Origin: Pseudanabaena sp. UWO311
GTDB taxonomy: Bacteria; Cyanobacteriota; Cyanobacteriia; Pseudanabaenales; Pseudanabaenaceae
Direction of reading: 5' to 3'
Length of the DNA: 64,000 nucleotides
Assembly: GCF_006937785.1 (NCBI RefSeq)
Contig: NZ_SJEE01000029.1
Location: 1-64,000, forward strand
Shown here: positions 1 to 64,000 of the stretch, piece after piece
Numbering within the stretch: position 1 is the stretch's first letter
Layout of the letters: every line of letters starts with the position of its first letter
Notes under the pieces: generated by a model
Database searches by the model: none
What the model saw: only the letters and a program-made list of their open reading frames with translations
What the model was told of the DNA's origin: nothing
Translations under genes and position numbers: made by a program

Positions 1-2274
1 ATCGATTTGTCCTTGATAATCAGGCCCATAGACTTCCGTAACTAAATTTTGCAGCACTGGGGGGCCGGGAGGGATTTCGGCGACTTGAATCCTAGCACCG
101 TAGCGATCGCCGATTTCCTTGAGTTTAGGACGAATTGCTTTAGCGATATCATGGCTCTGACGTTTCCGTTCTTCCCTTGGTAAGAAGTTAACTTGAATAT
201 CGGCAACATTGGAACCCGATCGCAAGAAGTAATGACGCACTAAACCGTTGAAGTTATAGGGAGAAGCAGTTCCCACATAACTCTGATAGTTCAGCACTTC
301 AGGCACAGAAGCCAGATATTGCCCCATTTCTCTGGTCGCCTTAGCAGTTTGTTCGAGGGTTGTACCTTCAGGCATATTCACTACTACCTGCAACTCGCTT
401 TTATTATCAAAGGGCAGCATCTTCAGGATCACTAATTTAAATCCAGCTAGTCCGACTACGATAACGACTAGGGCGAGTGAGGTGGCAATCAGAAAAGTCG
501 TACCTCTTTTGGGATAATGGATCAGAGGATACATCAAGCGGCGATATAGCTTGGTAAGCGCATCTTCCTCTCCTTCTTGATGTCCGCCATGACTACCGCC
601 CGTGAAGACTTGCATCGTTGTCCAAGGCACGACGATGAAGGCTACTAATGCCGAGAAGATCATCGCTGCCGAAGCACCCAAGGGAATCGGGCGCATATAT
701 GGTCCCATCAAGCCGCCCACAAAAGCCATCGGTAAAATCGCGGCAATTACGGCTACGGTTGCCAAAATCGTCGGATTACCCACCTCATCAACGGCTTCGA
801 GGACAATCTGTCTCAAAGTACGCTGACGATTTGGAGAATATTTTAAACGGGTTTTATTTTCAGGCAGTTCCAAATGGCGACCGACATTTTCCACGACCAC
901 GATCGCATCATCGACCAGAATCCCAATCGAGAAGATCAGCGCAAAGAAGGTAACGCGATTGAGCGAAAATCCGTAAAAAACAAAACTGGCAAGGGTCAGA
1001 GCTAAAGTAACGGGAATCGACACCGCTACCACCATCGCCTCTTTGCGACCCATCGCAAACCACATCAGTAACGTTACCGAACCGACCGCAATTAGCATAT
1101 GAAATAGCAGTTCGTTGGAGCGTTCGGCGGCGGTTTCGCCATAGTCGCGGGTAACGGTTAAAGTGACGTTTTTAGGAAGATAGTTAGATTTAATTTCTTC
1201 TAGTTTGTGTAAGACATGATGCGATACTTGAATGGCATTTGCGCCACCACGTTTGGCGATCGAGATCGTTACGGCTTCAGTTTCACCAGTATGTTTAGGA
1301 GTATGTTCCGCCGTTTTCTCTTCTTTTTTGGCGGCTTTAGTACCATGTTCTTGCGCGACATCGCCATAGCCAAACAAGACATAACTGGCGGGTTCTTCCG
1401 CACCATCGGTGACAGTGGCGACATCTCGCAAATATACGGGCTGATTATTCGCCACGGCTACGACTAGACTTTTCGCGTCTTCAGGCGATCGCATAAAGCT
1501 TTGAGTTCGCACCAAAAATGATTGGTTATTTTGACTTAAAGCACCGCCAGCTAATTCAGAGTTTTGGGATTGAAATGCTTGCGAAATTTCTAGAGGGGTT
1601 AATCCATAAGCTTTTAAGCGCGTGGGATCGAGTTCTACGCGCAGTTGGCGCTTTTGACCACCAATAATCGTCGTTTCCGAAACATCAGGAACTTGCTTAA
1701 TTTGCTCATCTAATTGCGCCGCAATTTGTCGTAATTCCGTACCAGTGCTGCCATCTCCCGACAGAGTCACCGCCAGAATGGGAACATCATCGATCGCCCG
1801 TGACTTAATTAGCGGCTGAGAAGCACCAGCAGGAATCTTGTCAAAGTTGGCATAAAGCTTGTTGTAAAGCTGCACGATCGCATCTTCCGTCTTCCTACCA
1901 ACTAAAAATCTGACAATCACTAAAGATGAACCAGGGCGCGAAGTGGAGTAAACATATTCCACTCCTGGCACTTCCTTAATCAACTTTTCCATCGGTGTCG
2001 AGACGCGCTGTTCGACTTCTTTAGCTGAAGCCCCTGGCATTTGCACAAATACATCGGCGATCGGCACGGTAATTTGTGGCTCTTCTTCGCGGGGCAACAT
2101 TAAGGTTGCGCCAATCCCCAACAGGAGCGCCACAATAATAATTAATGGGGTCAATTTGGAGTCAATGAATTGTTTAGCTAATTGACCGACAAAACCTAAC
2201 TTATGACGATGCAGTGGTGGCGATTGAAAACCATTTTGACTATTCGGGTTTTGACCATTCGGTGAATCTTGCAT
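1..2274 (-). CDS. RND efflux permease, 3' part outside window
   Basis: Inner-membrane pump subunit of a proton-driven RND (AcrB/HAE1-like) tripartite exporter; the first 758 codons are visible. The protein starts [11 protein letters not shown] and reaches a first membrane helix ([20 protein letters not shown]). It keeps the paired aspartates of the proton relay in TM4 ([14 protein letters not shown]). AGGAGG lies 5 nt before the ATG, only 12 nt after the adaptor stop codon, so the two are co-transcribed. Oddities are a K/E/H-rich insert of about 30 residues in the porter domain and a hydrophilic loop [10 protein letters not shown] between membrane halves. The substrate is not evident; the neighbouring rhodanese and ArsR genes hint at a thiol, metal or sulfide stress role, which is inference. 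Confidence 0.93.
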
Positions 2275-2286
2275 GATTTCCTCCTA

Positions 2287-3621
2287 TTACCGCGCTGTAA
2301 CGGCTTGTCCGTCACTAAGTTGGGCGATATTGCTGGTAACGATGCGATCGCCTGCCTTTAAACCTGACACAATCTCAACCTGTCCATCTTGAGTTTTACC
2401 TGTTTTCACCCAACGCATCATGGCGATTGTTTTGGAGATGGCTTTATCTTCAACATTTTCCACCACATACACCCCTTGTAATTGTCCGCGTTGGATGAGA
2501 GCAGTTGTGGGAATGAGCAGCGTTTCTTTGGTTGCCCCAATAGGTAAGGCAATTCTCCCAAACATTCCAGAGATTAATTTACCCGAATTGTTTAGAGGAA
2601 TTTTGACTGAAAAGCTGCGTGATTGAGCATTAGCGGCTGGCACAATTTGTTGAATCGTGGCATTGAGTGATTGATTAACAGCATCAAACTGGACTTTGAC
2701 CGATTGACCGACCCGCACAAATCGCAAATTCTCTTCAGGCACAGAGATCTCTAGCTCAAGTTTATTGGGATTCTCCACTTTTAGTAATGGTGTCCCAGGA
2801 GCCGCCATTTCTCCTTCATAAGCTAGCTTTTGGACAACAACGCCATCAAAAGGCGCGAAGATCGTGCCATAGCTTTCGCTGACATCTGAAGAGATGACGC
2901 TCAGTTCGGCGCGACTCACCGCCGCTTGGGTTTGCGCGATCGCCGCCTGTGACTGACGAATACCCGCTTCTGACTGCGCGACCCTCGCTCTAGCCTGTTC
3001 GAGATTTGTATTTGCGTCATCTAATACTGATTGCGAAACTGCTCCTTCTGCTTGCAGTCGAGACATTCGCGATTGAGTCACTTGAGCTAATCGCAAAGCC
3101 GACTGTGCCTCTAATTTTTGCGATTCTAATTGATTGAGACTAGCTTGAGAGCGAAATACTTCCGCTTGGGCTTGGGCAACGCCTAACTGTGCTTGACCAG
3201 TTTGGGCAGTGATATCCATTACATCAATCCGTGTGAGGATATCGCCTTTGCGGAAGCGATCGCCCGTTTCTAGTGACAATTGCGTAATCCGCCCCATCAC
3301 CCTCGTTGAGAGCGTGGCTTGCTCTACAGGGCGAATTGAACCAGAAAGCTCTAAGGTATTTGCCACGGATTGAGAACGTATAGTTAAGGTGTCAACGCTA
3401 AGAGCAGAGGTACTTGCAATTTCTGAAGGTTGGGGCGATCGGTTCTGTGACAGTACAAACCAAGTTCCTCCTGTCAATAAAAGAACACCTCCGACCAATA
3501 ATCCCCAGCCCTTCCAAGACATTTTGGGTGTATGTGGTTGTTTTGGTTCTTGTTTAACGGCTTCATCAACTGGCGGATCGAGCGGTTCATGAAGTGATTC
3601 ATCTGAGGTAGTGTGAGTCAT
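2287..3621 (-). CDS. RND periplasmic adaptor (membrane fusion protein)
   Basis: Membrane-fusion subunit linking the adjacent RND permease to an outer-membrane channel. Visible parts in order: a charged cytoplasmic N-terminus, one membrane anchor (about residues 36-58, WGLLVGGVLLLTGGTWFVL), a first barrel/lipoyl half (STRVMGRITQLSLETGDRFRKGD), a long Ala/Gln-rich alpha hairpin of heptad type (about 135-245), the second lipoyl half (GTIFAPFDGVVVQKLAYEGE) and beta-barrel and C-terminal domains ending GLKAGDRIVTSNIAQLSDGQ. Length (444 aa) is normal. It lies 12 nt upstream of the permease and 24 nt downstream of the rhodanese gene, so it probably belongs to one operon running leftwards. Confidence 0.93.
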   Translation of the reverse strand: MTHTTSDESLHEPLDPPVDEAVKQEPKQPHTPKMSWKGWGLLVGGVLLLTGGTWFVLSQNRSPQPSEIASTSALSVDTLTIRSQSVANTLELSGSIRPVEQATLSTRVMGRITQLSLETGDRFRKGDILTRIDVMDITAQTGQAQLGVAQAQAEVFRSQASLNQLESQKLEAQSALRLAQVTQSRMSRLQAEGAVSQSVLDDANTNLEQARARVAQSEAGIRQSQAAIAQTQAAVSRAELSVISSDVSESYGTIFAPFDGVVVQKLAYEGEMAAPGTPLLKVENPNKLELEISVPEENLRFVRVGQSVKVQFDAVNQSLNATIQQIVPAANAQSRSFSVKIPLNNSGKLISGMFGRIALPIGATKETLLIPTTALIQRGQLQGVYVVENVEDKAISKTIAMMRWVKTGKTQDGQVEIVSGLKAGDRIVTSNIAQLSDGQAVTAR

Positions 3622-3645
3622 GGGATTAAGCCTTATTTTTTGTGT

Positions 3646-3957
3646 TTAAGGACGAATGCCTCTATGTACGGAATATCCAGCACTTTGCCAAGCCAATAAA
3701 CCTCCTTTTAAGCTATGGACTTTACTGTAGCCCTGAGCAACTAGCCATTGCGCTGCCATATCGCTGCGATGTCCAGACAGACAAGTAATCGCGATCGCCT
3801 GATCTTTGGGAACTTCCTTCAAAATGCGATCGCGGCTCATTTTCTTAGCTCCTGCAATATGCCCGATCAAATATTCCAACCAGCCGCGTACATCAACCAC
3901 CATTAATTGATTCTGACGTGACTTTAATTGCGAGGGTGAGAGTGGAGAAGGATTCAT
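3646..3957 (-). CDS. Single-domain rhodanese-like protein
   Basis: Cytoplasmic sulfurtransferase-type domain of 103 residues with no signal peptide. The active-site loop CLSGHRSD supplies the persulfide-forming cysteine, followed by the usual C-terminal GGLLAW motif. N-terminal features VVDVRGWLEYLIGHIAGAKKM match the family. Such proteins move sulfane sulfur between persulfides and acceptors. It sits just upstream of the RND adaptor on the same strand, and close to a sulfide:quinone oxidoreductase, which suggests handling of the sulfane sulfur produced by sulfide oxidation (inference). Confidence 0.88.
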   Translation of the reverse strand: MNPSPLSPSQLKSRQNQLMVVDVRGWLEYLIGHIAGAKKMSRDRILKEVPKDQAIAITCLSGHRSDMAAQWLVAQGYSKVHSLKGGLLAWQSAGYSVHRGIRP

Positions 3958-4041
3958 GGATTGTTTCTGCGCTTGCTTGTTTGTTTGTTGATTTAGCTTT
4001 CATTAGTTTTTCCCTTTTTGAATTGACTTGATTTACCTTGC

Positions 4042-4437
4042 TTAAACCTTGCTCATTACCGCAAATGATTTAATAAATGGAGATGCCATCCGAGGGTCTT
4101 TAATCATGGCAGTGTAATCACCAACACGGAATTGTAACTTGCGACTTATATACGCCATGCTCAATCCCATCATGTCCAAGCCTTTTGTTTTCCATTTCTC
4201 CCAATGGGTGCGATCGGCGCGTAAATCCCAATTCAGCTTCTGTCCTTCATAGGCTCCCGCAGAGATAACCTTTCCTTCTTCAATCATAAGAACACCTATA
4301 GGATTTGGATCGCGCTCAAACCCATAACCGATTACAGAGTTAAAATGAATCTTCGCAAGAGCATCAGCTAGATCAGGTTCTGCATTCCATTGTTCACCAA
4401 ATTCTTGCATCCATTCTGGGGAAAATAAATCTGTCAT
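4042..4437 (-). CDS. SCP2-like (sterol carrier/lipid-binding fold) protein
   Basis: Soluble protein of 131 residues. I place the start at the Met of MTDLFSPEWM because GGAG lies 7 nt upstream; longer in-frame extensions run into a C-rich repeat. The middle (GVLMIEEGKVISAGAYEGQKLNWDLRAD) and the C-terminal half (LQFRVGDYTAMIKDP, then a Phe/Met-rich helix) resemble SCP2-type lipid-binding domains. The exact ligand cannot be read from sequence. It lies between the frameshifted DUF3122 gene and the rhodanese gene on the same strand. The family call is from remembered resemblance only. Confidence 0.55.
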   Translation of the reverse strand: MTDLFSPEWMQEFGEQWNAEPDLADALAKIHFNSVIGYGFERDPNPIGVLMIEEGKVISAGAYEGQKLNWDLRADRTHWEKWKTKGLDMMGLSMAYISRKLQFRVGDYTAMIKDPRMASPFIKSFAVMSKV

Positions 4438-4520
4438 TGTTAACTCCAAAGTAATTTGATTTTGATTTTGAGTAGCCTCCTCATACCCTTTGGGAGCTAC
4501 CGAGTATACACAAGTCTCAT

Positions 4521-4622
4521 AACCCCCTTTAATTCCCCCTTGCAAAGGGGGAAGACTAGAAATCTTGTTCCCTCTCCTTTACAAGGGGAGGGCTAGGAAG
4601 GGGTTAAGGAGGGGGGTGAGGG
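4521..4622. repeat. C/G-tract palindromic repeat, copy 1
   Basis: Non-coding stretch built of C-rich and G-rich blocks (CCCCCTT...AAGGGGG, CCCTCTCC...GGGGAGGG) ending in GGGGGGTGAGGGC. Related copies lie at 7721-7820 and 40001-40090. Each can fold back on itself, and all sit between genes. Confidence 0.7.
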
Positions 4623-4624
4623 CT

Positions 4625-5153
4625 TTAGTAATTAGCCACAGTTTGCCATTCTGCAACTAGCGAAGGAGGAACCGATAAACTAATCGCATCACCTTTGATC
4701 GTTGGCAAAGAAATCTTTAAAGGAATCTCAGCTTGCAACTCCGACAGCAAAGGTTGAAGATCGTACTGTCCAACATTCGCCTGCGCTCCTTCTTTGAAAA
4801 TATTGCTAGACATATCGTTAGCAATGAGGGTTTTACCCAACGAGTTAGTTAAAGTCAGAGGCTGAGCATGGTCGATCGCTACCAAATTAGGAAAGCCCAC
4901 TAAGCGCAGTTCAAAACTAACTATTGCCATCAGGACGAACTCGTTTGAAAGCAATGGTTTGCCAAGTATTACCATGCTGATCCTTGAGAGATTGACGCGC
5001 TTGATAAATCATTTGATTAGGAGATTCTTCCAATTGTCGAATAGCCGCCGATGCACTAGGAACATCCAGAAGTCCTAATCCGATCAGAACAAAAATCGTA
5101 ATTGCACCAATCAACAATAACCAAGAGAAAAATTTGCGAGTTTGACATTTCAT
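4625..5153 (-). pseudogene. DUF3122-like exported protein, split by a frameshift
   Basis: Two overlapping reading frames together spell one DUF3122-type protein. The first (4917-5153) gives an N-terminal membrane/signal segment (FFSWLLLIGAITIFVLIGLGLL) and LEESPNQMIYQARQSLKDQ, ending RVRPDGNS and a stop. The second frame continues with FELRLVGFPNLVAIDHAQPL to the C-terminus near 4625. Removing one T from the GTTAGTTTTG run near 4914-4920 joins them as PDGN-S-S-FELRLVGF. Function of the family is unknown (exported, cyanobacterial). Either a real inactivating mutation or a sequencing error. Confidence 0.7.
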
Positions 5154-5179
5154 AACGTTTGTATCCTAATTAAGTTATG

Positions 5180-5212
5180 GATGATGCTTAGTGCGAAGCA
5201 CTAAGCATCATC
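5180..5212 (-). terminator. Terminator hairpin after arsR
   Basis: Perfect 15-bp stem (GATGATGCTTAGTGC and its complement) around a GAA loop, giving the stable GCGAAGC core. It abuts the stop codon of the ArsR gene that ends at 5213. Confidence 0.75.
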
Positions 5213-5509
5213 TCAAGAATTATTCCGAAATTTATGGCTAGAACTACACAGCATCAGTAACTCTGTATCAATGACTCGGTAAAATCGCCACACACTCTCT
5301 CTCCGACAGGCTACCACTCCAGCATCTTTCATCAATCGCAAATGCTTCGATACATTGCCTTGATGGAGTCCAGTGCGATCGCAGATATCCTGTACACTGC
5401 GCTCTTGGTTACAAATTGCCATCAGGATTTGCAGACGAGTTGGTTCTGCCAAAGCGCGGAATCGATTTGCCAGAATTTCCAATTCGCTAGGATTGAGAGT
5501 GATGTCCAT
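5213..5509 (-). CDS. ArsR-family transcriptional regulator (first)
   Basis: Winged-helix repressor of 98 residues. The recognition region DRTGLHQGNVSKHLRLMKDAGVV is typical of the family. Cysteines at about 33 (ILMAICNQERS), 42, 67 and 87 could sense metals or persulfides, as in SqrR/BigR-type ArsR proteins; this assignment is inference. It lies 43 nt downstream of the sulfide:quinone oxidoreductase gene on the same strand. In Synechocystis an arsR-type gene also accompanies an SQR gene (established precedent), so it is a candidate regulator of the SQR locus. Confidence 0.9.
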   Translation of the reverse strand: MDITLNPSELEILANRFRALAEPTRLQILMAICNQERSVQDICDRTGLHQGNVSKHLRLMKDAGVVACRRESVWRFYRVIDTELLMLCSSSHKFRNNS

Positions 5510-5552
5510 ACCTGCTCCTACTATTCAAAATTAGGATATTGCTCATTCCCAT

Positions 5553-6857
5553 TCATGCTTTCGCTTGAACTGGATCTGGTTCTAAGCTGGGGATAATTGG
5601 TTCCACAAGTGGTAGTCCGATCGCTCTAAAGCCAATCTTCTCAAACCAAGGAATCGTCCAGCCAAAGCGCATTTTCGTGAGAAAATACTTCTCAAATCCA
5701 GCCTTCATCCAAGACACCCAGATCCCGTGATAGATAAGGGCACGTTTGCGATCACCTGCCGCATCAGGCAAAAGTGGATCAGCGAGAAATAATGCGCCCG
5801 TATTACCGAAATCCGCAAAGCAAATCGCTTGTAAGGTTGGTCTGCATTGATTTCCAGAAGTAACTCCCAACTCTAAGGCAATATTCTGGGCGACTGCTAA
5901 CGCCATTTCTTCAGACATCAATCCCACCTTGGGAGCACCTGTGGGGATTGGTGTTTGTTCAACCGCTTTGAGTTGCGTAACCACACCGACAGCATAAATG
6001 GAATCAAATTCTGGATGACGATAGGTGGGTAATACGGGTACAAATCCCTTAGCATCAGTTAGCCCGACCGCATCACGGAGAAATTTGGGTCCTCGGAAAG
6101 GCGGTAGCACCATCGTAAATTTAGAAGGAATCACGCGCCCATCAACTAAATGCACAGCATCAGCTTCAAAATGGGAAATAGCAGTATTTTCCATCAGTTC
6201 GATTTCCCGATCAGCCATAAATTTACGCATCAGCCATCTGGAGGTTGCCATGCCGCCGATGCCTAGATGTCCTGCATAGGGTTCAGAAGTAATGAAGGTG
6301 ATCGGAACCTGCGATCGCAGTCCTTTTCTCTTCAATTGATCATGGATCAAAAAAGCAAACTCATAGGCGGGACCAAAACAACTCGCTCCTGGGGAGGCAC
6401 CCACCACGATCGGTCCTGGATTCTCTAAGAATTGCTCCCATGCTTCACCAGCTAACACTGCATGATGTGGATTACAAATTGATTGGGTATAGCCACCTTC
6501 TGGACCTAATCCCTTCAGAGCATCCAAGGCAAGTTCGGGTCCCGTGGCAATCACCGCATAGTCATAGTCCAATGTGCGATCGTCGTCCATCTTGATCTGA
6601 CGCAACTTTGGATTGATCGCAGTAACCGCTGCATGAATAAACTCAATGTCATGTTTGATGACGGTTTTGGCTAAATCTAATTGAATGCTATCAAGGGATT
6701 TTAATCCTAGCGCCACCCAAGGCAGAGAAGGCACAAAGGTAAATTTTGGTTGATTGGAAATAAGCGTGATCTTATGTTCACGGGGTAATACATGCCTCAA
6801 CTCGTAAGCAGCAGGTAAACCTCCTAATCCAGCGCCAATCACAACAACACGAGCCAT
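5553..6857 (-). CDS. sqr: Sulfide:quinone oxidoreductase-like flavoprotein
   Basis: Membrane-peripheral flavoprotein that would oxidise sulfide to sulfane sulfur and pass electrons to plastoquinone. The N-terminus has the FAD Rossmann motif (VVVIGAGLGGLPAA), and IATGP follows at about 104. Cysteines at 128 (SICNP), 160 (GASPGASCFGP) and 346 (QAICFADFG) fall where the three essential cysteines of Rhodobacter-type SQR lie (127, 159, 353). Length 434 fits. Quinone-site and C-terminal amphipathic regions (GIWVSWMKAGFEKYFLTKM) are present. The related FCSD or Ndh-2 families are less likely because of the cysteines. It is flanked by arsR and a DUF2892 gene on the same strand. Confidence 0.85.
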   Translation of the reverse strand: MARVVVIGAGLGGLPAAYELRHVLPREHKITLISNQPKFTFVPSLPWVALGLKSLDSIQLDLAKTVIKHDIEFIHAAVTAINPKLRQIKMDDDRTLDYDYAVIATGPELALDALKGLGPEGGYTQSICNPHHAVLAGEAWEQFLENPGPIVVGASPGASCFGPAYEFAFLIHDQLKRKGLRSQVPITFITSEPYAGHLGIGGMATSRWLMRKFMADREIELMENTAISHFEADAVHLVDGRVIPSKFTMVLPPFRGPKFLRDAVGLTDAKGFVPVLPTYRHPEFDSIYAVGVVTQLKAVEQTPIPTGAPKVGLMSEEMALAVAQNIALELGVTSGNQCRPTLQAICFADFGNTGALFLADPLLPDAAGDRKRALIYHGIWVSWMKAGFEKYFLTKMRFGWTIPWFEKIGFRAIGLPLVEPIIPSLEPDPVQAKA

Positions 6858-6912
6858 AATCTCGACTCCAAAAAAATAATTTTTTATTAAAAATTTTTAT
6901 TAAATGCTCCTA

Positions 6913-6945
6913 GTGTGAGGATGGTGCAAAGCATTATCCTCACAC
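6913..6945 (-). terminator. Hairpin after the DUF2892 gene
   Basis: Fifteen-base arms (GTGTGAGGATGGTGC and partner, two G-T pairs) around AAA, right after the stop codon at 6948 and followed on the minus strand by T-rich sequence. It separates the DUF2892 gene from sqr, although read-through is possible. Confidence 0.6.
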
Positions 6946-6947
6946 AT

Positions 6948-7166
6948 TCACTCTCTCACTCCTAGTTTTTGCAATACCGCAATCAACGGACACCATTTAG
7001 TAAAAGCAGATTGCAGCAAATTCAGTCCGACAAATGCCGTCAAAAATAACCAATTGACTTTAATCAGCGATAGGGACAAGCTGATTAAAACCATACTGCC
7101 TGCGACTAAGCGCAACCACTGCGATTGATTCCAAGATCGGTTACTACTAATCATCGGTTTCTGCAT
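6948..7166 (-). CDS. DUF2892 (YgaP-like) membrane protein
   Basis: Small membrane protein of 72 residues with two helices (WLRLVAGSMVLISLSLSLI and WLFLTAFVGLNLLQSAF) followed by the family's KWCPLIAVLQKLG tail. In E. coli YgaP this domain is fused to a rhodanese; here rhodaneses are separate genes nearby. It may anchor or partner sulfur-transfer proteins, which is inference. An inverted repeat at 7196-7211, shared with three other promoters of this region, lies 30 nt upstream of the start. Confidence 0.85.
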   Translation of the reverse strand: MQKPMISSNRSWNQSQWLRLVAGSMVLISLSLSLIKVNWLFLTAFVGLNLLQSAFTKWCPLIAVLQKLGVRE

Positions 7167-7195
7167 TGTGCTTTTAAAATTAATAAAATGATTAT

Positions 7196-7211
7196 ATCAC
7201 TATAAAGTAAT
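7196..7211 (-). promoter_or_regulatory. Candidate ArsR operator upstream of DUF2892
   Basis: ATCACT-ATAA-AGTAAT, matching the ATnACT-N4-AGTAAT pattern of the perfect palindrome in front of the second arsR gene. About 17 of 22 bases match that palindrome across the wider site. It starts 30 nt upstream of the ATG at 7166. Confidence 0.5.
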
Positions 7212-7256
7212 TTAGTTAATAAATTGAAATATTTTGAAACTAATTAGTTTTTAGAA

Positions 7257-7667
7257 TTAAATGTAGTACATCCGCACACCTTTGTGGTCATCTTCTCCAC
7301 CATGTGCATGTTCCACCTCATGATCGCGATCGCGTTCCTCTTGAGTCTTCACAATTAACGAACCCGCAAGATAGTCTGTTACGGCAGTATCGGGATCGGT
7401 TTCGGAAGTGACAATTGGTTTGATATCTTTGGCTTCCAGTCGGCAAACTAATCCATTTCCCATACTGCCGCTAATCAGTACCTGCACAACGTCCAATGGA
7501 TGGGTTTCTTTAGGAGAGCTTTCATTGAAGCTTTCAGCTTTAGTGAGTTGTAACAGTTGTTTATCTTGAATAAATGTGTCGTCCACATCATAGATCCAGA
7601 ATTTCTGGCAATGTCCGAGATGTCCTGTTACATTGGTTTGATTTTGGCTAGACACGGCAATTTTCAT
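7257..7667 (-). CDS. NifX/NifB-type dinitrogenase cofactor-domain protein
   Basis: Protein of 136 residues starting MKIAVSSQNQTNVTGHLGHCQKFWIYDV, the signature of the small Fe-Mo-cofactor-binding domain shared by NifX, NafY and NifB C-termini. The middle has VLISGSMGNGLVCRLEAKDIKPIV. A His/Asp/Glu-rich tail (HEVEHAHGGEDDHKG) could bind metal. No nitrogenase genes are visible, so a role in nitrogen fixation is not supported. Stand-alone members are often linked to Fe-S or metal-cluster handling. Located between the sqr cluster and the rogue psbA gene. Confidence 0.8.
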   Translation of the reverse strand: MKIAVSSQNQTNVTGHLGHCQKFWIYDVDDTFIQDKQLLQLTKAESFNESSPKETHPLDVVQVLISGSMGNGLVCRLEAKDIKPIVTSETDPDTAVTDYLAGSLIVKTQEERDRDHEVEHAHGGEDDHKGVRMYYI

Positions 7668-7720
7668 TGAATAGTTCCTATTTTTTGTTTTTTAGTTGAT
7701 GTTATGTGAAAGTTTCTAAG

Positions 7721-7820
7721 ACCCTCACCCCTAGCCCCTCTCCCAAAAGGGGAGAGGGGAACAAGAGTTGGTCTTACTCCCCCTCGCCCTTCATGGGAGA
7801 GGGGGCTGGGGGGTGAGGGC
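7721..7820. repeat. C/G-tract palindromic repeat, copy 2
   Basis: Begins ACCCTCACCCCTAGCCCCTC and ends GGGGGCTGGGGGGTGAGGG, with an internal CTCTCCC-AAAA-GGGGAGAG hairpin. Its ends are complementary, so the whole unit folds back. Same family as 4521-4622 and 40001-40090. Fills the gap between the rogue psbA gene and the NifX-like gene. Confidence 0.75.
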
Positions 7821-7848
7821 AATCTTCGTTCTACTTAACATGAGTTGT

Positions 7849-8922
7849 CTAAGCAGAAATATCAGGAGATGTCAGAGCCAATGGAACGGGGAAATTATGT
7901 CCATTAGGCGATCGCATGACTTCAATTCCAAGGTCTGCACGATTAAGCAAATCCGCATCAGTGCGAATTGGATGACCAGAATCATCTGAAATCGATTGTT
8001 GGAAATTAAACCCATTGAGATTAAAGCTCATTGCGCCAATCCCTAAAGCGGCAAACCAAATGCCGATAGTTGGCAAGGCAGCTAAGAGAAAGTGGGTAGT
8101 CCGACTATTCCGTAGTGACAATGTGGGAATCAGCAATCTACCCAGATAACCACTGTGGCTGGCAAGTAAATTATAGGTAGTTTCTTCTTGCCCAAATTTA
8201 TAGCCAAGGTTAGCTGATTCAATCTCTGTAGTTTCGCGAATTAGGCTCGAAGTAACGAGAGAGCCGTGGAGCGAACTCAAAAGCGCACCACCCAAAATTC
8301 CAGCTACTCCAATCATGTGGAACGGATGCATCAAGACATTATGCTTTGCTTGGAGCGAGAGCATGAAGTAGAAAGTACCCGAAATCCCCAAAGGCATTCC
8401 TTCAGAAAAGCTTCCCTGTCCGATTGGGTAGATGAACAGTACGGCAGTGGCTGCGGCTACGGGAGCAGAAAAGGCTACGGCGATCCAAGGACGCATTCCT
8501 AAGCGGTAGCTCAATTCCCATTGGCGACCGAGATAAGCCCAGATGCCAATCAGAAAATGAAACACGATCATCTGATAAGGCCCGCCATTATATAGCCATT
8601 CATCAATGGAGTCAGCTTCCCACACAGGATAAAAGTGCAACCCGATCGCCGCCGAAGTTGGCACGACAGCAGCAGTAATCATATTGTTGTGAGCCATCAG
8701 CGATCCCGCAATGGGAGCGCGAATACCCTCCATATCGACAGATGGAGCATTGGCGATCGCTAGTACAAAAACAATCGCTGCCACGAGCAATGTGGGAATT
8801 GCGAGAATACCGAACCAACCTATATATAGACGGTTGTTGGTACTTGTGATCCAGCCAGAAAAGACTTGCCAAGAATTTACTGGGTCAAGCTTTGACTGTT
8901 TCGGAAAGATATAAGTTGTCAT
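7849..8922 (-). CDS. psbA: Rogue/sentinel-type photosystem II D1 protein
   Basis: A 357-residue D1 homologue with all five membrane helices. By D1 numbering (offset +4, later +5) it keeps TyrZ Y161, H190, the P680 ligand H198 and the iron ligands H215 and H272. It has lost Mn4CaO5 ligands: D170 is E, E189 is K, H332 is R, E333 is S and D342 is P. The C-terminus is short (ends TSPDISA) and lacks the normal processing context. This pattern defines D1 proteins that assemble a photosystem II unable to evolve oxygen (sentinel D1, first described in unicellular N2-fixers). ChlF synthase is less likely. Neighbours suggest use under sulfide or anoxia. Confidence 0.92.
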
Positions 8923-9023
8923 AATTATTACTCTTTGTCAATACAATTCAATAGTGAATAGAATGTAACTGAACTGAGAAGTTTAAAAAGACTGCAATTA
9001 GCGATCCTGAATATGGAGATATC

Positions 9024-9560
9024 CTATACCCACCAAGGCTTATTACCAGTCCGAGGATCGGTTTCTGTCCATGGCGAGATTAAGATTTTGTTGTCAGTTA
9101 CTGCTACTTTGACAATCTTGAGTGGTAGAGGAGCAGGACCACGCACCACGGTTCCATTGGGGGCATAGCGAGAACCATGACAGGGACATTGAAACTGCTG
9201 ATCCATTGGGTTCCAAGAAAAAGTGCAACCGAGATGTGTACAGTTATCGACAATGCCGATGTTGTCGAGAGTGCGATCGGCGGTAACAATCAGATAGGTG
9301 GGTTCTCCTGCTAAACCTGCCACTAGAGCGCGAGTTTCTGGTGGCTCAGCCAAGAGTTGTGAGGCGGGAATTACTTTGCCTAAGATATCCTTAGCAAGAA
9401 TAGCGCCACCTTCACCAACGGCTTCTGATGGCGGAACGAAGAAATTACCAAAGGGATAGAGTGCCGAACCTGCGGTCACGGCGATCGCCGATCCAGTGAT
9501 GAAATTTAGTAATTGCCGCCTTGATAGAGAAGGGCTTTCGAGAGGGAGACTATTTTCCAT
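9024..9560 (-). CDS. petC: Alternative Rieske iron-sulfur protein
   Basis: Rieske subunit paralogue of the cytochrome b6f complex, 178 residues. It has a twin-arginine N-terminus (SLSRRQLLNFITGSAIAVTAG), a single anchor, and the two cluster-binding boxes CTHLGC and CPCHG. The C-terminus TDPRTGNKPWWV parallels that of the main PetC at 44246-44785 but the protein is clearly divergent. Cyanobacteria often have minor petC copies with altered expression. Here it lies directly upstream of the rogue psbA gene and overlaps the DUF2892 gene by 11 nt, so an operon DUF2892-petC-psbA is likely. Confidence 0.9.
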   Translation of the reverse strand: MENSLPLESPSLSRRQLLNFITGSAIAVTAGSALYPFGNFFVPPSEAVGEGGAILAKDILGKVIPASQLLAEPPETRALVAGLAGEPTYLIVTADRTLDNIGIVDNCTHLGCTFSWNPMDQQFQCPCHGSRYAPNGTVVRGPAPLPLKIVKVAVTDNKILISPWTETDPRTGNKPWWV

Positions 9561-9771
9561 GAAGAGACCCAGTAAGTTTATTGGTGCGAATTCCTAGAAG
9601 CTGATAAAGTCCACAAAAGCCTACTAGAGCAGTTACTAGCATTACGCCACCCACTGCAACTAAAGCAATACCTAATCCAGTACCGCCATAAAGGAAAAAG
9701 CCTAAATAGAACAACGCAGAAGCCAATAACAAGCGGATCAAGCGATCGATTGCGCCAACATTTGTATTCAT
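9550..9771 (-). CDS. DUF2892 (YgaP-like) membrane protein, second copy
   Basis: Small membrane protein starting MNTNVGAIDRLIRLLLASALFYLG, with two helices and the motif LVGFCGLYQLLGI. GGAG lies 8 nt before this ATG, which decides the start over a longer in-frame extension. It overlaps the next gene (alternative petC) by 11 nt, indicating translational coupling. The first member of the presumed operon with petC and the rogue psbA gene. Confidence 0.85.
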   Translation of the reverse strand: MNTNVGAIDRLIRLLLASALFYLGFFLYGGTGLGIALVAVGGVMLVTALVGFCGLYQLLGIRTNKLTGSLHGK

Positions 9772-9871
9772 AATGGAAATCTCCAATGTTAAACAAATTG
9801 CAAAAACTTGCAGCAATATTGGAAGACTTAATTCTTGAAGTATTGCAATGTTTTTTGTAACCTACTTTAAT

Positions 9872-9887
9872 ATAACTTATTAGTAAT
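9872..9887. promoter_or_regulatory. Candidate ArsR operator upstream of DUF2892-petC-psbA
   Basis: ATAACT-TATT-AGTAAT, the same layout as at 7196-7211 and 15635-15650. It lies 101 nt upstream of the DUF2892 start and about 330 nt upstream of the divergent DUF4079 gene, so it could affect both. Confidence 0.45.
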
Positions 9888-10212
9888 ATAATTAAACAAG
9901 ATTAATCTTAAGACTAAGTTAAGTTTGTTTTCTAGATGAGTCAACCCTATGCTAAATATAGGCTTTAGCTTTTCCATAAGTCATGAGTAGTTAATCGTTC
10001 CTTCGTAAAGAACTATATGGTTTCAGTACAATTTATGTAATTCATACAGGAAGTTATACGTCAGAATGTAATACTGATTTTTGTTCCCATCTATTTTTTT
10101 ATAGGTTAGACCTAGGTATAGAGTTATAGCGATTTTCTAGCGTTATTTAATGGATGGGAAGTAGAAAAGATATCCAATCACTTTATATGCGATCGCATTG
10201 AAAACAATCGTC
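9888..10212. other. Divergent intergenic region
   Basis: A+T-rich gap between the leftward DUF2892-petC-psbA genes and the rightward DUF4079 gene. Apart from the operator-like site just before it, I see no ORF, tRNA or strong hairpin. Promoters for both directions must lie here. Confidence 0.5.
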
Positions 10213-10698
10213 ATGAATTCAGAAACTTTATCGCCTCTCAAGCCCTATCTCAGCTTTTTTCATCCCATTATGATGTGGATATTGCTGGGTATTACTATCT
10301 ATGCGATGTATCTGGGTGTGCAAGTTCGTCGCACCAGACTAGCAGAAGGTGATATTAAGAAAGAAATGATCAAAGGTAAATTCGCGATTCGTCATCACCA
10401 AATTGGTTCTATCGTTCTAGCCATAATGGTATTGGGTGCGATTGGTGGTATTGTGGCGACATATATAAGTAGTGGCAAGATTTTCATTAACGCTCATTTG
10501 TTTGCTGGTTTAGGAATGGTAGGTGCGATCGCTGTGTCGGCGGCTCTAGTTCCCTTTATGCAAAAGCATGACTGGGTTCGCAAAGTTCATGTGGCGATCA
10601 ATATGCTGGTGATGGGGCTGTTTGGTTGGCAAGCTTTTACTGGTGTACAAATTGTGCAGAAGATTTTGAGTTCGATGAATACACCTGCTGCGGGTTAA
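10213..10698 (+). CDS. DUF4079 membrane protein (cytochrome b561-like)
   Basis: Four-helix membrane protein of 161 residues, starting at the ATG of MNSETLSPLKPYLSFFHPIMMW; a TTG 15 nt earlier is possible, and neither has a clear Shine-Dalgarno. Paired histidines in helices (SFFHPIMMW, RHHQIGSIV, NAHLFAGLGM, RKVHVAINML) fit b-type heme ligation in cytochrome-b561-like DUF4079 proteins of cyanobacteria. It would sit in a membrane near the quinone pool. A secreted rhodanese follows after 11 nt, so they are probably co-transcribed. Confidence 0.8.
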   Translation: MNSETLSPLKPYLSFFHPIMMWILLGITIYAMYLGVQVRRTRLAEGDIKKEMIKGKFAIRHHQIGSIVLAIMVLGAIGGIVATYISSGKIFINAHLFAGLGMVGAIAVSAALVPFMQKHDWVRKVHVAINMLVMGLFGWQAFTGVQIVQKILSSMNTPAAG

Positions 10699-10709
10699 TT
10701 GAAGAAATC

Positions 10710-11210
10710 ATGAAGCTTACGAAATCGCTCTCAACTTTACTGCTCGGAATCGTTTTATCATTCTCTCTCTTGTTAGGATTTCAGACCAACGCGATCGCCT
10801 CAAAACCAATCGATATACCTAATCTGCTGTCGAGTATTCAAGGATATCCGCGACTGGAAATGGCGTTGGATAAATATCTCATGGCTATTCCATCGGGATA
10901 CTACACGATCGCTAATGTCGAAGAGTTGAAAAGTTTGATGACAGATCGTCAAGCTCTATTAGTGGATGTCCGCGAACCATCGGAATATCAATCAGGACAT
11001 ATCCCTAGTGCCATTAATATTCCACTGCGGACAATATCGCGTAATTTAAGCAAAATTCCTAGCGATCGCCCTGTAATTTTATACTGTTCCACGGGCTATC
11101 GATCTTCGATGGGTGTGATGACCTTACATCTACTGAATTATGACAATGTGCAAGGCTTTCCGCCAAGCTTAGTTGGTTGGCAAAAAGCTGGTGAAGCGAT
11201 CGCTACGTGA
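10710..11210 (+). CDS. Exported rhodanese-like sulfurtransferase
   Basis: Rhodanese domain preceded by a signal peptide (MKLTKSLSTLLLGIVLSFSLLLGFQTNAIA), 166 residues. The active-site loop is YCSTGYRSS with the nucleophilic cysteine. I start at the ATG preceded by GAAGAA, since upstream extension would overlap the DUF4079 gene. Location outside the cytoplasm, plus sqr nearby, suggests handling of sulfane sulfur in periplasm or lumen (inference). Confidence 0.88.
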   Translation: MKLTKSLSTLLLGIVLSFSLLLGFQTNAIASKPIDIPNLLSSIQGYPRLEMALDKYLMAIPSGYYTIANVEELKSLMTDRQALLVDVREPSEYQSGHIPSAINIPLRTISRNLSKIPSDRPVILYCSTGYRSSMGVMTLHLLNYDNVQGFPPSLVGWQKAGEAIAT

Positions 11211-11234
11211 AAATAGGCGATTACTATTTTGACC

Positions 11235-11747
11235 TTAATAAATCCAAGGAATTAATTTTTTAACTTGTGATCGATATTGATCATAATCAGAGAATTTACT
11301 ACTCAGCCATGATTCTTCTTTTCTGGCTTTGATGTCAAAAAATAGTAGTAGGGTTATTGCGCCGATCGCATGAACGAAACTCAACTGACAAAAACTATAG
11401 GCGATCGCCAAGAAAATCACACCGCTATAAATCGGATGCCTGACCATTCCATAAATGCCACTAGTTACCAATTCTCCATCCTGTTTGGGATGAGGTAAAG
11501 GAGTAAGGTTACTTCCTAATTCTCGGCTTCCTGAAAGTAATAATGAGGCAGCGATTAGCCCGAACAGTCCTGCCAATAACCAACCTATGTATTTCCAAAA
11601 TGGCGGCAAATCATTTAAAGCGGTTTCTGGATACACAGGCAAAAGCACAAATCCAACAGAGAGAATTGTTTGACCGAGTACCCAATACTCGCCCTTCTCA
11701 CCACGCCACCATTGTGCTGAAAATCCCCATTCTTTAAATTGGTTCAT
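11235..11747 (-). CDS. Isoprenylcysteine methyltransferase-family membrane protein
   Basis: Integral membrane protein of 170 residues with about four helices and the ICMT/PEMT-type signature near the C-terminus: GIYGMVRHPIYSGVIF, then RKEESWLSSKFSDYDQYRSQVKKLIPWIY. The family methylates lipid or thiol groups using S-adenosylmethionine; the substrate in cyanobacteria is generally unknown. It converges on the secreted rhodanese gene with a 24-nt gap and lies downstream of the flavoprotein gene. Confidence 0.8.
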   Translation of the reverse strand: MNQFKEWGFSAQWWRGEKGEYWVLGQTILSVGFVLLPVYPETALNDLPPFWKYIGWLLAGLFGLIAASLLLSGSRELGSNLTPLPHPKQDGELVTSGIYGMVRHPIYSGVIFLAIAYSFCQLSFVHAIGAITLLLFFDIKARKEESWLSSKFSDYDQYRSQVKKLIPWIY

Positions 11748-11785
11748 ATCTTCCTTCTTGCTTGTGAAATTATATTGTAAGCGTT

Positions 11786-12889
11786 CTAAGCAACTAACTC
11801 AGCCATCAGTTCGGCAACAGGCATAATTCGTTTCGCTCGTCCAGCATTGCTTCCTGAGAAAATAAGTCCATTCTCAATATCACCTCGCGCCGCTTTGTCT
11901 AACACCTTAATAATGCAGTAATATTTCTGCTCATCGCGACATTTACAGTTATGCAGACAACTGGCTAAGCAACGTTTATCCAGATTGGCATCTCCTGCGA
12001 TCGCCTTTTCCACAAAAGAATTCCTCAATGCTCTTCCTGGCATTCCCACAGGGCTAGAGATAATCACCACATCTTCAGGTTGAGCATGGAGGTGAAATTC
12101 TTTGTAGCGAATATCCGCATCACATTCATCGGTGGTAATAAATCGCGTACCGATCTGCACACCACTGGCTCCTATTGCGATCATGCGATCAATGTCGTCC
12201 CGATCCCATACACCACCTGCGGCGATTACGGGAATGGCTTTACCAAGTTCCTGTTGTAGATATGTCACTAATTCGGGAATTACCTGTTCTGCATCCAACG
12301 TGCGATCTCCTAGCTCTTCCAATTTAGCGCCTAGATGTCCACCTGCGGAATTGGGGTTTTCTACAATAAAAGCATCAGGCAACCTTCCATAATTCCGTTC
12401 CCATTTACGGCACATAATTCGAGCGGCACGGGTGCTAGAAACGATTGGCACTAATGCGACTTCTGGATAGTCGGCAGTAAATTCTGGTAATTGCATGGGC
12501 AATCCTGCACCAGAAATAATTAAATTTATCCCTTGCTCAGCCGATGTACGCACTAAGGTTTCATAATCTTGAGCTGCAACCATAACATTGACAGCCAAAA
12601 TACCATCGGGGCTAAGTTTACGCGCTTTTTGAATTTCATCAATTAGCGCCAGTCGATTTGCTTCAAAAAACTGCTCTCTTCGTTTACCAACATTAGTCTG
12701 AGTAATATCAAAATAGGGTGAATTCAGCCCTAAAGCAACAGCAGAAATTACTCCAATACCACCCGCATTAGCGACCGCCGCCGCCAGATTCGCTCCAGAA
12801 ATACGAATGCCCATACCTCCTTGAATAATAGGATATCGAGCAAAATAATGACCGATTTGGAGAGAGGGTAATAATATTTGCATCTTCAA
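11786..12889 (-). CDS. Nitronate monooxygenase/enoyl reductase-like flavoprotein
   Basis: TIM-barrel FMN enzyme of the 2-nitropropane dioxygenase family, 367 residues (M1 and M3 both possible). Motifs include PIIQGGMGIRISG at the N-terminus, the FMN/phosphate region AAGGVWDRDDIDRMIAIGASGVQIGTRF, and AGGHLG with the likely catalytic histidine. A C-terminal cysteine cluster (CLASCLHNCKCRDEQKYYC) is unusual for simple nitronate monooxygenases and suggests a metal or Fe-S site, or redox control. An operator-like inverted repeat lies 33 nt upstream, shared with the sulfur and psbA genes. Confidence 0.85.
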   Translation of the reverse strand: MKMQILLPSLQIGHYFARYPIIQGGMGIRISGANLAAAVANAGGIGVISAVALGLNSPYFDITQTNVGKRREQFFEANRLALIDEIQKARKLSPDGILAVNVMVAAQDYETLVRTSAEQGINLIISGAGLPMQLPEFTADYPEVALVPIVSSTRAARIMCRKWERNYGRLPDAFIVENPNSAGGHLGAKLEELGDRTLDAEQVIPELVTYLQQELGKAIPVIAAGGVWDRDDIDRMIAIGASGVQIGTRFITTDECDADIRYKEFHLHAQPEDVVIISSPVGMPGRALRNSFVEKAIAGDANLDKRCLASCLHNCKCRDEQKYYCIIKVLDKAARGDIENGLIFSGSNAGRAKRIMPVAELMAELVA

Positions 12890-12921
12890 AGACCGACTAG
12901 GATTTCATACTCTAAGTATAC

Positions 12922-12934
12922 ACTTGTTAGTAAT
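12922..12934 (-). promoter_or_regulatory. Candidate ArsR operator upstream of flavoprotein gene
   Basis: ACT-TGTT-AGTAAT, the core of the shared inverted repeat, 33 nt upstream of the flavoprotein start. The left arm is weaker (TACACT) than at the other three sites. Confidence 0.4.
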
Positions 12935-12991
12935 TACATAACTATAAGGTTATAAAACAAACCTTAATCATTTGAATCAATTAAACTTTAT

Positions 12992-13021
12992 AAAAAAGCC
13001 CTCTTTTCGGAGAGCTTTTTT
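12992..13021 (-). terminator. Terminator of the psbA (D1') gene
   Basis: AAAAAAGCCCTC arm, TTTTCG loop and GAGAGCTTTTTT arm; on the minus strand the stem ends in a T run about 30 nt after the psbA stop codon. A typical rho-independent terminator. Confidence 0.85.
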
Positions 13022-13051
13022 ATTTGGTAAGAGAGTGGGAAATTACAGGGA

Positions 13052-14134
13052 TTATCCGTTGATAGCTGGAGATCTCATCCCAACAGGTGTTACGTCAAGT
13101 GCCGCCAAGTCGAGAGGGAAATTGTGAACATTACGCTCATGCATTACTTCAATACCCAAGTTAGCGCGGTTAATTACGTCAGCCCAAGTAGGTATTAAAT
13201 TTCCTTGGCTGCTGGAAATTGAGTGGTTGAAATTGAAGCCATTCAGATTGAATGCAAAAGAACTTACACCCAAAGCAGCAAACCAGATTCCAACTACTGG
13301 CCATAGGGCAAGAAAGAAGTGCAAACTTCGACTGTTATTGAAGGAGGCATATTGGAAAATCAAGCGTCCAAAGTAACCGTGAGCAGCCACGATATTGTAG
13401 GTTTCTTCTTCTTGACCAAACTTATAACCAGCATTCTGAGTTTCATTTTCAGTAGTTTCACGAATCAAGCTAGAAGTTACAAGGGAACCATGCATGGCAG
13501 CAAATAATGCGCCCCCAAACACACCTGCTACTCCTAACATGTGGAAAGGATGCATCAGCACATTGTGTTCTGCTTGAAGTACAAGCATGAAGTTGAAAGT
13601 ACCAGAAATCCCCAAAGGTAAGCCGTCAGAGAACGATCCTTGCCCAACGGAGTAGATCAATAGGACTGCGGTTGCTGCTGCGACAGGTGCAGAGTAGGCT
13701 ACAGCAATCCAAGGACGCATACCGAGGCGGTATGACAATTCCCATTCACGTCCCATATAAGAGTAAATTCCGAGCAAGAAATGAAAGACAATCAGCTGGT
13801 AAGGACCACCGTTGTATAACCATTCATCAAGACTATCAGCTTCCCAAATGGGGTAAAAGTGCAGACCGATCGCGTTCGAGGAGGGAACGACGGCGGCGGT
13901 AATCAAGTTGTTGCCAGATAGCAAGGAGCCAGAAATAGGCTCACGGATTCCGTCAATATCTACGGCAGGTGCACCGATAAAGGCGATGATGAAACAAATG
14001 GTTGCAGTGATCAAGGTGGGGATCATGATAATGCCAAACCAGCCAATGTATAGGCGGTTTTCGGTACTAGTGACCCAATCACAAAACTGATCCCAGACTG
14101 ACGCATTGTTTCGTCTTTGTGTAGCTGTTGTCAT
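13052..14134 (-). CDS. psbA: Photosystem II D1 protein, microaerobic D1' type
   Basis: A 360-residue D1 whose numbering matches the standard protein exactly. All oxygen-evolving cluster ligands are present (D170, E189, H332, E333, D342, A344), as are Y161, H198, H215 and H272. It carries A80, L158 and A286 in place of the usual G80, F158 and T286. Those three together are the published hallmark of D1', the form induced under microaerobic conditions. S162 after TyrZ (usually P) is a further difference. It is followed by a C-terminal extension after A344 that would be cleaved. It has its own promoter (14207-14234) and terminator. No standard D1 gene is in this window. Confidence 0.95.
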
Positions 14135-14206
14135 GGTTATTTTATGTGAGATTTGTTAAGCAGATTGGCTGTCTTGAATATCAATATATAGCCAATCAGT
14201 TATACG

Positions 14207-14234
14207 ACTATACAATAAATAGGAAGACTGTCAA
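14207..14234 (-). promoter_or_regulatory. Promoter of the D1' psbA gene
   Basis: On the minus strand TTGACA (14229-14234), a 16-bp spacer and TATAGT (14207-14212), about 73 nt upstream of the ATG. The palindromic TATACGACTATA overlaps the -10 element and could bind a regulator. Confidence 0.6.
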
Positions 14235-14363
14235 CATAAAGTGGCTCCTAAAATGCTAAGAAAAGATAAAGTAAGATTGTGAAAGAGAAGAATATTTGGT
14301 GATTAGAGGGATTTCCTATAAGTCTTGCTAGCAAAGGTATTTAGGTTATATATAGATACAAAG

Positions 14364-14428
14364 ATTGATCTGATATATGGATATAATGTTGGGTACTTCC
14401 CGCTCATTAATCCATATGTCAGATCAAT
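14364..14428 (-). terminator. Inverted repeat at the end of the Nudix gene
   Basis: Arms ATTGATCTGATATATGGA and TCCATATGTCAGATCAAT (two mismatches) flank a 29-nt loop and overlap the Nudix stop codon. No clear T run, so termination is possible rather than certain. The rest of 14235-14363 shows nothing recognisable. Confidence 0.4.
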
Positions 14429-14984
14429 ATTGATTTAGTAATACCCACTCCAGCAAGACAGCACGGCATTGTAGACAAGTAATCTCCTTAAGTAAGTCCT
14501 TTACTCCATCTGAAGTTGCAGGATGAGTAACTGTAACTAATTCAGGGCTTAATTTTACTTTGGGTTCTATATGAGCCACAAATCCAAAAAGCTTTTGATT
14601 GGAGAAAGAACTATTCACAGCCCAACCTTCAGCATTTAAAGGAATTAATTGCGCGATCGCTGATGCCTCAATTCCTAACTCGCGCTTGAGCGTAGCGATC
14701 GCTGCAAGTTGAGGACTCTCTCCTGCGGGTACACGTCCACCAGAAAAGTCTAAAGTTATCTGCCCAATACCAGCACGATAACTTGGCTTAGGAATTAAGA
14801 TGCGATCGCCTTGAATTGGCAGAACAATCACTGAATCAGCTTTCTCAATCCGCCAATACTCCAAAATCTCGCCGCGATCATCTTGCAGATATTCGCCAAT
14901 TAAGGTCATCCAATGCGAATGCATTTCTAGGAAGCGATCTTGGATTTGCCAAATTTGTGGAGAGTTAGACTGTATTTTATCCAT
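14424..14984 (-). CDS. Nudix-fold protein with degenerate Nudix box
   Basis: Protein of 186 residues starting MDKIQSNSPQIWQIQD, with the beta-sheet pattern of ADP-ribose-pyrophosphatase-like Nudix enzymes. The box reads GGRVPAGESPQLAAIATLKREL. The first glycine and glutamate are in place, but the catalytic RE is AT and the first Glu of EE is R, so classical hydrolase activity is doubtful. The original Shine-Dalgarno (GGAG, 15164-15167) is now separated from this ATG by a 166-bp MITE inserted after the second codon; the target duplication recreates the ATG. An in-frame start inside the MITE would add 16 residues. Expression is uncertain. Confidence 0.7.
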   Translation of the reverse strand: MDKIQSNSPQIWQIQDRFLEMHSHWMTLIGEYLQDDRGEILEYWRIEKADSVIVLPIQGDRILIPKPSYRAGIGQITLDFSGGRVPAGESPQLAAIATLKRELGIEASAIAQLIPLNAEGWAVNSSFSNQKLFGFVAHIEPKVKLSPELVTVTHPATSDGVKDLLKEITCLQCRAVLLEWVLLNQY

Positions 14985-14986
14985 AA

Positions 14987-15152
14987 CTGGTGTTACGTGG
15001 AACTCAGGGCATGAATTTCTTGCTGCTAGCACAGCAGGGCAACCACGGGGGGATTGCCCCTACCTGAATAATTTAAATTTTTTGTAGGGGCTGTGCCCCC
15101 GGGCCAGCCCAGATCCTTCAACATTGCAGGAATTCCTTCCACGTAACATCAG
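14987..15152. mobile_element. MITE-like element, copy 1
   Basis: 166-bp non-coding element with 16-bp terminal inverted repeats CTGGTGTTACGTGGAA and TTCCACGTAACATCAG (one mismatch). It is flanked by an exact 7-bp direct repeat TCCATAA (14980-14986 and 15153-15159), the target duplication. Its complement is clearly homologous to 33307-33470. No transposase is encoded, so it would need one elsewhere in the genome. Confidence 0.9.
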
Positions 15153-15191
15153 TCCATAACTTACTCCAATGGTATGCCGTTGGATAAGTCT

Positions 15192-15587
15192 TCAAGCGTA
15201 ACTTTTAGCTTTAACTTTAGAGTTCTTTTGACTAGCCTTGATAGGTTCAGATCGTCGTAATCCTTCCAGTTGCTTTAGTTGTTGCGACTGTTCTTCCAAT
15301 CGAATAGAAAGGCGATCGCTCACCAATTCACATAGATCAAAAATGAATGGTTCGATAATCTCGTAATACACGCTGACTCCTTGAGGAGTCCTAGAGACAA
15401 TCCCTGACTGAGCTAAAATCTTTAGGTGTTTCGAGACATTTGCTTGCCCCAATCCTGTATCTTCCATAATTTCTGTAACATTCTTTGAGCCTGACTTCAA
15501 AGAACATAAGACTTGTAGTCGGCTGAGTTCGGATAATACCTTAAAGTAATCGGCGACTTGAGTCAGGGCAGAAGGATTGAAGGTCAT
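15192..15587 (-). CDS. ArsR-family transcriptional regulator (second)
   Basis: Winged-helix repressor of 131 residues; the recognition helix region is GLGQANVSKHLKILAQSGIV. Cysteine 28 (LQVLCSLKSG) and cysteine 86 (FDLCELV) are placed much as the reactive pair of SqrR/BigR persulfide sensors, spaced by 58 rather than about 66 residues; a persulfide-sensing role is inference. A Lys/Ser-rich C-terminal tail extends past the usual fold. A perfect palindrome with a tandem half-site (15627-15670) begins 40 nt upstream, implying autoregulation, and weaker copies of it lie at three other promoters of this region. Confidence 0.9.
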   Translation of the reverse strand: MTFNPSALTQVADYFKVLSELSRLQVLCSLKSGSKNVTEIMEDTGLGQANVSKHLKILAQSGIVSRTPQGVSVYYEIIEPFIFDLCELVSDRLSIRLEEQSQQLKQLEGLRRSEPIKASQKNSKVKAKSYA

Positions 15588-15626
15588 GATGGTAGAGGAG
15601 AACTTTAATTATTTAATTTAATTCAT

Positions 15627-15670
15627 TATAGCATATTACTATATAGTAATATGCTATATAGTAATATGCT
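15627..15670. promoter_or_regulatory. Perfect palindromic operator with tandem half-site
   Basis: 15627-15658 is a 32-bp perfect palindrome whose core is ATTACT-ATAT-AGTAAT (15635-15650). The right half, ATATAGTAATATGCT, is then repeated head to tail (15641-15655 and 15656-15670). It lies 40 nt upstream of the second arsR gene and likely binds its dimeric product. Confidence 0.7.
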
Positions 15671-15730
15671 AATTCACAAAAGGTTGATGACACTTCTGTG
15701 AATTGAAAAGCAAACCCTGTAGGGTTTTTA

Positions 15731-15763
15731 AAAACACAAAATGGCGTAGCCATTTTGTGTTTT
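15731..15763 (-). terminator. Terminator of the second RND operon
   Basis: Perfect 15-bp stem AAAACACAAAATGGC around GTA, about 100 nt after the permease stop codon, with T-rich 3' arm. It lies between the RND permease end and the arsR operator. The remainder of 15671-15862 shows only a small AACCC...GGGTT hairpin. Confidence 0.65.
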
Positions 15764-15862
15764 GGTATAAATTAATGATAATCAAATAGATTAGATTGTG
15801 GCGAAAACGTATGCTAAAAAAGAATAGGTAGTACTTGTTTTGATTTTAGAGTACAAAGAGCT

Positions 15863-18800
15863 TTAATTTCTTGATGATGCTTTTAATGGCACTAACTTAC
15901 TAACTTTAGCCCAGCTAAACTCATGTAAAAGTACATAGGAGCAGGGAATTAGGAATAAGGTAAGGAGTGTGGCAAGAGCCAACCCAGAAAAAGTGACAAT
16001 CCCAAGAGGCTGCAAGAACTCGCCGCCATCGCCACCACCCAACGCTAGCGGAAAAGCGCCAATTACAGTAGTAATTGTGGTCATTAAAATGGGACGTAAA
16101 CGGATTGGTGCAGCTTGCAAAATAGCCTGAATGCGACTACATTTCTGCTCCTCTCGTAATTGGTTGGCGAACTCCACCATGACGATCGCATTGTTTACGA
16201 CAATACCAACTAGCAAAATTGCCCCGATTACAACAATCACGTTAATTGAGCTACTGGTCACATATAGACCAAAAATACCACCAGCCAGTGCAAGAGGAAT
16301 CGTCAGCATAATTACTAACGGATCTAGCAGTGAGTTGTATTGCACCGCCATCACCACAAATACCAAGAAAGAAGCTAGTAAACCCAATACTAAAAAAGAT
16401 TTTGAGAGATTATCGTTAGCTGTCTTGGCAGTACTGGGCAATACCGTTACTCCATCTGGCAACTTAACCTCCGCGATCGCCTGTTCAGTTTGTTGGAGCG
16501 CACCACTGAGACTTGCACCACGCTCCATGCTACCGAGAATTAGATAAACTTGACGTTGGTTAATGCGTTGAATTTCCCCTGGGGCGCGACCTTCGCGCAG
16601 AGTTGCCACATCCGCAAGGCGGACAGGGCGATTATTGCTGACAAATAGGGGTACTTGCTGCAATTGCGAAGAGTTTTGGCGTAGCTTAGGATCAAGCTGT
16701 ACCCGCACATCGATCAGGCGATCGCCGCGTTGTAATTGCGTGGGGACTGAACCTGTAATTGCAGTTTGCAGAGTTGAGCCGATCGATTGCGTGGAGAGTC
16801 CTAGCGCTTGCAGACGTTCCCAATCAGGAATAATCTGGACTTCAGGCTGACGGGCATCGGTGTCGGGACGAAAGTTCGCGCCTTTAACTGACTTCTCTAA
16901 GGCTCCAAGAACTTCTAAACCTGCTTGCGTCAATAGTTCGGGATTACTACCTTGCAAAACGATATCAATATCCGTTCGGGGGACAGGGGAATTATTGACG
17001 ATAATCCCGCGCACTTGCCCAGGGTTAACCCGAATTCGTATCCCGGCAAGATTTAACTTGGCAATTTCCCGATTCACGCGACTGACAAAACCAGTAAGAT
17101 CCGCATTTGGCTTGAGCGTAATCGTACTGCCACTGCGTAAGGGATTAGCAGTAACGTTATTGCCAAAGGAACCACCGCCAATAGTGGAGAAAGCATAGGC
17201 AGTTTCAGGCTGCTTAATCAGAATTTCATCGACGATTTCCATCACCCTGCGGTTTTCGGCGAGGGTTGTACCTGCGGGGAATTGAGCATTGACGCTGACA
17301 TCACCTGTTTTAACTTGAGGGATAATTTCTTGCGGCAGTTGTCTTGCCATCAGGAAGCCACCGCCACCAAGCACAGCAAACAGTCCAATCACTACCAACA
17401 GACGATAATGGATAATCTTTGCTAAGAAACCTGCATAGCCCAAGGTAGCTGCTTCAAATCGTTGCTGAAATCCACGCATAAACCAAGTTTCACTTAATCC
17501 ACTTGACCAAGGGACGGCTAATAAACGTGAGGCTAGCATAGGTACTACGGTGATGGCGATCGCGATCGCGGCGATATTCCCAAAGCTAATCGTGAGAATC
17601 AGTTGATTGAATAGTAGCGACAGGAATCCACCCAGTAATAAAAACGGAAAAATTACCACAAGGTTGGTACTGGTGGACGCAACCAGTGCTGACTCTATTT
17701 CGGCGCTGCTGGCTTGGGATTGAGCGATCGTATCTTGAATTCCATTACTCTTTCGCATTTTCTCAATGCCGATTAGGATATTGTCTAACATCACGATTGA
17801 GCAGTCCACGACACCGCCCACACAGAGAGCTAGACCACCTAAACTAAATAGATTAAGTGAAAATCCGAAAATACCCATACAGATAATTGAGGCGAGGGTA
17901 GCAAGAGGAATTGCCAGCGTAATAATCAGAGTTTGTCGCACTGAGCCAAGAAATAGCAATACCGCACCTCCCGCGAGGAAGGCTCCCATAATGCCAGAGG
18001 ATGTAACATTGGCTACTGAAGCTCTGATTAATTTTGACTCATCAATGGTCGCCGTTATCTCAGCGTCATTGGGAATTAAGCCGTTTTCCTGAAGGTTGGC
18101 AATCTTTTCCTTGACGCGATCGACGACCTCAATCGTATTAGCATCGGGCTGCTTAGTCACTAGTAACCGCACCGCTTCCTGTCCATTTAGAGTTGTGAAA
18201 ACCCTCTGTTCTTCAGTACTATCAATAATTTCCGCAAAGTCTCGCAAATAGACTTGTCTAGGCGGAGTTGTAGTCGATGGATTACTAACCACAAAGGATA
18301 GATTTTCTAGCTCTTGAGCATTTTTAAACTTGCCGATCGCCCGAGTCAGTGGCTCCACCGTACCATTGCGTAAACGTCCACCTGAAACATCAATATTGCG
18401 ATCGCGTAAGGCGTTCAAAACTTGATTAACACTTACGCCTGCTGATTGTAAACGGGGCAGATCGAGATTAACCTGTACTTCTTCCTTTACGCCTCCAACT
18501 ACATCAACACCCGCAACCCCTGGTACGATTGCCAGTTCACGTCCTAACTCTTCATCAGCAAATAGCCGCAACTCTGGCAATGACGAGGAAGGCGATGTGA
18601 GCGCAAACTCATAGATGGGAAATTGTGACGGATCAAATTTAAAAATTCTTTCATTCTCGACTACATCAGGTAGACGACTACGACCACGGTTGAAGCTAGC
18701 CACTGCGTCATTCAGAGCCTGATCAACATCACTACCTGCATCAAAGAACAAATCAACTCGCACCTGACCTTCGCGAGTACGCGAAAAAAGCTGATTCACA

Positions 18801-19066
18801 CCCTCTGTAATTGCTAGAGCTTCTTCTAGAGGTTTGGTGACTTCGGTAATGGCGACCTCTGGAGAAATCCCTGGAACATCAATCTGTACGCCGATACGGG
18901 GATAAACAATCGATGGTAGTAAGTCCACCTGCAATCGACTGATATAAAATGCGCCCATTACAAAAATGGCGATCGTTAGCATCAGCGTGCCAATGTGGCG
19001 ACGAATGGCTGTGGCGCTAATACTAAATCCTGTCGGCTTCGGACTGGAAGAGTTTTGATTGCTCAT
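15863..19066 (-). CDS. RND efflux permease (complete, second)
   Basis: Full-length 1067-residue RND pump with twelve membrane helices in two repeats and two large periplasmic loops. The N-terminal cytoplasmic segment runs into IGTLMLTIAIFVMGAFYISRL. The TM4 motif is GGVVDCSIVMLDNI, so one aspartate remains and the second acidic position is Cys. TM10 carries GIVVNNAIVMVEF rather than an AcrB-like lysine. This fits HAE groups other than AcrB. The substrate is unknown. The adaptor gene lies 62 nt upstream on the same strand with a hairpin between. Confidence 0.95.
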   Translation of the reverse strand: MSNQNSSSPKPTGFSISATAIRRHIGTLMLTIAIFVMGAFYISRLQVDLLPSIVYPRIGVQIDVPGISPEVAITEVTKPLEEALAITEGVNQLFSRTREGQVRVDLFFDAGSDVDQALNDAVASFNRGRSRLPDVVENERIFKFDPSQFPIYEFALTSPSSSLPELRLFADEELGRELAIVPGVAGVDVVGGVKEEVQVNLDLPRLQSAGVSVNQVLNALRDRNIDVSGGRLRNGTVEPLTRAIGKFKNAQELENLSFVVSNPSTTTPPRQVYLRDFAEIIDSTEEQRVFTTLNGQEAVRLLVTKQPDANTIEVVDRVKEKIANLQENGLIPNDAEITATIDESKLIRASVANVTSSGIMGAFLAGGAVLLFLGSVRQTLIITLAIPLATLASIICMGIFGFSLNLFSLGGLALCVGGVVDCSIVMLDNILIGIEKMRKSNGIQDTIAQSQASSAEIESALVASTSTNLVVIFPFLLLGGFLSLLFNQLILTISFGNIAAIAIAITVVPMLASRLLAVPWSSGLSETWFMRGFQQRFEAATLGYAGFLAKIIHYRLLVVIGLFAVLGGGGFLMARQLPQEIIPQVKTGDVSVNAQFPAGTTLAENRRVMEIVDEILIKQPETAYAFSTIGGGSFGNNVTANPLRSGSTITLKPNADLTGFVSRVNREIAKLNLAGIRIRVNPGQVRGIIVNNSPVPRTDIDIVLQGSNPELLTQAGLEVLGALEKSVKGANFRPDTDARQPEVQIIPDWERLQALGLSTQSIGSTLQTAITGSVPTQLQRGDRLIDVRVQLDPKLRQNSSQLQQVPLFVSNNRPVRLADVATLREGRAPGEIQRINQRQVYLILGSMERGASLSGALQQTEQAIAEVKLPDGVTVLPSTAKTANDNLSKSFLVLGLLASFLVFVVMAVQYNSLLDPLVIMLTIPLALAGGIFGLYVTSSSINVIVVIGAILLVGIVVNNAIVMVEFANQLREEQKCSRIQAILQAAPIRLRPILMTTITTVIGAFPLALGGGDGGEFLQPLGIVTFSGLALATLLTLFLIPCSYVLLHEFSWAKVSKLVPLKASSRN

Positions 19067-19095
19067 AGTTACCTCTTAAAAATAATTTAAAAAAG

Positions 19096-19132
19096 GTGAT
19101 GATGTAACGCGCAGAGCGCATTACATCATCAC
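19096..19132 (-). promoter_or_regulatory. Hairpin between RND adaptor and permease genes
   Basis: Near-perfect 17-bp stem (GTGATGATGTAA, then GCGC) around AGA, starting at the adaptor stop codon. Within an operon it may set the ratio of the two proteins by attenuation or mRNA processing rather than end transcription. Confidence 0.5.
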
Positions 19133-20469
19133 TTAGAAGATTCCGATAACACGCTGAGCTTTACAGAATCACCATCCTGTAATTTGCTACCACTCCTAAC
19201 GACGATGCGATCGCCTTCTTTTAAGCCAGAGAGAATCACAACTTTACCGTCACGGCGATCGCCAAGGGTAACTTTACGAGCCAACACTTTTGGCTCTTTC
19301 TGATCACCCGTAATCACAAAAACTGTGCCAGTTTTGGGCTTGCCTTTGTCAGTAGCACTAGGACTAGACTTAGTATCGGTTTTCGGCTTCGTTTGGGTAT
19401 TTGTATTTGCATCTTTAGGTGCTGGGGTCGGTCGTCCTGCTACCTCTAGAGCTGTCTCTGCGATGGCGATTTGACGTTCCTGTTTGCCTGAAAACTGAAC
19501 TCTCGCCAATTGACCGCTACCCAGCTTATTGTCGCGATTTGGCACGATTACTTCGACAGGAATCAATCGCGCCACTGGATCGGCTACTGGCGAAATACGT
19601 CTTACTGTCCCTGTGAATTTTTGATCGGGGAATGTGTCAAAACGGATATTCACGGTTTGATTGAGACGGACTTTGCTAATTTCTAATTCTGAAATCAGCA
19701 CAATTACCTTCACTTGGCTAAAGTCGCCTAATTTTACAACGTCATTCCCTGCGAATAAAAGATTACCCGTTTCACTGACCCGTTCTAGGACAATGCCATT
19801 AATCGGCGCAGTAATCGTGGTGTAGGATTGACGTTCCTGCTCTCTTAGTCGAATTGCTTCTTGTGCTAAAACCCTTTGAGAACTTGCGCCCACAGTTTGT
19901 TGCTGTAAGCTTACTTGCTGCTCAGCCGATCGCAATGATTGCTCAGCCGATCGCGCACGGGTGATCGCTGTCTCCGCAGTTTGAGAAGATACCGCTCCAT
20001 CTTTAGCCAATTGGGAGAGGCGATTCGCATCAGCTTGAGCTTGTTGATATTCTAGTCTTGCCCGTTCCACTTGAGCGCGAGCATTGCCAACGGCAGCGCT
20101 GGCTTGCGAGACTTCTGCTTCTCTCGCCGCCACTTCCGCTTCGGCTTGTAGCACTGTTGCGGATAGAACTGCATCATCCAATTGAGCGATTGCTTGTCCC
20201 GCTTCGACGCGATCGCCAACATCTACATTCAAATCTAGCAAACGCCCTTCTAACCGAGATTTTACCGATACTTCCCTAATTGGGGCAGTCGTACCTGTAT
20301 ATTCGTTCTTGCCTTCAAGAGCCTCCAAGCTAGCGATCGCCACATCTACGGCTATAGCAGGTTTTTGGCTCTGGACTTGAGCTTGAGAGGCATCCTTGTT
20401 GCTTTGAGTGCAACTCGCAGTTACACCTGACAAGCTAGCGATCGTTGCTAATATCCAAACAGCTTTCAT
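19129..20469 (-). CDS. RND periplasmic adaptor, lipoprotein type
   Basis: Membrane-fusion protein of 446 residues partnering the downstream permease. The N-terminus is a lipoprotein signal with lipobox VTASC (Cys at about residue 19), so it would be lipid-anchored in the periplasm. It continues with a lipoyl half (VKSRLEGRLLDLNVDVGDRVEAGQ), a long Ala/Gln-rich helical hairpin (about 105-205), the second lipoyl half and a beta barrel. A Thr/Pro/Lys-rich insert (ANTNTQTKPKTDTKSSPSAT) of about 40 residues interrupts the C-terminal domain; it is probably a flexible linker. Confidence 0.93.
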   Translation of the reverse strand: MKAVWILATIASLSGVTASCTQSNKDASQAQVQSQKPAIAVDVAIASLEALEGKNEYTGTTAPIREVSVKSRLEGRLLDLNVDVGDRVEAGQAIAQLDDAVLSATVLQAEAEVAAREAEVSQASAAVGNARAQVERARLEYQQAQADANRLSQLAKDGAVSSQTAETAITRARSAEQSLRSAEQQVSLQQQTVGASSQRVLAQEAIRLREQERQSYTTITAPINGIVLERVSETGNLLFAGNDVVKLGDFSQVKVIVLISELEISKVRLNQTVNIRFDTFPDQKFTGTVRRISPVADPVARLIPVEVIVPNRDNKLGSGQLARVQFSGKQERQIAIAETALEVAGRPTPAPKDANTNTQTKPKTDTKSSPSATDKGKPKTGTVFVITGDQKEPKVLARKVTLGDRRDGKVVILSGLKEGDRIVVRSGSKLQDGDSVKLSVLSESSK

Positions 20470-20594
20470 AGAGGTAAAGAGCGCAAGTATTGAGTTTCCT
20501 AAAGTTATTCTAAGTTATGTTCTGTAGTTTTGTGGGATTATTGCTACGGTAAATCTTTTAATTAACAAACACTTGTCTTCATGCCAATAGCAAT

Positions 20595-20647
20595 AAACGC
20601 AAGTAGATGAAGTCGTCGCTTCGCGCCGACTTCATCTACTTGCGTTT
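20595..20647. repeat. Long palindrome in a divergent promoter region
   Basis: 21-bp perfect arms (AAACGCAAGTAGATGAAGTC...) around an 11-nt centre containing GCTTCGC. It lies between the leftward RND adaptor start and the rightward peptidase start, where no known gene ends. The rest of 20470-20737 shows nothing recognisable. Confidence 0.7.
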
Positions 20648-20737
20648 TGATTTGCTCTAGCTATCTCTTGCATTAATATAGATTTAGGGATTGTCAGAAC
20701 CCCTTGCAATTCTTTTGTTCCAGCTAGTTTAATCTCT

Positions 20738-21577
20738 TTGATAACTCCAAACGTTTTAGCAATAATCTTTTCTATTGTGGTCAGTGCGATCGCAATAGGA
20801 ATCTTGTGCTATCCATTTTTTGTGAAGTGGCAACGCGATCGCCTCATGTTGCAGCAATTCCCTAAGTCATGGTTAAGTATTATCGAAAGTAATCTTTCTA
20901 TTTACAATAATCTAGATTTTGAGCAGCAAAAAGAATTACAAGGCTATGTACAGGTATTTCTGAAAGAGAAGCAGTTTATTGGCTGTCTAGGTTTACAAAT
21001 TACGGAGGAGATTAAAGTCACGATCGCGGCGATCGCTTGTTTGTTGTTATTTGGCGATCGCAAAACTTACTTTCCAAATCTGCGATCAATTTTGGTTTAT
21101 CCTCACGCTTACATCGTCAATGAGATGGTAATGAGCGATCGCTATGTAGTGGAAGAACGTCGTGTGGCTAGATTAGGAGAGTCATGGACAAGAGATCAAT
21201 TAGTTCTCTCTTGGCAGCAGGTACAGCAGGATATTCGCAATTGGCAAGATGGACATAATGTGGTGCTGCATGAGTTCGCACATCAACTGGATCAGGAAGA
21301 TGGGCAAGCGGAAGGTGTGCCAATTTTACCGAGAGCATTAGATTATGAGGTATGGAAACAGGTGATGTCGGCGGAATATTTGCAACTATGCGGTCGCGTG
21401 GAAAATGGTAAAAAGACTGTCCTTGATGGTTATGGTGCAACTAATCCTGCGGAGTTTTTTGCAGTGGCAACGGAGACATTTTTTGAGAAGCCAAATCAGT
21501 TAAGCCAAAAGCATGAAGCTCTCTACGAAATCTTGCGAAGGTTCTATCGCATCGATCCTCGCCAATGGCAGAATTAA
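20738..21577 (+). CDS. MtfA-like M90 zinc peptidase
   Basis: Protein of 279 residues with an N-terminal membrane helix (LAIIFSIVVSAIAIGILCYPF) and a cytoplasmic zinc-peptidase domain. The zinc motif is HEFAHQLDQEDG, followed by the family's GYGATNPAEFFAVATETFFEKP with the third ligand. In E. coli MtfA controls the Mlc repressor and cleaves peptides; the cyanobacterial role is unknown. The start is a TTG; no in-frame ATG gives the membrane helix. It stands alone on the plus strand. Confidence 0.85.
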   Translation: MITPNVLAIIFSIVVSAIAIGILCYPFFVKWQRDRLMLQQFPKSWLSIIESNLSIYNNLDFEQQKELQGYVQVFLKEKQFIGCLGLQITEEIKVTIAAIACLLLFGDRKTYFPNLRSILVYPHAYIVNEMVMSDRYVVEERRVARLGESWTRDQLVLSWQQVQQDIRNWQDGHNVVLHEFAHQLDQEDGQAEGVPILPRALDYEVWKQVMSAEYLQLCGRVENGKKTVLDGYGATNPAEFFAVATETFFEKPNQLSQKHEALYEILRRFYRIDPRQWQN

Positions 21578-21680
21578 AGCTATATCTGTAGTCAGAGAAG
21601 TTAGGACAAAAATCAAAACTCAAAGAAGGGTTGCGGCGGCAATGGACTGTTAATGAGTGATGGGTGATGAAACATCTATA

Positions 21681-21720
21681 TCAAGCGCGATCGCTAACAG
21701 AGCCTTGTAGACAAAAATAA
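21681..21720 (+). repeat. 40-bp direct repeat, left copy
   Basis: Starts TCAAGCGCGATCGCTAACAG. A second copy at 22498-22537 in the same orientation differs at two bases. The pair brackets the MazEF-like module. The rest of 21578-21896 carries several GGCGATCGC (HIP1) motifs and no gene. Confidence 0.8.
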
Positions 21721-21896
21721 TTGCGGTAAAAGTCAGAATTTGCGCAAGGAAGAAATAGGCGATCACACAAATAATCTCTACAAATAAGGCGATAGCTATT
21801 TTTAAAAGGCGATCGCACTAAAATATACTCCACAAACTGCGATCGCTATTCGATGTGTGCTACCATCAGTAGTATTATGAGTAGTACAAAATAGTT

Positions 21897-22115
21897 ATGA
21901 AAGTATCTATTTCTCTTCCAGATGAGTTAGTTCGCTACGTTGACGATCGCGTAGAAAATCGTAGTCGGCTCATTGAGAGGTTGTTGCAAGCATGGCGGAA
22001 GCAACAGGAAAAGCAGGCGATGGTTGAGGCTTGTTTGTTGTTGGATGATTTGACAAATGATGAGGATGCAGCATGGCAGCAAGCGGCGATTATCGATTGG
22101 GAAGTATCTGGATAG
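21897..22115 (+). CDS. Ribbon-helix-helix antitoxin
   Basis: 72-residue protein beginning MKVSISLPDELVRYVDDRVENRSRLIERLLQAW, a ribbon-helix-helix DNA-binding domain with a single beta strand followed by two helices. The acidic C-terminal half (LLLDDLTNDEDAAWQQAAIIDWEVSG) would wrap the toxin. Its reading frame overlaps the toxin gene by 43 nt. It presumably neutralises the toxin and represses the shared promoter. Confidence 0.88.
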   Translation: MKVSISLPDELVRYVDDRVENRSRLIERLLQAWRKQQEKQAMVEACLLLDDLTNDEDAAWQQAAIIDWEVSG

Positions 22116-22429
22116 TAAGTTTCGATCCTTCGATTGGTACAGAAATTCGCAAAACTCGTCCTGCGGTGATTATCTCTGGTACTAGTTTTAATCGGCGTAG
22201 TAAAGTAACTGTGCTACCAATTACTTCTGCTAATCCTAGCGATCGCTTACGTCCAGTGATTGTGCCTTTGGTTCCTTCTGTTACGAATGGGCTGAGCAGT
22301 AATAGTTTTGTGGTTTGTGTCGATCCAATGACTTTTGATAAACGCAGGTTGATTCAATGTCTTGGTCAAATAGAGCTGAATCAGTTACAAGAAATACAAC
22401 AGATTTTGGTTAGGTATTTAGAACTTTAA
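22073..22429 (+). CDS. mazF: MazF-family mRNA interferase toxin
   Basis: 118-residue endoribonuclease toxin. MazF signatures are visible: GSIWIVSFDPSIGTEIRKTRPAVIIS near the N-terminus, VTVLPITS in the middle, and VCVDPMTFDKRRLIQCLGQI near the end. The start overlaps the antitoxin gene, typical for coupling. An inverted repeat (22445-22490) follows as terminator. The module as a whole sits between 40-bp direct repeats, suggesting past mobility. Confidence 0.92.
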   Translation: MAASGDYRLGSIWIVSFDPSIGTEIRKTRPAVIISGTSFNRRSKVTVLPITSANPSDRLRPVIVPLVPSVTNGLSSNSFVVCVDPMTFDKRRLIQCLGQIELNQLQEIQQILVRYLEL

Positions 22430-22444
22430 ATTAGAATGATATCT

Positions 22445-22490
22445 AAAAGGCGATCGCCCTAATCATCTCTACAAATGGAGATCGCCTTTT
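22445..22490 (+). terminator. Terminator after mazF
   Basis: AAAAGGCGATC and GATCGCCTTTT arms, built on HIP1 motifs, 24-nt loop, ending in a short T run, 16 nt after the toxin stop codon. Confidence 0.55.
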
Positions 22491-22497
22491 GTCATCA

Positions 22498-22537
22498 TCA
22501 AGCGCGATCGCTAACAGAGTCTTGTAGATAAAAATAA
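22498..22537 (+). repeat. 40-bp direct repeat, right copy
   Basis: Same orientation and 38 of 40 bases identical to 21681-21720, immediately beyond the toxin terminator. Confidence 0.8.
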
Positions 22538-22642
22538 TCTCTCCAAAGAAATCATTTTGTATATTACCTTTGATGACAAATCTCACAGCATTGATTGTTA
22601 AGGTACAATATTTTTAAAGTTGTGTTCATATAGTAAAACTTT

Positions 22643-23458
22643 ATGCAAGTAGACGATAACGGGAACCTGAAAGATACTGACACAAAATTAAATTTAGGAA
22701 ATTCGGGTGAAATAGCTTTGTCTGGAAGTGCTCAGGTTTTAACTCTTCTAGGAGCAATCTGTGCTGCACCTTTAGGAGTTGCTCTTACCGCTATTGGAGC
22801 AGGCACTACTGTAATACTCAGTGCTCGGCAAATGGAACAACAGAAAAAGTTAATAGAAAAAATTTCACAAGCACTCACGAGTATTGACAAAGCACAATTG
22901 AATAAAGAATTTTTGGAGTCTTCTGAATTCAGAGAGATTGTGATGCGTATTTGTAATGAGGCAAGCTTAACAGCATCACCATATAAGCATAGTGCTTTAG
23001 CCAAAGGATTGGTTCACTCTGCTATTTACCCACATAATGAGATGACTGGGAAATTGATTTTTATTCGTATAGTTTCTCAGCTGTCTGATGAAGAATTACG
23101 AATTCTTGAAGTTATGCAAAATGCTTGGGAAAACAACGTGCCAATTCTTGGCAAAAATGATTTGCAAGAGTCACTTAAAGATTTAGAGTTAGGTCAAATC
23201 CAAGTATCATGTGAAGGATTAATTCAGCAACGTGTTTTAGAGCCTATTAATTCTGATGTTTGGAGCCTAAGTATACTTGGTAGAAAATTAGTTGCTTGGT
23301 TAAGTGGAAAACAAGAGCAAGAAAGTTTTGAAGGTTTTCAGAAGACATATACATCACAACTTAAAAAAGAAATTGACTCGGCTAGAGAGTCTATACTCTC
23401 AGAAGCATTAATTCAGGGATTACGGGAACAAGCTAGAATGGCAGCTAATTATCTATAG
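22643..23458 (+). CDS. Uncharacterised protein with a central hydrophobic hairpin
   Basis: Not recognised. The 271-residue protein starts MQVDDNGNLKDTD, then a Gly/Ala-rich hydrophobic stretch of about 30 residues (residues 32-61, AQVLTLLGAICAAPLGVALT...), which could be one or two membrane segments or a pore-forming hairpin. Next come helical segments (KLIEKISQALTSIDKAQLNK) and a C-terminal half resembling a winged-helix-like segment (LSDEELRILEVMQNAW...WSLSILGRKLVAWLSG). The A+T-rich composition and lack of HIP1 sites differ from the neighbours. Being next to toxin-antitoxin genes, it may be a defence or toxin component, which is speculation. Confidence 0.6.
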   Translation: MQVDDNGNLKDTDTKLNLGNSGEIALSGSAQVLTLLGAICAAPLGVALTAIGAGTTVILSARQMEQQKKLIEKISQALTSIDKAQLNKEFLESSEFREIVMRICNEASLTASPYKHSALAKGLVHSAIYPHNEMTGKLIFIRIVSQLSDEELRILEVMQNAWENNVPILGKNDLQESLKDLELGQIQVSCEGLIQQRVLEPINSDVWSLSILGRKLVAWLSGKQEQESFEGFQKTYTSQLKKEIDSARESILSEALIQGLREQARMAANYL

Positions 23459-23483
23459 AAAAAAGTGTTAGGGAACTCCTCAA

Positions 23484-23708
23484 ATGCCAGAACTACTTAG
23501 AAGAATCACCATCAACCCAAAACAATGTGGCGGTCGTCCTTGCATTCGTGGCATGAGAATTCGCGTCTCAGACGTTCTCGACTTATTTGTAGCTGGACTA
23601 AGTGCGGAAGAGATTCTAGAAGAAATGCCCGATTTAGAAAGAGATGACCTAAAAGCAGCACTAGCCTACGCATCTCGTAAACTCAATCATCCCGTATTAG
23701 TCGCATGA
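23484..23708 (+). CDS. DUF433 antitoxin-like protein
   Basis: 74-residue protein of the DUF433 family: RITINPKQCGGRPCIRGMRIRVSDVLDLFVAGLSAEEIL, then DLERDDLKAALAYASRK. DUF433 proteins are usually antitoxins of PIN-like DUF5615 toxins. The toxin start codon overlaps this gene's stop (ATGA) as expected, but only nine toxin codons remain. So this is an orphaned antitoxin. Confidence 0.9.
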   Translation: MPELLRRITINPKQCGGRPCIRGMRIRVSDVLDLFVAGLSAEEILEEMPDLERDDLKAALAYASRKLNHPVLVA

Positions 23709-23734
23709 CCATCTGGATTGATGCCCATTTATAA
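23705..23734 (+). pseudogene. Stub of a DUF5615 PIN-like toxin gene
   Basis: Reads MTIWIDAHL then TAA, overlapping the DUF433 stop by 4 nt. DUF5615 toxins typically begin with this strand carrying the catalytic Asp (IWxDA). Everything after codon 9 is missing, and the next gene starts 13 nt later. Confidence 0.6.
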
Positions 23735-23746
23735 ATTGATAAAAAT

Positions 23747-24157
23747 ATGGCTGAAACAGTTACTTTACAAATACCAGAAGCATTGTACCAACGCTTAGCG
23801 ATCGCGGCAGGAGCAACCCAGCGATCGCTAGAAGACATAATTTTACAAGCCTTACAAATTGGCAGCCCACCAACATGGAAAGACGTACCCGAAGAATTTC
23901 AAACTGACCTTGCCAGCTTAGATCGACTTGACGATGAGTCATTATGGCAAATTGCTCGTAGCCAAAAAACTCAATTAGAAATGGAACGCTACGAATCCCT
24001 GTTATCAAAACAACAAGATACAGAACTTACTGATTCCGAAAAACTGGAATTAGATAACCTGCGTAAAGATAGCGATCGCTTTATGTTACGCAAATCCCAA
24101 GCCGCCGCAATCCTAAAATGGCGAAAACCTATGCCTTGCCTGTCGAACTTGCAATGA
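23747..24157 (+). CDS. Antitoxin-like protein with altered C-terminus
   Basis: The N-terminus MAETVTLQIPEALYQRLAIAAGATQRSLEDIILQAL is a ribbon-helix-helix-like domain seen in many cyanobacterial small proteins. The middle is acidic and helical. The natural C-terminus appears lost: from about codon 124 (AAILKWRKPMPCLSNLQ) the frame runs through DNA that in another frame encodes an HNH endonuclease, so a deletion fused two genes. A degraded second copy of its start lies at 24516-24602. The full-length partner would be an HNH nuclease. Confidence 0.6.
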   Translation: MAETVTLQIPEALYQRLAIAAGATQRSLEDIILQALQIGSPPTWKDVPEEFQTDLASLDRLDDESLWQIARSQKTQLEMERYESLLSKQQDTELTDSEKLELDNLRKDSDRFMLRKSQAAAILKWRKPMPCLSNLQ

Positions 24158-24395
24158 ATATAAATCTGACACCACAGAAGCGATCGATCCATTAACAGGC
24201 GAATTTGTTGCTTTGTTTAATCCACGCCAACACAATTGGAAAGAGCATTTTCAATGGAATAATGATGCATCTCAAATTGAAAGTTTAACAGCGATTGGAC
24301 GTACAACAGTTATAGCTTTACGGATGAATAATGCAGTCATTGTCGCTACTCGTAAACGTTGGTTTACGATTGGGTGGCATCCACCAGAAAGTTGA
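24120..24395 (+). pseudogene. C-terminal remnant of an HNH endonuclease
   Basis: In the frame ending at 24395 the DNA reads GENLCLACRTCNEYKSD, then TTEAIDPLTGEFVALFNPRQ, ending TIGWHPPES. This is the second half of a cyanobacterial HNH endonuclease (CxxCN plus a DPLTGE tail). The first half, including the metal-binding first CxxC and DH, is absent, and no start codon or ribosome site is present. It is joined directly to the antitoxin-like gene. Confidence 0.75.
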
Positions 24396-24485
24396 AAACT
24401 TATTATTGACGCAGCCAAACAACATGCCGCCGTTGCCATCAATGCTGAAATTACTCTTCTCTATTGGCTAGTCGGCGATCGCTAG
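24396..24485 (+). pseudogene. Remnant of a DUF1016 (YhcG-like) nuclease gene
   Basis: After the HNH stop codon the frame KLIIDAAKQHAAVAINAEIT, then LLYWLVGDR-stop matches the N-terminal domain of PDDEXK nucleases of the DUF1016/YhcG type (the ...AR..A...VN...LYW.IG pattern). Only about 29 codons survive, without a start codon. Confidence 0.5.
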
Positions 24486-24515
24486 ATGTAAAAATTTAGC
24501 GATCGCATTAACAAT

Positions 24516-24602
24516 ATGGTTGAAACGGTTACTTTACAAATACCCGAAGCATTGTAACAACGACTAGAGATCGCATCTTAAGCAACGAGAGCGATCGCTA
24601 AG
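24516..24602 (+). pseudogene. Degraded duplicate of the antitoxin-like gene start
   Basis: Reads MVETVTLQIPEAL-stop-QRLEIAS-stop, nearly identical at DNA level to the first 30 codons of the gene at 23747. Two in-frame stops make it non-functional. Confidence 0.75.
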
Positions 24603-24851
24603 TTAATCCGAATATTCGCTTGATTGTTGGATTAGTTTTGCCACCAACCCTGTCCAGCCAGTTTGATGACTAGCATCAATCCCTGAGCCATTATCACCAT
24701 GAAAATATTCATAAAACAACACTAAATTCTTCCAGTTAGCATCAGTATCAAATTTTGATTTTTTACCACTTTGCGAATCATTTACAGCGCGATCTCCTTG
24801 CTCGGCTCTTACAAAGATATTAATTAATGGGAAAACAAACCCTGATTTCAC
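24603..24851 (-). pseudogene. C-terminal fragment of a GH63-like glucosidase
   Basis: The 82 codons end [18 protein letters not shown], then [18 protein letters not shown], a strongly conserved end of GH63 (MGH1-type) glucosidases. The catalytic (alpha/alpha)6 barrel is missing and the preceding DNA shows no continuation. A 5'-deleted relic, possibly still translated but unlikely functional. Confidence 0.65.
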
Positions 24852-24977
24852 TAAATTGGGACATGCTATCGTTTCAAATTCTGTAACAGAGAAATAATCT
24901 TTGTAGAATGCCCCTTAAGATTATTAGGACTTACGCAAAAGGAAAGTAAGCAATTTAATGTATTGGAATGTATAGAA

Positions 24978-26204
24978 ATGTTACTGAAATCATCATTAAA
25001 TTCAAAATTGATTGCTTCTAGCTGTGTGACTCTGCTCAGTATCACGGCACTTTTAGCAAGGCCGTTAATTAGTATTGCTTGTTCGAGAGATTCAGGTATA
25101 CCCAAGCATATTGATCAACTCGTCATGTCAGATACTCAAAAAGCAAAAATCTTAGAGGATTTAAGAACTCGATTAGGATTGCCTAAACCTGCTGGCGAAT
25201 ATCTGAAAATTACTCAAGTCGAAGACATCCTAATTAGCGATTTTGATATTAAGATTGATTCAAAAATGGTAAGCTTTCCAATTTGGCGTGTAACCATTCA
25301 AGCGCAAGAGCAGTCTTGGGTTTATCTTGCTTATCATGATGAGTCCATTGCTTTTGATGCAGTCGCCAGTGTCCCAGAAAAGGTTCGCATTGCCTTGGCA
25401 AAAAAAATGAGAATTCCATCAGTTAAAGATCTACAGATTAAAGCTGCTGAATTGGTGACAAACATGAGGCAATGTCCAATCAATGCTGGATGCTTAGCAG
25501 GATATGAACTAAATTGGCGAATTTTGGCGGCGAATGAAAACAGTGTAAAGATCTATGATTTCGATCAAGAAGGAGCGGACTGGCAGCGCTGGTCAAAAGA
25601 GCAGATAAGTAGTAATGGACTTCCTACAAAGGTCAAATCTGCGGTAATGCAAGACGTGATTAACCGATCGCTAATAATTCCACCAAATTTAAATATTGAG
25701 AGTATCAAACCTGTTACTTGGAATGACTGTGGTAGCGCAGGTATCGATTCACCTACGCCTATGCCGAGAGGAACCTGTGCCAATGTTAGTTTCTCTGGTT
25801 GGCAAATGCGGGTGCGCTCTGGTGCTATCATTTATACTTACTATGTGCAATCTAATATAGATAGCTTGCCAGTGCCAGATGGAATGCAGAGTATTCCGCC
25901 AACAGTTTTAGAACAGGTCAAGCAAGATATCGCCCAGCGGACAAAAGCTTTAGCTCAAAACATTAGAGTGATGACAGTCTTACCTCAATATTTCGATCGC
26001 TGTTTAGATGCTGCTGGGAAAGACTGCCAGAATGGCATAATTGCTGGTTGGCAAGTAATGGCTGTTAGCGACACAGTCAGAGGGGACGGCGCTCAAGCGT
26101 CTTGGCTTTACCATACCAGTCTCAATGGGGAACAAATTCGCTTTGTTAAATTAGGCCCTTATTTCGCCATCCCAGCATTTGTCACACCAGTGTTGCCAAG
26201 ATAA
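24978..26204 (+). CDS. Exported protein with repeated Cys-loop units, unknown
   Basis: Not recognised. The 408-residue protein starts at MLLKSSLNSKLIASSC with a signal peptide whose end (LISIAC) resembles a lipobox. It shows four related units of about 85-100 residues. Three carry a two-cysteine loop followed by a Trp-containing strand: CPINAGCLAGYELNWRI, then C-GSAGIDSP...CANVSFSGWQMRV, then CLDAAGKDCQNGIIAGWQVMAV. Each unit is preceded by a segment of the type IPPNLNIESIKPV or LAQNIRVMTVLPQYF. This suggests a tandem beta-rich fold with disulfides. The next gene, 29 nt on, is also exported. Confidence 0.75.
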   Translation: MLLKSSLNSKLIASSCVTLLSITALLARPLISIACSRDSGIPKHIDQLVMSDTQKAKILEDLRTRLGLPKPAGEYLKITQVEDILISDFDIKIDSKMVSFPIWRVTIQAQEQSWVYLAYHDESIAFDAVASVPEKVRIALAKKMRIPSVKDLQIKAAELVTNMRQCPINAGCLAGYELNWRILAANENSVKIYDFDQEGADWQRWSKEQISSNGLPTKVKSAVMQDVINRSLIIPPNLNIESIKPVTWNDCGSAGIDSPTPMPRGTCANVSFSGWQMRVRSGAIIYTYYVQSNIDSLPVPDGMQSIPPTVLEQVKQDIAQRTKALAQNIRVMTVLPQYFDRCLDAAGKDCQNGIIAGWQVMAVSDTVRGDGAQASWLYHTSLNGEQIRFVKLGPYFAIPAFVTPVLPR

Positions 26205-26233
26205 AGAACTTGCTTTGCTATAACTGAACCATC

Positions 26234-28324
26234 ATGAAATCGCCAATAATTTTAGGTTTAATTTCTCTCCAAATCTTAGGTTGCGGATTTGGCGGGATTC
26301 ATCCTAGCTTTGCTGAGATGCGGTTACCTGTTTCAAATTTTTGTCGCACCGAATTTCTAAATGAAAGCGAGCGTCGCTGGAATGCGATCGCTAACCCGAA
26401 ACCTCAGGAGATATGGGTTCAACCACAGGAGATGTGGGCTCAGATCAGTGCGGAAATTGATGAAGCGCTAAGTCAAAATGATTCGGCACTATCGATCGCA
26501 ACACTCAAAAGAACTCATTCAGCTCTGCCACATTATGCCCGATGGTTAACTGCGATCGCGCCAGATCGCATAATTTCGCTAAGCGATCGCATTGTCGCAT
26601 TGGCAAAGACAATCGAGAATGGCTTACCCAAGAGCCTAGTACTGATCAATACGGCTCAAATCTATCAAAAGAATGGACAGCCAGAAAAGGCTCAGCAATC
26701 TATTAAACTAGCTATTCAATCATTGGACGGTAGACCAATTTCAGCGACTAATCCAGTCGCTTTCCCAATTGTTTACATGAAACTTGCCGAAGCGCTGGTT
26801 GAGGTTGGGAATCCAGTTGGAGCCACAAAATATTTTGATATAGCTTTTGCCCAAACCATTAAACTAGAAGATCTATTTGCGCGTAATAAATTTCTAGAAG
26901 AATTAATTGATTTCTATTTAAAAATAGAACAACCCGACAAAGCTTTAACCTCGTGGCAACAACTTCCCAAAGATGATGATTCTTATACTATCAATTTGAT
27001 TAAAATTGCGGGTGGCTACGCCAAACTTAAAAATTTATCTAAGTCTGCTCAACTACTCGAATCAGTCCTCACTAAGATATATGCGATCGCAAATACAGAA
27101 CAGAGAGAATCAAAATTGACGATGTTAGTTGTCAGCTATGCGTCTAGCGGTGATTTCCCTCGATTGATGTCGATCATGGCAAATATGCGTAGAGCGAATG
27201 CTGCACGCGCGATCGCATGGCTCGCGATCGCTGGCGAAGCACGTAAGGCCAATCAGCCTCAAATCGGCAAACAAGCCCTCACTCAGATGATTGCTGATGG
27301 GAAGGCGAGTAATATTCGAGGCAACTTCGACGATCGGCGAGATATGCAATGGAGTGCCGAAATGAGAAGCTTATCTAATTATCAAGGCTATACTCTAGAA
27401 CTGCTGGAATTTATGAAGGAAATTGGCTCTCCAAATTCTTTGCCATTCATTATCGGCGATCTAGTTCAAAACCAAAAATTTGACGCAGCCCAAAAGTTGA
27501 TCCCAAAGCCAATGATGATGCAAATCGATGCTGATGTATCTGATGTAAGTGAATTTTGGCTTGAGAAAATTGCGTTAGAGGCTGCCAAAGCAGGTCAACC
27601 TAAGCAAGCGATGCAAAGGGTTGCTAACGAAACTGATTTAAAGCGACTACTGATGTTTGCTGAGGCTTTACGGCAAGGTGGCAATACCAATGAAGCCGAT
27701 CGCCTATTTAATCTCGCTCAAAGCCAAATATCTGATTCATCATCAATTAGAGATCGAGCTGCGATCGCGTCTGCTCTTTTGCAGCAACCAACTCGGGTAA
27801 ATCAAGCAGAGAAATTTCTTCAGCAAATCCAAGCCCAAATTGCGATAGAGCCAGATCTGGCGAAGCGAACATCATTGCTGATTAGTATTCAGTCAGAATT
27901 TATCAATCGACAATCAGGAATCAATTTGCGATCGCGGTATTTCGATTTAGCCAAGCAGCTCAATATTCTTAATTATGTAGACTTTGCCACAACTATGGGC
28001 GAGCGGATGCTTAGTCTTCGCGATCCTATTTCGGCATCAATTTTTATCGGCTTTGCTGGTAATGCAATCAATACAAAACTAGAATTCAGTCTTCAGGTAA
28101 TCGAGATGACTCTGAGCCAAGGCGACAAAATTCGAGCAAGATCGCTACTAAAACATCATCTCTCTTCGCTAATTTCAAGCTCTCAAAATTCGGCAAAATA
28201 TCTAGAGAGACTCGCAATGCTTTTAGTACAGGTAGGTGATGTGACAACCGCTCAAGATGTCGCTCGCTTGATGAAGCCATCCTCAGAAAGCGATCACTTA
28301 TCCAAACGGCTTCGCTGTTATTAA
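26234..28324 (+). CDS. Exported TPR-like repeat protein, unknown
   Basis: 696-residue protein with a signal peptide (MKSPIILGLISLQILGCGFGGIHPSFA) followed almost entirely by helical repeats of tetratricopeptide type, e.g. LINTAQIYQKNGQPEKAQQS, YMKLAEALVEVGNPVGATKYF and LLMFAEALRQGGNTNEADRLF. No catalytic domain is visible. It probably forms a solenoid for protein contacts in the periplasm or at the cell surface. It lies 29 nt after the Cys-loop exported protein and is probably co-transcribed; together they may act as a pair. Confidence 0.8.
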   Translation: MKSPIILGLISLQILGCGFGGIHPSFAEMRLPVSNFCRTEFLNESERRWNAIANPKPQEIWVQPQEMWAQISAEIDEALSQNDSALSIATLKRTHSALPHYARWLTAIAPDRIISLSDRIVALAKTIENGLPKSLVLINTAQIYQKNGQPEKAQQSIKLAIQSLDGRPISATNPVAFPIVYMKLAEALVEVGNPVGATKYFDIAFAQTIKLEDLFARNKFLEELIDFYLKIEQPDKALTSWQQLPKDDDSYTINLIKIAGGYAKLKNLSKSAQLLESVLTKIYAIANTEQRESKLTMLVVSYASSGDFPRLMSIMANMRRANAARAIAWLAIAGEARKANQPQIGKQALTQMIADGKASNIRGNFDDRRDMQWSAEMRSLSNYQGYTLELLEFMKEIGSPNSLPFIIGDLVQNQKFDAAQKLIPKPMMMQIDADVSDVSEFWLEKIALEAAKAGQPKQAMQRVANETDLKRLLMFAEALRQGGNTNEADRLFNLAQSQISDSSSIRDRAAIASALLQQPTRVNQAEKFLQQIQAQIAIEPDLAKRTSLLISIQSEFINRQSGINLRSRYFDLAKQLNILNYVDFATTMGERMLSLRDPISASIFIGFAGNAINTKLEFSLQVIEMTLSQGDKIRARSLLKHHLSSLISSSQNSAKYLERLAMLLVQVGDVTTAQDVARLMKPSSESDHLSKRLRCY

Positions 28325-28349
28325 GTGAGGTTTGCTTAGGACATAAAAC

Positions 28350-28394
28350 CCAAAATAAAAGTGGCGGCGCTTCGCGCCGCCACTTTTATTTTGG
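28350..28394. terminator. Long terminator palindrome after the TPR gene
   Basis: 21-bp perfect stem (CCAAAATAAAAGTGGCGGCGC and complement) around a TTC loop, giving the GCTTCGC core. A second small stem AAAAGTCTCA-TCA-AGTGAGACTTTT-like follows near 28410-28436. Confidence 0.75.
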
Positions 28395-28486
28395 CAGCTA
28401 TATTTTGGCAAAAGTCTCATCAAGTGAGACTTTTATGACAGAATTTATAAGCACAATGTCAAAAAGTTTTCGTTTAGATAGCCATC

Positions 28487-29578
28487 ATGCTCAAAGCTGG
28501 GATTGTCGGACTACCCAATGTGGGGAAGTCTACGTTATTTAATGCCCTAGTTGCCAACGCCAAGGCGGAAGCAGCCAACTTTCCCTTTTGTACGATTGAA
28601 CCCAACGTTGGCTCGGTGTCCGTCCCTGACGATCGCCTAAATACCCTCGCCGCAGTCGGTAAATCCGCGCAAATCATCGCCACCAGAGTCGAATTTGTAG
28701 ATATCGCGGGACTGGTCAGAGGAGCAAGCAAAGGCGAAGGACTAGGAAATCAATTTTTAGGAAATATTCGAGTCTGCGATGCGATCGTCCATGTCGTACG
28801 TTGTTTTGAAAATGACGACATTATCCATGTTGAGGCTTCGATCGATCCTGCTCGTGATATTGAAATCATCACCCTCGAACTTGCGCTATCTGATTTGGCT
28901 CAAGTCGATCGCCGTATCGATCGCACCCGCAAGGCTGCCCGTGCCGATGCCGATGCCAAAATCGAATTAGCAGCCCTTGAAAAAGTCCGCGAGACCCTCG
29001 ATGCTGGCAAACCTGCGCGTTTAGCTAGTCTCACCGATGAAGAAAAAGAAGCAATTTCAGTATTGCAGTTGCTTACTCTAAAACCGACGATTTATGCAGC
29101 GAATGTCTCGGAAGATGATCTTGCTACAGGTAACGCTTTTGTCGATAAAGTAAAGGCGATCGCTGCTGCCGAAAATGCTGAAGTAACAATTGTTTCGGCT
29201 CAAGTCGAGTCAGAACTTTTGGAGCTACCCGACGAAGAGCGTCAAGACTTTTTGGAATCTCTTGGAGTCAAAGAGGGCGGCTTAAAATCTTTAATTCGCG
29301 CTACCTATCACCTCTTAGGACTCCGCACCTATTTCACAGTTGGTCCTAAAGAGGCGCGTGCATGGACAATTCACGCAGGCATGAAAGCCCCTCAAGCCGC
29401 AGGTGTAATTCACTCTGATTTTGAAAAAGCATTTATTCGAGCAGAAACTGTCGCCTTTAAAGACCTTGTGGATTGTGGCTCGATGAGTGCTGCTCGTTCT
29501 AAGGGATTGCTCCGCAGTGAGGGCAAAGAATATGTCGTACAAGAAGGTGATGTGATTTTATTCCTCACTAGCGCGTAA
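28487..29578 (+). CDS. ychF: YchF/Obg-like ATPase
   Basis: Universally conserved P-loop ATPase of the Obg family, 363 residues, linked to ribosomes and redox stress responses. P-loop GLPNVGKST, switch II DIAGLVRGASKGEGLGNQFL and the NVSE motif that replaces NKxD (ATP rather than GTP preference) are present. A TGS domain closes the protein (YFTVGPKEARAWTIHAGMKAP...). Normal length, complete. It stands alone between the TPR gene and a repeat-rich gap. Confidence 0.97.
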   Translation: MLKAGIVGLPNVGKSTLFNALVANAKAEAANFPFCTIEPNVGSVSVPDDRLNTLAAVGKSAQIIATRVEFVDIAGLVRGASKGEGLGNQFLGNIRVCDAIVHVVRCFENDDIIHVEASIDPARDIEIITLELALSDLAQVDRRIDRTRKAARADADAKIELAALEKVRETLDAGKPARLASLTDEEKEAISVLQLLTLKPTIYAANVSEDDLATGNAFVDKVKAIAAAENAEVTIVSAQVESELLELPDEERQDFLESLGVKEGGLKSLIRATYHLLGLRTYFTVGPKEARAWTIHAGMKAPQAAGVIHSDFEKAFIRAETVAFKDLVDCGSMSAARSKGLLRSEGKEYVVQEGDVILFLTSA

Positions 29579-29588
29579 ACACTAAACC

Positions 29589-29695
29589 AAGAACTCAAGT
29601 TCTTGGCTAAAAGCTCAAGTCCACTGAAGTGGACTAAAGAATATTCCCAAACTATCCCGTTTCAACGGGCTTGAGCTTTTAGCCCGCACTTGAGT
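29589..29695. repeat. Palindromic dispersed repeat
   Basis: Starts AAGAACTCAAGTTCTTGGCT and contains GGCTAAAAGCTCAAG, whose complement CTTGAGCTTTTAGCC recurs near the right end; two inner hairpins (TCCACTGAAGTGGA, CCCGTTTCAACGGG). Resembles short interspersed palindromic repeats of cyanobacteria. Confidence 0.65.
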
Positions 29696-29731
29696 GCAAG
29701 GCAACTGCTTGAGCGCAAAGCACTGTATGCA

Positions 29732-29770
29732 AAACAAAAAGACCCAGCCAATGGCTAGGTCTTTTTGTTT
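29732..29770. terminator. Terminator in the ychF-clc gap
   Basis: AAACAAAAAGACCCAGCCA arm and partner (one mismatch) with a one-base centre, T-rich on the plus strand; about 150 nt after ychF. Confidence 0.65.
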
Positions 29771-29870
29771 CGGAATACTTTAGGATCTTTAGGTCACAGT
29801 CAACTGCTGGAAGGATCTCAGGTTTACTAGTAAATTAGGCTAGCGAACTAGAGATAATTAACTAAATACC

Positions 29871-29945
29871 TTACAGAACAGCCCCAGCACACAGCTCGGA
29901 AACCTGAAGACCCATACGTTTACCGCTACTACTATCTGATTGCAT
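29871..29945 (-). CDS. Possible 24-residue peptide with a perfect ribosome site
   Basis: On the minus strand AGGAGG stands 8 nt before an ATG that opens MQSDSSSGKRMGLQVSELCA, then GAVL and TAA. The Shine-Dalgarno is among the strongest in the window. No family is recognised; the Ser-rich, basic start and single-Cys end do not look like a membrane peptide. It lies in a 520-bp gap with no other gene, between ychF and the ClC gene. It could be a leader peptide, a small regulatory or precursor peptide, or chance. Confidence 0.4.
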   Translation of the reverse strand: MQSDSSSGKRMGLQVSELCAGAVL

Positions 29946-30061
29946 GGGCATCACCTCCTGTTATCTAAATGTTTATTATCAAGTGTGGTTCGGCTTGACA
30001 CCGAAGGTTTATTCAACCTGAAACGTAATATAGCTGACAAATCAGGATTTGACAAGAGCTT

Positions 30062-30100
30062 AAATGAATTTTCAGTACTTACGGTACTGAAAATTCATTT
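30062..30100 (-). terminator. Terminator of the ClC gene
   Basis: 17-bp perfect stem (AAATGAATTTTCAGTAC and complement) around TTACG, overlapping the ClC stop codon at 30099. Confidence 0.7.
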
Positions 30101-32702
30101 ATACAGCTTTGCGAAAAATGATGATAGTTCTGTTGCTGTTTCGAGCGATCGCATCAGGAATATTTCCATGTATAATCTGCTGCACAAGCCCCTCACGACT
30201 TGCCCCTAACATAATTACATCACTTCTCTCCTGATTAGCTAAATCAAGAATCGCATCAGCAATTGATTTAGAACAAATGGGAATCGTTCCAACAGAAAAG
30301 CGAAGCGATTTATATAAAGAATCTGCATATTTCTCTAGCTGACTTGCCTGATAATTCTCGTCCGCAGGAGCAAAGATCTGACATAGACAGACTTCTGGAT
30401 AAGCAGAAAGTGTCATCAGTGCAGGGAGTAATAATAATGCACTCTCAGTATTTGGTCCTCCAGCAATGGGTATTAACCAACGATTGAAAGAAATATTTGG
30501 CTTCTTGAATTCTTGATTAAATGGATTAACTTTCTGCAAGCGATCGCTAAATTTGACAAGCATTACATCACAATTTGCTTGCCTTACCACAGTATCCACT
30601 GTGTCCCCAAATATGCGATCGGGAGATTTCGATTTACCGTACCAGCTGATTAACAGCAAATCAATCTGGCGATCGCTAGCTACTTCTAGAATCGTCTGAC
30701 CCTCATCATGAGCGACACGCACTTGCGAATGGATAGAAACTTTCCTCGTCTTAGCAGCATTAGTCACCTGTTGAAATAGTTCTAAACTAGGATTTAAATC
30801 AACAGCTGTTGCTGATGGCGACAGATGGGGAGAGATAGAGATAATATGCAAACATTCTAATTCGTAGTTTTGTTTTTCTGCGATCGCAAGCGCAATTTCA
30901 ATCAAATACATCGCCGTTTGAGGATTGTTCAAAGGCAGCAATAAACGCCCTTTTCCCGTCGCAGTTCCGCGTTGTTGGTAAACAAGATAGGAAGATTTAG
31001 ATATTTGGGAACTGACCCCACGTAATCGCTTTGACTGAGCGCGTAAAATATCGCTACGAGTGATAATACCAACCAGATTATTGCGATCAATCACAGGTAA
31101 CCGCGAAAGCTTGTAATAGGAGAGTAGATAGAGAACTTGAGAAAGGCTCTCTTCAGGACTCACCGTAATCGGCTTTTGGGTCATGATTTGGCGGATTGCT
31201 ACAGAGTCCGACATCTTGCTTTCTTGAGCCTTGACTAAATCCATTTGCGTGAGAATACCGACTAGATGCCCATCAGTGACGACAGGAAAGCCACGATGTC
31301 GCGATCGCGCAAATGTCTGTATTGCCTCATTGATGATCATGTCACTGTTGAGGGTCTCTACCTGTTGCTGCATCACATCTATGGCTCTCAGCCCATCCCA
31401 TAATCCGTCAGTGACAATTTCTGCTTCAAGATGAATGCCTTTCTGTTCCAATAAATGGGTGTACAAAGAGCCAGGAGCATATTTTTCTGTGCAGAGATAG
31501 GCAACTACGCTAGTAATCATCAATGGCAGGATGATATTAAAATCCCGCGTGATTTCAAATACAATCACAAAGGCGGTAATTGGTACTTTGGCGACTGCGC
31601 CAAAGAAAGCCCCCATTCCCGAAAGTGCATAGGTTGAGAGCGTCCCCATACCCAGTAGCGAATGCTCTAAATTCCCCACCAGTGAGCCAAGAGCTGATCC
31701 TAAGATCAAGCTGGGTACAAATAATCCTCCAGAAGTTTCGGCGCTACAGGCAATTAAAGTGAGCACAAATCGGACTACAAAGGTTCCAGCCGTAGCTTGC
31801 CAGTTTGATTGTCCCGTAGCCAAAAATAGCTGCAAGCCAGTACTGTCACGAAATTCACTAGGCAACATGGCGATCGCAAGTCCCGACAAACAACCTGCGA
31901 TCGCAATCCGCCATGCAAATCCAATTTTAAAAAAATTGCGATTCCATTTGATTACGGCAAGTACACTGTGATTAAAGAATGCTGCAAACCATCCAACTAG
32001 CAAACCCAGTAATAGGAGAAAAGGAATTTCTTGGGCGGAGAATTGAATGATGGGAATAACTGAGGTAAGGCTATGCCCTGACAACATCAGAGAAACTACA
32101 CCGCCAATAAACGAAGCAAGAATTGCAGTTCCTAAAGTCAGGCTTGAGACATCATGTAGTAATTCTTCAATTACAAATAATACGCCTGCGATCGGGGCAT
32201 TAAATCCTGCGGCAAGTCCTGCGGCAGCTCCTGCGGCGATCAGTTGACGCTGATATTCAGGCGAGGTGGGAATCCATTGACTTACTTGTCCTGCGATCGC
32301 AGCTCCAATTTGCACCGTTGGCCCCTGACGACCAAGCGCTAATCCTGAACCGAGTGCCAAAATCGTACTGGCAATTTTAACAACGGCAACACGCAGATTT
32401 AGTGCGATCGGCACATAACCAAGGGCGGCTTTGACTTGAGGAATGCCACTGCCTGAGGCTTCAGGTGCAAATTGCTCAATTAAAAATCCTGAAAGATATC
32501 CGCCTGTCAATCCAATTATGGGTAATGCAAACCATGCTGGTAGGTCATTTGCAATTTGAAGTCGCCACCCTCCGATCCAGCCAATCCCCTGTTTCAACAT
32601 AACAGCAGCTAGTCCAGCCACTACCCCTATCAAACAAGCTTCAAAAATGGCTAGACGTTTTGGTTTTAACCATTTTTGCCACGATGATATGCCTGAAGCC
32701 AT
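30099..32702 (-). CDS. ClC chloride channel/antiporter fused to CBS and USP domains
   Basis: 867-residue membrane protein. The N-terminal half is a ClC with the selectivity motif GSGIPQVKAA, the helix-N region and NAPIAGVLFVIEE containing the internal proton glutamate. The external gating motif, usually GREGP, reads GRQGPTVQIGA, so the gating glutamate is Gln. Two CBS domains follow (MQQQVETLNSDMIINEAIQ..., and IMTQKPITVSPEESLSQVL...). The last third holds two universal-stress-protein-like domains (LLLPLNNPQTAMYLIEIAL..., and RWLIPIAGGPNTESALLLL...). The architecture suggests nucleotide-regulated anion transport. It is monocistronic. Confidence 0.93.
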   Translation of the reverse strand: MASGISSWQKWLKPKRLAIFEACLIGVVAGLAAVMLKQGIGWIGGWRLQIANDLPAWFALPIIGLTGGYLSGFLIEQFAPEASGSGIPQVKAALGYVPIALNLRVAVVKIASTILALGSGLALGRQGPTVQIGAAIAGQVSQWIPTSPEYQRQLIAAGAAAGLAAGFNAPIAGVLFVIEELLHDVSSLTLGTAILASFIGGVVSLMLSGHSLTSVIPIIQFSAQEIPFLLLLGLLVGWFAAFFNHSVLAVIKWNRNFFKIGFAWRIAIAGCLSGLAIAMLPSEFRDSTGLQLFLATGQSNWQATAGTFVVRFVLTLIACSAETSGGLFVPSLILGSALGSLVGNLEHSLLGMGTLSTYALSGMGAFFGAVAKVPITAFVIVFEITRDFNIILPLMITSVVAYLCTEKYAPGSLYTHLLEQKGIHLEAEIVTDGLWDGLRAIDVMQQQVETLNSDMIINEAIQTFARSRHRGFPVVTDGHLVGILTQMDLVKAQESKMSDSVAIRQIMTQKPITVSPEESLSQVLYLLSYYKLSRLPVIDRNNLVGIITRSDILRAQSKRLRGVSSQISKSSYLVYQQRGTATGKGRLLLPLNNPQTAMYLIEIALAIAEKQNYELECLHIISISPHLSPSATAVDLNPSLELFQQVTNAAKTRKVSIHSQVRVAHDEGQTILEVASDRQIDLLLISWYGKSKSPDRIFGDTVDTVVRQANCDVMLVKFSDRLQKVNPFNQEFKKPNISFNRWLIPIAGGPNTESALLLLPALMTLSAYPEVCLCQIFAPADENYQASQLEKYADSLYKSLRFSVGTIPICSKSIADAILDLANQERSDVIMLGASREGLVQQIIHGNIPDAIARNSNRTIIIFRKAV

Positions 32703-32842
32703 AAAAAGTTACTGAATCTTATTTTAAAACTCATTACAGCGAATATCTAAGTAGTTTAACCGACAATGAGTAGGCGATCTTCAAATATCTAAACACCTAA
32801 TTTGATGTACTTTTCATTCGTCAAGATTTCAGACCAAAGTTA

Positions 32843-33196
32843 TTAGATCTCAGTTAACTCTACTCTATTGCCATCTGGATCTGAAACTACTGCACGCCAT
32901 CCCCAAGGAGAATTTGCAGGTGCGGAAATAATTGAAGCCCCATACTTTTTAAGTTCGCTGACAGCAGCTTCTAAAGAAGTTACTTGAAATCCCAGTCGAA
33001 TCGTGGATATTGATTCTGCTTCAGTTACTAATGGATATATTTCAAAGGTGATACAACCTATCTCACTAGCAAAATGCTCTAAACCTTTGCCATGTTGGTG
33101 CTTGACGAAAGACATCCCTAACAATTGATAGAATGCAGCAGATTTATCAATATTATTTGAACGGATGACAACCAGATTTAGCAAGATTTTACTCAT
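32843..33196 (-). CDS. Glyoxalase/VOC-superfamily protein
   Basis: 117-residue single-domain protein of the vicinal-oxygen-chelate fold: LLNLVVIRSNNIDKSAAFYQLLG at the start, RLGFQVTSLEAAVSELKKYGASII in the middle and GWRAVVSDPDGNRVELTEI at the end with the metal-ligand Glu. I start at the ATG of MSKILLN; a TTG four codons earlier is possible. Substrate unknown; such proteins act in detoxification or as dioxygenases. Confidence 0.85.
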   Translation of the reverse strand: MSKILLNLVVIRSNNIDKSAAFYQLLGMSFVKHQHGKGLEHFASEIGCITFEIYPLVTEAESISTIRLGFQVTSLEAAVSELKKYGASIISAPANSPWGWRAVVSDPDGNRVELTEI

Positions 33197-33306
33197 TATT
33201 TCTATCAATTCTTAGATTTCATTCATTGTGATGTAAGCCTCGAATTATTCTCATAAAGTAGGCTGGCAAGCAATTGTTCAGGCTTTGCTCTTGTATGGTG
33301 TTAATA

Positions 33307-33470
33307 CTGATGTTACGTGGAAGGATTTCCTGTCATAGCACAGGTCTAGGGCTGGCACGGCGGCACAGCCCCTACAGTACCCTCTAAATTGAGGTAGGGG
33401 CAATCCCCCCGTAGTTGCCCTGCTACGCTAGCAGCAAGAGGTCTACCATCTAAGTTCCACGTAACATCAG
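33307..33470. mobile_element. MITE-like element, copy 2
   Basis: 164-bp element with perfect 16-bp terminal inverted repeats CTGATGTTACGTGGAA and TTCCACGTAACATCAG, flanked by TTAATA direct repeats (33301-33306, 33471-33476). Homologous to the complement of 14987-15152, including shared blocks GGTAGGGGCAATCCCCCCGT and CTAGCAGCAAGA. It has inserted in the 3' end of the gene starting at 33828. Confidence 0.9.
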
Positions 33471-33828
33471 TTAATAGTCTCTGCCATTCTCCGTATTGCT
33501 CTTCAGAAAGTTTTGTTGTCGCAACTAGTTTAGCTTCTTCATCTTGCCACAACAGCACTCTTACCTCGTCTCTGATGTAAAAATAAAGAGTGTGATGTGC
33601 TTCGTATAATGAAATTACTGCCCAAACGATACATCCATCAAGTTCGCCTGCGGGCTTTCTCTTTACATCCTTTAGATTCAATATCAGCCGCTCAGCAAGG
33701 ATATAAATGGCATCAGTGCCAAGAAAAATATTTGAGTCTCTAGTCAACAAATAACATTTAGCCCAGCCATTCTCATCCACAGTGATATGTAAATCGCCAT
33801 CCTCTCCTTCTAACTTTAGGTCATACAT
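33346..33828 (-). CDS. Uncharacterised protein with MITE-encoded C-terminus
   Basis: The native part (about 118 residues, MYDLKLEGEDGDLHITVDEN... to GEWQRLLT) is not recognised; it is a small soluble alpha/beta protein with acidic surface. The last 41 codons (DVTWNLDGRPLAASVAGQLR...) are read from the inserted MITE. Removing the element and one target copy restores QRLLTPYKSKA and a stop, so the ancestral protein ended six residues after the insertion. The insert may not abolish function, since only the tail changed. The next gene (33846) is upstream with a 17-nt gap. Confidence 0.65.
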   Translation of the reverse strand: MYDLKLEGEDGDLHITVDENGWAKCYLLTRDSNIFLGTDAIYILAERLILNLKDVKRKPAGELDGCIVWAVISLYEAHHTLYFYIRDEVRVLLWQDEEAKLVATTKLSEEQYGEWQRLLTDVTWNLDGRPLAASVAGQLRGDCPYLNLEGTVGAVPPCQP

Positions 33829-33845
33829 ACTTTTGCAAATTAGAA

Positions 33846-34358
33846 TTAATCAAATTTATCATCATCTCTCATAGCTGTGTTGTAGAAACGCGGATTGTTG
33901 AGCAAATCTTGGACGACACGATCATTAAGTAAGTCGCGATGCCACCAATGATTGCAGTTCTCTTTTGCCTCGGCACAATATACTTTGCCTTCCGCAACAC
34001 CGAAAAGAAATACAAACAACTTGAAAATAGAGTGCAATTCTTGCTCTGGCTCTTGCATTATCCATTGATAAAGACTCCATAAATCAGGATGTTTTTTTCG
34101 ATGAAATGAAAAGAATTGTTCAGCTACTTGAGTACTTGATAAATCTGACAAATTAAAAGCCTCGTCGCAAATATCATCATTGACACCTGCTTGATAAGCA
34201 AACTCACACAAAGCATTTGTCAGGGTTTGCTGTTGCGGCAAAGTTAATTCTTGATACCACAAGTCGAAGCCTTTGAAATTAATATGATGTCTAACAAGTT
34301 GATTTACACGAATCAAATCGGGTAATTCTAGAATCCATTTATTTTCGTGTAGTTTCAT
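33846..34358 (-). CDS. Uncharacterised soluble protein (possibly DUF5958)
   Basis: 170-residue protein, helical, with LVRHHINFKGFDLWYQELTLPQQQTLTNALCEFAYQAG and a C-terminal His/Trp motif (NHWWHRDLLNDRVVQDLLNN). I recall a DUF5958-like pattern but cannot confirm it. It precedes the MITE-disrupted gene on the same strand, so both were likely one unit. No membrane segment or signal. Confidence 0.6.
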   Translation of the reverse strand: MKLHENKWILELPDLIRVNQLVRHHINFKGFDLWYQELTLPQQQTLTNALCEFAYQAGVNDDICDEAFNLSDLSSTQVAEQFFSFHRKKHPDLWSLYQWIMQEPEQELHSIFKLFVFLFGVAEGKVYCAEAKENCNHWWHRDLLNDRVVQDLLNNPRFYNTAMRDDDKFD

Positions 34359-34407
34359 ATTTTGTAATCTTATCTACAACTCACACAGCAGTGATTACCG
34401 ACCGATA

Positions 34408-34866
<459 letters not shown>

Positions 34867-34964
34867 TTATCGATTAGTTAGCTTTCTGTCACTTCAATAT
34901 TAGACCTATAGACTATATTAAAAGAAATACCACGTTTATCGTTTATCAAGACATAAAACCAAAA

Positions 34965-34997
34965 AGCGAGTTGCGGCGCGAAGCGTCGCAACTCGCT
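34965..34997 (-). terminator. Terminator of the M3 peptidase gene
   Basis: 15-bp stem (AGCGAGTTGCGGCGC and partner, one G-T) around GAA, again the GCGAAGC core, 11 nt after the peptidase stop codon. Confidence 0.7.
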
Positions 34998-35008
34998 AAA
35001 GAAATAGA

Positions 35009-37099
35009 TTAGACCTTGGCTAAACCACTATGACGCAACAAAGGTGCGGTACTTGGCTCACGTCCTCGGAAGGTTTTAAAGACTTCCATGGGATGTTTGC
35101 TACCACCGAGGGCAAGTACCGTATCGCGGTAGAGTCTGCCAGTTGATGCGATCGCCTCATCATTTTCGAGTCCTACTTCCTCAAAGGCTGCAAAGGCATC
35201 CGCGCTGAGGACTTCTGCCCACTTGTAGCTGTAGTAACCTGCGGCATATCCTCCAGAGAAGATATGACCAAAAGAACAGAGGAAGTTATCTTCTGGCAGG
35301 GGTGGGATTACCATCGTCGTTTCTGCAAGACGCGATCGCAACTGGATGGGAGTTTCTGATCCACCGCTTTGATAACGATGATGCAGTTCGATATCCACAA
35401 GGCTGAAATGTAACTGACGCAACATGCCTGAACCACTCATGTAGTTTTTGGAATCGATTAGTTTTTGGTAATAGGATTCGGGTAGAGTTTCGCCAGTTTC
35501 ATAGTGTTTCGCCATACCAAACAAAGTAGCGCGATCGTAGCACCAGTTCTCCATAAACTGGCTAGGAAGTTCCACCGCATCCCATTCAACATTATTAATG
35601 CCTGAAGCACCTGAATAATCAACCTTAGTCAGCATGTGCTGCAAGCCATGTCCGAATTCATGGAAAAGGGTTTCTACTTCCCCAAAAGTCATCAGGCTAG
35701 GCTTGCCATCAACTGGAGGAGACTGGTTGCAAATTAGATATGCAACGGGTAACCGAGTAATGGGCTGACCATCTTCGATTACTTTGGCGCGTCCGATGCA
35801 ATCATTCATCCATGCACCGCCACGCTTTTCCGCAGGACGACTATAGGGATCGAGATAAAAATAGGCGATCGCTTGATTTTGTTCGTTTTGAATTTCAAAG
35901 AAACGGACATTCTCATGCCAGATTGGCGCTTTGCCATCCGCCGCAACTACTGTCACGCCAAACAAGCGCTTTACAAGGGCAAATAATCCTTCCAAAACTT
36001 GAGGAAGTGGGAAATAGGGACGCAACTCTTCCACAGTAAAGTTGAACTTAGTTTCCCGCTGACGTTCCGCCCAATAGGAGGTATCCCAATGCTTAAGATC
36101 ACCTAAGGTCGATGAGCCTTGAGCCTTTGCGAATTCCTTTAACTCTGCATACTCGGCTACTGCGGCAGTATAACTAGACTGACGCAATTCTTCTAGCAAT
36201 TTCTCAACTGCCTCAACATTAGGAGCCATTTTTCGAGCAAGACTGAGTTCTGCATATGTCGGATATCCGAGCAGTTCTGCCTTTTGCTTACGCAATTCCA
36301 GAATGCGATCGATTAATGGAGAGTTATCAAACTCACCACTGGCGGCACGGCTGACAAAGGCGCGATAGAGTTTCTCGCGTAGATCTCGGCGGCAGCTATG
36401 CTGCATGAATGGAACATAGCTAGGATAGTCAAGGGTAATGCACCAAGGCCCATTTTCAGGCGTGGCTTTATCATCACCGTCCAGACGAGCCGCTTGGGCG
36501 GCTTGAGCAAGAAGACTAGGAGGCAAACCTTCGATTTCTTCGGGCAGCGTCAAAGTCATGCTAAAAGCTTTGGTGGCATCAAGTACATGATTTGAGAAAT
36601 TAGTGGAAAGTTCGGCAAGTTCCATTTGGATCGCGTTGAACTTCTCTTTCAATTCCCCTTCTAAACCCACACCCGACAATTCTGCATCCCGCATCGCGGC
36701 TTCGACGATCCGTTTTTGGGCGGGGTCAAGGTTATCCCATTCCGATGATCCATAAATTGCTTTATAGGCTTTATAAACTGGCTGGCTCTGGCTAAAGCGA
36801 TTAAAAAATTCAATTACCTTAGGTTGCACTACCTTATGAGCTTCGCGCAATTCGGCACTATTTTTGACACTAAGTAAATGCTCGATCGCACCCCAGCTCC
36901 AACCAATGCGCTCAGTCAAACGCTCTAATGGATCTACTAGCCCTGCCCATGTCGGCTGGAGATTGGCTTCGAGTTCGGTCAATCCCTTGCTTGTCTCTTC
37001 GAGCAATTGAGTAATTGCAGGAATGACCTGTTCGGGCTTGATATCTGGAAATGGCGGTAATCCTTTGCCGATCAGGAGAGGATTATTAACTTCACTCAT
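35009..37099 (-). CDS. prlC: M3-family oligopeptidase (oligopeptidase A type)
   Basis: 696-residue cytoplasmic zinc metallopeptidase that degrades short peptides, e.g. cleaved signal and transit peptides. The zinc site LFHEFGHGLQHML is at about residue 476, and the C-terminal FSGGYAAGYYSYKWAEVLSADAF motif with the Tyr residues that bind substrate is intact. N-terminal helical segment NPLLIGKGLPPFPDIKPEQVIPAI is as in the family. Length is normal. The gene stands alone, with its terminator downstream. Confidence 0.95.
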   Translation of the reverse strand: MSEVNNPLLIGKGLPPFPDIKPEQVIPAITQLLEETSKGLTELEANLQPTWAGLVDPLERLTERIGWSWGAIEHLLSVKNSAELREAHKVVQPKVIEFFNRFSQSQPVYKAYKAIYGSSEWDNLDPAQKRIVEAAMRDAELSGVGLEGELKEKFNAIQMELAELSTNFSNHVLDATKAFSMTLTLPEEIEGLPPSLLAQAAQAARLDGDDKATPENGPWCITLDYPSYVPFMQHSCRRDLREKLYRAFVSRAASGEFDNSPLIDRILELRKQKAELLGYPTYAELSLARKMAPNVEAVEKLLEELRQSSYTAAVAEYAELKEFAKAQGSSTLGDLKHWDTSYWAERQRETKFNFTVEELRPYFPLPQVLEGLFALVKRLFGVTVVAADGKAPIWHENVRFFEIQNEQNQAIAYFYLDPYSRPAEKRGGAWMNDCIGRAKVIEDGQPITRLPVAYLICNQSPPVDGKPSLMTFGEVETLFHEFGHGLQHMLTKVDYSGASGINNVEWDAVELPSQFMENWCYDRATLFGMAKHYETGETLPESYYQKLIDSKNYMSGSGMLRQLHFSLVDIELHHRYQSGGSETPIQLRSRLAETTMVIPPLPEDNFLCSFGHIFSGGYAAGYYSYKWAEVLSADAFAAFEEVGLENDEAIASTGRLYRDTVLALGGSKHPMEVFKTFRGREPSTAPLLRHSGLAKV

Positions 37100-37228
37100 A
37101 AATTTTCTTTCAAGTAATCTTTAAGATTTGTAAATAGTTACATTAATTATATATCAATGCAGAGTCGGGACTTAGGGTGGCGACTCCATCGAGTTATGGC
37201 GGTTATTTCGACAATTAGACCTTGTGCT

Positions 37229-37609
37229 CTATAGATTGGCGATCGCCTTTTGCATTAGCTCTTTAATAAACGGCACATCTTGCTGGATCAACTCCCATAA
37301 AGTATTGAGATCCACTTCTAAATATCCAAACATCAAGCTATCCCCAACACTAGTCAAACGTCGCCAATTAATTTCGGGATACTGATCCATAAAATTAATC
37401 GGCAACCGCTTCGCAGTTGCGCCGATCAGACCGATCGCCCTTTCTACAGCAAAAATTGTTTTTTGATCGCAACTAAACTGCATAAAATTTATCCCTGATA
37501 CAAATGACTCCGTAGCTGCGATCGCTTCTAAAATGTCCTGAATTTGAACTTCCAGTCGATGGTTATTATTCTCGATTTCCGCAGGAATACTCACTTCACT
37601 TATATTCAT
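37229..37609 (-). CDS. HepT-like (DUF86) protein lacking the RX4HXY motif
   Basis: 126-residue helical protein: DILEAIAATESFVSGINFMQFSCDQKTIFAVERAIGLIGATAKRLP, then PEINWRRLTSVGDSLMFGYLEVDLNTLWELI. This aligns with HepT/DUF86, where the active loop normally reads R-N-R-L-I-H-G-Y. Here it is G-D-S-L-M-F-G-Y, so the catalytic Arg and His are gone. No MntA-type nucleotidyltransferase antitoxin is adjacent. It may be an inactivated toxin kept for another role. Next to cobA with a 52-nt gap. Confidence 0.75.
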   Translation of the reverse strand: MNISEVSIPAEIENNNHRLEVQIQDILEAIAATESFVSGINFMQFSCDQKTIFAVERAIGLIGATAKRLPINFMDQYPEINWRRLTSVGDSLMFGYLEVDLNTLWELIQQDVPFIKELMQKAIANL

Positions 37610-37661
37610 TAGCTTTTTTCCATATATTGAGAACTAGGGACCTTGTGAAGAGCCACCTGTG

Positions 37662-38450
37662 TTAGACATCTCGAAAGTTTACAATATTACCAATGACCGC
37701 GATCGCAGGTGGGGCAAAGTTATTTTCTTGCACAAGTTTAACAATATTACCCAAACAGCCAATTAATTCTGACTGATCTGTACGTGTTCCTTGGCGGATT
37801 AAAGCTACAGGTGTAGATTCAGACAAGCCTGCTGCAATTATTTTAGGGACAATTTCACCTAAATTATGTAATCCCATGTAAACCACAATCGTCTCAGCAG
37901 CTTGAGCGATCGCTGTCCAATTGATCTGTGGGCGATATTTCCCAGCCGACTCATGCCCAGTCACAAAAATTACCGACGAACTAAAGTCGCGATGAGTCAG
38001 CGGAATTCCTGCATAGGCTGGAGCCGCAATCCCTGAAGTAATTCCTGGGACAACCTCAACCGCAATCCCAGCCGATCGCAAATCTGCCATCTCTTCACCA
38101 CCACGCCCAAAGATAAACGGATCACCCCCCTTCAAGCGCACCACGATCGCATGAGTTTTCGCCTTCTCTATTAATAACTGCGTAGTCTCCTCTTGCAAAA
38201 GTGAATGATTGCCACGGCGCTTACCCGCATGAATTTTTTCGGCGATCGGATTAATCATGGCAAGGATTTCATCACTAACTAAAGCATCGTAAAGCACTAC
38301 ATCACATGTTTCTAGCAAGGATTTGCCCTTAAGTGTCATCAATCCTGCATCACCAGGTCCCGCTCCCACCAAATAAACCTTACCTAAAACCCGATCTAAG
38401 GCAGGCTGAATAACTTCTTGTAAATCTGTTTGTAAATCTGTATTTGTCAT
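37662..38450 (-). CDS. cobA: Uroporphyrinogen-III C-methyltransferase
   Basis: 262-residue SAM-dependent enzyme that methylates uroporphyrinogen III at C2 and C7 to precorrin-2, the branch to siroheme and cobalamin. Motifs: VYLVGAGPGDAGLMTLKG, DVVLYDALVS, VRLKGGDPFIFGRGGEE, VPGITSGIAAPAYAGIPLTHR and YMGLHNL. Single domain (no CysG fusion). Siroheme is needed by sulfite and nitrite reductases. Confidence 0.97.
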   Translation of the reverse strand: MTNTDLQTDLQEVIQPALDRVLGKVYLVGAGPGDAGLMTLKGKSLLETCDVVLYDALVSDEILAMINPIAEKIHAGKRRGNHSLLQEETTQLLIEKAKTHAIVVRLKGGDPFIFGRGGEEMADLRSAGIAVEVVPGITSGIAAPAYAGIPLTHRDFSSSVIFVTGHESAGKYRPQINWTAIAQAAETIVVYMGLHNLGEIVPKIIAAGLSESTPVALIRQGTRTDQSELIGCLGNIVKLVQENNFAPPAIAVIGNIVNFRDV

Positions 38451-38587
38451 TCGTTATCAAAACTTTAATCAAAACTTGAGTATCTAAGCCAAATATTGCA
38501 AGGCGATCGCATCTTCATTTTCCTCATGTATTCTATTTGTTATAGCAATTTATTGAGATTTTCAATTTGTCACAGACAATTTGGAGA

Positions 38588-38626
38588 GATCTAGATTAGC
38601 GAAGCTTTTATTCGCAAATCTAGATC
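38588..38626. repeat. Palindrome between divergent cobA and pentapeptide genes
   Basis: 16-bp arms (GATCTAGATTAGCGAA and partner, one mismatch) with a 7-nt loop. No gene ends nearby. The rest of 38451-38787 is A+T-rich (TTAATTGATTAATTTAATTA near 38697-38716) and holds no recognisable gene. Confidence 0.6.
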
Positions 38627-38787
38627 GTTAAAAATGTTGAGACGCAGCCATCTTGTCAAGCCAAATCAAGGAGAACAGAAGAACACTCACAGAATTAATT
38701 GATTAATTTAATTAAATTTAATTAAAAGGGTATGTCTAAAAATCTTCTTGAGCTGTAACGAGTACAACGAATCAAAATGAGGCAGGC

Positions 38788-39990
38788 GTGAATCTTACTG
38801 ACTTTACCAAAGCAAATCTTACCAAATCAAGCCTAGAAGGAATCAACCTCAAGGGAGCAGATCTAAAGCGCGTTAATCTTAGTAACGCCAAACTTGCAGA
38901 CTCTATGCTTTCCAAAGCAAACCTCAATGGCGCATTTCTCCATCGAGCCGATCTCAGCCGAGCCAATCTAGTCGAAGCAAATTTAACTGAAGCAAATCTT
39001 ACATCAGCATTCTTAATTAGTGCTGACCTTCAACGAGCCTGCCTCAATGAAGCTTATCTAGTTGCCGCCAATCTCAATTCGGCAAATTTAACTAGCGCAT
39101 CTCTGATTAATACCGATCTCAGTCTTGCCACCCTCACAGGAGCCTGTCTCAATGGCGCAAATCTCAGCCGAGCCAAGCTGAATGGCGCATTTTTTATTGA
39201 GTCGAACTTATTGGGAGCCGATCTCAGTGATTCTGACTTTACTGGGGCACTAATGATCAAGGCGAATCTCAGTGGAGCTAATCTCAGTCAAGCTTGTTTG
39301 ATGAATGTTGATTTGACAGAAGCTAATCTTACAGGCGCGGAATTGCATGGAGTTGATCTTTGTGGCGCAATCCTAAATGCAGCAAATCTCAATGCCGTCG
39401 ATCTTGTCGAGGCAAATTTGAGTGGTGGTTCACTTAGTCGCGCTAACTTGGGCTGGGCAAATTTATTGGGCGCAAACTTAGAAAAAGCTAATTTAGTTGG
39501 TTCTGACCTGAGCTGGGCAAATTTGAACGAAGCCAACCTGACCGAAGCAGATTTGAGCTGGACCAATTTGACGGGTGCATTTTTGATGAAATCTAATCTC
39601 AGTGGTGCAAACCTCAATGGGGTTAATCTTTCTAATGCAAATTTGAGTGGCGCAAATTTGAGTGGCGCAAATTTGATGGGTGCGAATTTAAGTGGAGCTG
39701 ATTTAAGTAATGTTGATCTGCGTGGGGCTTACTTAATCCGCACCAATTTACATAATGCAATTTTAAATGAGGCTAATTTGACTGGTGCAAATCTCGATGA
39801 AGCGATATTAAATGGAGCCAGCTTAAATAGGGCAAATCTCAATCGGGCAAATCTCACTAGAGCCAGCTTAACAGGCGCAAACTTGAAAGGAGCTTTTATG
39901 TTGTGGACAAACTTAAGAGGGGCTTTTATGTTGTGGACAAATTTGGATGGCGCAAATATGACAGGCGCAATTTTGCCTACAGACAAATAA
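38788..39990 (+). CDS. Pentapeptide-repeat protein, long
   Basis: 400 residues made almost entirely of A(D/N)LxX pentapeptide repeats, about 75 in a row, forming a right-handed beta helix. No catalytic domain, signal peptide or membrane helix is visible. The start is GTG with GAGG 6-9 nt upstream. Near the C-terminus a 30-bp tandem duplication gives GAFMLWTNLRGAFMLWTNLD. Roles of such proteins in cyanobacteria are mostly unknown; a few mimic DNA. A second member follows at 40119. Confidence 0.92.
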   Translation: MNLTDFTKANLTKSSLEGINLKGADLKRVNLSNAKLADSMLSKANLNGAFLHRADLSRANLVEANLTEANLTSAFLISADLQRACLNEAYLVAANLNSANLTSASLINTDLSLATLTGACLNGANLSRAKLNGAFFIESNLLGADLSDSDFTGALMIKANLSGANLSQACLMNVDLTEANLTGAELHGVDLCGAILNAANLNAVDLVEANLSGGSLSRANLGWANLLGANLEKANLVGSDLSWANLNEANLTEADLSWTNLTGAFLMKSNLSGANLNGVNLSNANLSGANLSGANLMGANLSGADLSNVDLRGAYLIRTNLHNAILNEANLTGANLDEAILNGASLNRANLNRANLTRASLTGANLKGAFMLWTNLRGAFMLWTNLDGANMTGAILPTDK

Positions 39991-40000
39991 AAAGTTTTTA

Positions 40001-40090
40001 GACTCTCGCCCCCTAGCACCCTCTCCCAGAGGGTAAGAGAAAGACTCTGGTTCCCCTCTCGCTCAGAGAGATTGGCTAGGGGTGAGGGTT
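40001..40090. repeat. C/G-tract palindromic repeat, copy 3
   Basis: Begins ACTCTCGCCCCCTAGCACCC and ends GGCTAGGGGTGAGGG; complementary ends. Followed immediately by TTCCACGTAACA, a fragment of the MITE terminal repeat, suggesting a nested or composite insertion. Confidence 0.65.
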
Positions 40091-40118
40091 CCACGTAACA
40101 ATATGGTGTGAAATAGTA

Positions 40119-41015
40119 ATGAAAGCTAGAGAACTTGTCGATCGCTATAATCAAGGCTTTCGAGATTTTAGTGATACCGATCTCAATCGTGAAAATCTCA
40201 GTGGTATGGGTTTGACCGCGATCGATCTGGCTAATGCCAATTTGAGTGAAGCGAACCTATCCTCCACCACTCTAAATGAAGCGAATTTATATGGTGCAAA
40301 GCTAAGTAAGACCATCCTACACCGTGCTAGTCTCAGTGACGCAAATCTCTGTGATGCGGATCTAAATGGTGCTAGTCTGATTAAGGCTGATTTGCATGGT
40401 GCTAGGTTGGAACGAGCGAATCTAAGAGATGCAGACCTAACTGGCGCAAATCTCAATGCGGTGAGTCTCGCTAACTCTGACTTGACTGGAGCTAATTTAA
40501 GTTGTGTGTCTCTAGTCGGAGCCAACCTAGAGGGAGCGAATCTTGCAGAAGCATTTTTGAAAGGAGCAAACTTTGATGGGGCAAAACTAAATGGAGCTAA
40601 TCTTGAAGGTGCGAATCTAAGTGGTGCAAGTTTTAGTGAAGCTAATCTTAGCCATGCAAATTTTTTGGCATGTGATCTTTCCCATGCAAATTTATATGCA
40701 GCCAATCTTAGTGATGCCTTATTAGTCAAAGCTGATCTAAGTGGGGCAAATCTAAGTGGGGCAAATCTTAATGATGCCAACCTTAATGATGCCGATCTTA
40801 ATGGTGCATTTCTGGTTGATGCACAGCTAGGTCGAGCCTATCTAGATGGAGCAAATCTTAGTAAATCCAATTGCTATAAAGCGAATTTTAAAGGTGCATT
40901 TTTACTAAGGACAAATCTAAATGGTGCAAATTTAAACTGTACAGATTTCTCCAATGCTTCTCTGCAACCAGTCGATCAAGAGGCAGATCGAAATCCAGAG
41001 TATGTAACTGAGTAG
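40119..41015 (+). CDS. Pentapeptide-repeat protein, second
   Basis: 298 residues: a short helical N-terminus (MKARELVDRYNQGFRDFSDTD) followed by about 50 pentapeptide repeats and a non-repetitive tail (SLQPVDQEADRNPEYVTE). The N-terminal segment is typical of cyanobacterial pentapeptide proteins that begin LxxRYxxGxRxF. It lies 128 nt after the first family member in the same direction; they are probably duplicates. Confidence 0.92.
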   Translation: MKARELVDRYNQGFRDFSDTDLNRENLSGMGLTAIDLANANLSEANLSSTTLNEANLYGAKLSKTILHRASLSDANLCDADLNGASLIKADLHGARLERANLRDADLTGANLNAVSLANSDLTGANLSCVSLVGANLEGANLAEAFLKGANFDGAKLNGANLEGANLSGASFSEANLSHANFLACDLSHANLYAANLSDALLVKADLSGANLSGANLNDANLNDADLNGAFLVDAQLGRAYLDGANLSKSNCYKANFKGAFLLRTNLNGANLNCTDFSNASLQPVDQEADRNPEYVTE

Positions 41016-41138
41016 AACGGTTCGTAAAAATTAAGCCATTTGCAGTAGAAACTGTAATGGTATGTAGGTACGTCTTGTCTAGAGAGAGAAAACCATAAAA
41101 AGCGATCGCACTAGAAAATAATCAGTTAGGAATGAAAC

Positions 41139-41921
41139 ATGAACGTAACTACAAAAGAAATTGAAAAAGAATCAAAAAGTGCATCAACAAGCCCAAAATA
41201 TAAACGCATTTTACTAAAACTCAGTGGCGAAGCTCTTATGGGCGATCGCAGTTTTGGGATCGATCCTGAAGTTGTCCAAGACATTGCCCTACAAGTAGCC
41301 GAAATTGTTAAAGATGGGACTGAGGTAGCGATCGTTGTTGGTGGCGGCAATATTTTTCGCGGTATTAATGGTGCTGACAAAGGTATGGATCGTGCCACAG
41401 CTGATTATATTGGCATGATCGCTACTGTAATGAATGCACTGACTTTGCAAGATGCATTTGAACATCTGGAGGAACCGATTCAGACAAGAGTGATGTCAGC
41501 GATCGCCATGCAGGAGATCGCTGAACCATATATCCGCCGTCGTGCCATTCGCCACCTTGAAAACAATCGGGTGGTTATTTTTGGCGCAGGCTCAGGTAAC
41601 CCTTATTTCACCACTGATACGACAGCGGCTTTACGTGGAGCGGAAATTGATGCGGAGGTGATCCTGAAAGCAACAAAAGTCGATGGTATTTACGATAGTG
41701 ACCCGAAGAAAAATCCTGACGCAAAACGCTTTAAATCTGTAAGTTTTGACCATGCTTTGATCAATGATTTAAGAGTGATGGATGCAACAGCCTTTGCTTT
41801 ATGCAAAGAAAATGGTATTCCAATTATTGTGTTCGATCTCGGTGTTACAGGTAACATTCGTCGCGTCATCATGGGAGAATCGATCGGTACTTATGTTGGA
41901 GGCTCTTGTGAAATTAACTGA
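41139..41921 (+). CDS. pyrH: UMP kinase
   Basis: 260-residue amino-acid-kinase-fold enzyme converting UMP to UDP. Motifs: [65 protein letters not shown] and [20 protein letters not shown]. Its stop codon overlaps the frr start by 14 nt, the conserved bacterial pyrH-frr operon. Confidence 0.97.
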
Positions 41922-42456
41922 TGTTGAGGCGCGAATGCAGAAAGCTGTAGAAGCGACCCAGCACAATTTTAATAGTGTGCGAACGGGGCGTGCTAATGCT
42001 TCGCTATTGGATCGAATTACGGTGGAATATTATGGGGCAGAGACACACCTCAAAGCTTTGGCAAATATTTCTTCGCCTGATGCTACGACCTTGATGATTC
42101 AGCCTTTCGATCGCAGTAGTATGCGAGCAATTGAGAAGGCAATCTCTGAGTCGGATATTGGGCTAACCCCAAACAATGATGGCAGCAGTATTCGTCTAAA
42201 TATTCCACCATTGACTACCGATCGCCGTAAGGAGTTGGTAAAAATGGTTTCTAAACTTGCTGAAGAAGGCAAGGTCGCAGTGCGTAATGTGCGTCGTGAT
42301 GCGATCGACTCATTGCGGAAGCTAGAAAAGGCAAAAGAAATTTCTGAAGATGATTCTAAAAGCCAACAAGAACAAGTAGATAAGTTAACGGATAAGTTCG
42401 TTAAAAATATCGATAAGGTTACAGCCGAAAAAGAAAAAGAAATTTCCACAATCTAA
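41908..42456 (+). CDS. frr: Ribosome recycling factor
   Basis: 182 residues, [20 protein letters not shown] to KEISTI. It splits post-termination ribosomes together with EF-G. I chose the GTG at 41908 because GGAGG lies 5 nt upstream and the length then fits the family (about 185). Motifs [13 protein letters not shown] and VRNVRRDAI are intact. It overlaps pyrH by 14 nt, so translation is likely coupled. Confidence 0.96.
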
Positions 42457-42497
42457 AAACAAAAAGCGGCGCGATGCGCCGCTTTTTGTTTTTAGAT
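42451..42497. terminator. Terminator of pyrH-frr
   Basis: 22-bp perfect stem (starts ATCTAAAAACAAAAAGCGGC) around GAT; it includes the frr stop codon and ends in a T run. Confidence 0.85.
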
Positions 42498-42534
42498 AAG
42501 ATAAGATTGTAAGCTCAAAATTTGCTAGGTAAAT

Positions 42535-43110
42535 ATGAACGCTTTAACCATCAGCCTAGATTCTGTAATTGATCTCACCGATGAGCAGTTTTTTCAGCTT
42601 TGCCGCCAAAATAGCGACCTTAGATTTGAGCGCAATGCTCAAGGGGATATGACAATAATGGCTCCAGCAGGTAGTGAAACAAGTTCACGAAATTCAGATT
42701 TAAATGCCGATTTAGTGTTCTGGAATCGTCGCACCAAGTTGGGTATTGTCTTTGATTCTTCAGGTGGCTTTAAGCTTCCTAGTGGCTGCGATCGCTCTCC
42801 CGATGTCTCATGGATCTTAAAGGAACGTTGGGAATCATTAACATCAGAACAACGCGCAAAATTTGCTCCGATTTGTCCAGATTTTGTGATTGAGTTGATG
42901 TCTCCTAGCGATAGTCTCAAGGTGACTCAGGCAAAGATGCAGGAATATCAAGATAATGGCGCAAGGCTTGGCTGGCTGATTAATCGCCAAGATCGGGAAG
43001 TAGAAATCTATCGGATTGGAAAACCCGTAGAAGTTTTAAAATCCCCTGATTTTCTCTCAGGTGAAGATGTGTTGCCTGAATTTATCTTGAATCTTGAGGA
43101 AATTTGGTGA
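42535..43110 (+). CDS. Uma2-family (DUF820) putative endonuclease
   Basis: 191-residue PD-(D/E)XK-type protein, a family greatly expanded in cyanobacteria. Visible: LTDEQFFQLCRQNSDLRFERNAQGDMTIMAP at the start, SGGFKLPSGCDRSPDVSWI and CPDFVIELMSPSDSL with the catalytic Asp/Glu core, then GARLGWLINRQDREVEIYR. Biological role unknown. Flanked by perfect terminator hairpins on both sides. Confidence 0.92.
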   Translation: MNALTISLDSVIDLTDEQFFQLCRQNSDLRFERNAQGDMTIMAPAGSETSSRNSDLNADLVFWNRRTKLGIVFDSSGGFKLPSGCDRSPDVSWILKERWESLTSEQRAKFAPICPDFVIELMSPSDSLKVTQAKMQEYQDNGARLGWLINRQDREVEIYRIGKPVEVLKSPDFLSGEDVLPEFILNLEEIW

Positions 43111-43114
43111 ATAT

Positions 43115-43167
43115 ATTCAAAAACAAAAAAGAAGCACCCAAAGGGTGCTTCTTTTTTGTTTTTGAAT
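43115..43167. terminator. Bidirectional terminator between Uma2 gene and petA
   Basis: 25-bp perfect stem (ATTCAAAAACAAAAAAGAAG...) around AAA, between convergent genes; both arms yield T runs, so it serves both directions. Confidence 0.9.
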
Positions 43168-43175
43168 TAGGGATT

Positions 43176-44159
43176 TTAGAAATTCATTTCTGCTGCTTGG
43201 ACTTTTTCGACTTGCTTCTTCTTCAGTACCAACAAAATTTGGGTAACGATAACAGAAGCAAAGAATGCTAGCAACCACTGAATGCGGCGAGGATCTTGCA
43301 AGACGATTTCGCCATCATGCTGACCAAACCCACCAACATTAGGATTTGTGGTTAGAGGAGAACCAACTCTAACATCACTACCAGGTTCCACAACTAGTTC
43401 AGCACCAGCAGGAACCTTCTCAACAGCAATGCTGCCATCAGTAGTTTGGATCGAAATTTCATAACCACCGTAGACATCTTCATCTTCATTTGGTGCGATC
43501 GGGCTGATCTGAGTAACTAGACCAGAAACCGAAGAGTTATATTCGTTGTTATTGCTCTTTTCACCAGTAGGATAAACCTGTCCACGACCACGGTTACCAC
43601 CAGCGCTTACAGAATATTTCAAGAAGTGAATGTTCTTATCTTTAGCAGGATCAGGAGCAAGTACTGGGAAAACAATTTCCGAATAATCATCACCAGATAC
43701 TGGTCCAACTAAGACGATATTTTCTTGAGTATCACTGTAGGGTTGGTAATAGGTATCCTTGACTTTTTCCTTAAGCTCCTCAGACAAGCGCTCTTCAGGG
43801 GCAATCTTGAAGCCTTCAGGTAATACTAAAACTGCGCCAACATTTAAACCTGTTTTGCTGCCATCAGCGCTTACTTGTTGTTTGGTGTGGTCGTAAGGGA
43901 GTTTGACAACAGCTTCAAACACAGTGTCTGGAAGAACAGCTTGAGGTAGTTCTAACTCGATCCCTTTTTGGGCTAGGTGACAGTTAGCACAAACGATACG
44001 GCCAGTGGCTTCACGAGGATTTTTATATGCTTCTTGAGCAAAATAAGGATAAGCCTGAGCTGATTCAGTATTCAGCCCAAAGAGTAAAGTTAAACTTGTG
44101 AGGATGCACAGACTGACTCCCACAATCAAACGGTTGGCACGGAACAAAGCTTTTTTCAT
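43176..44159 (-). CDS. petA: Cytochrome f
   Basis: Large c-type cytochrome subunit of the b6f complex, 327 residues from [13 protein letters not shown]. The signal peptide ends before [25 protein letters not shown], where the Tyr alpha-amino group and CANCH bind heme. A C-terminal membrane helix ([18 protein letters not shown]) anchors it in the thylakoid with a short stromal tail. A further upstream in-frame start is not needed. It follows petC, the usual cyanobacterial petCA operon. Confidence 0.97.
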
Positions 44160-44199
44160 GTATAAGTTCAAATGTATTTCAAAGACCAATTTGGATATG

Positions 44200-44236
44200 T
44201 TTAGGATAGACGGCGCGGAGCGCTGTCTATCCTAAA
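44200..44236 (-). promoter_or_regulatory. Hairpin between petC and petA
   Basis: 17-bp stem (TTTAGGATAGACGGCGC and partner, one G-T) around GGA, within the petCA operon spacer. It may stabilise or partially terminate the petC message. Confidence 0.55.
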
Positions 44237-44245
44237 CCCTTTATT

Positions 44246-44785
44246 TTAAGACCACCAAGGCGATTCGTTGGTGCGGAAGTCAGTTTCTGTCCAAGTGCTA
44301 AATTGCACAACATCATCGGAGACTGTGGCATGGGCAAGAGCGAGAGATAGTGGCGCAGGACCACGTACAACTTTACCTTCAGCGTTGTACTGAGATCCAT
44401 GGCAAGGACACATAAATTTGTTCTCGGCAACATTCCAAGGTACAACGCAACCAAGGTGAGTACAAACTGCGTTTAGTCCGTAAGAGGCAATTTCTTTGTT
44501 GTCGGTAACGACAATATAAGTGGGGTCGCCTTTGAGTCCTTGGGCAAGTACGCGATCGCCTGCTTGATGACTAGCTAAGAAAGCCGAAGCAACAACATCA
44601 TTACCAAGCGCATCTTTAGCTGCAACACCACCGCCCGTACCGCCACGAGAAGGAGGTACAAAATAGGCTAAGAAAGGAACAGCCGCACCAAGGGTGGTTA
44701 CTGCCGCAGCGCCCCCCAAAATTAAGTTCATAAATTGGCGACGACCCATGCTAGGGACATCGGCGGATGTAGAAGCTTGACTCAT
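44246..44785 (-). CDS. petC: Rieske iron-sulfur protein (main copy)
   Basis: 179-residue subunit of cytochrome b6f carrying electrons from plastoquinol to cytochrome f. Twin-arginine start ([22 protein letters not shown]), single helix, Gly-rich hinge ([11 protein letters not shown]), cluster boxes CTHLGC and CPCHGS, end RTNESPWWS. It heads the petCA operon. Compare the divergent copy at 9024-9560. Confidence 0.97.
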
Positions 44786-44997
44786 AAATTTGACTAAGGA
44801 TTTTGCTGAGAAATATTACGTTTTATATATCGCTTCCTACCATGATATCGACAATCTTTGGACATCTCTCTAGTTGTTTTGCAACGAAATGTTAAGCACT
44901 GTGATTTTAGCGAATATTGTTAAGCTTAACGTCAGCAAGTAATTCTAATTGTAAAACTGATTTTGGTGTTTTGAAAGCCAAAGGCGCTGGAAATACC

Positions 44998-45050
44998 AAA
45001 ATCGTTTTTTTGAAAGCCCACTATCGGTGGGCTTTCAAAAAAACGATTTT
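44998..45050. repeat. 23-bp-stem palindrome between petC and a kinase gene
   Basis: Perfect arms (AAAATCGTTTTTTTGAAAGC...) around CTATCGG. It lies in the 385-bp gap (44786-45170) between divergent genes, where no known gene ends. T runs on both strands would allow termination of an unannotated transcript. Confidence 0.75.
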
Positions 45051-45097
45051 TATAATGAGAATTGCTAAAACGTCATTTCTGTTTAAGTGTTTTGGGT

Positions 45098-45130
45098 TGA
45101 GAAAGGTTACGCTTAGCGTAACCTTTCTCA
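45098..45130. repeat. 16-bp-stem palindrome upstream of the kinase gene
   Basis: TGAGAAAGGTTACGCT and its exact complement around a single T, 41 nt before the kinase ATG. Second hairpin of the same divergent gap. Otherwise 44786-44997 should carry the petCA promoter; I see no gene there. Confidence 0.7.
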
Positions 45131-45170
45131 AAAACTAGTTATAAATTTTCTGAGACTTGATTATGCCCAT

Positions 45171-46910
45171 ATGAATGAAAAATTCACGTCGCAGTTTTCT
45201 AAATATCGGATATTGGGTTTAGTTGGCAGGGGGCAATTTGGCAAGGTCTTGTGCGCGCGGATGCGAGATACAGGAAAATTGGTCGCACTTAAGGAACTAG
45301 AGCATAAGCGATTTCCCACTAGTAAGCTCTTACGCGAACTACGATTTTTGTTGACTTTACAGCATGAAAATATAGTTACTTGCACTGCGCTTATGCATCA
45401 CCAAAATTATCGCTATTTGGTGATGGACTACTGTGAGGGTGGGACATTAAGAGATCTAATGAACCATAGCAAGACATTATCAGTCCAGCAATGCTTTGAT
45501 TTGATTAATGAGATTCTGCTGGGGTTAGAACATGCCCATGGGGAAAATATTATTCATTGCGATATCAAGCCTGAAAATATATTGCTAAAAATTACAGCTA
45601 AGGGATGGCTTGCCAAAATTTCTGATTTTGGGATTGCTCGTCTTAGCCAAGAAATAGGGCTTGACAGCAATAATACTGGTTCCCCAGGATATATGGCTCC
45701 TGAACGATTTTATGGTCAGTTTTCGGCAGGTTCAGATATTTATGCGGTTGGGATTATTTTGTATGAGCTTTTTGTTGGTAAGCGCCCTTTTTCAGGAATG
45801 CCCAACGAGTTAATGAATGCTCATTTAAATCATCGGATTACTATTCCCGATCGCTTGCCCCGATCGCTTGCCAAGATTATTACAAAATCACTCGAGAAAC
45901 TGCCAAAGCGCAGATATACTTCGGCAAAAGAAATGCGGCAGGATCTTGAGGAAATTCGTTCTGAAGATTTTAGCCAGATTAAAATGGGGGGCGATGTCGA
46001 AAGTTGTGCGACTATCCTCTTCTCTAATAAGTCTGAACATTTCGCGCAGAAAAAAACAGATGCAAAAATTATTGGGCTAGTTGGCGCGGAAAAATCTCGT
46101 TTTTATAGTACTTCTAGTTTTCTTTTGCATTGGCATAGGTTGAGCCTTGATCAGTCAGAACAAATTGCTAAATCTGAATATGAGATTGAGGCGATCGCTT
46201 TTGCCCGTAAGACTTTATTTGCGATCACTAACCGATCCATCTATCAATTTGGTCAGGGAAAGCCAAAATCTTTACATCATTCAGTCCAACCATTTAAATG
46301 GGCAATTTCTCCCCATGGTGACTGGTTTGCCGTATCTACGGGGAAACAATTAGAAATCCGAAATTTAGTCTATAACCGAGCCATGCGCTTGGAGTTCGCA
46401 ACTAGGGACTTAAGCTGCATAATTGCCTTTGATCAACATCATTTATTGGCGATCGCTAATAAATCAGAAACTAATGAAAGTCGGGTGATCGTCATTTCTC
46501 GTCGCTGTAATGTAATGTACCGATTGCCTCTGCCTATCGCAATCAATTCTGGGATTGCGACATTTACTCAGAATCGTGTACTTCTGCTAGAAGCTGGCAA
46601 TCATAAAAATATCTTTTTGCTTGATCTCACCCCTTATCGACTTATACGGATTCCCTTAGAATACGAAGCCATACTTATGGTGGCAACGCCTTGGGGATAT
46701 GCGATTACAGCTAATTACAATGAGCAGCAGACAATTTTGATCTTGTTAGATTTGCGCGGTAACAATATCAATAATTTGATTATTGATGGTGAAGTGACAG
46801 CGATCGCGCCAGTTGATATTAATTTATTAGCGATCGCCACTTCAGAAATATCTGGTTATAAGCTTTATGCGATCAATCTTAAAAAGCTAGAAGTTAATCT
46901 TGTCTTTTAA
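45171..46910 (+). CDS. Ser/Thr protein kinase with C-terminal propeller-like domain
   Basis: 579 residues. Kinase domain about 10-265: GRGQFGKVLCAR loop, LVALKELEHKR lysine, HCDIKPENILL catalytic loop (about 127), ISDFGIARL and SPGYMAPERF activation segment; all essential residues are present. The remaining 300 residues show repeated strands (WAISPHGDWFAVSTGKQLEIRNL, CIIAFDQHHLLAIANKSE, AIAPVDINLLAIATSE) that look like a WD40/beta-propeller. No membrane helix. Signal unknown. Confidence 0.93.
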   Translation: MNEKFTSQFSKYRILGLVGRGQFGKVLCARMRDTGKLVALKELEHKRFPTSKLLRELRFLLTLQHENIVTCTALMHHQNYRYLVMDYCEGGTLRDLMNHSKTLSVQQCFDLINEILLGLEHAHGENIIHCDIKPENILLKITAKGWLAKISDFGIARLSQEIGLDSNNTGSPGYMAPERFYGQFSAGSDIYAVGIILYELFVGKRPFSGMPNELMNAHLNHRITIPDRLPRSLAKIITKSLEKLPKRRYTSAKEMRQDLEEIRSEDFSQIKMGGDVESCATILFSNKSEHFAQKKTDAKIIGLVGAEKSRFYSTSSFLLHWHRLSLDQSEQIAKSEYEIEAIAFARKTLFAITNRSIYQFGQGKPKSLHHSVQPFKWAISPHGDWFAVSTGKQLEIRNLVYNRAMRLEFATRDLSCIIAFDQHHLLAIANKSETNESRVIVISRRCNVMYRLPLPIAINSGIATFTQNRVLLLEAGNHKNIFLLDLTPYRLIRIPLEYEAILMVATPWGYAITANYNEQQTILILLDLRGNNINNLIIDGEVTAIAPVDINLLAIATSEISGYKLYAINLKKLEVNLVF

Positions 46911-46913
46911 AAC

Positions 46914-46944
46914 AAAAAAGGCGGCGCTATGCGCCGCCTTTTTT
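46914..46944. terminator. Bidirectional terminator between kinase gene and rne
   Basis: 14-bp perfect stem (AAAAAAGGCGGCGC) around TAT, between two converging genes. Confidence 0.85.
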
Positions 46945-49213
46945 AGATTTGTGAAGCGGAGGATCGCTTACGTCGTGAAGCTTCAGGAGATTGAATTGGC
47001 ACAAATTCCTTGGAGGCTTCTGACGGCTCACCCCTTAGATCAGAATTTTCATCCGTATCCGCTGAATCAACGGATTGCGCCCTATTCACCCTCAAAATTA
47101 CTCCGTTAGAAGTGCCATTAGTCTTTACAGGGACACTGACTGGACTGCTGTTTAACACTTCAGATGGTAACTCGGTAATTTCTGATTCTGCAAATCTTTC
47201 CTCAAAGTCATCTTCTCGATCTGCCGAATTATTTGTTTCAGCGGTTGAATCAAATCTTGATTCTGAGCTTGATTCATTATTTGATTCTGCACTAGATCGT
47301 AGGTTGCCCATATTATTAGCAATCTTAGGAGCTTGACCTGGCAAAGCAACTGTCACAATTACATTGCGCGGATCTTTAACTTCGCGATCAAGCAATACCA
47401 AGGGAGAAACGCCAATTAGGGAATAGACATCTTGCTCTTCTTCGGTCATCTCCACCACAATTAACTCTGGTGGCTCAATGACTTTGGTGCGAATTTCGCG
47501 CTTATTAGGACGCTCAGGTAAATTTTCAGCAATAACTACAGGTGTAGCATCAGTTACTTCAACCAATTCTTCGCTTGGTTCTGCGATCGCTTTAGTTGCA
47601 GGAATGTTGCTAGCAATATTGGGCAAAGACAATTTCGCTGGAACAGATCGATCAACGACAATTTCACGTTCAACGCGGGGCTCAAAACGTGGCTCAATTA
47701 ATGGTTCAATGCGCGGCTCAAAGCGCGATCGCACATCTACAACAGGAGCTACTTTTTCTGGCTCACGAGACTCGCGTGAATCTTTGTTAAGCATCGCCCG
47801 TTTACCGCGTCTACGCAAATTCCCACGCTCTTGATAGCTCGGATGGTTTACCAAATTAGGTTCCAGCCCACCACCCAAATCAGAATCCCCATCTTCATAC
47901 TCAGAGGTAAAATCAAGCTGATTAGATTGCTTCGATTCCCAAGTCCGTGATGTCGCATCAACAGGTTGTCCTGCTGCTTCCCCAGGTAAATGCATTAAAT
48001 GTCCTAAGCCCCCACAGGTAGAGCAAGGACGACCAAACAATTCATAGATGCTTTGACCTTGACGCTTACGTGTCAGCTCCACTAGCCCCAACTCCGTAAG
48101 CTGCGCAATTTGAGGACGAGATTTGTCCGATTTTAAAGATTTATTAAAATGCTCAAGGAGCTGTAATTGATCGCGGCGAGTGTCCATATCAATGAAGTCC
48201 ACCACAATTACGCCAGCAATATTTCGTAAGCGCACTTGACGAGCAATCTCTACAGCAGCTTCACAGTTTGTCCAAAGCACCGTTTCGCGGGAGGTTTGGG
48301 ACTTGGTAAATGAGCCAGAGTTAACATCAATTACGGTTAAGGCTTCAGTTGGCTCAATAATAATGTAGCCGCCACTGGGCAGATCGACTCTAGGCTTGAG
48401 CGCCTCACGAATGCCAGCATTAACCCGAAAGTATTCTAAAATTGGTGTGCGTTCACGATGGTGATCCAACATCAAACCGCTAGGAATTTTGCCGTCACCC
48501 CAGCCCAGCAAATGTTGTTTAATGCGGCGTAGACCATCACTAGTATCGGTAACGATCCGATTAACTTCAGTGCTATACAGGTCTCGTAAAACCCGTTGGA
48601 CAAAATCTCGTTCGCGATCGAGCAATGTTGGCTGGCGTGTAGTGGCGACATCTTGCTGGATACCTTCCCACTGGCGCTGTAAATTATCGAGATCTTCAAT
48701 AATCTGCTCCTCAGGCATCCCATCTGCCTCAGTCCGTACCAAAACGCCCATACCCGCAGGCTTAACCAAAATGGCAAGGGCGCGTAGACGATTACGCTCA
48801 GCCTCACTACGAATGCGTCGAGATAGGTTTACGCCACGACCAAAGGGCAGCAGCACCACATAACGACCTGGCAAGGAAATATTTCCCGTTAAGCGGGGAC
48901 CTTTGTTGCCTGTTGGCTCTTTCATTACCTGCACCAGCACTCGCTGTTGCGGTACGACTAGATCGCTGATCGAGCCAGACGATCGCCTCATTTTTAAGGG
49001 ACCGAGGTCAGTAATGTGAATGAAGCCATTGCGATCGCCGTCACCAATATTTACAAACGCCGCATCAATACTGGTTAAAACATTTTCGACAACGCCCAAG
49101 TAAACATCCCCAACTTGGTGAGTTCCTGCGGCAACAACAATTTCTTCAATTTGATCTTCGCTAAATACAGCAGCAATTCGATACTGCTCGGCAATAATTA
49201 TTTGCTTTGGCAT
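46943..49213 (-). CDS. rne: Ribonuclease E/G
   Basis: 756-residue endoribonuclease, the main mRNA-processing enzyme. S1 domain near 35-120 (GDVYLGVVENVLTSIDAAFVNIGDGDRNGFIH), catalytic core with VIDVNSGSFTK and VVDFIDMDTRRDQL (metal-binding Asp), Zn-link motif CSTCGGLGH. The C-terminal 330 residues are a low-complexity Arg/Glu/Ser-rich region, ending RRKRSSASQI. That Arg-rich tip corresponds to the cyanobacterial segment that binds polynucleotide phosphorylase. The mRNA leader is U-rich (49266-49319). Confidence 0.96.
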   Translation of the reverse strand: MPKQIIIAEQYRIAAVFSEDQIEEIVVAAGTHQVGDVYLGVVENVLTSIDAAFVNIGDGDRNGFIHITDLGPLKMRRSSGSISDLVVPQQRVLVQVMKEPTGNKGPRLTGNISLPGRYVVLLPFGRGVNLSRRIRSEAERNRLRALAILVKPAGMGVLVRTEADGMPEEQIIEDLDNLQRQWEGIQQDVATTRQPTLLDRERDFVQRVLRDLYSTEVNRIVTDTSDGLRRIKQHLLGWGDGKIPSGLMLDHHRERTPILEYFRVNAGIREALKPRVDLPSGGYIIIEPTEALTVIDVNSGSFTKSQTSRETVLWTNCEAAVEIARQVRLRNIAGVIVVDFIDMDTRRDQLQLLEHFNKSLKSDKSRPQIAQLTELGLVELTRKRQGQSIYELFGRPCSTCGGLGHLMHLPGEAAGQPVDATSRTWESKQSNQLDFTSEYEDGDSDLGGGLEPNLVNHPSYQERGNLRRRGKRAMLNKDSRESREPEKVAPVVDVRSRFEPRIEPLIEPRFEPRVEREIVVDRSVPAKLSLPNIASNIPATKAIAEPSEELVEVTDATPVVIAENLPERPNKREIRTKVIEPPELIVVEMTEEEQDVYSLIGVSPLVLLDREVKDPRNVIVTVALPGQAPKIANNMGNLRSSAESNNESSSESRFDSTAETNNSADREDDFEERFAESEITELPSEVLNSSPVSVPVKTNGTSNGVILRVNRAQSVDSADTDENSDLRGEPSEASKEFVPIQSPEASRRKRSSASQI

Positions 49214-49265
49214 TCAATTTCCTCAGAATTTCTTCGATTCAAGAGAGCCAGCCTAAGAACCTACC

Positions 49266-49319
49266 TGAAAAAAATTTTTTCTAAACTTCATATAAAAAAT
49301 ATTAAAAAAAATATCTTTC
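49266..49319 (-). promoter_or_regulatory. U-rich leader of the rne mRNA
   Basis: On the minus strand the region 53-106 nt before the rne start is a run of T blocks (up to eight T) between A blocks. RNase E in other bacteria, and in cyanobacteria, controls its own mRNA by cleaving a U-rich leader; the sequence suits such autoregulation (inference). Confidence 0.4.
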
Positions 49320-49362
49320 AAACCCTTTATATAAGTAAGTTGACTTAATTAAAATTCGGATT

Positions 49363-49440
49363 CAAAACCTATGTCGCCCACTGCGCAGGTGGCACAGGTT
49401 TTGGGCTTTTATATTTAATTGTGCTTACTTACTTAAATAG
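49363..49440. repeat. Palindrome with A/T-rich tail, copy 1
   Basis: Imperfect hairpin (CAAAACCT..., ...AGGTTTTG) followed by GGGCTTTTATATTTAATT and TGCTTACTTACTTAAA. Closely similar to 51725-51800. It lies between divergent rne and phosphatase genes. Confidence 0.65.
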
Positions 49441-50002
49441 ACTAAAAAAATCTAAATAGGGGTTTCACAACAGAAAATACCAATAACGAAAACAAGAAAA
49501 AATTTCGATTGCAACCTGTCTCTATCGTCAACCGATTACTTAGCTATGTACCGAAGCTAGTAATCAGCTGTTGTGCCTGCTCTGACATCACGATAACAAG
49601 ACATATTGCTTTGTATGGAAAATTGGTGGGATTTCGTTAAAAGAATTAAGTTATTTCTTAGACTGGCGTTTATTAGACTATCTAAAAGGTGCTTACACCA
49701 TTTGCCCACAGCATTCAGCCTGTAGGTAAAACAGCGTACTTGATAATTCAAGTTTATGATTATGGTATGTAAGCTTGATCGCTTAACTAACAGCTAGATG
49801 CGTTTTAGCTAGCAGTCAGCTTAAGCCTATCGTAGTATTATAGCGCAGCTTTGAGCGTAACTATTTCTTAATAGTGTTTTAATATTGATAGTTATGTTGG
49901 GGATACGGCGCAGCTGCATCACCAACTTTAAAGTGGTTACGACGGAAATACAGCTGGGCTATATTTCCAACTTTAAAAAATAAAGAAAATGAGGGTAAGG
50001 TT
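49441..50002. other. 562-bp gap without recognisable gene
   Basis: I see no convincing ORF, tRNA or known RNA. Two near-copies of CCAACTTTAAA (49930-49940 and 49969-49979) lie upstream of the phosphatase gene. A promoter and leader for that gene must be here. Confidence 0.4.
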
Positions 50003-51349
50003 CTGAGTACGCGAGTAGTTATCGTCCGTCACGGTGAGAGTAATTTCAACATCCTAAGCAAAATCCAAGGAAGGGGGAATTATGATCGCCCAGAATTGCA
50101 GTCTGTATTGACCGACAAGGGCAAACAGCAAGCTAAGCTCGCGGGAAAAGCTCTGGCAAACCTAAGTATCGATGCTGCCTACGCGAGTCCTTTAGTCCGC
50201 GCTCAGCATACTGCCAGACTCATTTTGGCTGAAAATTTTAATCCACCTGAGTTAGTTGCTACTGAAGGTCTATTGGAGATTGATCTTAGCGAGTGGGAAT
50301 CGATGATTTCTCGTGACGTTAAAGCGCAGTTTCCTGAAAAATATCATCTCTGGCAAAATGAGCCAGAGAAATTTCAGTTAGGCGATCGCTACCCAATCCT
50401 CGATTTGTTTGAGCAAGCCAAGACCCTATGGGCAGAAATTTTACCTAAACATCAAGGTAAAACGATTTTGCTTGTGGGGCATAGTGGTATTAATCGCGCT
50501 TTAATTTGTTCGGCGATCGGTATACCCGTTGACCTCTATCACAATATTCAGCAAGTCAACTGTGCTATTAGCATCCTTAATTTTCAAGGTGAAAGTATTG
50601 ATGACGGCGTGCAACTTGAGTCCCTGAATCTTGCAAGTCATCTTGAGGATATTTCAGGCTCACCACTACCTCCTGTCAAGAAAAATCACAACGGGCCACG
50701 TTTATTGCTAGTCCGTCATGGTGAAACTGAGTGGAATCGCCAAAAACGTTTTCAAGGACAAATCGATGTGCCACTTAATAATAATGGTCATGCTCAAGCT
50801 AGACGCGCCAGTGAATTTCTAGCAAAAGTTAAAATCGATAAAGCCTTTAGCAGCCCCATGTTGCGACCTAAAGATACTGCTTTAGAAATTTTAAACAAGC
50901 ATCCCCAGATCAAGCTTGAGCTTTTTGATGAACTCAAAGAAATTTCTCATGGCTTATGGGAAGGCAAATTTGAGCATGAAATCGAAGCTGAGTTTGCTGG
51001 GCAGTTAGCTCTCTGGCAAGCCAAGCCTGAAACTGTGCAAATGCCTGAGGGCGAAAATTTACAGCAAGTTTGGGATCGGGTGGCGATCATTTGGCAAAAA
51101 ATTGTTGATTCAGTCCCTGCTGGTGAAACTGCCCTAGTTGTCGCCCATGATGCTGTAAACAAAGCGATTCTCTGTCTATTATTTGACTTTACACCTGAGC
51201 AATTTTGGGTCTTTAAGCAAGGAAATGGTGGAGTAAGCGTAATCGATTATCCTCAAGGAGCACAGGGCTCTCCAGTTTTGCAGTCTGGGAATATTACCAC
51301 TCATCTATCTGAGGGTGTGCTCGATCGCACCGCCGCAGGCGCTCTTTAA
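50003..51349 (+). CDS. Tandem histidine-phosphatase (phosphoglycerate-mutase family) protein
   Basis: 448 residues with two histidine phosphatase domains. Domain 1 starts STRVVIVRHGESNFNILSKI with catalytic RHG at about residue 9 and LVGHSGINRAL; domain 2 starts LLLVRHGETEWNRQKRFQGQ with LVVAHDAVNKAI. An obvious ATG is missing; the CTG at 50003 (LSTRVVIVRHGES) with AAGG just upstream is the best start, because a start at the later TTG (50096) would cut off the first RHGE. Related cyanobacterial proteins act on phospho-sugars or sugar acids; the substrate is not readable. Confidence 0.85.
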   Translation: MSTRVVIVRHGESNFNILSKIQGRGNYDRPELQSVLTDKGKQQAKLAGKALANLSIDAAYASPLVRAQHTARLILAENFNPPELVATEGLLEIDLSEWESMISRDVKAQFPEKYHLWQNEPEKFQLGDRYPILDLFEQAKTLWAEILPKHQGKTILLVGHSGINRALICSAIGIPVDLYHNIQQVNCAISILNFQGESIDDGVQLESLNLASHLEDISGSPLPPVKKNHNGPRLLLVRHGETEWNRQKRFQGQIDVPLNNNGHAQARRASEFLAKVKIDKAFSSPMLRPKDTALEILNKHPQIKLELFDELKEISHGLWEGKFEHEIEAEFAGQLALWQAKPETVQMPEGENLQQVWDRVAIIWQKIVDSVPAGETALVVAHDAVNKAILCLLFDFTPEQFWVFKQGNGGVSVIDYPQGAQGSPVLQSGNITTHLSEGVLDRTAAGAL

Positions 51350-51494
51350 ATACAATTGAGGCGAATGAAACCGATTTTCATGATGGGAATTGCTGGTTTC
51401 ATTTACCTCAAACTGAAGAGAGACGCATTTTCTGCTAATTTGGTGTAAAGGATTTTTCTTAGTATCTTGTTTTAGTATTCGGAGTTTAAATAAA

Positions 51495-51683
51495 GTGACT
51501 ATTCTATTCCAACTTTTATTGGCAGCTTTTGTCTTGTTTTCCTTCGTTTTGGTGATTGGTGTACCTGTAGCTTACGCATCCCCTAGCTCTTGGAACCAAA
51601 CAAAGCCACTTTTATTTCTTGGCTCTCTAATTTGGCTAGCATTCGTAATTGTCATCGGCATTTTGAACGCTTTTGTAGCTTAG
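51495..51683 (+). CDS. psbZ: Photosystem II subunit Z
   Basis: 62-residue, two-helix core subunit (Ycf9), [22 protein letters not shown], then [11 protein letters not shown] and [23 protein letters not shown]. It stabilises the antenna-core contact of photosystem II. The start is GTG. Full length. Confidence 0.95.
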
Positions 51684-51724
51684 ATATAGCTAATAAGTCC
51701 CTCAACATAATTAAAAAAACAGAG

Positions 51725-51800
51725 CCAAAATCTGCACCTCCCGCTGCGCGGGCGGTGCAGATTTTGGGGTTTTATATTTAATTTTGCTTAGCTACTTAAA
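51725..51800. repeat. psbZ terminator with A/T-rich tail, copy 2 of repeat
   Basis: Hairpin with 14-bp arms (CCAAAATCTGCACC) and a GC-rich centre, followed by TTTTATATTTAATTTTGCTT. The tail matches 49409-49440. It lies 41 nt after psbZ. Confidence 0.7.
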
Positions 51801-51892
51801 ACCCATAAAAAACTTCCAAAAATCTTAATCAGCAGGGCTTTTGGAAGTTTTCTCCTTGATTAATCACTTAAAAATCCCTATAAATTAATTCT

Positions 51893-52381
51893 ATGACCGT
51901 TTTTGAAGGTAGTTTTACTAACACAGATAGTTTGCGCTTTGCGATCGTGGTAGCTCGGTTTAATGACCTGATCGTCGGTAAGCTTCTTCAAGGATGTCAA
52001 GATTCATTACTGCGCCATGGTGTTGATATTTCGGAGACTGGTAGCCAAGTTGATTATGCCTGGGTGCCAGGGAGCCTAGAAATATCGATGGTCGCAAAAG
52101 AATTAGCAACTTCGGGACGTTATGACGCAATCATTTGCCTAGGTGCAGTCATTCGTGGGGACACTCCACATTTTGACTATGTGGCTAATGAGGTTTCTAA
52201 AGGTGTAGCCGCAACTTCTTTTCAGACTGGTGTACCGATTATTTTTGGGGTGTTGACAACAGACACAATGCAGCAAGCTCTAGAACGCGCTGGCATTAAA
52301 GGTAATAAGGGTTGGGAGTTTGGCATGGGTGCGATCGAAATGGCTAACCTAATGCGCCAAATTCGCTCGAAATCTGTTTAA
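51893..52381 (+). CDS. ribH: 6,7-dimethyl-8-ribityllumazine synthase
   Basis: 162-residue enzyme of the penultimate step of riboflavin synthesis. Motifs: [78 protein letters not shown] and [19 protein letters not shown]. Complete and of normal length. Confidence 0.97.
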
Positions 52382-52404
52382 ATAAGCGAGCTTTGCTCTC
52401 TTAT

Positions 52405-52848
52405 TTAAACTATAAATCCTGCACTTTGTCCTTGGGATGCTTGCCAACTGCGGGCATCGTAATATAAGTCCTCTAAACAAATACTATAAAGAGCATCCTT
52501 AAACTTCCGATCAAGTCTTTGCCAAAGCGCAAATGTTACCCAATCAGAGGCAAGTTTTTCCTGTGGCTTTAGTCTGGGCAAGGGATAAGTATCTTCGCCC
52601 ACTGCCGACAAAATTTCGCCTAGAGAGATGTCTTTAGGCGATCGCTTTAGCTTATATCCACCTTGCACCCCACGAACTGACTCAACTAAATCCGCTTGGC
52701 GCAGTGCCATTAAAATTTTTTCTAAATATGGGGCAGGAATCGATTGGCGATCGCTAATTTCACGAACTGATACAGGTTTACGTTTTGCCCAAACCACCAG
52801 ATCGAGCATCGCCTTCACACTGTAATGACCTTTTCTGGTTAGTTTCAT
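52405..52848 (-). CDS. Rrf2-family transcriptional regulator
   Basis: 147-residue winged-helix regulator: MKLTRKGHYSVKAMLDLVVWA, SVREISDRQSIPAPYLEKIL, and SVRGVQGGYKLKRSPKDISLGEI. IscR and NsrR relatives bind a cluster with three cysteines; here only one Cys (SICLEDL) is seen, so an Fe-S cluster is unlikely. A similar regulator is common in cyanobacteria. It converges on ribH. Confidence 0.9.
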   Translation of the reverse strand: MKLTRKGHYSVKAMLDLVVWAKRKPVSVREISDRQSIPAPYLEKILMALRQADLVESVRGVQGGYKLKRSPKDISLGEILSAVGEDTYPLPRLKPQEKLASDWVTFALWQRLDRKFKDALYSICLEDLYYDARSWQASQGQSAGFIV

Positions 52849-52905
52849 CGGCTTGCTTATCAGAACATACTACTTCGCAGCACGTTCTGATCTTTTCTGG
52901 CTTTT

Positions 52906-53067
52906 TTAAGTTTGCAAAAATTCTTGAATAATCGAAGACAAATCGACAGGAGCAGGCAACATTTCACCGCCGCGCCAATCTAGTACTTGTACCAAAATCA
53001 AATAGCCAACACCCAAAATCACGGCGACAACGCCTGTAAAAACTGATATCCATTGCGATCGCTGCAT
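52906..53067 (-). CDS. Small single-helix membrane protein, cyanobacterial
   Basis: 53 codons: MQRSQWISVFTGVVAVILGV, then GYLILVQVLDWRGGEMLPAP and VDLSSIIQEFLQT. One membrane helix followed by a short acidic tail. It looks like a conserved cyanobacterial hypothetical protein of this size, recalled rather than confirmed. No clear Shine-Dalgarno. It lies 57 nt upstream of the Rrf2 regulator gene on the same strand. Confidence 0.7.
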   Translation of the reverse strand: MQRSQWISVFTGVVAVILGVGYLILVQVLDWRGGEMLPAPVDLSSIIQEFLQT

Positions 53068-53204
53068 AAGTTAAGTCTAAATGAAAAATTTAAGTAAATC
53101 GATGAATTAGAAAAAACATCCTAACTAACTGCTATTATCCCTCTTGAAATATCTTTAATCATTGATATTTAAGTAAAACCTGATTTAGGTAAAACTTACA
53201 ATAA

Positions 53205-53234
53205 TTTGCATTGATTTGCATTGATTTGCATTGA
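53205..53234 (+). repeat. Three tandem TTTGCATTGA units
   Basis: Exact 10-bp unit repeated three times, about 210 nt upstream of the sigma factor gene; one helical turn spacing would suit cooperative protein binding. Confidence 0.7.
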
Positions 53235-53241
53235 TTAATGA

Positions 53242-53290
53242 CAGATTCCCTGAGAAAGTTCTGCATGACAGGACTTTCTCAGGAAATCTG
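53242..53290. repeat. Palindrome upstream of the sigma factor gene
   Basis: 18-bp arms (CAGATTCCCTGAGAAAGT and partner, one mismatch) with a 13-nt loop. It lies in the 53068-53441 gap between divergent genes; otherwise the gap holds promoters only. Confidence 0.65.
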
Positions 53291-53441
53291 TAGGTTTAGC
53301 AAATCTGCAAAGTGCTATGTATCAATTAAAGCTCTATTTTGATAGGAACAAACTTTTCTATTCTCCGTCCTAAACCTTGAACATAAAGACACAGGCTTTT
53401 AAGTCATGTGCAGATTCAAGTCCAGTAGGAGCGAGTAATTG

Positions 53442-54101
53442 ATGAGTTATAGCCTATCTTGGTCAACCAGCATCGGAGGGTACGCGCCCTCCAACTCCGT
53501 GTCCGTTGATAAGCTCCCCATCGTTGAATTGGTACAACTGTGCCAAACTGAATCGCAAACCAGCAGGTCTGCGTTTGCAGAACTCATGCGACGTAATCAA
53601 TCCTATGTCGATCAAGTTTTGTATAAACTTGCTCCTGACTGGCAAGATCGTGCTGATCTTGCTCAAGAAGTCTGGTTGCGCGTATATCGTAATATCAAGC
53701 GCTTGCAAGAACCTGAAAAGTTTCGTGGTTGGCTGAGTAGAATTGCTACCAACTTGTTTTATGACGAGTTGCGTAAGCGGAAGCGCGTTGGCAGATCAGT
53801 TTCCCTCGACGCACCATTTATGTCTGGTGATGGTGATGAAATGACTTGGGATTTGCCTAGCGCTGCCCCTAGTCCAATAGACAATATGTCTACGCAAGAG
53901 TTTTATGAACAACTTCGTAAGGCTATTCAAGATTTACCTTCTAGCTTCCGTGAAACCATTGTGTTAAGGGAAATCCAAGGTTTGTCCTATGAAGAGATTT
54001 CTGAATTAACAGGTGTATCGCTTGGTACAGTAAAATCACGTATAGCTAGAGCAAGATTGAAACTACAAGCGCAACTACAACCCTATTTGTCAAATATGTA
54101 A
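53442..54101 (+). CDS. sigG: ECF-type sigma factor (SigG-like)
   Basis: 219-residue sigma-70 protein without region 1. Region 2: DWQDRADLAQEVWLRVYRNI plus LQEPEKFRGWLSRIATNLFYDELRKRKR. Region 4: LPSSFRETIVLREIQGLSYE, then EISELTGVSLGTVKSRIARARLKLQ. I start at MSYSLSW (ATG 53442). The gene is followed after 19 nt by a membrane anti-sigma factor, the usual layout for SigG envelope-stress systems in cyanobacteria. Confidence 0.9.
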   Translation: MSYSLSWSTSIGGYAPSNSVSVDKLPIVELVQLCQTESQTSRSAFAELMRRNQSYVDQVLYKLAPDWQDRADLAQEVWLRVYRNIKRLQEPEKFRGWLSRIATNLFYDELRKRKRVGRSVSLDAPFMSGDGDEMTWDLPSAAPSPIDNMSTQEFYEQLRKAIQDLPSSFRETIVLREIQGLSYEEISELTGVSLGTVKSRIARARLKLQAQLQPYLSNM

Positions 54102-54120
54102 CGAGGGGTGTATTTAAGTT

Positions 54121-54615
54121 ATGAGTGCTAACCAAATTTTTAATAGTTCTATGATTATTCCAGAGGAGCGCTTTGAGTTACTCAGTGCGTATATAGATGG
54201 CGAAGTAACTGAAGCTGAAGAGCAACTTGTCGAACAGTGGTTGTCCGATGATGTTGATTTCCGTCGCCTCTATCAACAACAATTAAAACTGCGCCAATCG
54301 CTAATTGATCTTCCAGTGCCTGTGGCTGCGCATTCATCGGTCAAAACAGAGACAGATGTGATGATTAATCGTGTCTTTGCCGAGATTGACAAGCGATCGC
54401 AGCGTCGTAAATGGAAATTGGCAGGTATTGGTATATCCGTTGCCGCTGTAGTTGGAGTATTCGGCTCGATGTTCACATTTAACTCTGGTCCTCAATTTAG
54501 CCCAGTGTCAAACAGCATCAAGTCTCCTGCTCCTACCCAAGTAAAACCAGAACCAATCTTAATTGCTATGGAAGAGCCATTGGTTCCTTTACCCAAGTCG
54601 ATGAGTTCTAAATAA
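54121..54615 (+). CDS. Membrane anti-sigma factor
   Basis: 164 residues. The N-terminal cytoplasmic part, PEERFELLSAYIDGEVTEAE, then EQLVEQWLSDDVDFRRLYQQ, is an RseA/zf-HC2-like anti-sigma domain without the HxxxCxxC zinc ligands. One membrane helix follows (LAGIGISVAAVVGVFGSMFTF) and a Pro-rich exported tail. It likely holds the upstream sigma factor inactive until envelope stress causes proteolysis (family knowledge). Confidence 0.85.
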   Translation: MSANQIFNSSMIIPEERFELLSAYIDGEVTEAEEQLVEQWLSDDVDFRRLYQQQLKLRQSLIDLPVPVAAHSSVKTETDVMINRVFAEIDKRSQRRKWKLAGIGISVAAVVGVFGSMFTFNSGPQFSPVSNSIKSPAPTQVKPEPILIAMEEPLVPLPKSMSSK

Positions 54616-54675
54616 AACCCAACAAAAAGGTTACGACGGGCATAGTCCGCCGTAACCTTTTTGTTGGGTTTTATT
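54611..54675. terminator. Terminator of the sigma/anti-sigma operon
   Basis: 25-bp perfect outer stem (AATAAAACCCAACAAAAAGG...) around a 15-nt centre with a small inner stem. Includes the anti-sigma stop codon. Confidence 0.85.
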
Positions 54676-54799
54676 ATTGTGAGGCGACTTATTTGTGTAG
54701 CCTCTTTTTTGCTTGACTGACCAATGACTCGTAAAATGAAAGCAAGCCTAAAGGTATGGGCATTTCAGTATTTAGAGCATTTACTCAGAGCATTTTTAG

Positions 54800-56474
<1,675 letters not shown>

Positions 56475-56483
<9 letters not shown>

Positions 56484-57074
56484 CGAGTGAAAATCATCTG
56501 GAGTATTGCAATTAAATAGCATCGCAAAAGGTACATTTTCTATCTCAATAACTTCTTGATTACTTAACCATTTTTGGAATGAACGTCCACCAATATTGAT
56601 AAATTCTCTCAGAGAATCTTGACATTGCCAACGATAGAAACCGCAAAGAGGTTCCCATTGCTTTTGAGAATTATCATCTACATAACGTGGTAAATAGGCG
56701 ATCGCAGTTTCAGGTAAATTCACTAACTGACTAGCCCAAATCTGGAGAATATCACCTTGCAGATTTGGTAAATCACAGGCAAGCAATAAGAGCCAATCAA
56801 CAGGACTTGCGATCTCTTGAATTCCTTGCCAAAAGCCAACTAATGCTCCATCAAATTGCTGATCTAAAACTAGATTAGAATGCAGTAAATTTTGGGCGAT
56901 CGCTTCTTGATATTGTTCCTGACTTCGCGCTACTACATACACTGAATCAGCCACTCCTAAAGCAGTTTGACAGGTTCTTAATAATAGAGTTTCACCATTA
57001 ATTTCTAATAAAGCTTTATCCCTTCCCATCCTTGAGCTTTTCCCACCTGAAAGCGCGATCGCGATAATTTTCAT
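56475..57074 (-). CDS. mobA: Molybdenum cofactor guanylyltransferase
   Basis: 199-residue GTP:Mo-molybdopterin guanylyltransferase, MKIIAIALSGGKSSRMGRDK, LLLLACDLPNLQGD and PLCGFYRWQCQDSLREFI. It adds GMP to make the MGD cofactor of nitrate reductase and similar enzymes. The start at 57074 is favoured because the protein then opens with the nucleotide loop. Four nt after the alpha/beta hydrolase stop codon, so co-transcribed. Confidence 0.92.
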
Positions 57075-57078
57075 GGCG

Positions 57079-57978
57079 TTAGAGAAACTTGAGAATCTCT
57101 TGCGCTGTGATTTCGGGGCGTTCCAAATGAGGAACGTGTCCGCTATTGTCAATCCAAACGAGCTTATTATTTGGGATAATTGATTGGAACTTAGCTGCAT
57201 CTTTTGTGCCAAGAATGCGATCGCGATCGCCCCAGAGAATTAAAGTTTCCTGTTGCAAATATGCTAATTGCTTGGCAAAGGAACCATAGCCACCGCTTTT
57301 AGTAAATGCAATCAGGGAATCACTCCACCGAGGCATAGCTAAATGGAGTGAGGCACAAACCTCGGCATCGGGTGTGACAAATCTAGAATCAGCATAAGCT
57401 TTAAGGCTAACTTCACGGCGGACTTTGGGGCTTCGCAAAAAATCAGTTGCCATACGATCTAATGGTGGCACAAGAAATTTACCAGCAGCAGTTCCTTTTC
57501 GCATTCCTGCACTGCCAATGAGAATCAATTTTTTCACCACATCAGGATATGTTAGTGCGAAATCAATTGCGGCTGCACCACCCATTGATGCTCCAACTAA
57601 AATAATTGGTTTAGCGATCGCTGTTTTCCAGAAATAGTAAAGATGCTCTTTGATCGCTTCAGGACTAACTTGGCTATCAGCCAGACGTTCGGTTAACCCG
57701 AAGCCAAATAAATCCATAGCAAAAGTTTGATGCGAAGTCGCCAGTGTAGGGAGCAGTCGTCGAAACTCTAATAGAGAGCTATCAAACCCATGCAGTAGCA
57801 AAATCGGTGTATCTTGATTACTTTTAGATTGACCATCGCAGACATAGCTCGTCAAAATCACTTCACTAGTGAAAGACGTTGAGACAAGACAAAATTGAAT
57901 ATTATCAACAAGAGCGATCGAGGTTGCTTCTGTGAGTTGCGATCTCAGTTGGGTAACTTCAGGCGGTAAGTTCGACAT
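57079..57978 (-). CDS. Alpha/beta-fold hydrolase
   Basis: 299 residues (from MSNLPPEVTQL). Oxyanion region LLLHGFDSSLLEFRRLLP, nucleophile elbow VGASMGGAAA with Ser, and the catalytic His in NSGHVPHLERPE; the acid is probably the Asp in LWGDRDRILG. Substrate unknown; close homologues in cyanobacteria are described only as hydrolases. Operon with mobA. Confidence 0.92.
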   Translation of the reverse strand: MSNLPPEVTQLRSQLTEATSIALVDNIQFCLVSTSFTSEVILTSYVCDGQSKSNQDTPILLLHGFDSSLLEFRRLLPTLATSHQTFAMDLFGFGLTERLADSQVSPEAIKEHLYYFWKTAIAKPIILVGASMGGAAAIDFALTYPDVVKKLILIGSAGMRKGTAAGKFLVPPLDRMATDFLRSPKVRREVSLKAYADSRFVTPDAEVCASLHLAMPRWSDSLIAFTKSGGYGSFAKQLAYLQQETLILWGDRDRILGTKDAAKFQSIIPNNKLVWIDNSGHVPHLERPEITAQEILKFL

Positions 57979-57999
57979 TGCTTCTCTATAAATAAATAG

Positions 58000-58062
58000 C
58001 TCTAAAGCTGCAAAAGTTGTTCTGCCCACGTAGCGGGCAGAACAACTTTTGTAGCTTTAGAG
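58000..58062 (-). terminator. Very long terminator palindrome
   Basis: 28-bp stem (CTCTAAAGCTGCAAAAGTTG..., one mismatch) around ACGTAGC, 6 nt after the membrane-protein stop codon at 58068 and 21 nt before the hydrolase ATG. It may also affect hydrolase expression. Confidence 0.8.
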
Positions 58063-58067
58063 TATGT

Positions 58068-58880
58068 TCAAGTTTCATCCCTACTCATTTTATTGATTCC
58101 ATCTATTCCCTCGCTTGCAGGAAATCGGGAATCTGTATCTAATTCTGTATTTTTTCGTTTTAACTTGTGTAGACGCATTTTTACAAGAGTTGCCCCCGTA
58201 ATCGTGGCATAAAAAGGAGTAAATCCTAAAAAGAATAATAGAATCCCATATAAACTACCCCGACCTCGAAAAATAGCGATAATGGCGATCGCCATGAATG
58301 TTACTAGAACAACATTAACGATCAGCCATAAAATAGCTCTCCCTTTCAAGAACTGAGGATTAGAGAATTTTGGGTGCTGACTATTCCATAGGACTAGCCA
58401 TTGTAAGACTCCTAGGATGATTCCCGCCAAAACTAGCCATAAAGAATTTACGGCCAATAGTGGAATGCGATCGATGATGTTGCTTTCGGCAAAAGAACCA
58501 TCTGGATTAAGCACAAAACCAAATTGGGCTGTATAGGCTAAGCTTGTGGCTGCAAATCCAATCCAAGTCCAGCCAAATGTACTAGCTAAAATCCACCAGA
58601 CTGAAGATTTAAAGAATCGCCGCAAAACCAGATATTGCATTAAGCCCACAAATGCACCTACTACAAGCGCTCCACTGACAATGCCAGTTGACACAGAACA
58701 GTTGAGACTGCCGAAACCTGTATCGCAAATGTGGAGAGCCATCAGGCGATCGCTAAGGTAATGAACTCCCGCCAAACAAGCAGCAATCCCAAATATAGTG
58801 CCGATCGCAGCACCAACTAGCGTAGCCAATACCCATCGCCACCATAGACCGACGGCAGATAAAGTGCGTTGTTTTTGCAT
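58068..58880 (-). CDS. Polytopic membrane protein, unknown
   Basis: 270 residues from MQKQRTLSAVGLWWRWVLAT, with six or seven membrane helices in a pattern of WV-WA...GLMQYLVLRR and GVLQWLVLWN that repeats twice, suggesting an internal duplication (helix pair ending in QYLVL/QWLVL). Such tandem LQxLVL proteins are common in cyanobacteria without known function. The C-terminal tail is hydrophilic. A TTG four codons upstream is less likely as start. Confidence 0.8.
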   Translation of the reverse strand: MQKQRTLSAVGLWWRWVLATLVGAAIGTIFGIAACLAGVHYLSDRLMALHICDTGFGSLNCSVSTGIVSGALVVGAFVGLMQYLVLRRFFKSSVWWILASTFGWTWIGFAATSLAYTAQFGFVLNPDGSFAESNIIDRIPLLAVNSLWLVLAGIILGVLQWLVLWNSQHPKFSNPQFLKGRAILWLIVNVVLVTFMAIAIIAIFRGRGSLYGILLFFLGFTPFYATITGATLVKMRLHKLKRKNTELDTDSRFPASEGIDGINKMSRDET

Positions 58881-58940
58881 TGTGTATTTCAATCCTGCAT
58901 GGCAAGCGAACTCGAAGATTTCGATCGCAGCATTAAATTT

Positions 58941-60455
58941 CTAGATTAGCTCTTCTGTGACAATCCTACGCAAAATCTCAGCGACTGTTGCAGCCATTCT
59001 TGCATCAATTTCTAAGGCTTCGCGCACGGGATCTTTAAGGTTAAGGACAGCACGTAAAGTCATATTCACCGATCTCAACTTTGGTAAGGGCAAATCATGG
59101 GATTTGGCAAGCAGATCGACAAACTGGATACAAGCGGTATAGGTCAGCTCAGTTTGTTTACGTTGATCGCTGTATCCAAAACCCATCTTGGAGATCACCA
59201 CAGGTTTGTCAATAAAATATGACAAACCTAGAGCCACAATCGCCGCATCCACATACCTCGCCGTATCTTGTCCCATCGCATCAATCAAAGCGCTTAAACT
59301 ATGCCACTGTGCAGATAAGCGGTTCGCAGGAGCGAGATGACGATGCCATGCGATTTGCGAAACAATTCTTGTCAAGTCGTAGGCGGAAATCAAATTGTCA
59401 CCGCGATGCGGATCTTTTACTCCAGTGATAATATTTGCGCCAGTAACATCACGTAAAATTGGCTGCTCAATGTAAGGAGCTTCACCGTAGCGTCCTTGAA
59501 AAATTAGCTTTTGATTACCTGTAATTTTTTTGAGCCAATCCTGCAATGCTAGGGGTGTAGTAAATTGCTTAAACATTGCCGACAATCCATTGGAGGTCAT
59601 GCCATTCGTTTCTTCGTAAGCACAGATACGTTGAGCCATTTCGGCAAATGTACGAGGTATTTTATTTCCCTGTGTATCAGCGATCGCACAATTAGCGATC
59701 TCCTGATTGGGTTGTGCTTGATTGGCTTGGCAAATCGTATTTATTAATGGCAATATTTTGGTAGAACTCCAAAACTGGACATTACTTAAAGCATTACGAC
59801 CAATCCAGCGGGCTAACATTTGTCCATTAACGACACTGCCAATGCAGATACAGGCTTGCTGAATACTGCTATGGAGAAATTCTAAGCCAACGTTTTCAAT
59901 ATTAGGAATTGCCCCGATCGCAGGATATGAACGAAATCGCACTCGCGTCTGACTACCAGACAACATGGCAACGTCGCCATAGGAAACTACATTTACACCA
60001 TCTGGCAAACTGGCAAGGCGATCTGCATAGGCAGGAATATGGTTTAACAATGGCGATGGTGCAAAATTGCGATTTGGTAAACCTTTCTTAGAACCTGCAA
60101 TACTGCCATTGACTCCTCGATCAAGGAAGCCAAGATAATTAGAGTCGGCTTGTCCCATATTTACGAAAATACGTTGAGCGTTAGTAAATTTTGGGAATAA
60201 GCGATCACCTTCTCCGATAATTTTGAGCAAATGTCTAACTACCGCAGGCATTTGTAAGAGGCTGTTTGTATACGATTGCGAGTTAGGATCCAAAATCGTA
60301 TCGATGCTTAGGGCATTGGCAAACTGCACAAAAGCAGCTTCCGATAATCTGCCATAGATGCCATCCACTTCGCCATCATATAGCCCTAACTGCTGCAAAT
60401 ATGTCTGTGCTTTTGTTAGTTCCTCAAATGAAAGCTTTACCTCGACGACTGCCAT
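58941..60455 (-). CDS. Large protein with N-terminal peptidoglycan-binding-like domain
   Basis: 504 residues. The first 50 (LTKAQTYLQQLGLYDGEVDGIYGRLSEAAFVQFANAL) match a PG_binding_1 repeat. The remainder is not recognised; it contains YADRLASLPDGVNVVSYGDVAML, a stretch ending ITGVKDPHRGDNLISAYDLTRIVSQIAWHRH and a central GSVVNGQMLARWIGR. No signal peptide is visible, which is odd for a cell-wall protein. It could be a regulator or an enzyme acting on wall precursors. Confidence 0.75.
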   Translation of the reverse strand: MAVVEVKLSFEELTKAQTYLQQLGLYDGEVDGIYGRLSEAAFVQFANALSIDTILDPNSQSYTNSLLQMPAVVRHLLKIIGEGDRLFPKFTNAQRIFVNMGQADSNYLGFLDRGVNGSIAGSKKGLPNRNFAPSPLLNHIPAYADRLASLPDGVNVVSYGDVAMLSGSQTRVRFRSYPAIGAIPNIENVGLEFLHSSIQQACICIGSVVNGQMLARWIGRNALSNVQFWSSTKILPLINTICQANQAQPNQEIANCAIADTQGNKIPRTFAEMAQRICAYEETNGMTSNGLSAMFKQFTTPLALQDWLKKITGNQKLIFQGRYGEAPYIEQPILRDVTGANIITGVKDPHRGDNLISAYDLTRIVSQIAWHRHLAPANRLSAQWHSLSALIDAMGQDTARYVDAAIVALGLSYFIDKPVVISKMGFGYSDQRKQTELTYTACIQFVDLLAKSHDLPLPKLRSVNMTLRAVLNLKDPVREALEIDARMAATVAEILRRIVTEELI

Positions 60456-60542
60456 GAAATTCCTCTATAAAAAAGCCTTAGTCTAATATTCTATCGACAA
60501 GTTAAGCGATCGCAATGTATTCCACATCTCACTAACCATAAA

Positions 60543-60589
60543 ACCCAAAATTATTGCAATGAGCAAAGCCCGCCGAAATAATTTTGGGT
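60543..60589 (-). terminator. Terminator of the LivF-type ATPase gene
   Basis: 13-bp perfect arms (ACCCAAAATTATT) around a 21-nt centre, right after the stop codon at 60593. Confidence 0.65.
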
Positions 60590-60592
60590 CTC

Positions 60593-61378
60593 CTACGCTG
60601 TTTTGCCAAAATTGCCCATGCCCAAATACAACTCAGCAACTTCAGGGTCGTTCAATAGATCCGCACCTTTACCCGTAAACTCATCTTTGCCCAAATGCAT
60701 CACATAGCCGCGATCAGCGATCGCTAAAGCCTTACGCGCATTCTGCTCCACCAAAATGATTGATGTTCCCGTTTGATTAATTTGTTGAATCAAATTAAAA
60801 ATATCCTGAACTAAAATCGGTGATAGCGCTGCTGAAGGCTCATCTAAAATCAACAATTTCGGCTCTAGCATCAGCGCCCGTCCCATCGCTAACATTTGAC
60901 GTTCACCGCCAGATAGTGTCCCAGCCCGCTGATTACGACGTTTAGCAAGCACAGGAAAAGTTGTATATATTTTGTCTTTAACTGCTGCTATATTTCCTTC
61001 GCGAGTATAGGCTCCCATATCCAGATTGTCAGATACGCTTAATGATGGGAATACATTAGCAACTTGAGGCACATAGCTAATTCCTTGTCGCACGATTTGT
61101 TCAGGCTTGAGTCCGATCAGATTGCGATCGCCAAATAATATTTCCCCCGATCGCACTGGCACTAGACCAAATATTGCTTTTGCTAAGGTCGATTTGCCAG
61201 CACCATTGGAGCCAATCACGGTGACAAGCTCACCTTCATATACTGATAAATTCGCACCTTGCAAAATATCTACCCCATCCACATATCCCGCCACAACATT
61301 ACTGGCTTCGAGAATAAGTTGATTGGAAATTTGGCGATCGGGACGATCAGTTGGTTCAGCAGATTGACTAGCGTTCAT
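60593..61378 (-). CDS. livF: ABC transporter ATPase, LivF type
   Basis: ATP-binding subunit of a branched-chain amino acid or urea/neutral amino acid importer. Walker A VIGSNGAGKSTL, Q-loop SYVPQVANVFPSLSV, signature LSGGERQMLAMGRALM, Walker B LLILDEPSAALS and H-loop VEQNARKAL fit LivF. The first 28 residues are hydrophilic and unusual. M12 (61378) is preferred over M1 (61411), with no clear ribosome site for either. The substrate-binding protein at 63264 may belong to the same system. Confidence 0.92.
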   Translation of the reverse strand: MNASQSAEPTDRPDRQISNQLILEASNVVAGYVDGVDILQGANLSVYEGELVTVIGSNGAGKSTLAKAIFGLVPVRSGEILFGDRNLIGLKPEQIVRQGISYVPQVANVFPSLSVSDNLDMGAYTREGNIAAVKDKIYTTFPVLAKRRNQRAGTLSGGERQMLAMGRALMLEPKLLILDEPSAALSPILVQDIFNLIQQINQTGTSIILVEQNARKALAIADRGYVMHLGKDEFTGKGADLLNDPEVAELYLGMGNFGKTA

Positions 61379-61457
61379 ATTTGGGTTTATAGCCTTACTT
61401 GAAATAAGCATATACAGTGCGAGGGGTTTATAGCAATGGTCAAGAAGCTTTGCGTCT

Positions 61458-62768
61458 CTACATTGCGGAAATAACTACGCGAAAGCCGATGTCGTTGTAG
61501 TGATCGCTTTGCCAATGCCATTCGCGACTTGCCGCTCGACATAGCTTCGCCTCATTGCTCCAAGAGCCGCCCTTACGCACACGCCGACTGGTATAGCCAT
61601 CAAGCACCCATGCCGAGCCATCGGCAGGTGCACCATTAAAATTATCGTGCCATACATCCTCGCACCATTCCCAAATACCACCATGCATTTCGTATAGTCC
61701 CCAAGGATTTGGTACTTTCTGTCCGACTGGTTGCGATCGCTTGTTGGCATTGTCAGCAAACCATGCATACTCTGTGAGTTGTGTGGAACTATCGCCAAAA
61801 TGGTAAGCCGTATTTGTCCCAGCGCGGCAAGCATATTCCCATTCCGATTCGCTAGGCAAACGGTATAGATGTTGCGTTTTCGCTGCTAATTTACGACAAA
61901 AATCTTGAGCCTCAAGCCAAGAAATATTTTCCACTGGCGCTTGCAGATTTTCGCGAAATATGGCGGGATTCCTGCCCATAATGGCAACCCATTGCTCTTG
62001 TGTAACCACAAATTTTGCCATGTAAAAAGCAGGAACATTGACCTCAGATATTGGTGATTCATTGTCTCGCCTGCCAATTTCATTGGGTGGTGAGCCTAGG
62101 GCAAATTTGCCCGATGCGATCCGTACCATTTCCATATGGATTCCATTCCCCAAATCATCCCGAAAAGCTTTATCTCCTCTCTTAATTGGATCGCTTGGCG
62201 GTTCAGGGATTGGTGGCGATTCTGCAATGATGATCGGGGCTGGTTGAGGTTTGAGTTTTTCTAGCAATATCGCCAAGGTAAAACCTGCGATCGCGGAACT
62301 AGTACTAATAATTAACTGACGACGATTAATCTTTATTGGGACTTTTGCAATAGATTTCATCCATGATTGTGCGATTGGCAAGGCTTTAACCGTAGAGACT
62401 TCCGAAGTCTTTTTTGATTCTAGAGTATTAAAATCATTAACAATTCGGCTAAATTCTTCTATATATTCATAGCCTTCCAGATATTCGCGTACCAAATAAT
62501 AATTCTCTTCTTCTGTAAAAAAAGCTTGCACTTTTGGGGATAGCGTATAGTCTTGCCCGATTTCATACAGCTTTGTGGCAATCAACCCATGGTCTAGCGC
62601 ATCCTTTTCTGAAACTTGCCAGAAATAAATCACACAAAGAGGCTTGGGCGCAATTGGAATCTCTAAATTTTCTGCTAGGTAAACCGACAAGGCGATCGTG
62701 CCAACTTGTTTAATACCAATGGTTTGACTTATGCGATAGCGCTTGTTGAGGATATTGTCTAAATCCAT
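61458..62768 (-). CDS. FGE-sulfatase-domain protein with kinase-like N-lobe
   Basis: 436 residues. The C-terminal 240 (MVRIASGKFALGSPPNEIG... to DIGFRVVISAM) form a formylglycine-generating-enzyme/SUMF1-like domain; the two active-site cysteines of true FGEs are not clearly conserved (C in RKLAAK and RAASRE contexts). The N-terminal 115 residues start LNKRYRISQTIGIKQVGTIA and resemble a degenerate kinase N-lobe without catalytic loop. Between them is one membrane helix after NRRQL (LIISTSSAIAGFTLAILLE). It is probably a membrane-anchored binding or regulatory protein. Confidence 0.85.
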   Translation of the reverse strand: MDLDNILNKRYRISQTIGIKQVGTIALSVYLAENLEIPIAPKPLCVIYFWQVSEKDALDHGLIATKLYEIGQDYTLSPKVQAFFTEEENYYLVREYLEGYEYIEEFSRIVNDFNTLESKKTSEVSTVKALPIAQSWMKSIAKVPIKINRRQLIISTSSAIAGFTLAILLEKLKPQPAPIIIAESPPIPEPPSDPIKRGDKAFRDDLGNGIHMEMVRIASGKFALGSPPNEIGRRDNESPISEVNVPAFYMAKFVVTQEQWVAIMGRNPAIFRENLQAPVENISWLEAQDFCRKLAAKTQHLYRLPSESEWEYACRAGTNTAYHFGDSSTQLTEYAWFADNANKRSQPVGQKVPNPWGLYEMHGGIWEWCEDVWHDNFNGAPADGSAWVLDGYTSRRVRKGGSWSNEAKLCRAASREWHWQSDHYNDIGFRVVISAM

Positions 62769-62835
62769 TGATGTCTAGGGTCGGGAATATAGCGATCGCC
62801 ACTTACATTAAAGCCCAAAAAGCAAAATTAGTTGT

Positions 62836-62908
62836 AGTTAGCGTCAGCGTAACGCACCCTTGCTTTGATTGGATTTTGGGGTGAGTTAGCGATAGCGTAA
62901 CGCACCCT
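62836..62908 (+). repeat. Two 25-bp direct repeats
   Basis: AGTTAGCGTCAGCGTAACGC and AGTTAGCGATAGCGTAACGC, each followed by ACCCT (62836-62860 and 62884-62908). Non-coding spacer element upstream of tRNA-His. Confidence 0.75.
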
Positions 62909-62918
62909 ACGAGGGCGA

Positions 62919-62963
62919 CCCCAAAGAGGGTTGCAGCGAGAAGTGCCGTAATGCTCTTTGGGG
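62919..62963. terminator. Hairpin upstream of tRNA-His
   Basis: CCCCAAAGAG and CTCTTTGGGG arms, 25-nt loop; T run on the plus strand. No known gene ends here. Confidence 0.5.
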
Positions 62964-63032
62964 TTTTGGAGAAATTTCCAAAATATCTTGTGTAATTGGA
63001 CAAATCAGTAGTATTATCAATAACGGTTAAAT

Positions 63033-63106
63033 GGCGAGTGTAGCCAAGTGGTTAAGGCAGTGGTTTGTGGTACCACCATTCGTGGGTTCAATTCCCATCA
63101 TTCGCC
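63033..63106 (+). tRNA. tRNA-His (GTG anticodon)
   Basis: Cloverleaf with an eight-base-pair acceptor (GGCGAGTG, including the histidine-specific extra G-1 paired to C73), U8, D arm, anticodon stem GTGGT/ACCAC with loop TTGTGGT (anticodon GTG), and T arm GTGGG-TTCAATT-CCCAT. The 3' CCA is not encoded. A terminator follows at 63134. Confidence 0.95.
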
Positions 63107-63133
63107 CTCAAATTAAAATCCAAATAACACCAC

Positions 63134-63174
63134 AAAAAAGAAAAGAGGTCACTTTGTGACCTCTTTTCTTTTTT
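63134..63174 (+). terminator. Terminator of tRNA-His
   Basis: 19-bp perfect stem (AAAAAAGAAAAGAGGTCAC) around TTT with a T run. Confidence 0.9.
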
Positions 63175-63263
63175 GGGCGTTTTGACGGTAGCTCAAAGCC
63201 CTAAAATTGCGAGAGAGTTTAATATGCTTTAGCAATTTTTTAAATAGGACGACTGAAGGTTTC

Positions 63264-64000
63264 ATGAGAAAGACAGTTGTAAGATTTTGCGCGATCGCAT
63301 TGATCACGATTTTAATAGTGGTTTCGCTTGGCGGCTTATACCCTCAGAGTTCGCGAGCCGATGGCAATCCGATCGCGATCGCCGTAGCTGCACCTCTTAG
63401 TGGTGATGGCGCGAGTGGCGGTCAAGAAATCGTCGATAGTATCAAGCTATATATTGATGCGACCAATCGGGATGGGGGCATCAATGGTCGTCAGCTTAAA
63501 TTAAATGTTTTTGACGATAAGGGCAATGCTGATGGGGCAACTCAAGTTGCTAACGAAATTTCTAAAAGTGAGGCTCTAGTGGTGTTGGGGCATCGCACTT
63601 CTGATGCTTCGATCGCGGCGGGTAACATTTACCAAGAACGCAAATTGCCAGCAATTACAGGTACGGCAAATAATCCTAAAGTTACCACGGATCGCCCATA
63701 CTATTTTCGGATTATTTATACCAATCCTGATTTAGCAAAAACCTTGTCGATCTATGCGCAGCAAGTATTGCAATTCAAAACGGCAAGTGTAATTTATGAC
63801 AAAGCCAGTAAAAATGAGCAGACCCAATCTGAAGTAATTAAATCGGCTTTTGAAGCTAATGGTAATGGCAAAATTCAAAAAACTTGGGCGATTGACTCTG
63901 ATCCATCTAATCGGAAAGCGTCAGTGCAACAAATCGTCAATGAAATTGCCGCCGAGACTGATGCAGGAATTTTGTTTTTAACTTTGGGCAAAGAGGATGT
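63264..64000 (+). CDS. Branched-chain amino acid ABC binding protein, 3' end outside window
   Basis: 245 codons visible. Signal peptide MRKTVVRFCAIALITILIVV, then SLGG. The mature domain begins NPIAIAVAAPLSGDGASGGQEIVD, DGGINGRQLKLNVFDDKGN, a pattern typical of LivJ/LivK-type periplasmic-binding fold I. Ser/Thr residues in the ligand site (GHRTSD..., TGTANNP) are visible. Likely partner of the LivF-type ATPase 1.9 kb away, though permease genes are not in view. Confidence 0.92.
   Translation, partial: MRKTVVRFCAIALITILIVVSLGGLYPQSSRADGNPIAIAVAAPLSGDGASGGQEIVDSIKLYIDATNRDGGINGRQLKLNVFDDKGNADGATQVANEISKSEALVVLGHRTSDASIAAGNIYQERKLPAITGTANNPKVTTDRPYYFRIIYTNPDLAKTLSIYAQQVLQFKTASVIYDKASKNEQTQSEVIKSAFEANGNGKIQKTWAIDSDPSNRKASVQQIVNEIAAETDAGILFLTLGKED

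Follow-up and report, generated by a model that had tools for sequence, protein, structure and literature searches.

A close counterpart of the locus studied here has been described in a gene cluster of Acaryochloris, in which Hernandez-Prieto and colleagues reported psbA1 together with a DUF2892 gene, a PetC gene, and a rhodanese gene (PMC5295598, 2016). In that paper, psbA1 and the adjacent petC rise together under microoxia, co-transcription was suggested, and a similar Synechocystis cluster (slr1181-slr1185) is named. Alternative Rieske and D1 genes have also been described next to genes for sulfide oxidation. In the Thermostichales, the type I sulfide:quinone oxidoreductase gene (sqr) is flanked by petC2 (PMC11304991), and psbA genes of groups 2 and 3 lie near sqr and arsR, for which linked regulation was suggested (PMC5061849). 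Grim and Dick called these variant psbA/sqr/arsR genes an attractive target for study (PMC5061849), and some low-oxygen genes were reported to answer to an unidentified regulator (PMC4500134). The wider matter behind these observations is the switch of cyanobacteria from water to sulfide as the electron source of photosynthesis, and back.

In this work, we analyzed a window of 64,000 nucleotides (the whole stretch of DNA examined) from the 5.21-Mb genome of Pseudanabaena sp. UWO311, in which a DUF2892 gene, petC2, and psbA4 follow one another on one strand (Table 1). The open reading frames confirmed the gene order, common strand, and overlap that had been read from the sequence in the original prediction: DUF2892 extends from an ATG at 9771 to a stop codon at 9550-9552, petC2 has its ATG at 9560 and its stop at 9024, which gives an overlap of 11 nt, and the ATG of psbA4 at 8922 comes 101 nt past petC2. 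The products of the first and last genes matched YgaP-like_TM (DUF2892, PF11127; 1.6e-19) and Photo_RC (7.7e-85) in Pfam, respectively, and dN/dS values of 0.03-0.14 indicate purifying selection on the trio. A terminator scan of the trio strand found no terminator-like site in the petC2-psbA4 gap, which also contains no operator. Given the common strand, the 11-nt overlap, the 101-nt gap free of terminator-like sites, and the single putative operator ahead of all three genes, the trio looks co-transcribed on the basis of its sequence.

Table 1. Features of the DUF2892-petC2-psbA4 locus and its surroundings (contig NZ_SJEE01000029.1; positions are those of the 64-kb window).
Feature	Position	Strand	Remarks
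ArsR_A, ArsR-family regulator	5213..5509	-	last gene of the sqr unit
Sulfide:quinone oxidoreductase (sqr)	5553..6857	-	best PDB matches are the sulfide-quinone reductases 3hyv and 3kpk
Second DUF2892 gene (DUF2892a)	6948..7166	-	opens the sqr unit; Pfam
Operator copy O2	7193..7214	.	26 nt ahead of DUF2892a-sqr-arsR_A; overlaps a promoter-like -35/-10 pair
Nitro_FeMo-Co-domain protein	7257..7667	-	between psbA4 and the sqr unit; Pfam
psbA4, rogue (group 2-like) D1 without Mn-cluster ligands	7849..8922	-	Pfam, residue alignment, tree
petC2-psbA4 gap	8923..9023	-	101 nt; ~62 of these form a block that hardly varies among 8 Pseudanabaena loci
petC2, alternative Rieske iron-sulfur subunit of cytochrome b6f, 178 aa	9024..9560	-	Pfam, NCBIfam, tree
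DUF2892 / YgaP-like transmembrane protein, 73 aa	9550..9771	-	first gene of the unit; 11-nt overlap with petC2
Operator copy O1	9869..9890	.	score 24.0, best of the window; between the trio and the divergent DUF4079-rhodanese unit
DUF4079 membrane protein	10213..10698	+	divergent from the trio across O1
Rhodanese with N-terminal hydrophobic leader	10710..11210	+	3' of DUF4079
ICMT-like methyltransferase	11235..11747	-	Synechocystis-type loci have one between psbA1 and petC2
FabK / nitronate monooxygenase-like flavoprotein	11786..12889	-	family search
Operator copy O3	12935..12956	.	score 19.4; 5' of the FabK-like gene
psbA-D1', D1'-type (L158, A286; microaerobic type), all Mn ligands	13052..14134	-	family search, residues
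Operator copy O4	14185..14206	.	score 16.8; 5' of psbA-D1'
ArsR_B, widespread ArsR-family regulator	15192..15587	-	candidate regulator of the operators
Operator copy O5	15632..15653	.	score 20.3; 5' of arsR_B

The sqr unit lies just downstream of the trio on the same strand, and its SQR matched 3hyv over the full length (E 1.4e-102, residues 3-407). The Nitro_FeMo-Co-domain gene in between stays next to psbA4 in the Pseudanabaena relatives. Beyond arsR_A, a DUF3122 gene (4625-5153) is split across two overlapping frames covering profile positions 1-41 and 44-134, probably by a frameshift. On the other side, between O1 and DUF2892, an inverted repeat (TTGCAATACTTCAAGA...TCTTCCAATATTGCTGCAA on the minus strand, at about 9808-9848) is kept in Pseudanabaena loci and may be a leader hairpin or a second operator. 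The possibility that the leader holds a known RNA element was rejected, as Rfam gave no matches in positions 1-20000 of the window.

The petC2 product had been proposed to be a special b6f subunit, and it proved to be a true PetC2 paralogue. It matched TM_PetC (1.5e-20) and Rieske (4.1e-9) in Pfam, scored above the NCBIfam Cytb6fFeSPetC cut-off, and retains the PetC membrane anchor and the Rieske cluster motifs CTHLGC and CPCHGS. In a PetC tree of 49 rows, it belongs to a separate PetC2 clade (100/100) that excludes petC1, the first Rieske copy (44246-44785), which adjoins petA in the same window (petA/petC1 pair, 43176-44785). One candidate petC2 locus, L190, was petC1-like in this tree and was removed from the petC2 set. 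In L187 (9807-10325), the PetC2 sequence ends a 584-aa open frame with a long N-terminal part that resembles a membrane protein, which is possibly a PetC2 fusion.

The PetC2 proteins of Acaryochloris-like genomes (L281 7984-9012, L282, and L283) have a C-terminal BLH_phosphatase (PF04273) fusion, and an F replaces the Y of CPCHGSRY, a change that could lower the Rieske potential. In BigR operons, the BLH_phosphatase domain accompanies sulfane-sulfur enzymes; if this association holds, the fusion ties PetC2 directly to sulfur handling.

For psbA4, the proposal of a D1 that does not split water was upheld at the level of residues, as the predicted protein has lost ligands of the Mn cluster (D170E, E189K, H332R, E333S, and D342P). 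It also carries D61E and retains Y161, H190, H337, and A344. This rogue D1 scored below the NCBIfam psbA cut-off and the D1' copy above it. In the tree, the rogue D1 is outside the supported clade of standard D1 (100/98), and the backbone among rogue sequences is weak (72/89). Rogue D1 proteins of Pseudanabaena (positions 7849-8922 of the window, L016, L017, L156, and L191-L194) share a basic K or R at 189 and R332, at two former Mn-ligand positions, unlike most other sampled rogue D1 proteins, which retain H332. These basic residues might substitute for the positive charge of the lost cluster.

To place the trio in a wider context, 35 petC2 loci from a phylum-wide sample of 386 genomes were compared with 18 petC1 control loci, with a neighborhood of 10 kb. 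DUF2892 genes were found near 18 of the 35 petC2 loci and none of the 18 petC1 loci (Fisher p=1.2e-4), and the corresponding counts were 17/35 and 0/18 for rhodanese, 13/35 and 0/18 for SQR, and 12/35 and 0/18 for psbA. Across the phylum, DUF2892 lies directly 5' of petC2 in 14 of the 35 loci. A second genome with the arrangement, which the original prediction had called for, was found: the trio is present in several further Pseudanabaena genomes, and it recurs in Acaryochloris-like genomes with a rhodanese gene inserted (DUF2892-petC2-rhodanese-psbA). The conservation in other Pseudanabaena and the DUF2892 counts (18/35 vs 0/18) indicate an arrangement beyond chance. The 11-nt overlap also occurs in L016, L191, and L193, and all but one of the eight aligned loci have a petC2-psbA gap of 101-115 nt, the exception being L198. 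In L192, DUF2892 is lost and petC2 and psbA are still together. In one Pseudanabaena genome (G404), the cluster is present twice from arsR and sqr through DUF2892, and the two copies, which are near-identical, are on separate contigs (L191 and L193).

The partnership with the rogue D1 is narrower. Pseudanabaena and Acaryochloris-like genomes have a rogue psbA near petC2, as do two Leptolyngbya (L018 and L094) in a looser association; the full-length psbA genes near petC2 outside Pseudanabaena are of the D1' form. The proposed specific coupling of PetC2 to a non-water-splitting D1 did not survive this comparison, as most sampled genomes with both genes carry them at distant sites (G109, G119, G306, and G368). 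A further 19 rogue psbA loci have no petC2, DUF2892, or SQR gene nearby. Moreover, the psbA4 beside petC2 is disrupted by stops or frameshifts in L198 (genome G389) and in three Acaryochloris-like copies (L282, L284, and L285), with intact copies in relatives. PetC2 is regularly accompanied by DUF2892, rhodanese, SQR, and the microaerobic D1', a form in which no Mn ligand is lost. The neighbor counts, the distant pairs, and the broken psbA copies together indicate that PetC2 belongs mainly to a sulfide module, which the rogue D1 joins optionally in some lineages. The petC2-linked rogue psbA genes may represent one old cassette.

A putative operator connects the units of this module. In unbiased word counts, TAGTTATA occurred in 18 of the 42 regions upstream of petC2 units, whereas no word exceeded 9 regions in shuffled sequences, and its extension gave the palindrome TATATAACTA-AT-TAGTTATATA. 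A matrix was built from 15 training sites, none from Pseudanabaena and none located before ArsR_B or D1' genes, and used to scan the 64-kb window. The five top matches (24.0-16.8; in descending order O1, O5, O3, O2, and O4) each precede a unit of the cluster, the next match scored 12.8, and the number of sites scoring at least 15 per 64 kb was five, compared with 0.02 expected from fourth-order Markov simulations. The O1 block is conserved in 8 loci. O2 overlaps a promoter-like hexamer pair, as expected of a repressor site. A short IUPAC pattern of the operator was too loose for whole-genome use (93 matches vs 53 in the reversed control) and was discarded.

Across the sampled genomes, the operator precedes psbA of the microaerobic D1' type in 15 of 19 rows (one genome counted twice) and standard psbA in 0 of 85 (p=8e-15). 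It was found before 5 of the 39 rogue psbA genes, and before none of the 19 petC1 or 18 petA genes. Sites scoring at least 15 amounted to 7.0 per 100 kb at petC2 loci (training sites included), 0.28 at petC1 loci, and 0.36 at standard psbA loci. Of the 34 petC2 genomes, 10 have no clear operator at the locus of this gene. We found no description of a shared operator with its likely repressor in the open-access papers searched, and an operator common to the alternative Rieske, rogue D1, microaerobic D1', and SQR genes looks to be a new element.

Two ArsR-family regulators are encoded at the locus. ArsR_A was rejected as a general regulator; it was found in only 8 of the 386 genomes and never with the operator (0/7), and it scored 46.6 bits against the NCBIfam BigR equivalog, under the cut-off of 155 bits. 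ArsR_B or a homologue is present in 131 of the 386 genomes. Among its best 31 matches, 19 carry the operator 41-103 nt upstream, mostly at 40-75 nt (shuffle mean 0.23). The C28 of ArsR_B aligns with the first redox Cys (alpha-2) of SqrR and BigR; the second Cys, C86, is conserved within ArsR_B and located in the C-terminal helix, several residues ahead of what we take to be the position of the second Cys of SqrR, and ArsR_B was not classed as SqrR. A homologue of ArsR_B was found in 23 of the 24 operator-positive petC2 genomes, the exception being G282, and in 7 of the 10 operator-negative ones, so the link between regulator and operator is not one-to-one. ArsR_B is probably an autoregulated two-cysteine repressor of these operators, as far as gene content and alignments indicate. 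Operator-bearing ArsR_B genes are often located beside rhodanese genes even when neither psbA nor petC2 is near (L321-L350), for which reason the regulon is probably wider than photosynthesis genes. The binding sites of ChlR and RexT were also considered for the operator and rejected, the motifs being different or absent.

Based on these patterns, we consider it probable that the trio is one transcription unit within an ArsR_B-controlled sulfide/low-oxygen regulon. In oxic sulfide-free cells, ArsR_B would bind O1-O5 and repress all units including its own gene. Sulfane sulfur or another low-oxygen signal would then oxidize both cysteines of ArsR_B, by analogy with SqrR and BigR, upon which all units would be released together. 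SQR would feed electrons from sulfide into plastoquinone, PetC2 would take the place of PetC1 in cytochrome b6f, D1' would keep photosystem II functional, and the rogue D1 would assemble a photosystem II incapable of water oxidation. The sulfane sulfur that SQR produces is probably handled by DUF2892 and rhodanese, which together resemble a split YgaP. Least secure in this scheme is the signal, which may be oxygen instead of sulfide. More tentatively, the regulon may be cyanobacteria-wide: an autoregulated two-cysteine ArsR_B may sense sulfane sulfur and switch PetC2, D1', and in some lineages the rogue D1 together with SQR, and may thus be the missing regulator that couples the microaerobic D1 to sulfide oxidation.

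The trio could instead be the known low-oxygen cluster (psbA1-DUF2892-petC2-rhodanese), responsive to oxygen rather than sulfide and near sulfide genes since anoxic habitats are often sulfidic. Such a reading agrees with the microoxic induction without sulfide in Acaryochloris (PMC5295598) and with the binding of the oxygen sensor ChlR to the Synechocystis psbA1 promoter (PMC4500134), a ChlR-like motif being located before psbA1 in the Synechocystis-type loci L165 and L166. However, the ChlR motif (TTMCC-N3/4-GGWAA) is absent from positions 1-20000 of the window, which places the trio outside the ChlR regulon on this measure, and the window operators are unlike this motif and recur before sqr and before an ArsR gene with an SqrR/BigR-like cysteine. 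SQR and rhodanese are, in addition, enriched at PetC2 loci, and we regard a purely oxygen-responsive cluster as somewhat unlikely.

Two further explanations concern parts of the proposed regulon. If psbA4 were transcribed independently from a promoter within the 101-nt gap, its adjacency to petC2 would be a lineage accident. The 62-nt block that hardly varies ahead of psbA4 in Pseudanabaena could serve as an independent promoter or as an element of the 5' UTR, psbA4 is distant from petC2 in most genomes, and L198 has a psbA4 broken at the start and an intact petC2. This appears improbable to us, as a consensus scan of the gap on the trio strand gave a sole promoter-like match that ends at the psbA4 start codon, leaving no credible internal promoter, and Pseudanabaena and Acaryochloris-like genomes repeat the arrangement DUF2892-petC2-(rhodanese)-psbA in gene order as well as in orientation. 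Another regulator might also bind the operators, with arsR_B merely another target; an operator ahead of a regulator gene is compatible with such third-party control, as is the imperfect co-occurrence of ArsR_B and operator. Autoregulation at nearly fixed spacing is nevertheless a typical trait of ArsR repressors, many of the 19 site-carrying genes among the best 31 ArsR_B matches have no petC2, psbA, or sqr alongside, and Synechocystis-type genomes lack both ArsR_B and the operator. Control by a third party is unlikely in our judgment, and the favored reading is still that of a trio repressed by ArsR_B.

A concrete operator and a candidate repressor make the switch between water- and sulfide-driven photosynthesis directly testable. 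The operator also predicts which D1 and Rieske isoforms accompany sulfide oxidation in mat and spring genomes, and these predictions bear on models of the low-oxygen Proterozoic.

Among known systems, the trio closely resembles the Acaryochloris marina cluster AM1_0448-0451 (PMC5295598), which has the same kinds of genes, with a rogue-type D1 by an alternative PetC, and for which microoxic induction was described. The trio had been thought undescribed, and that cluster, as reported there, precedes it. Unlike the trio, Acaryochloris-like genomes have the rhodanese gene between petC and psbA and a PetC with the C-terminal BLH_phosphatase domain, and no shared operator or regulator is reported in the accessible part of PMC5295598. 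The Synechocystis genes from psbA1 (slr1181) to petC2 (slr1185) likewise combine psbA, rhodanese, DUF2892, and PetC2 on one strand, but the psbA encodes a D1' with all Mn ligands, and Synechocystis-type loci have the ChlR-like motif and not the window operator, in agreement with ChlR binding (PMC4500134). The Thermostichales share the placement of PetC2 beside sqr; a rogue-psbA trio and a common operator are not reported in the accessible part of PMC11304991. Groups 2 and 3 psbA resemble the locus in the proximity of variant psbA, sqr, and arsR, but PMC5061849 makes no mention of Rieske, petC, or DUF2892 and gives no operator. Among regulators, RexT of Nostoc is, like ArsR_B, a cyanobacterial redox repressor of the ArsR family, but its site is ATTCG-N15-CGAAT and its vicinal Cys pair is on another helix (PMC8960804). 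The persulfide-sensing ArsR repressors SqrR and BigR share with ArsR_B the fold, the aligned first Cys, and targets in sulfide oxidation. The window operator presumably differs in sequence from the SqrR site. Unlike the regulons of SqrR and BigR, the putative regulon described here extends to subunits of photosystem II and cytochrome b6f.
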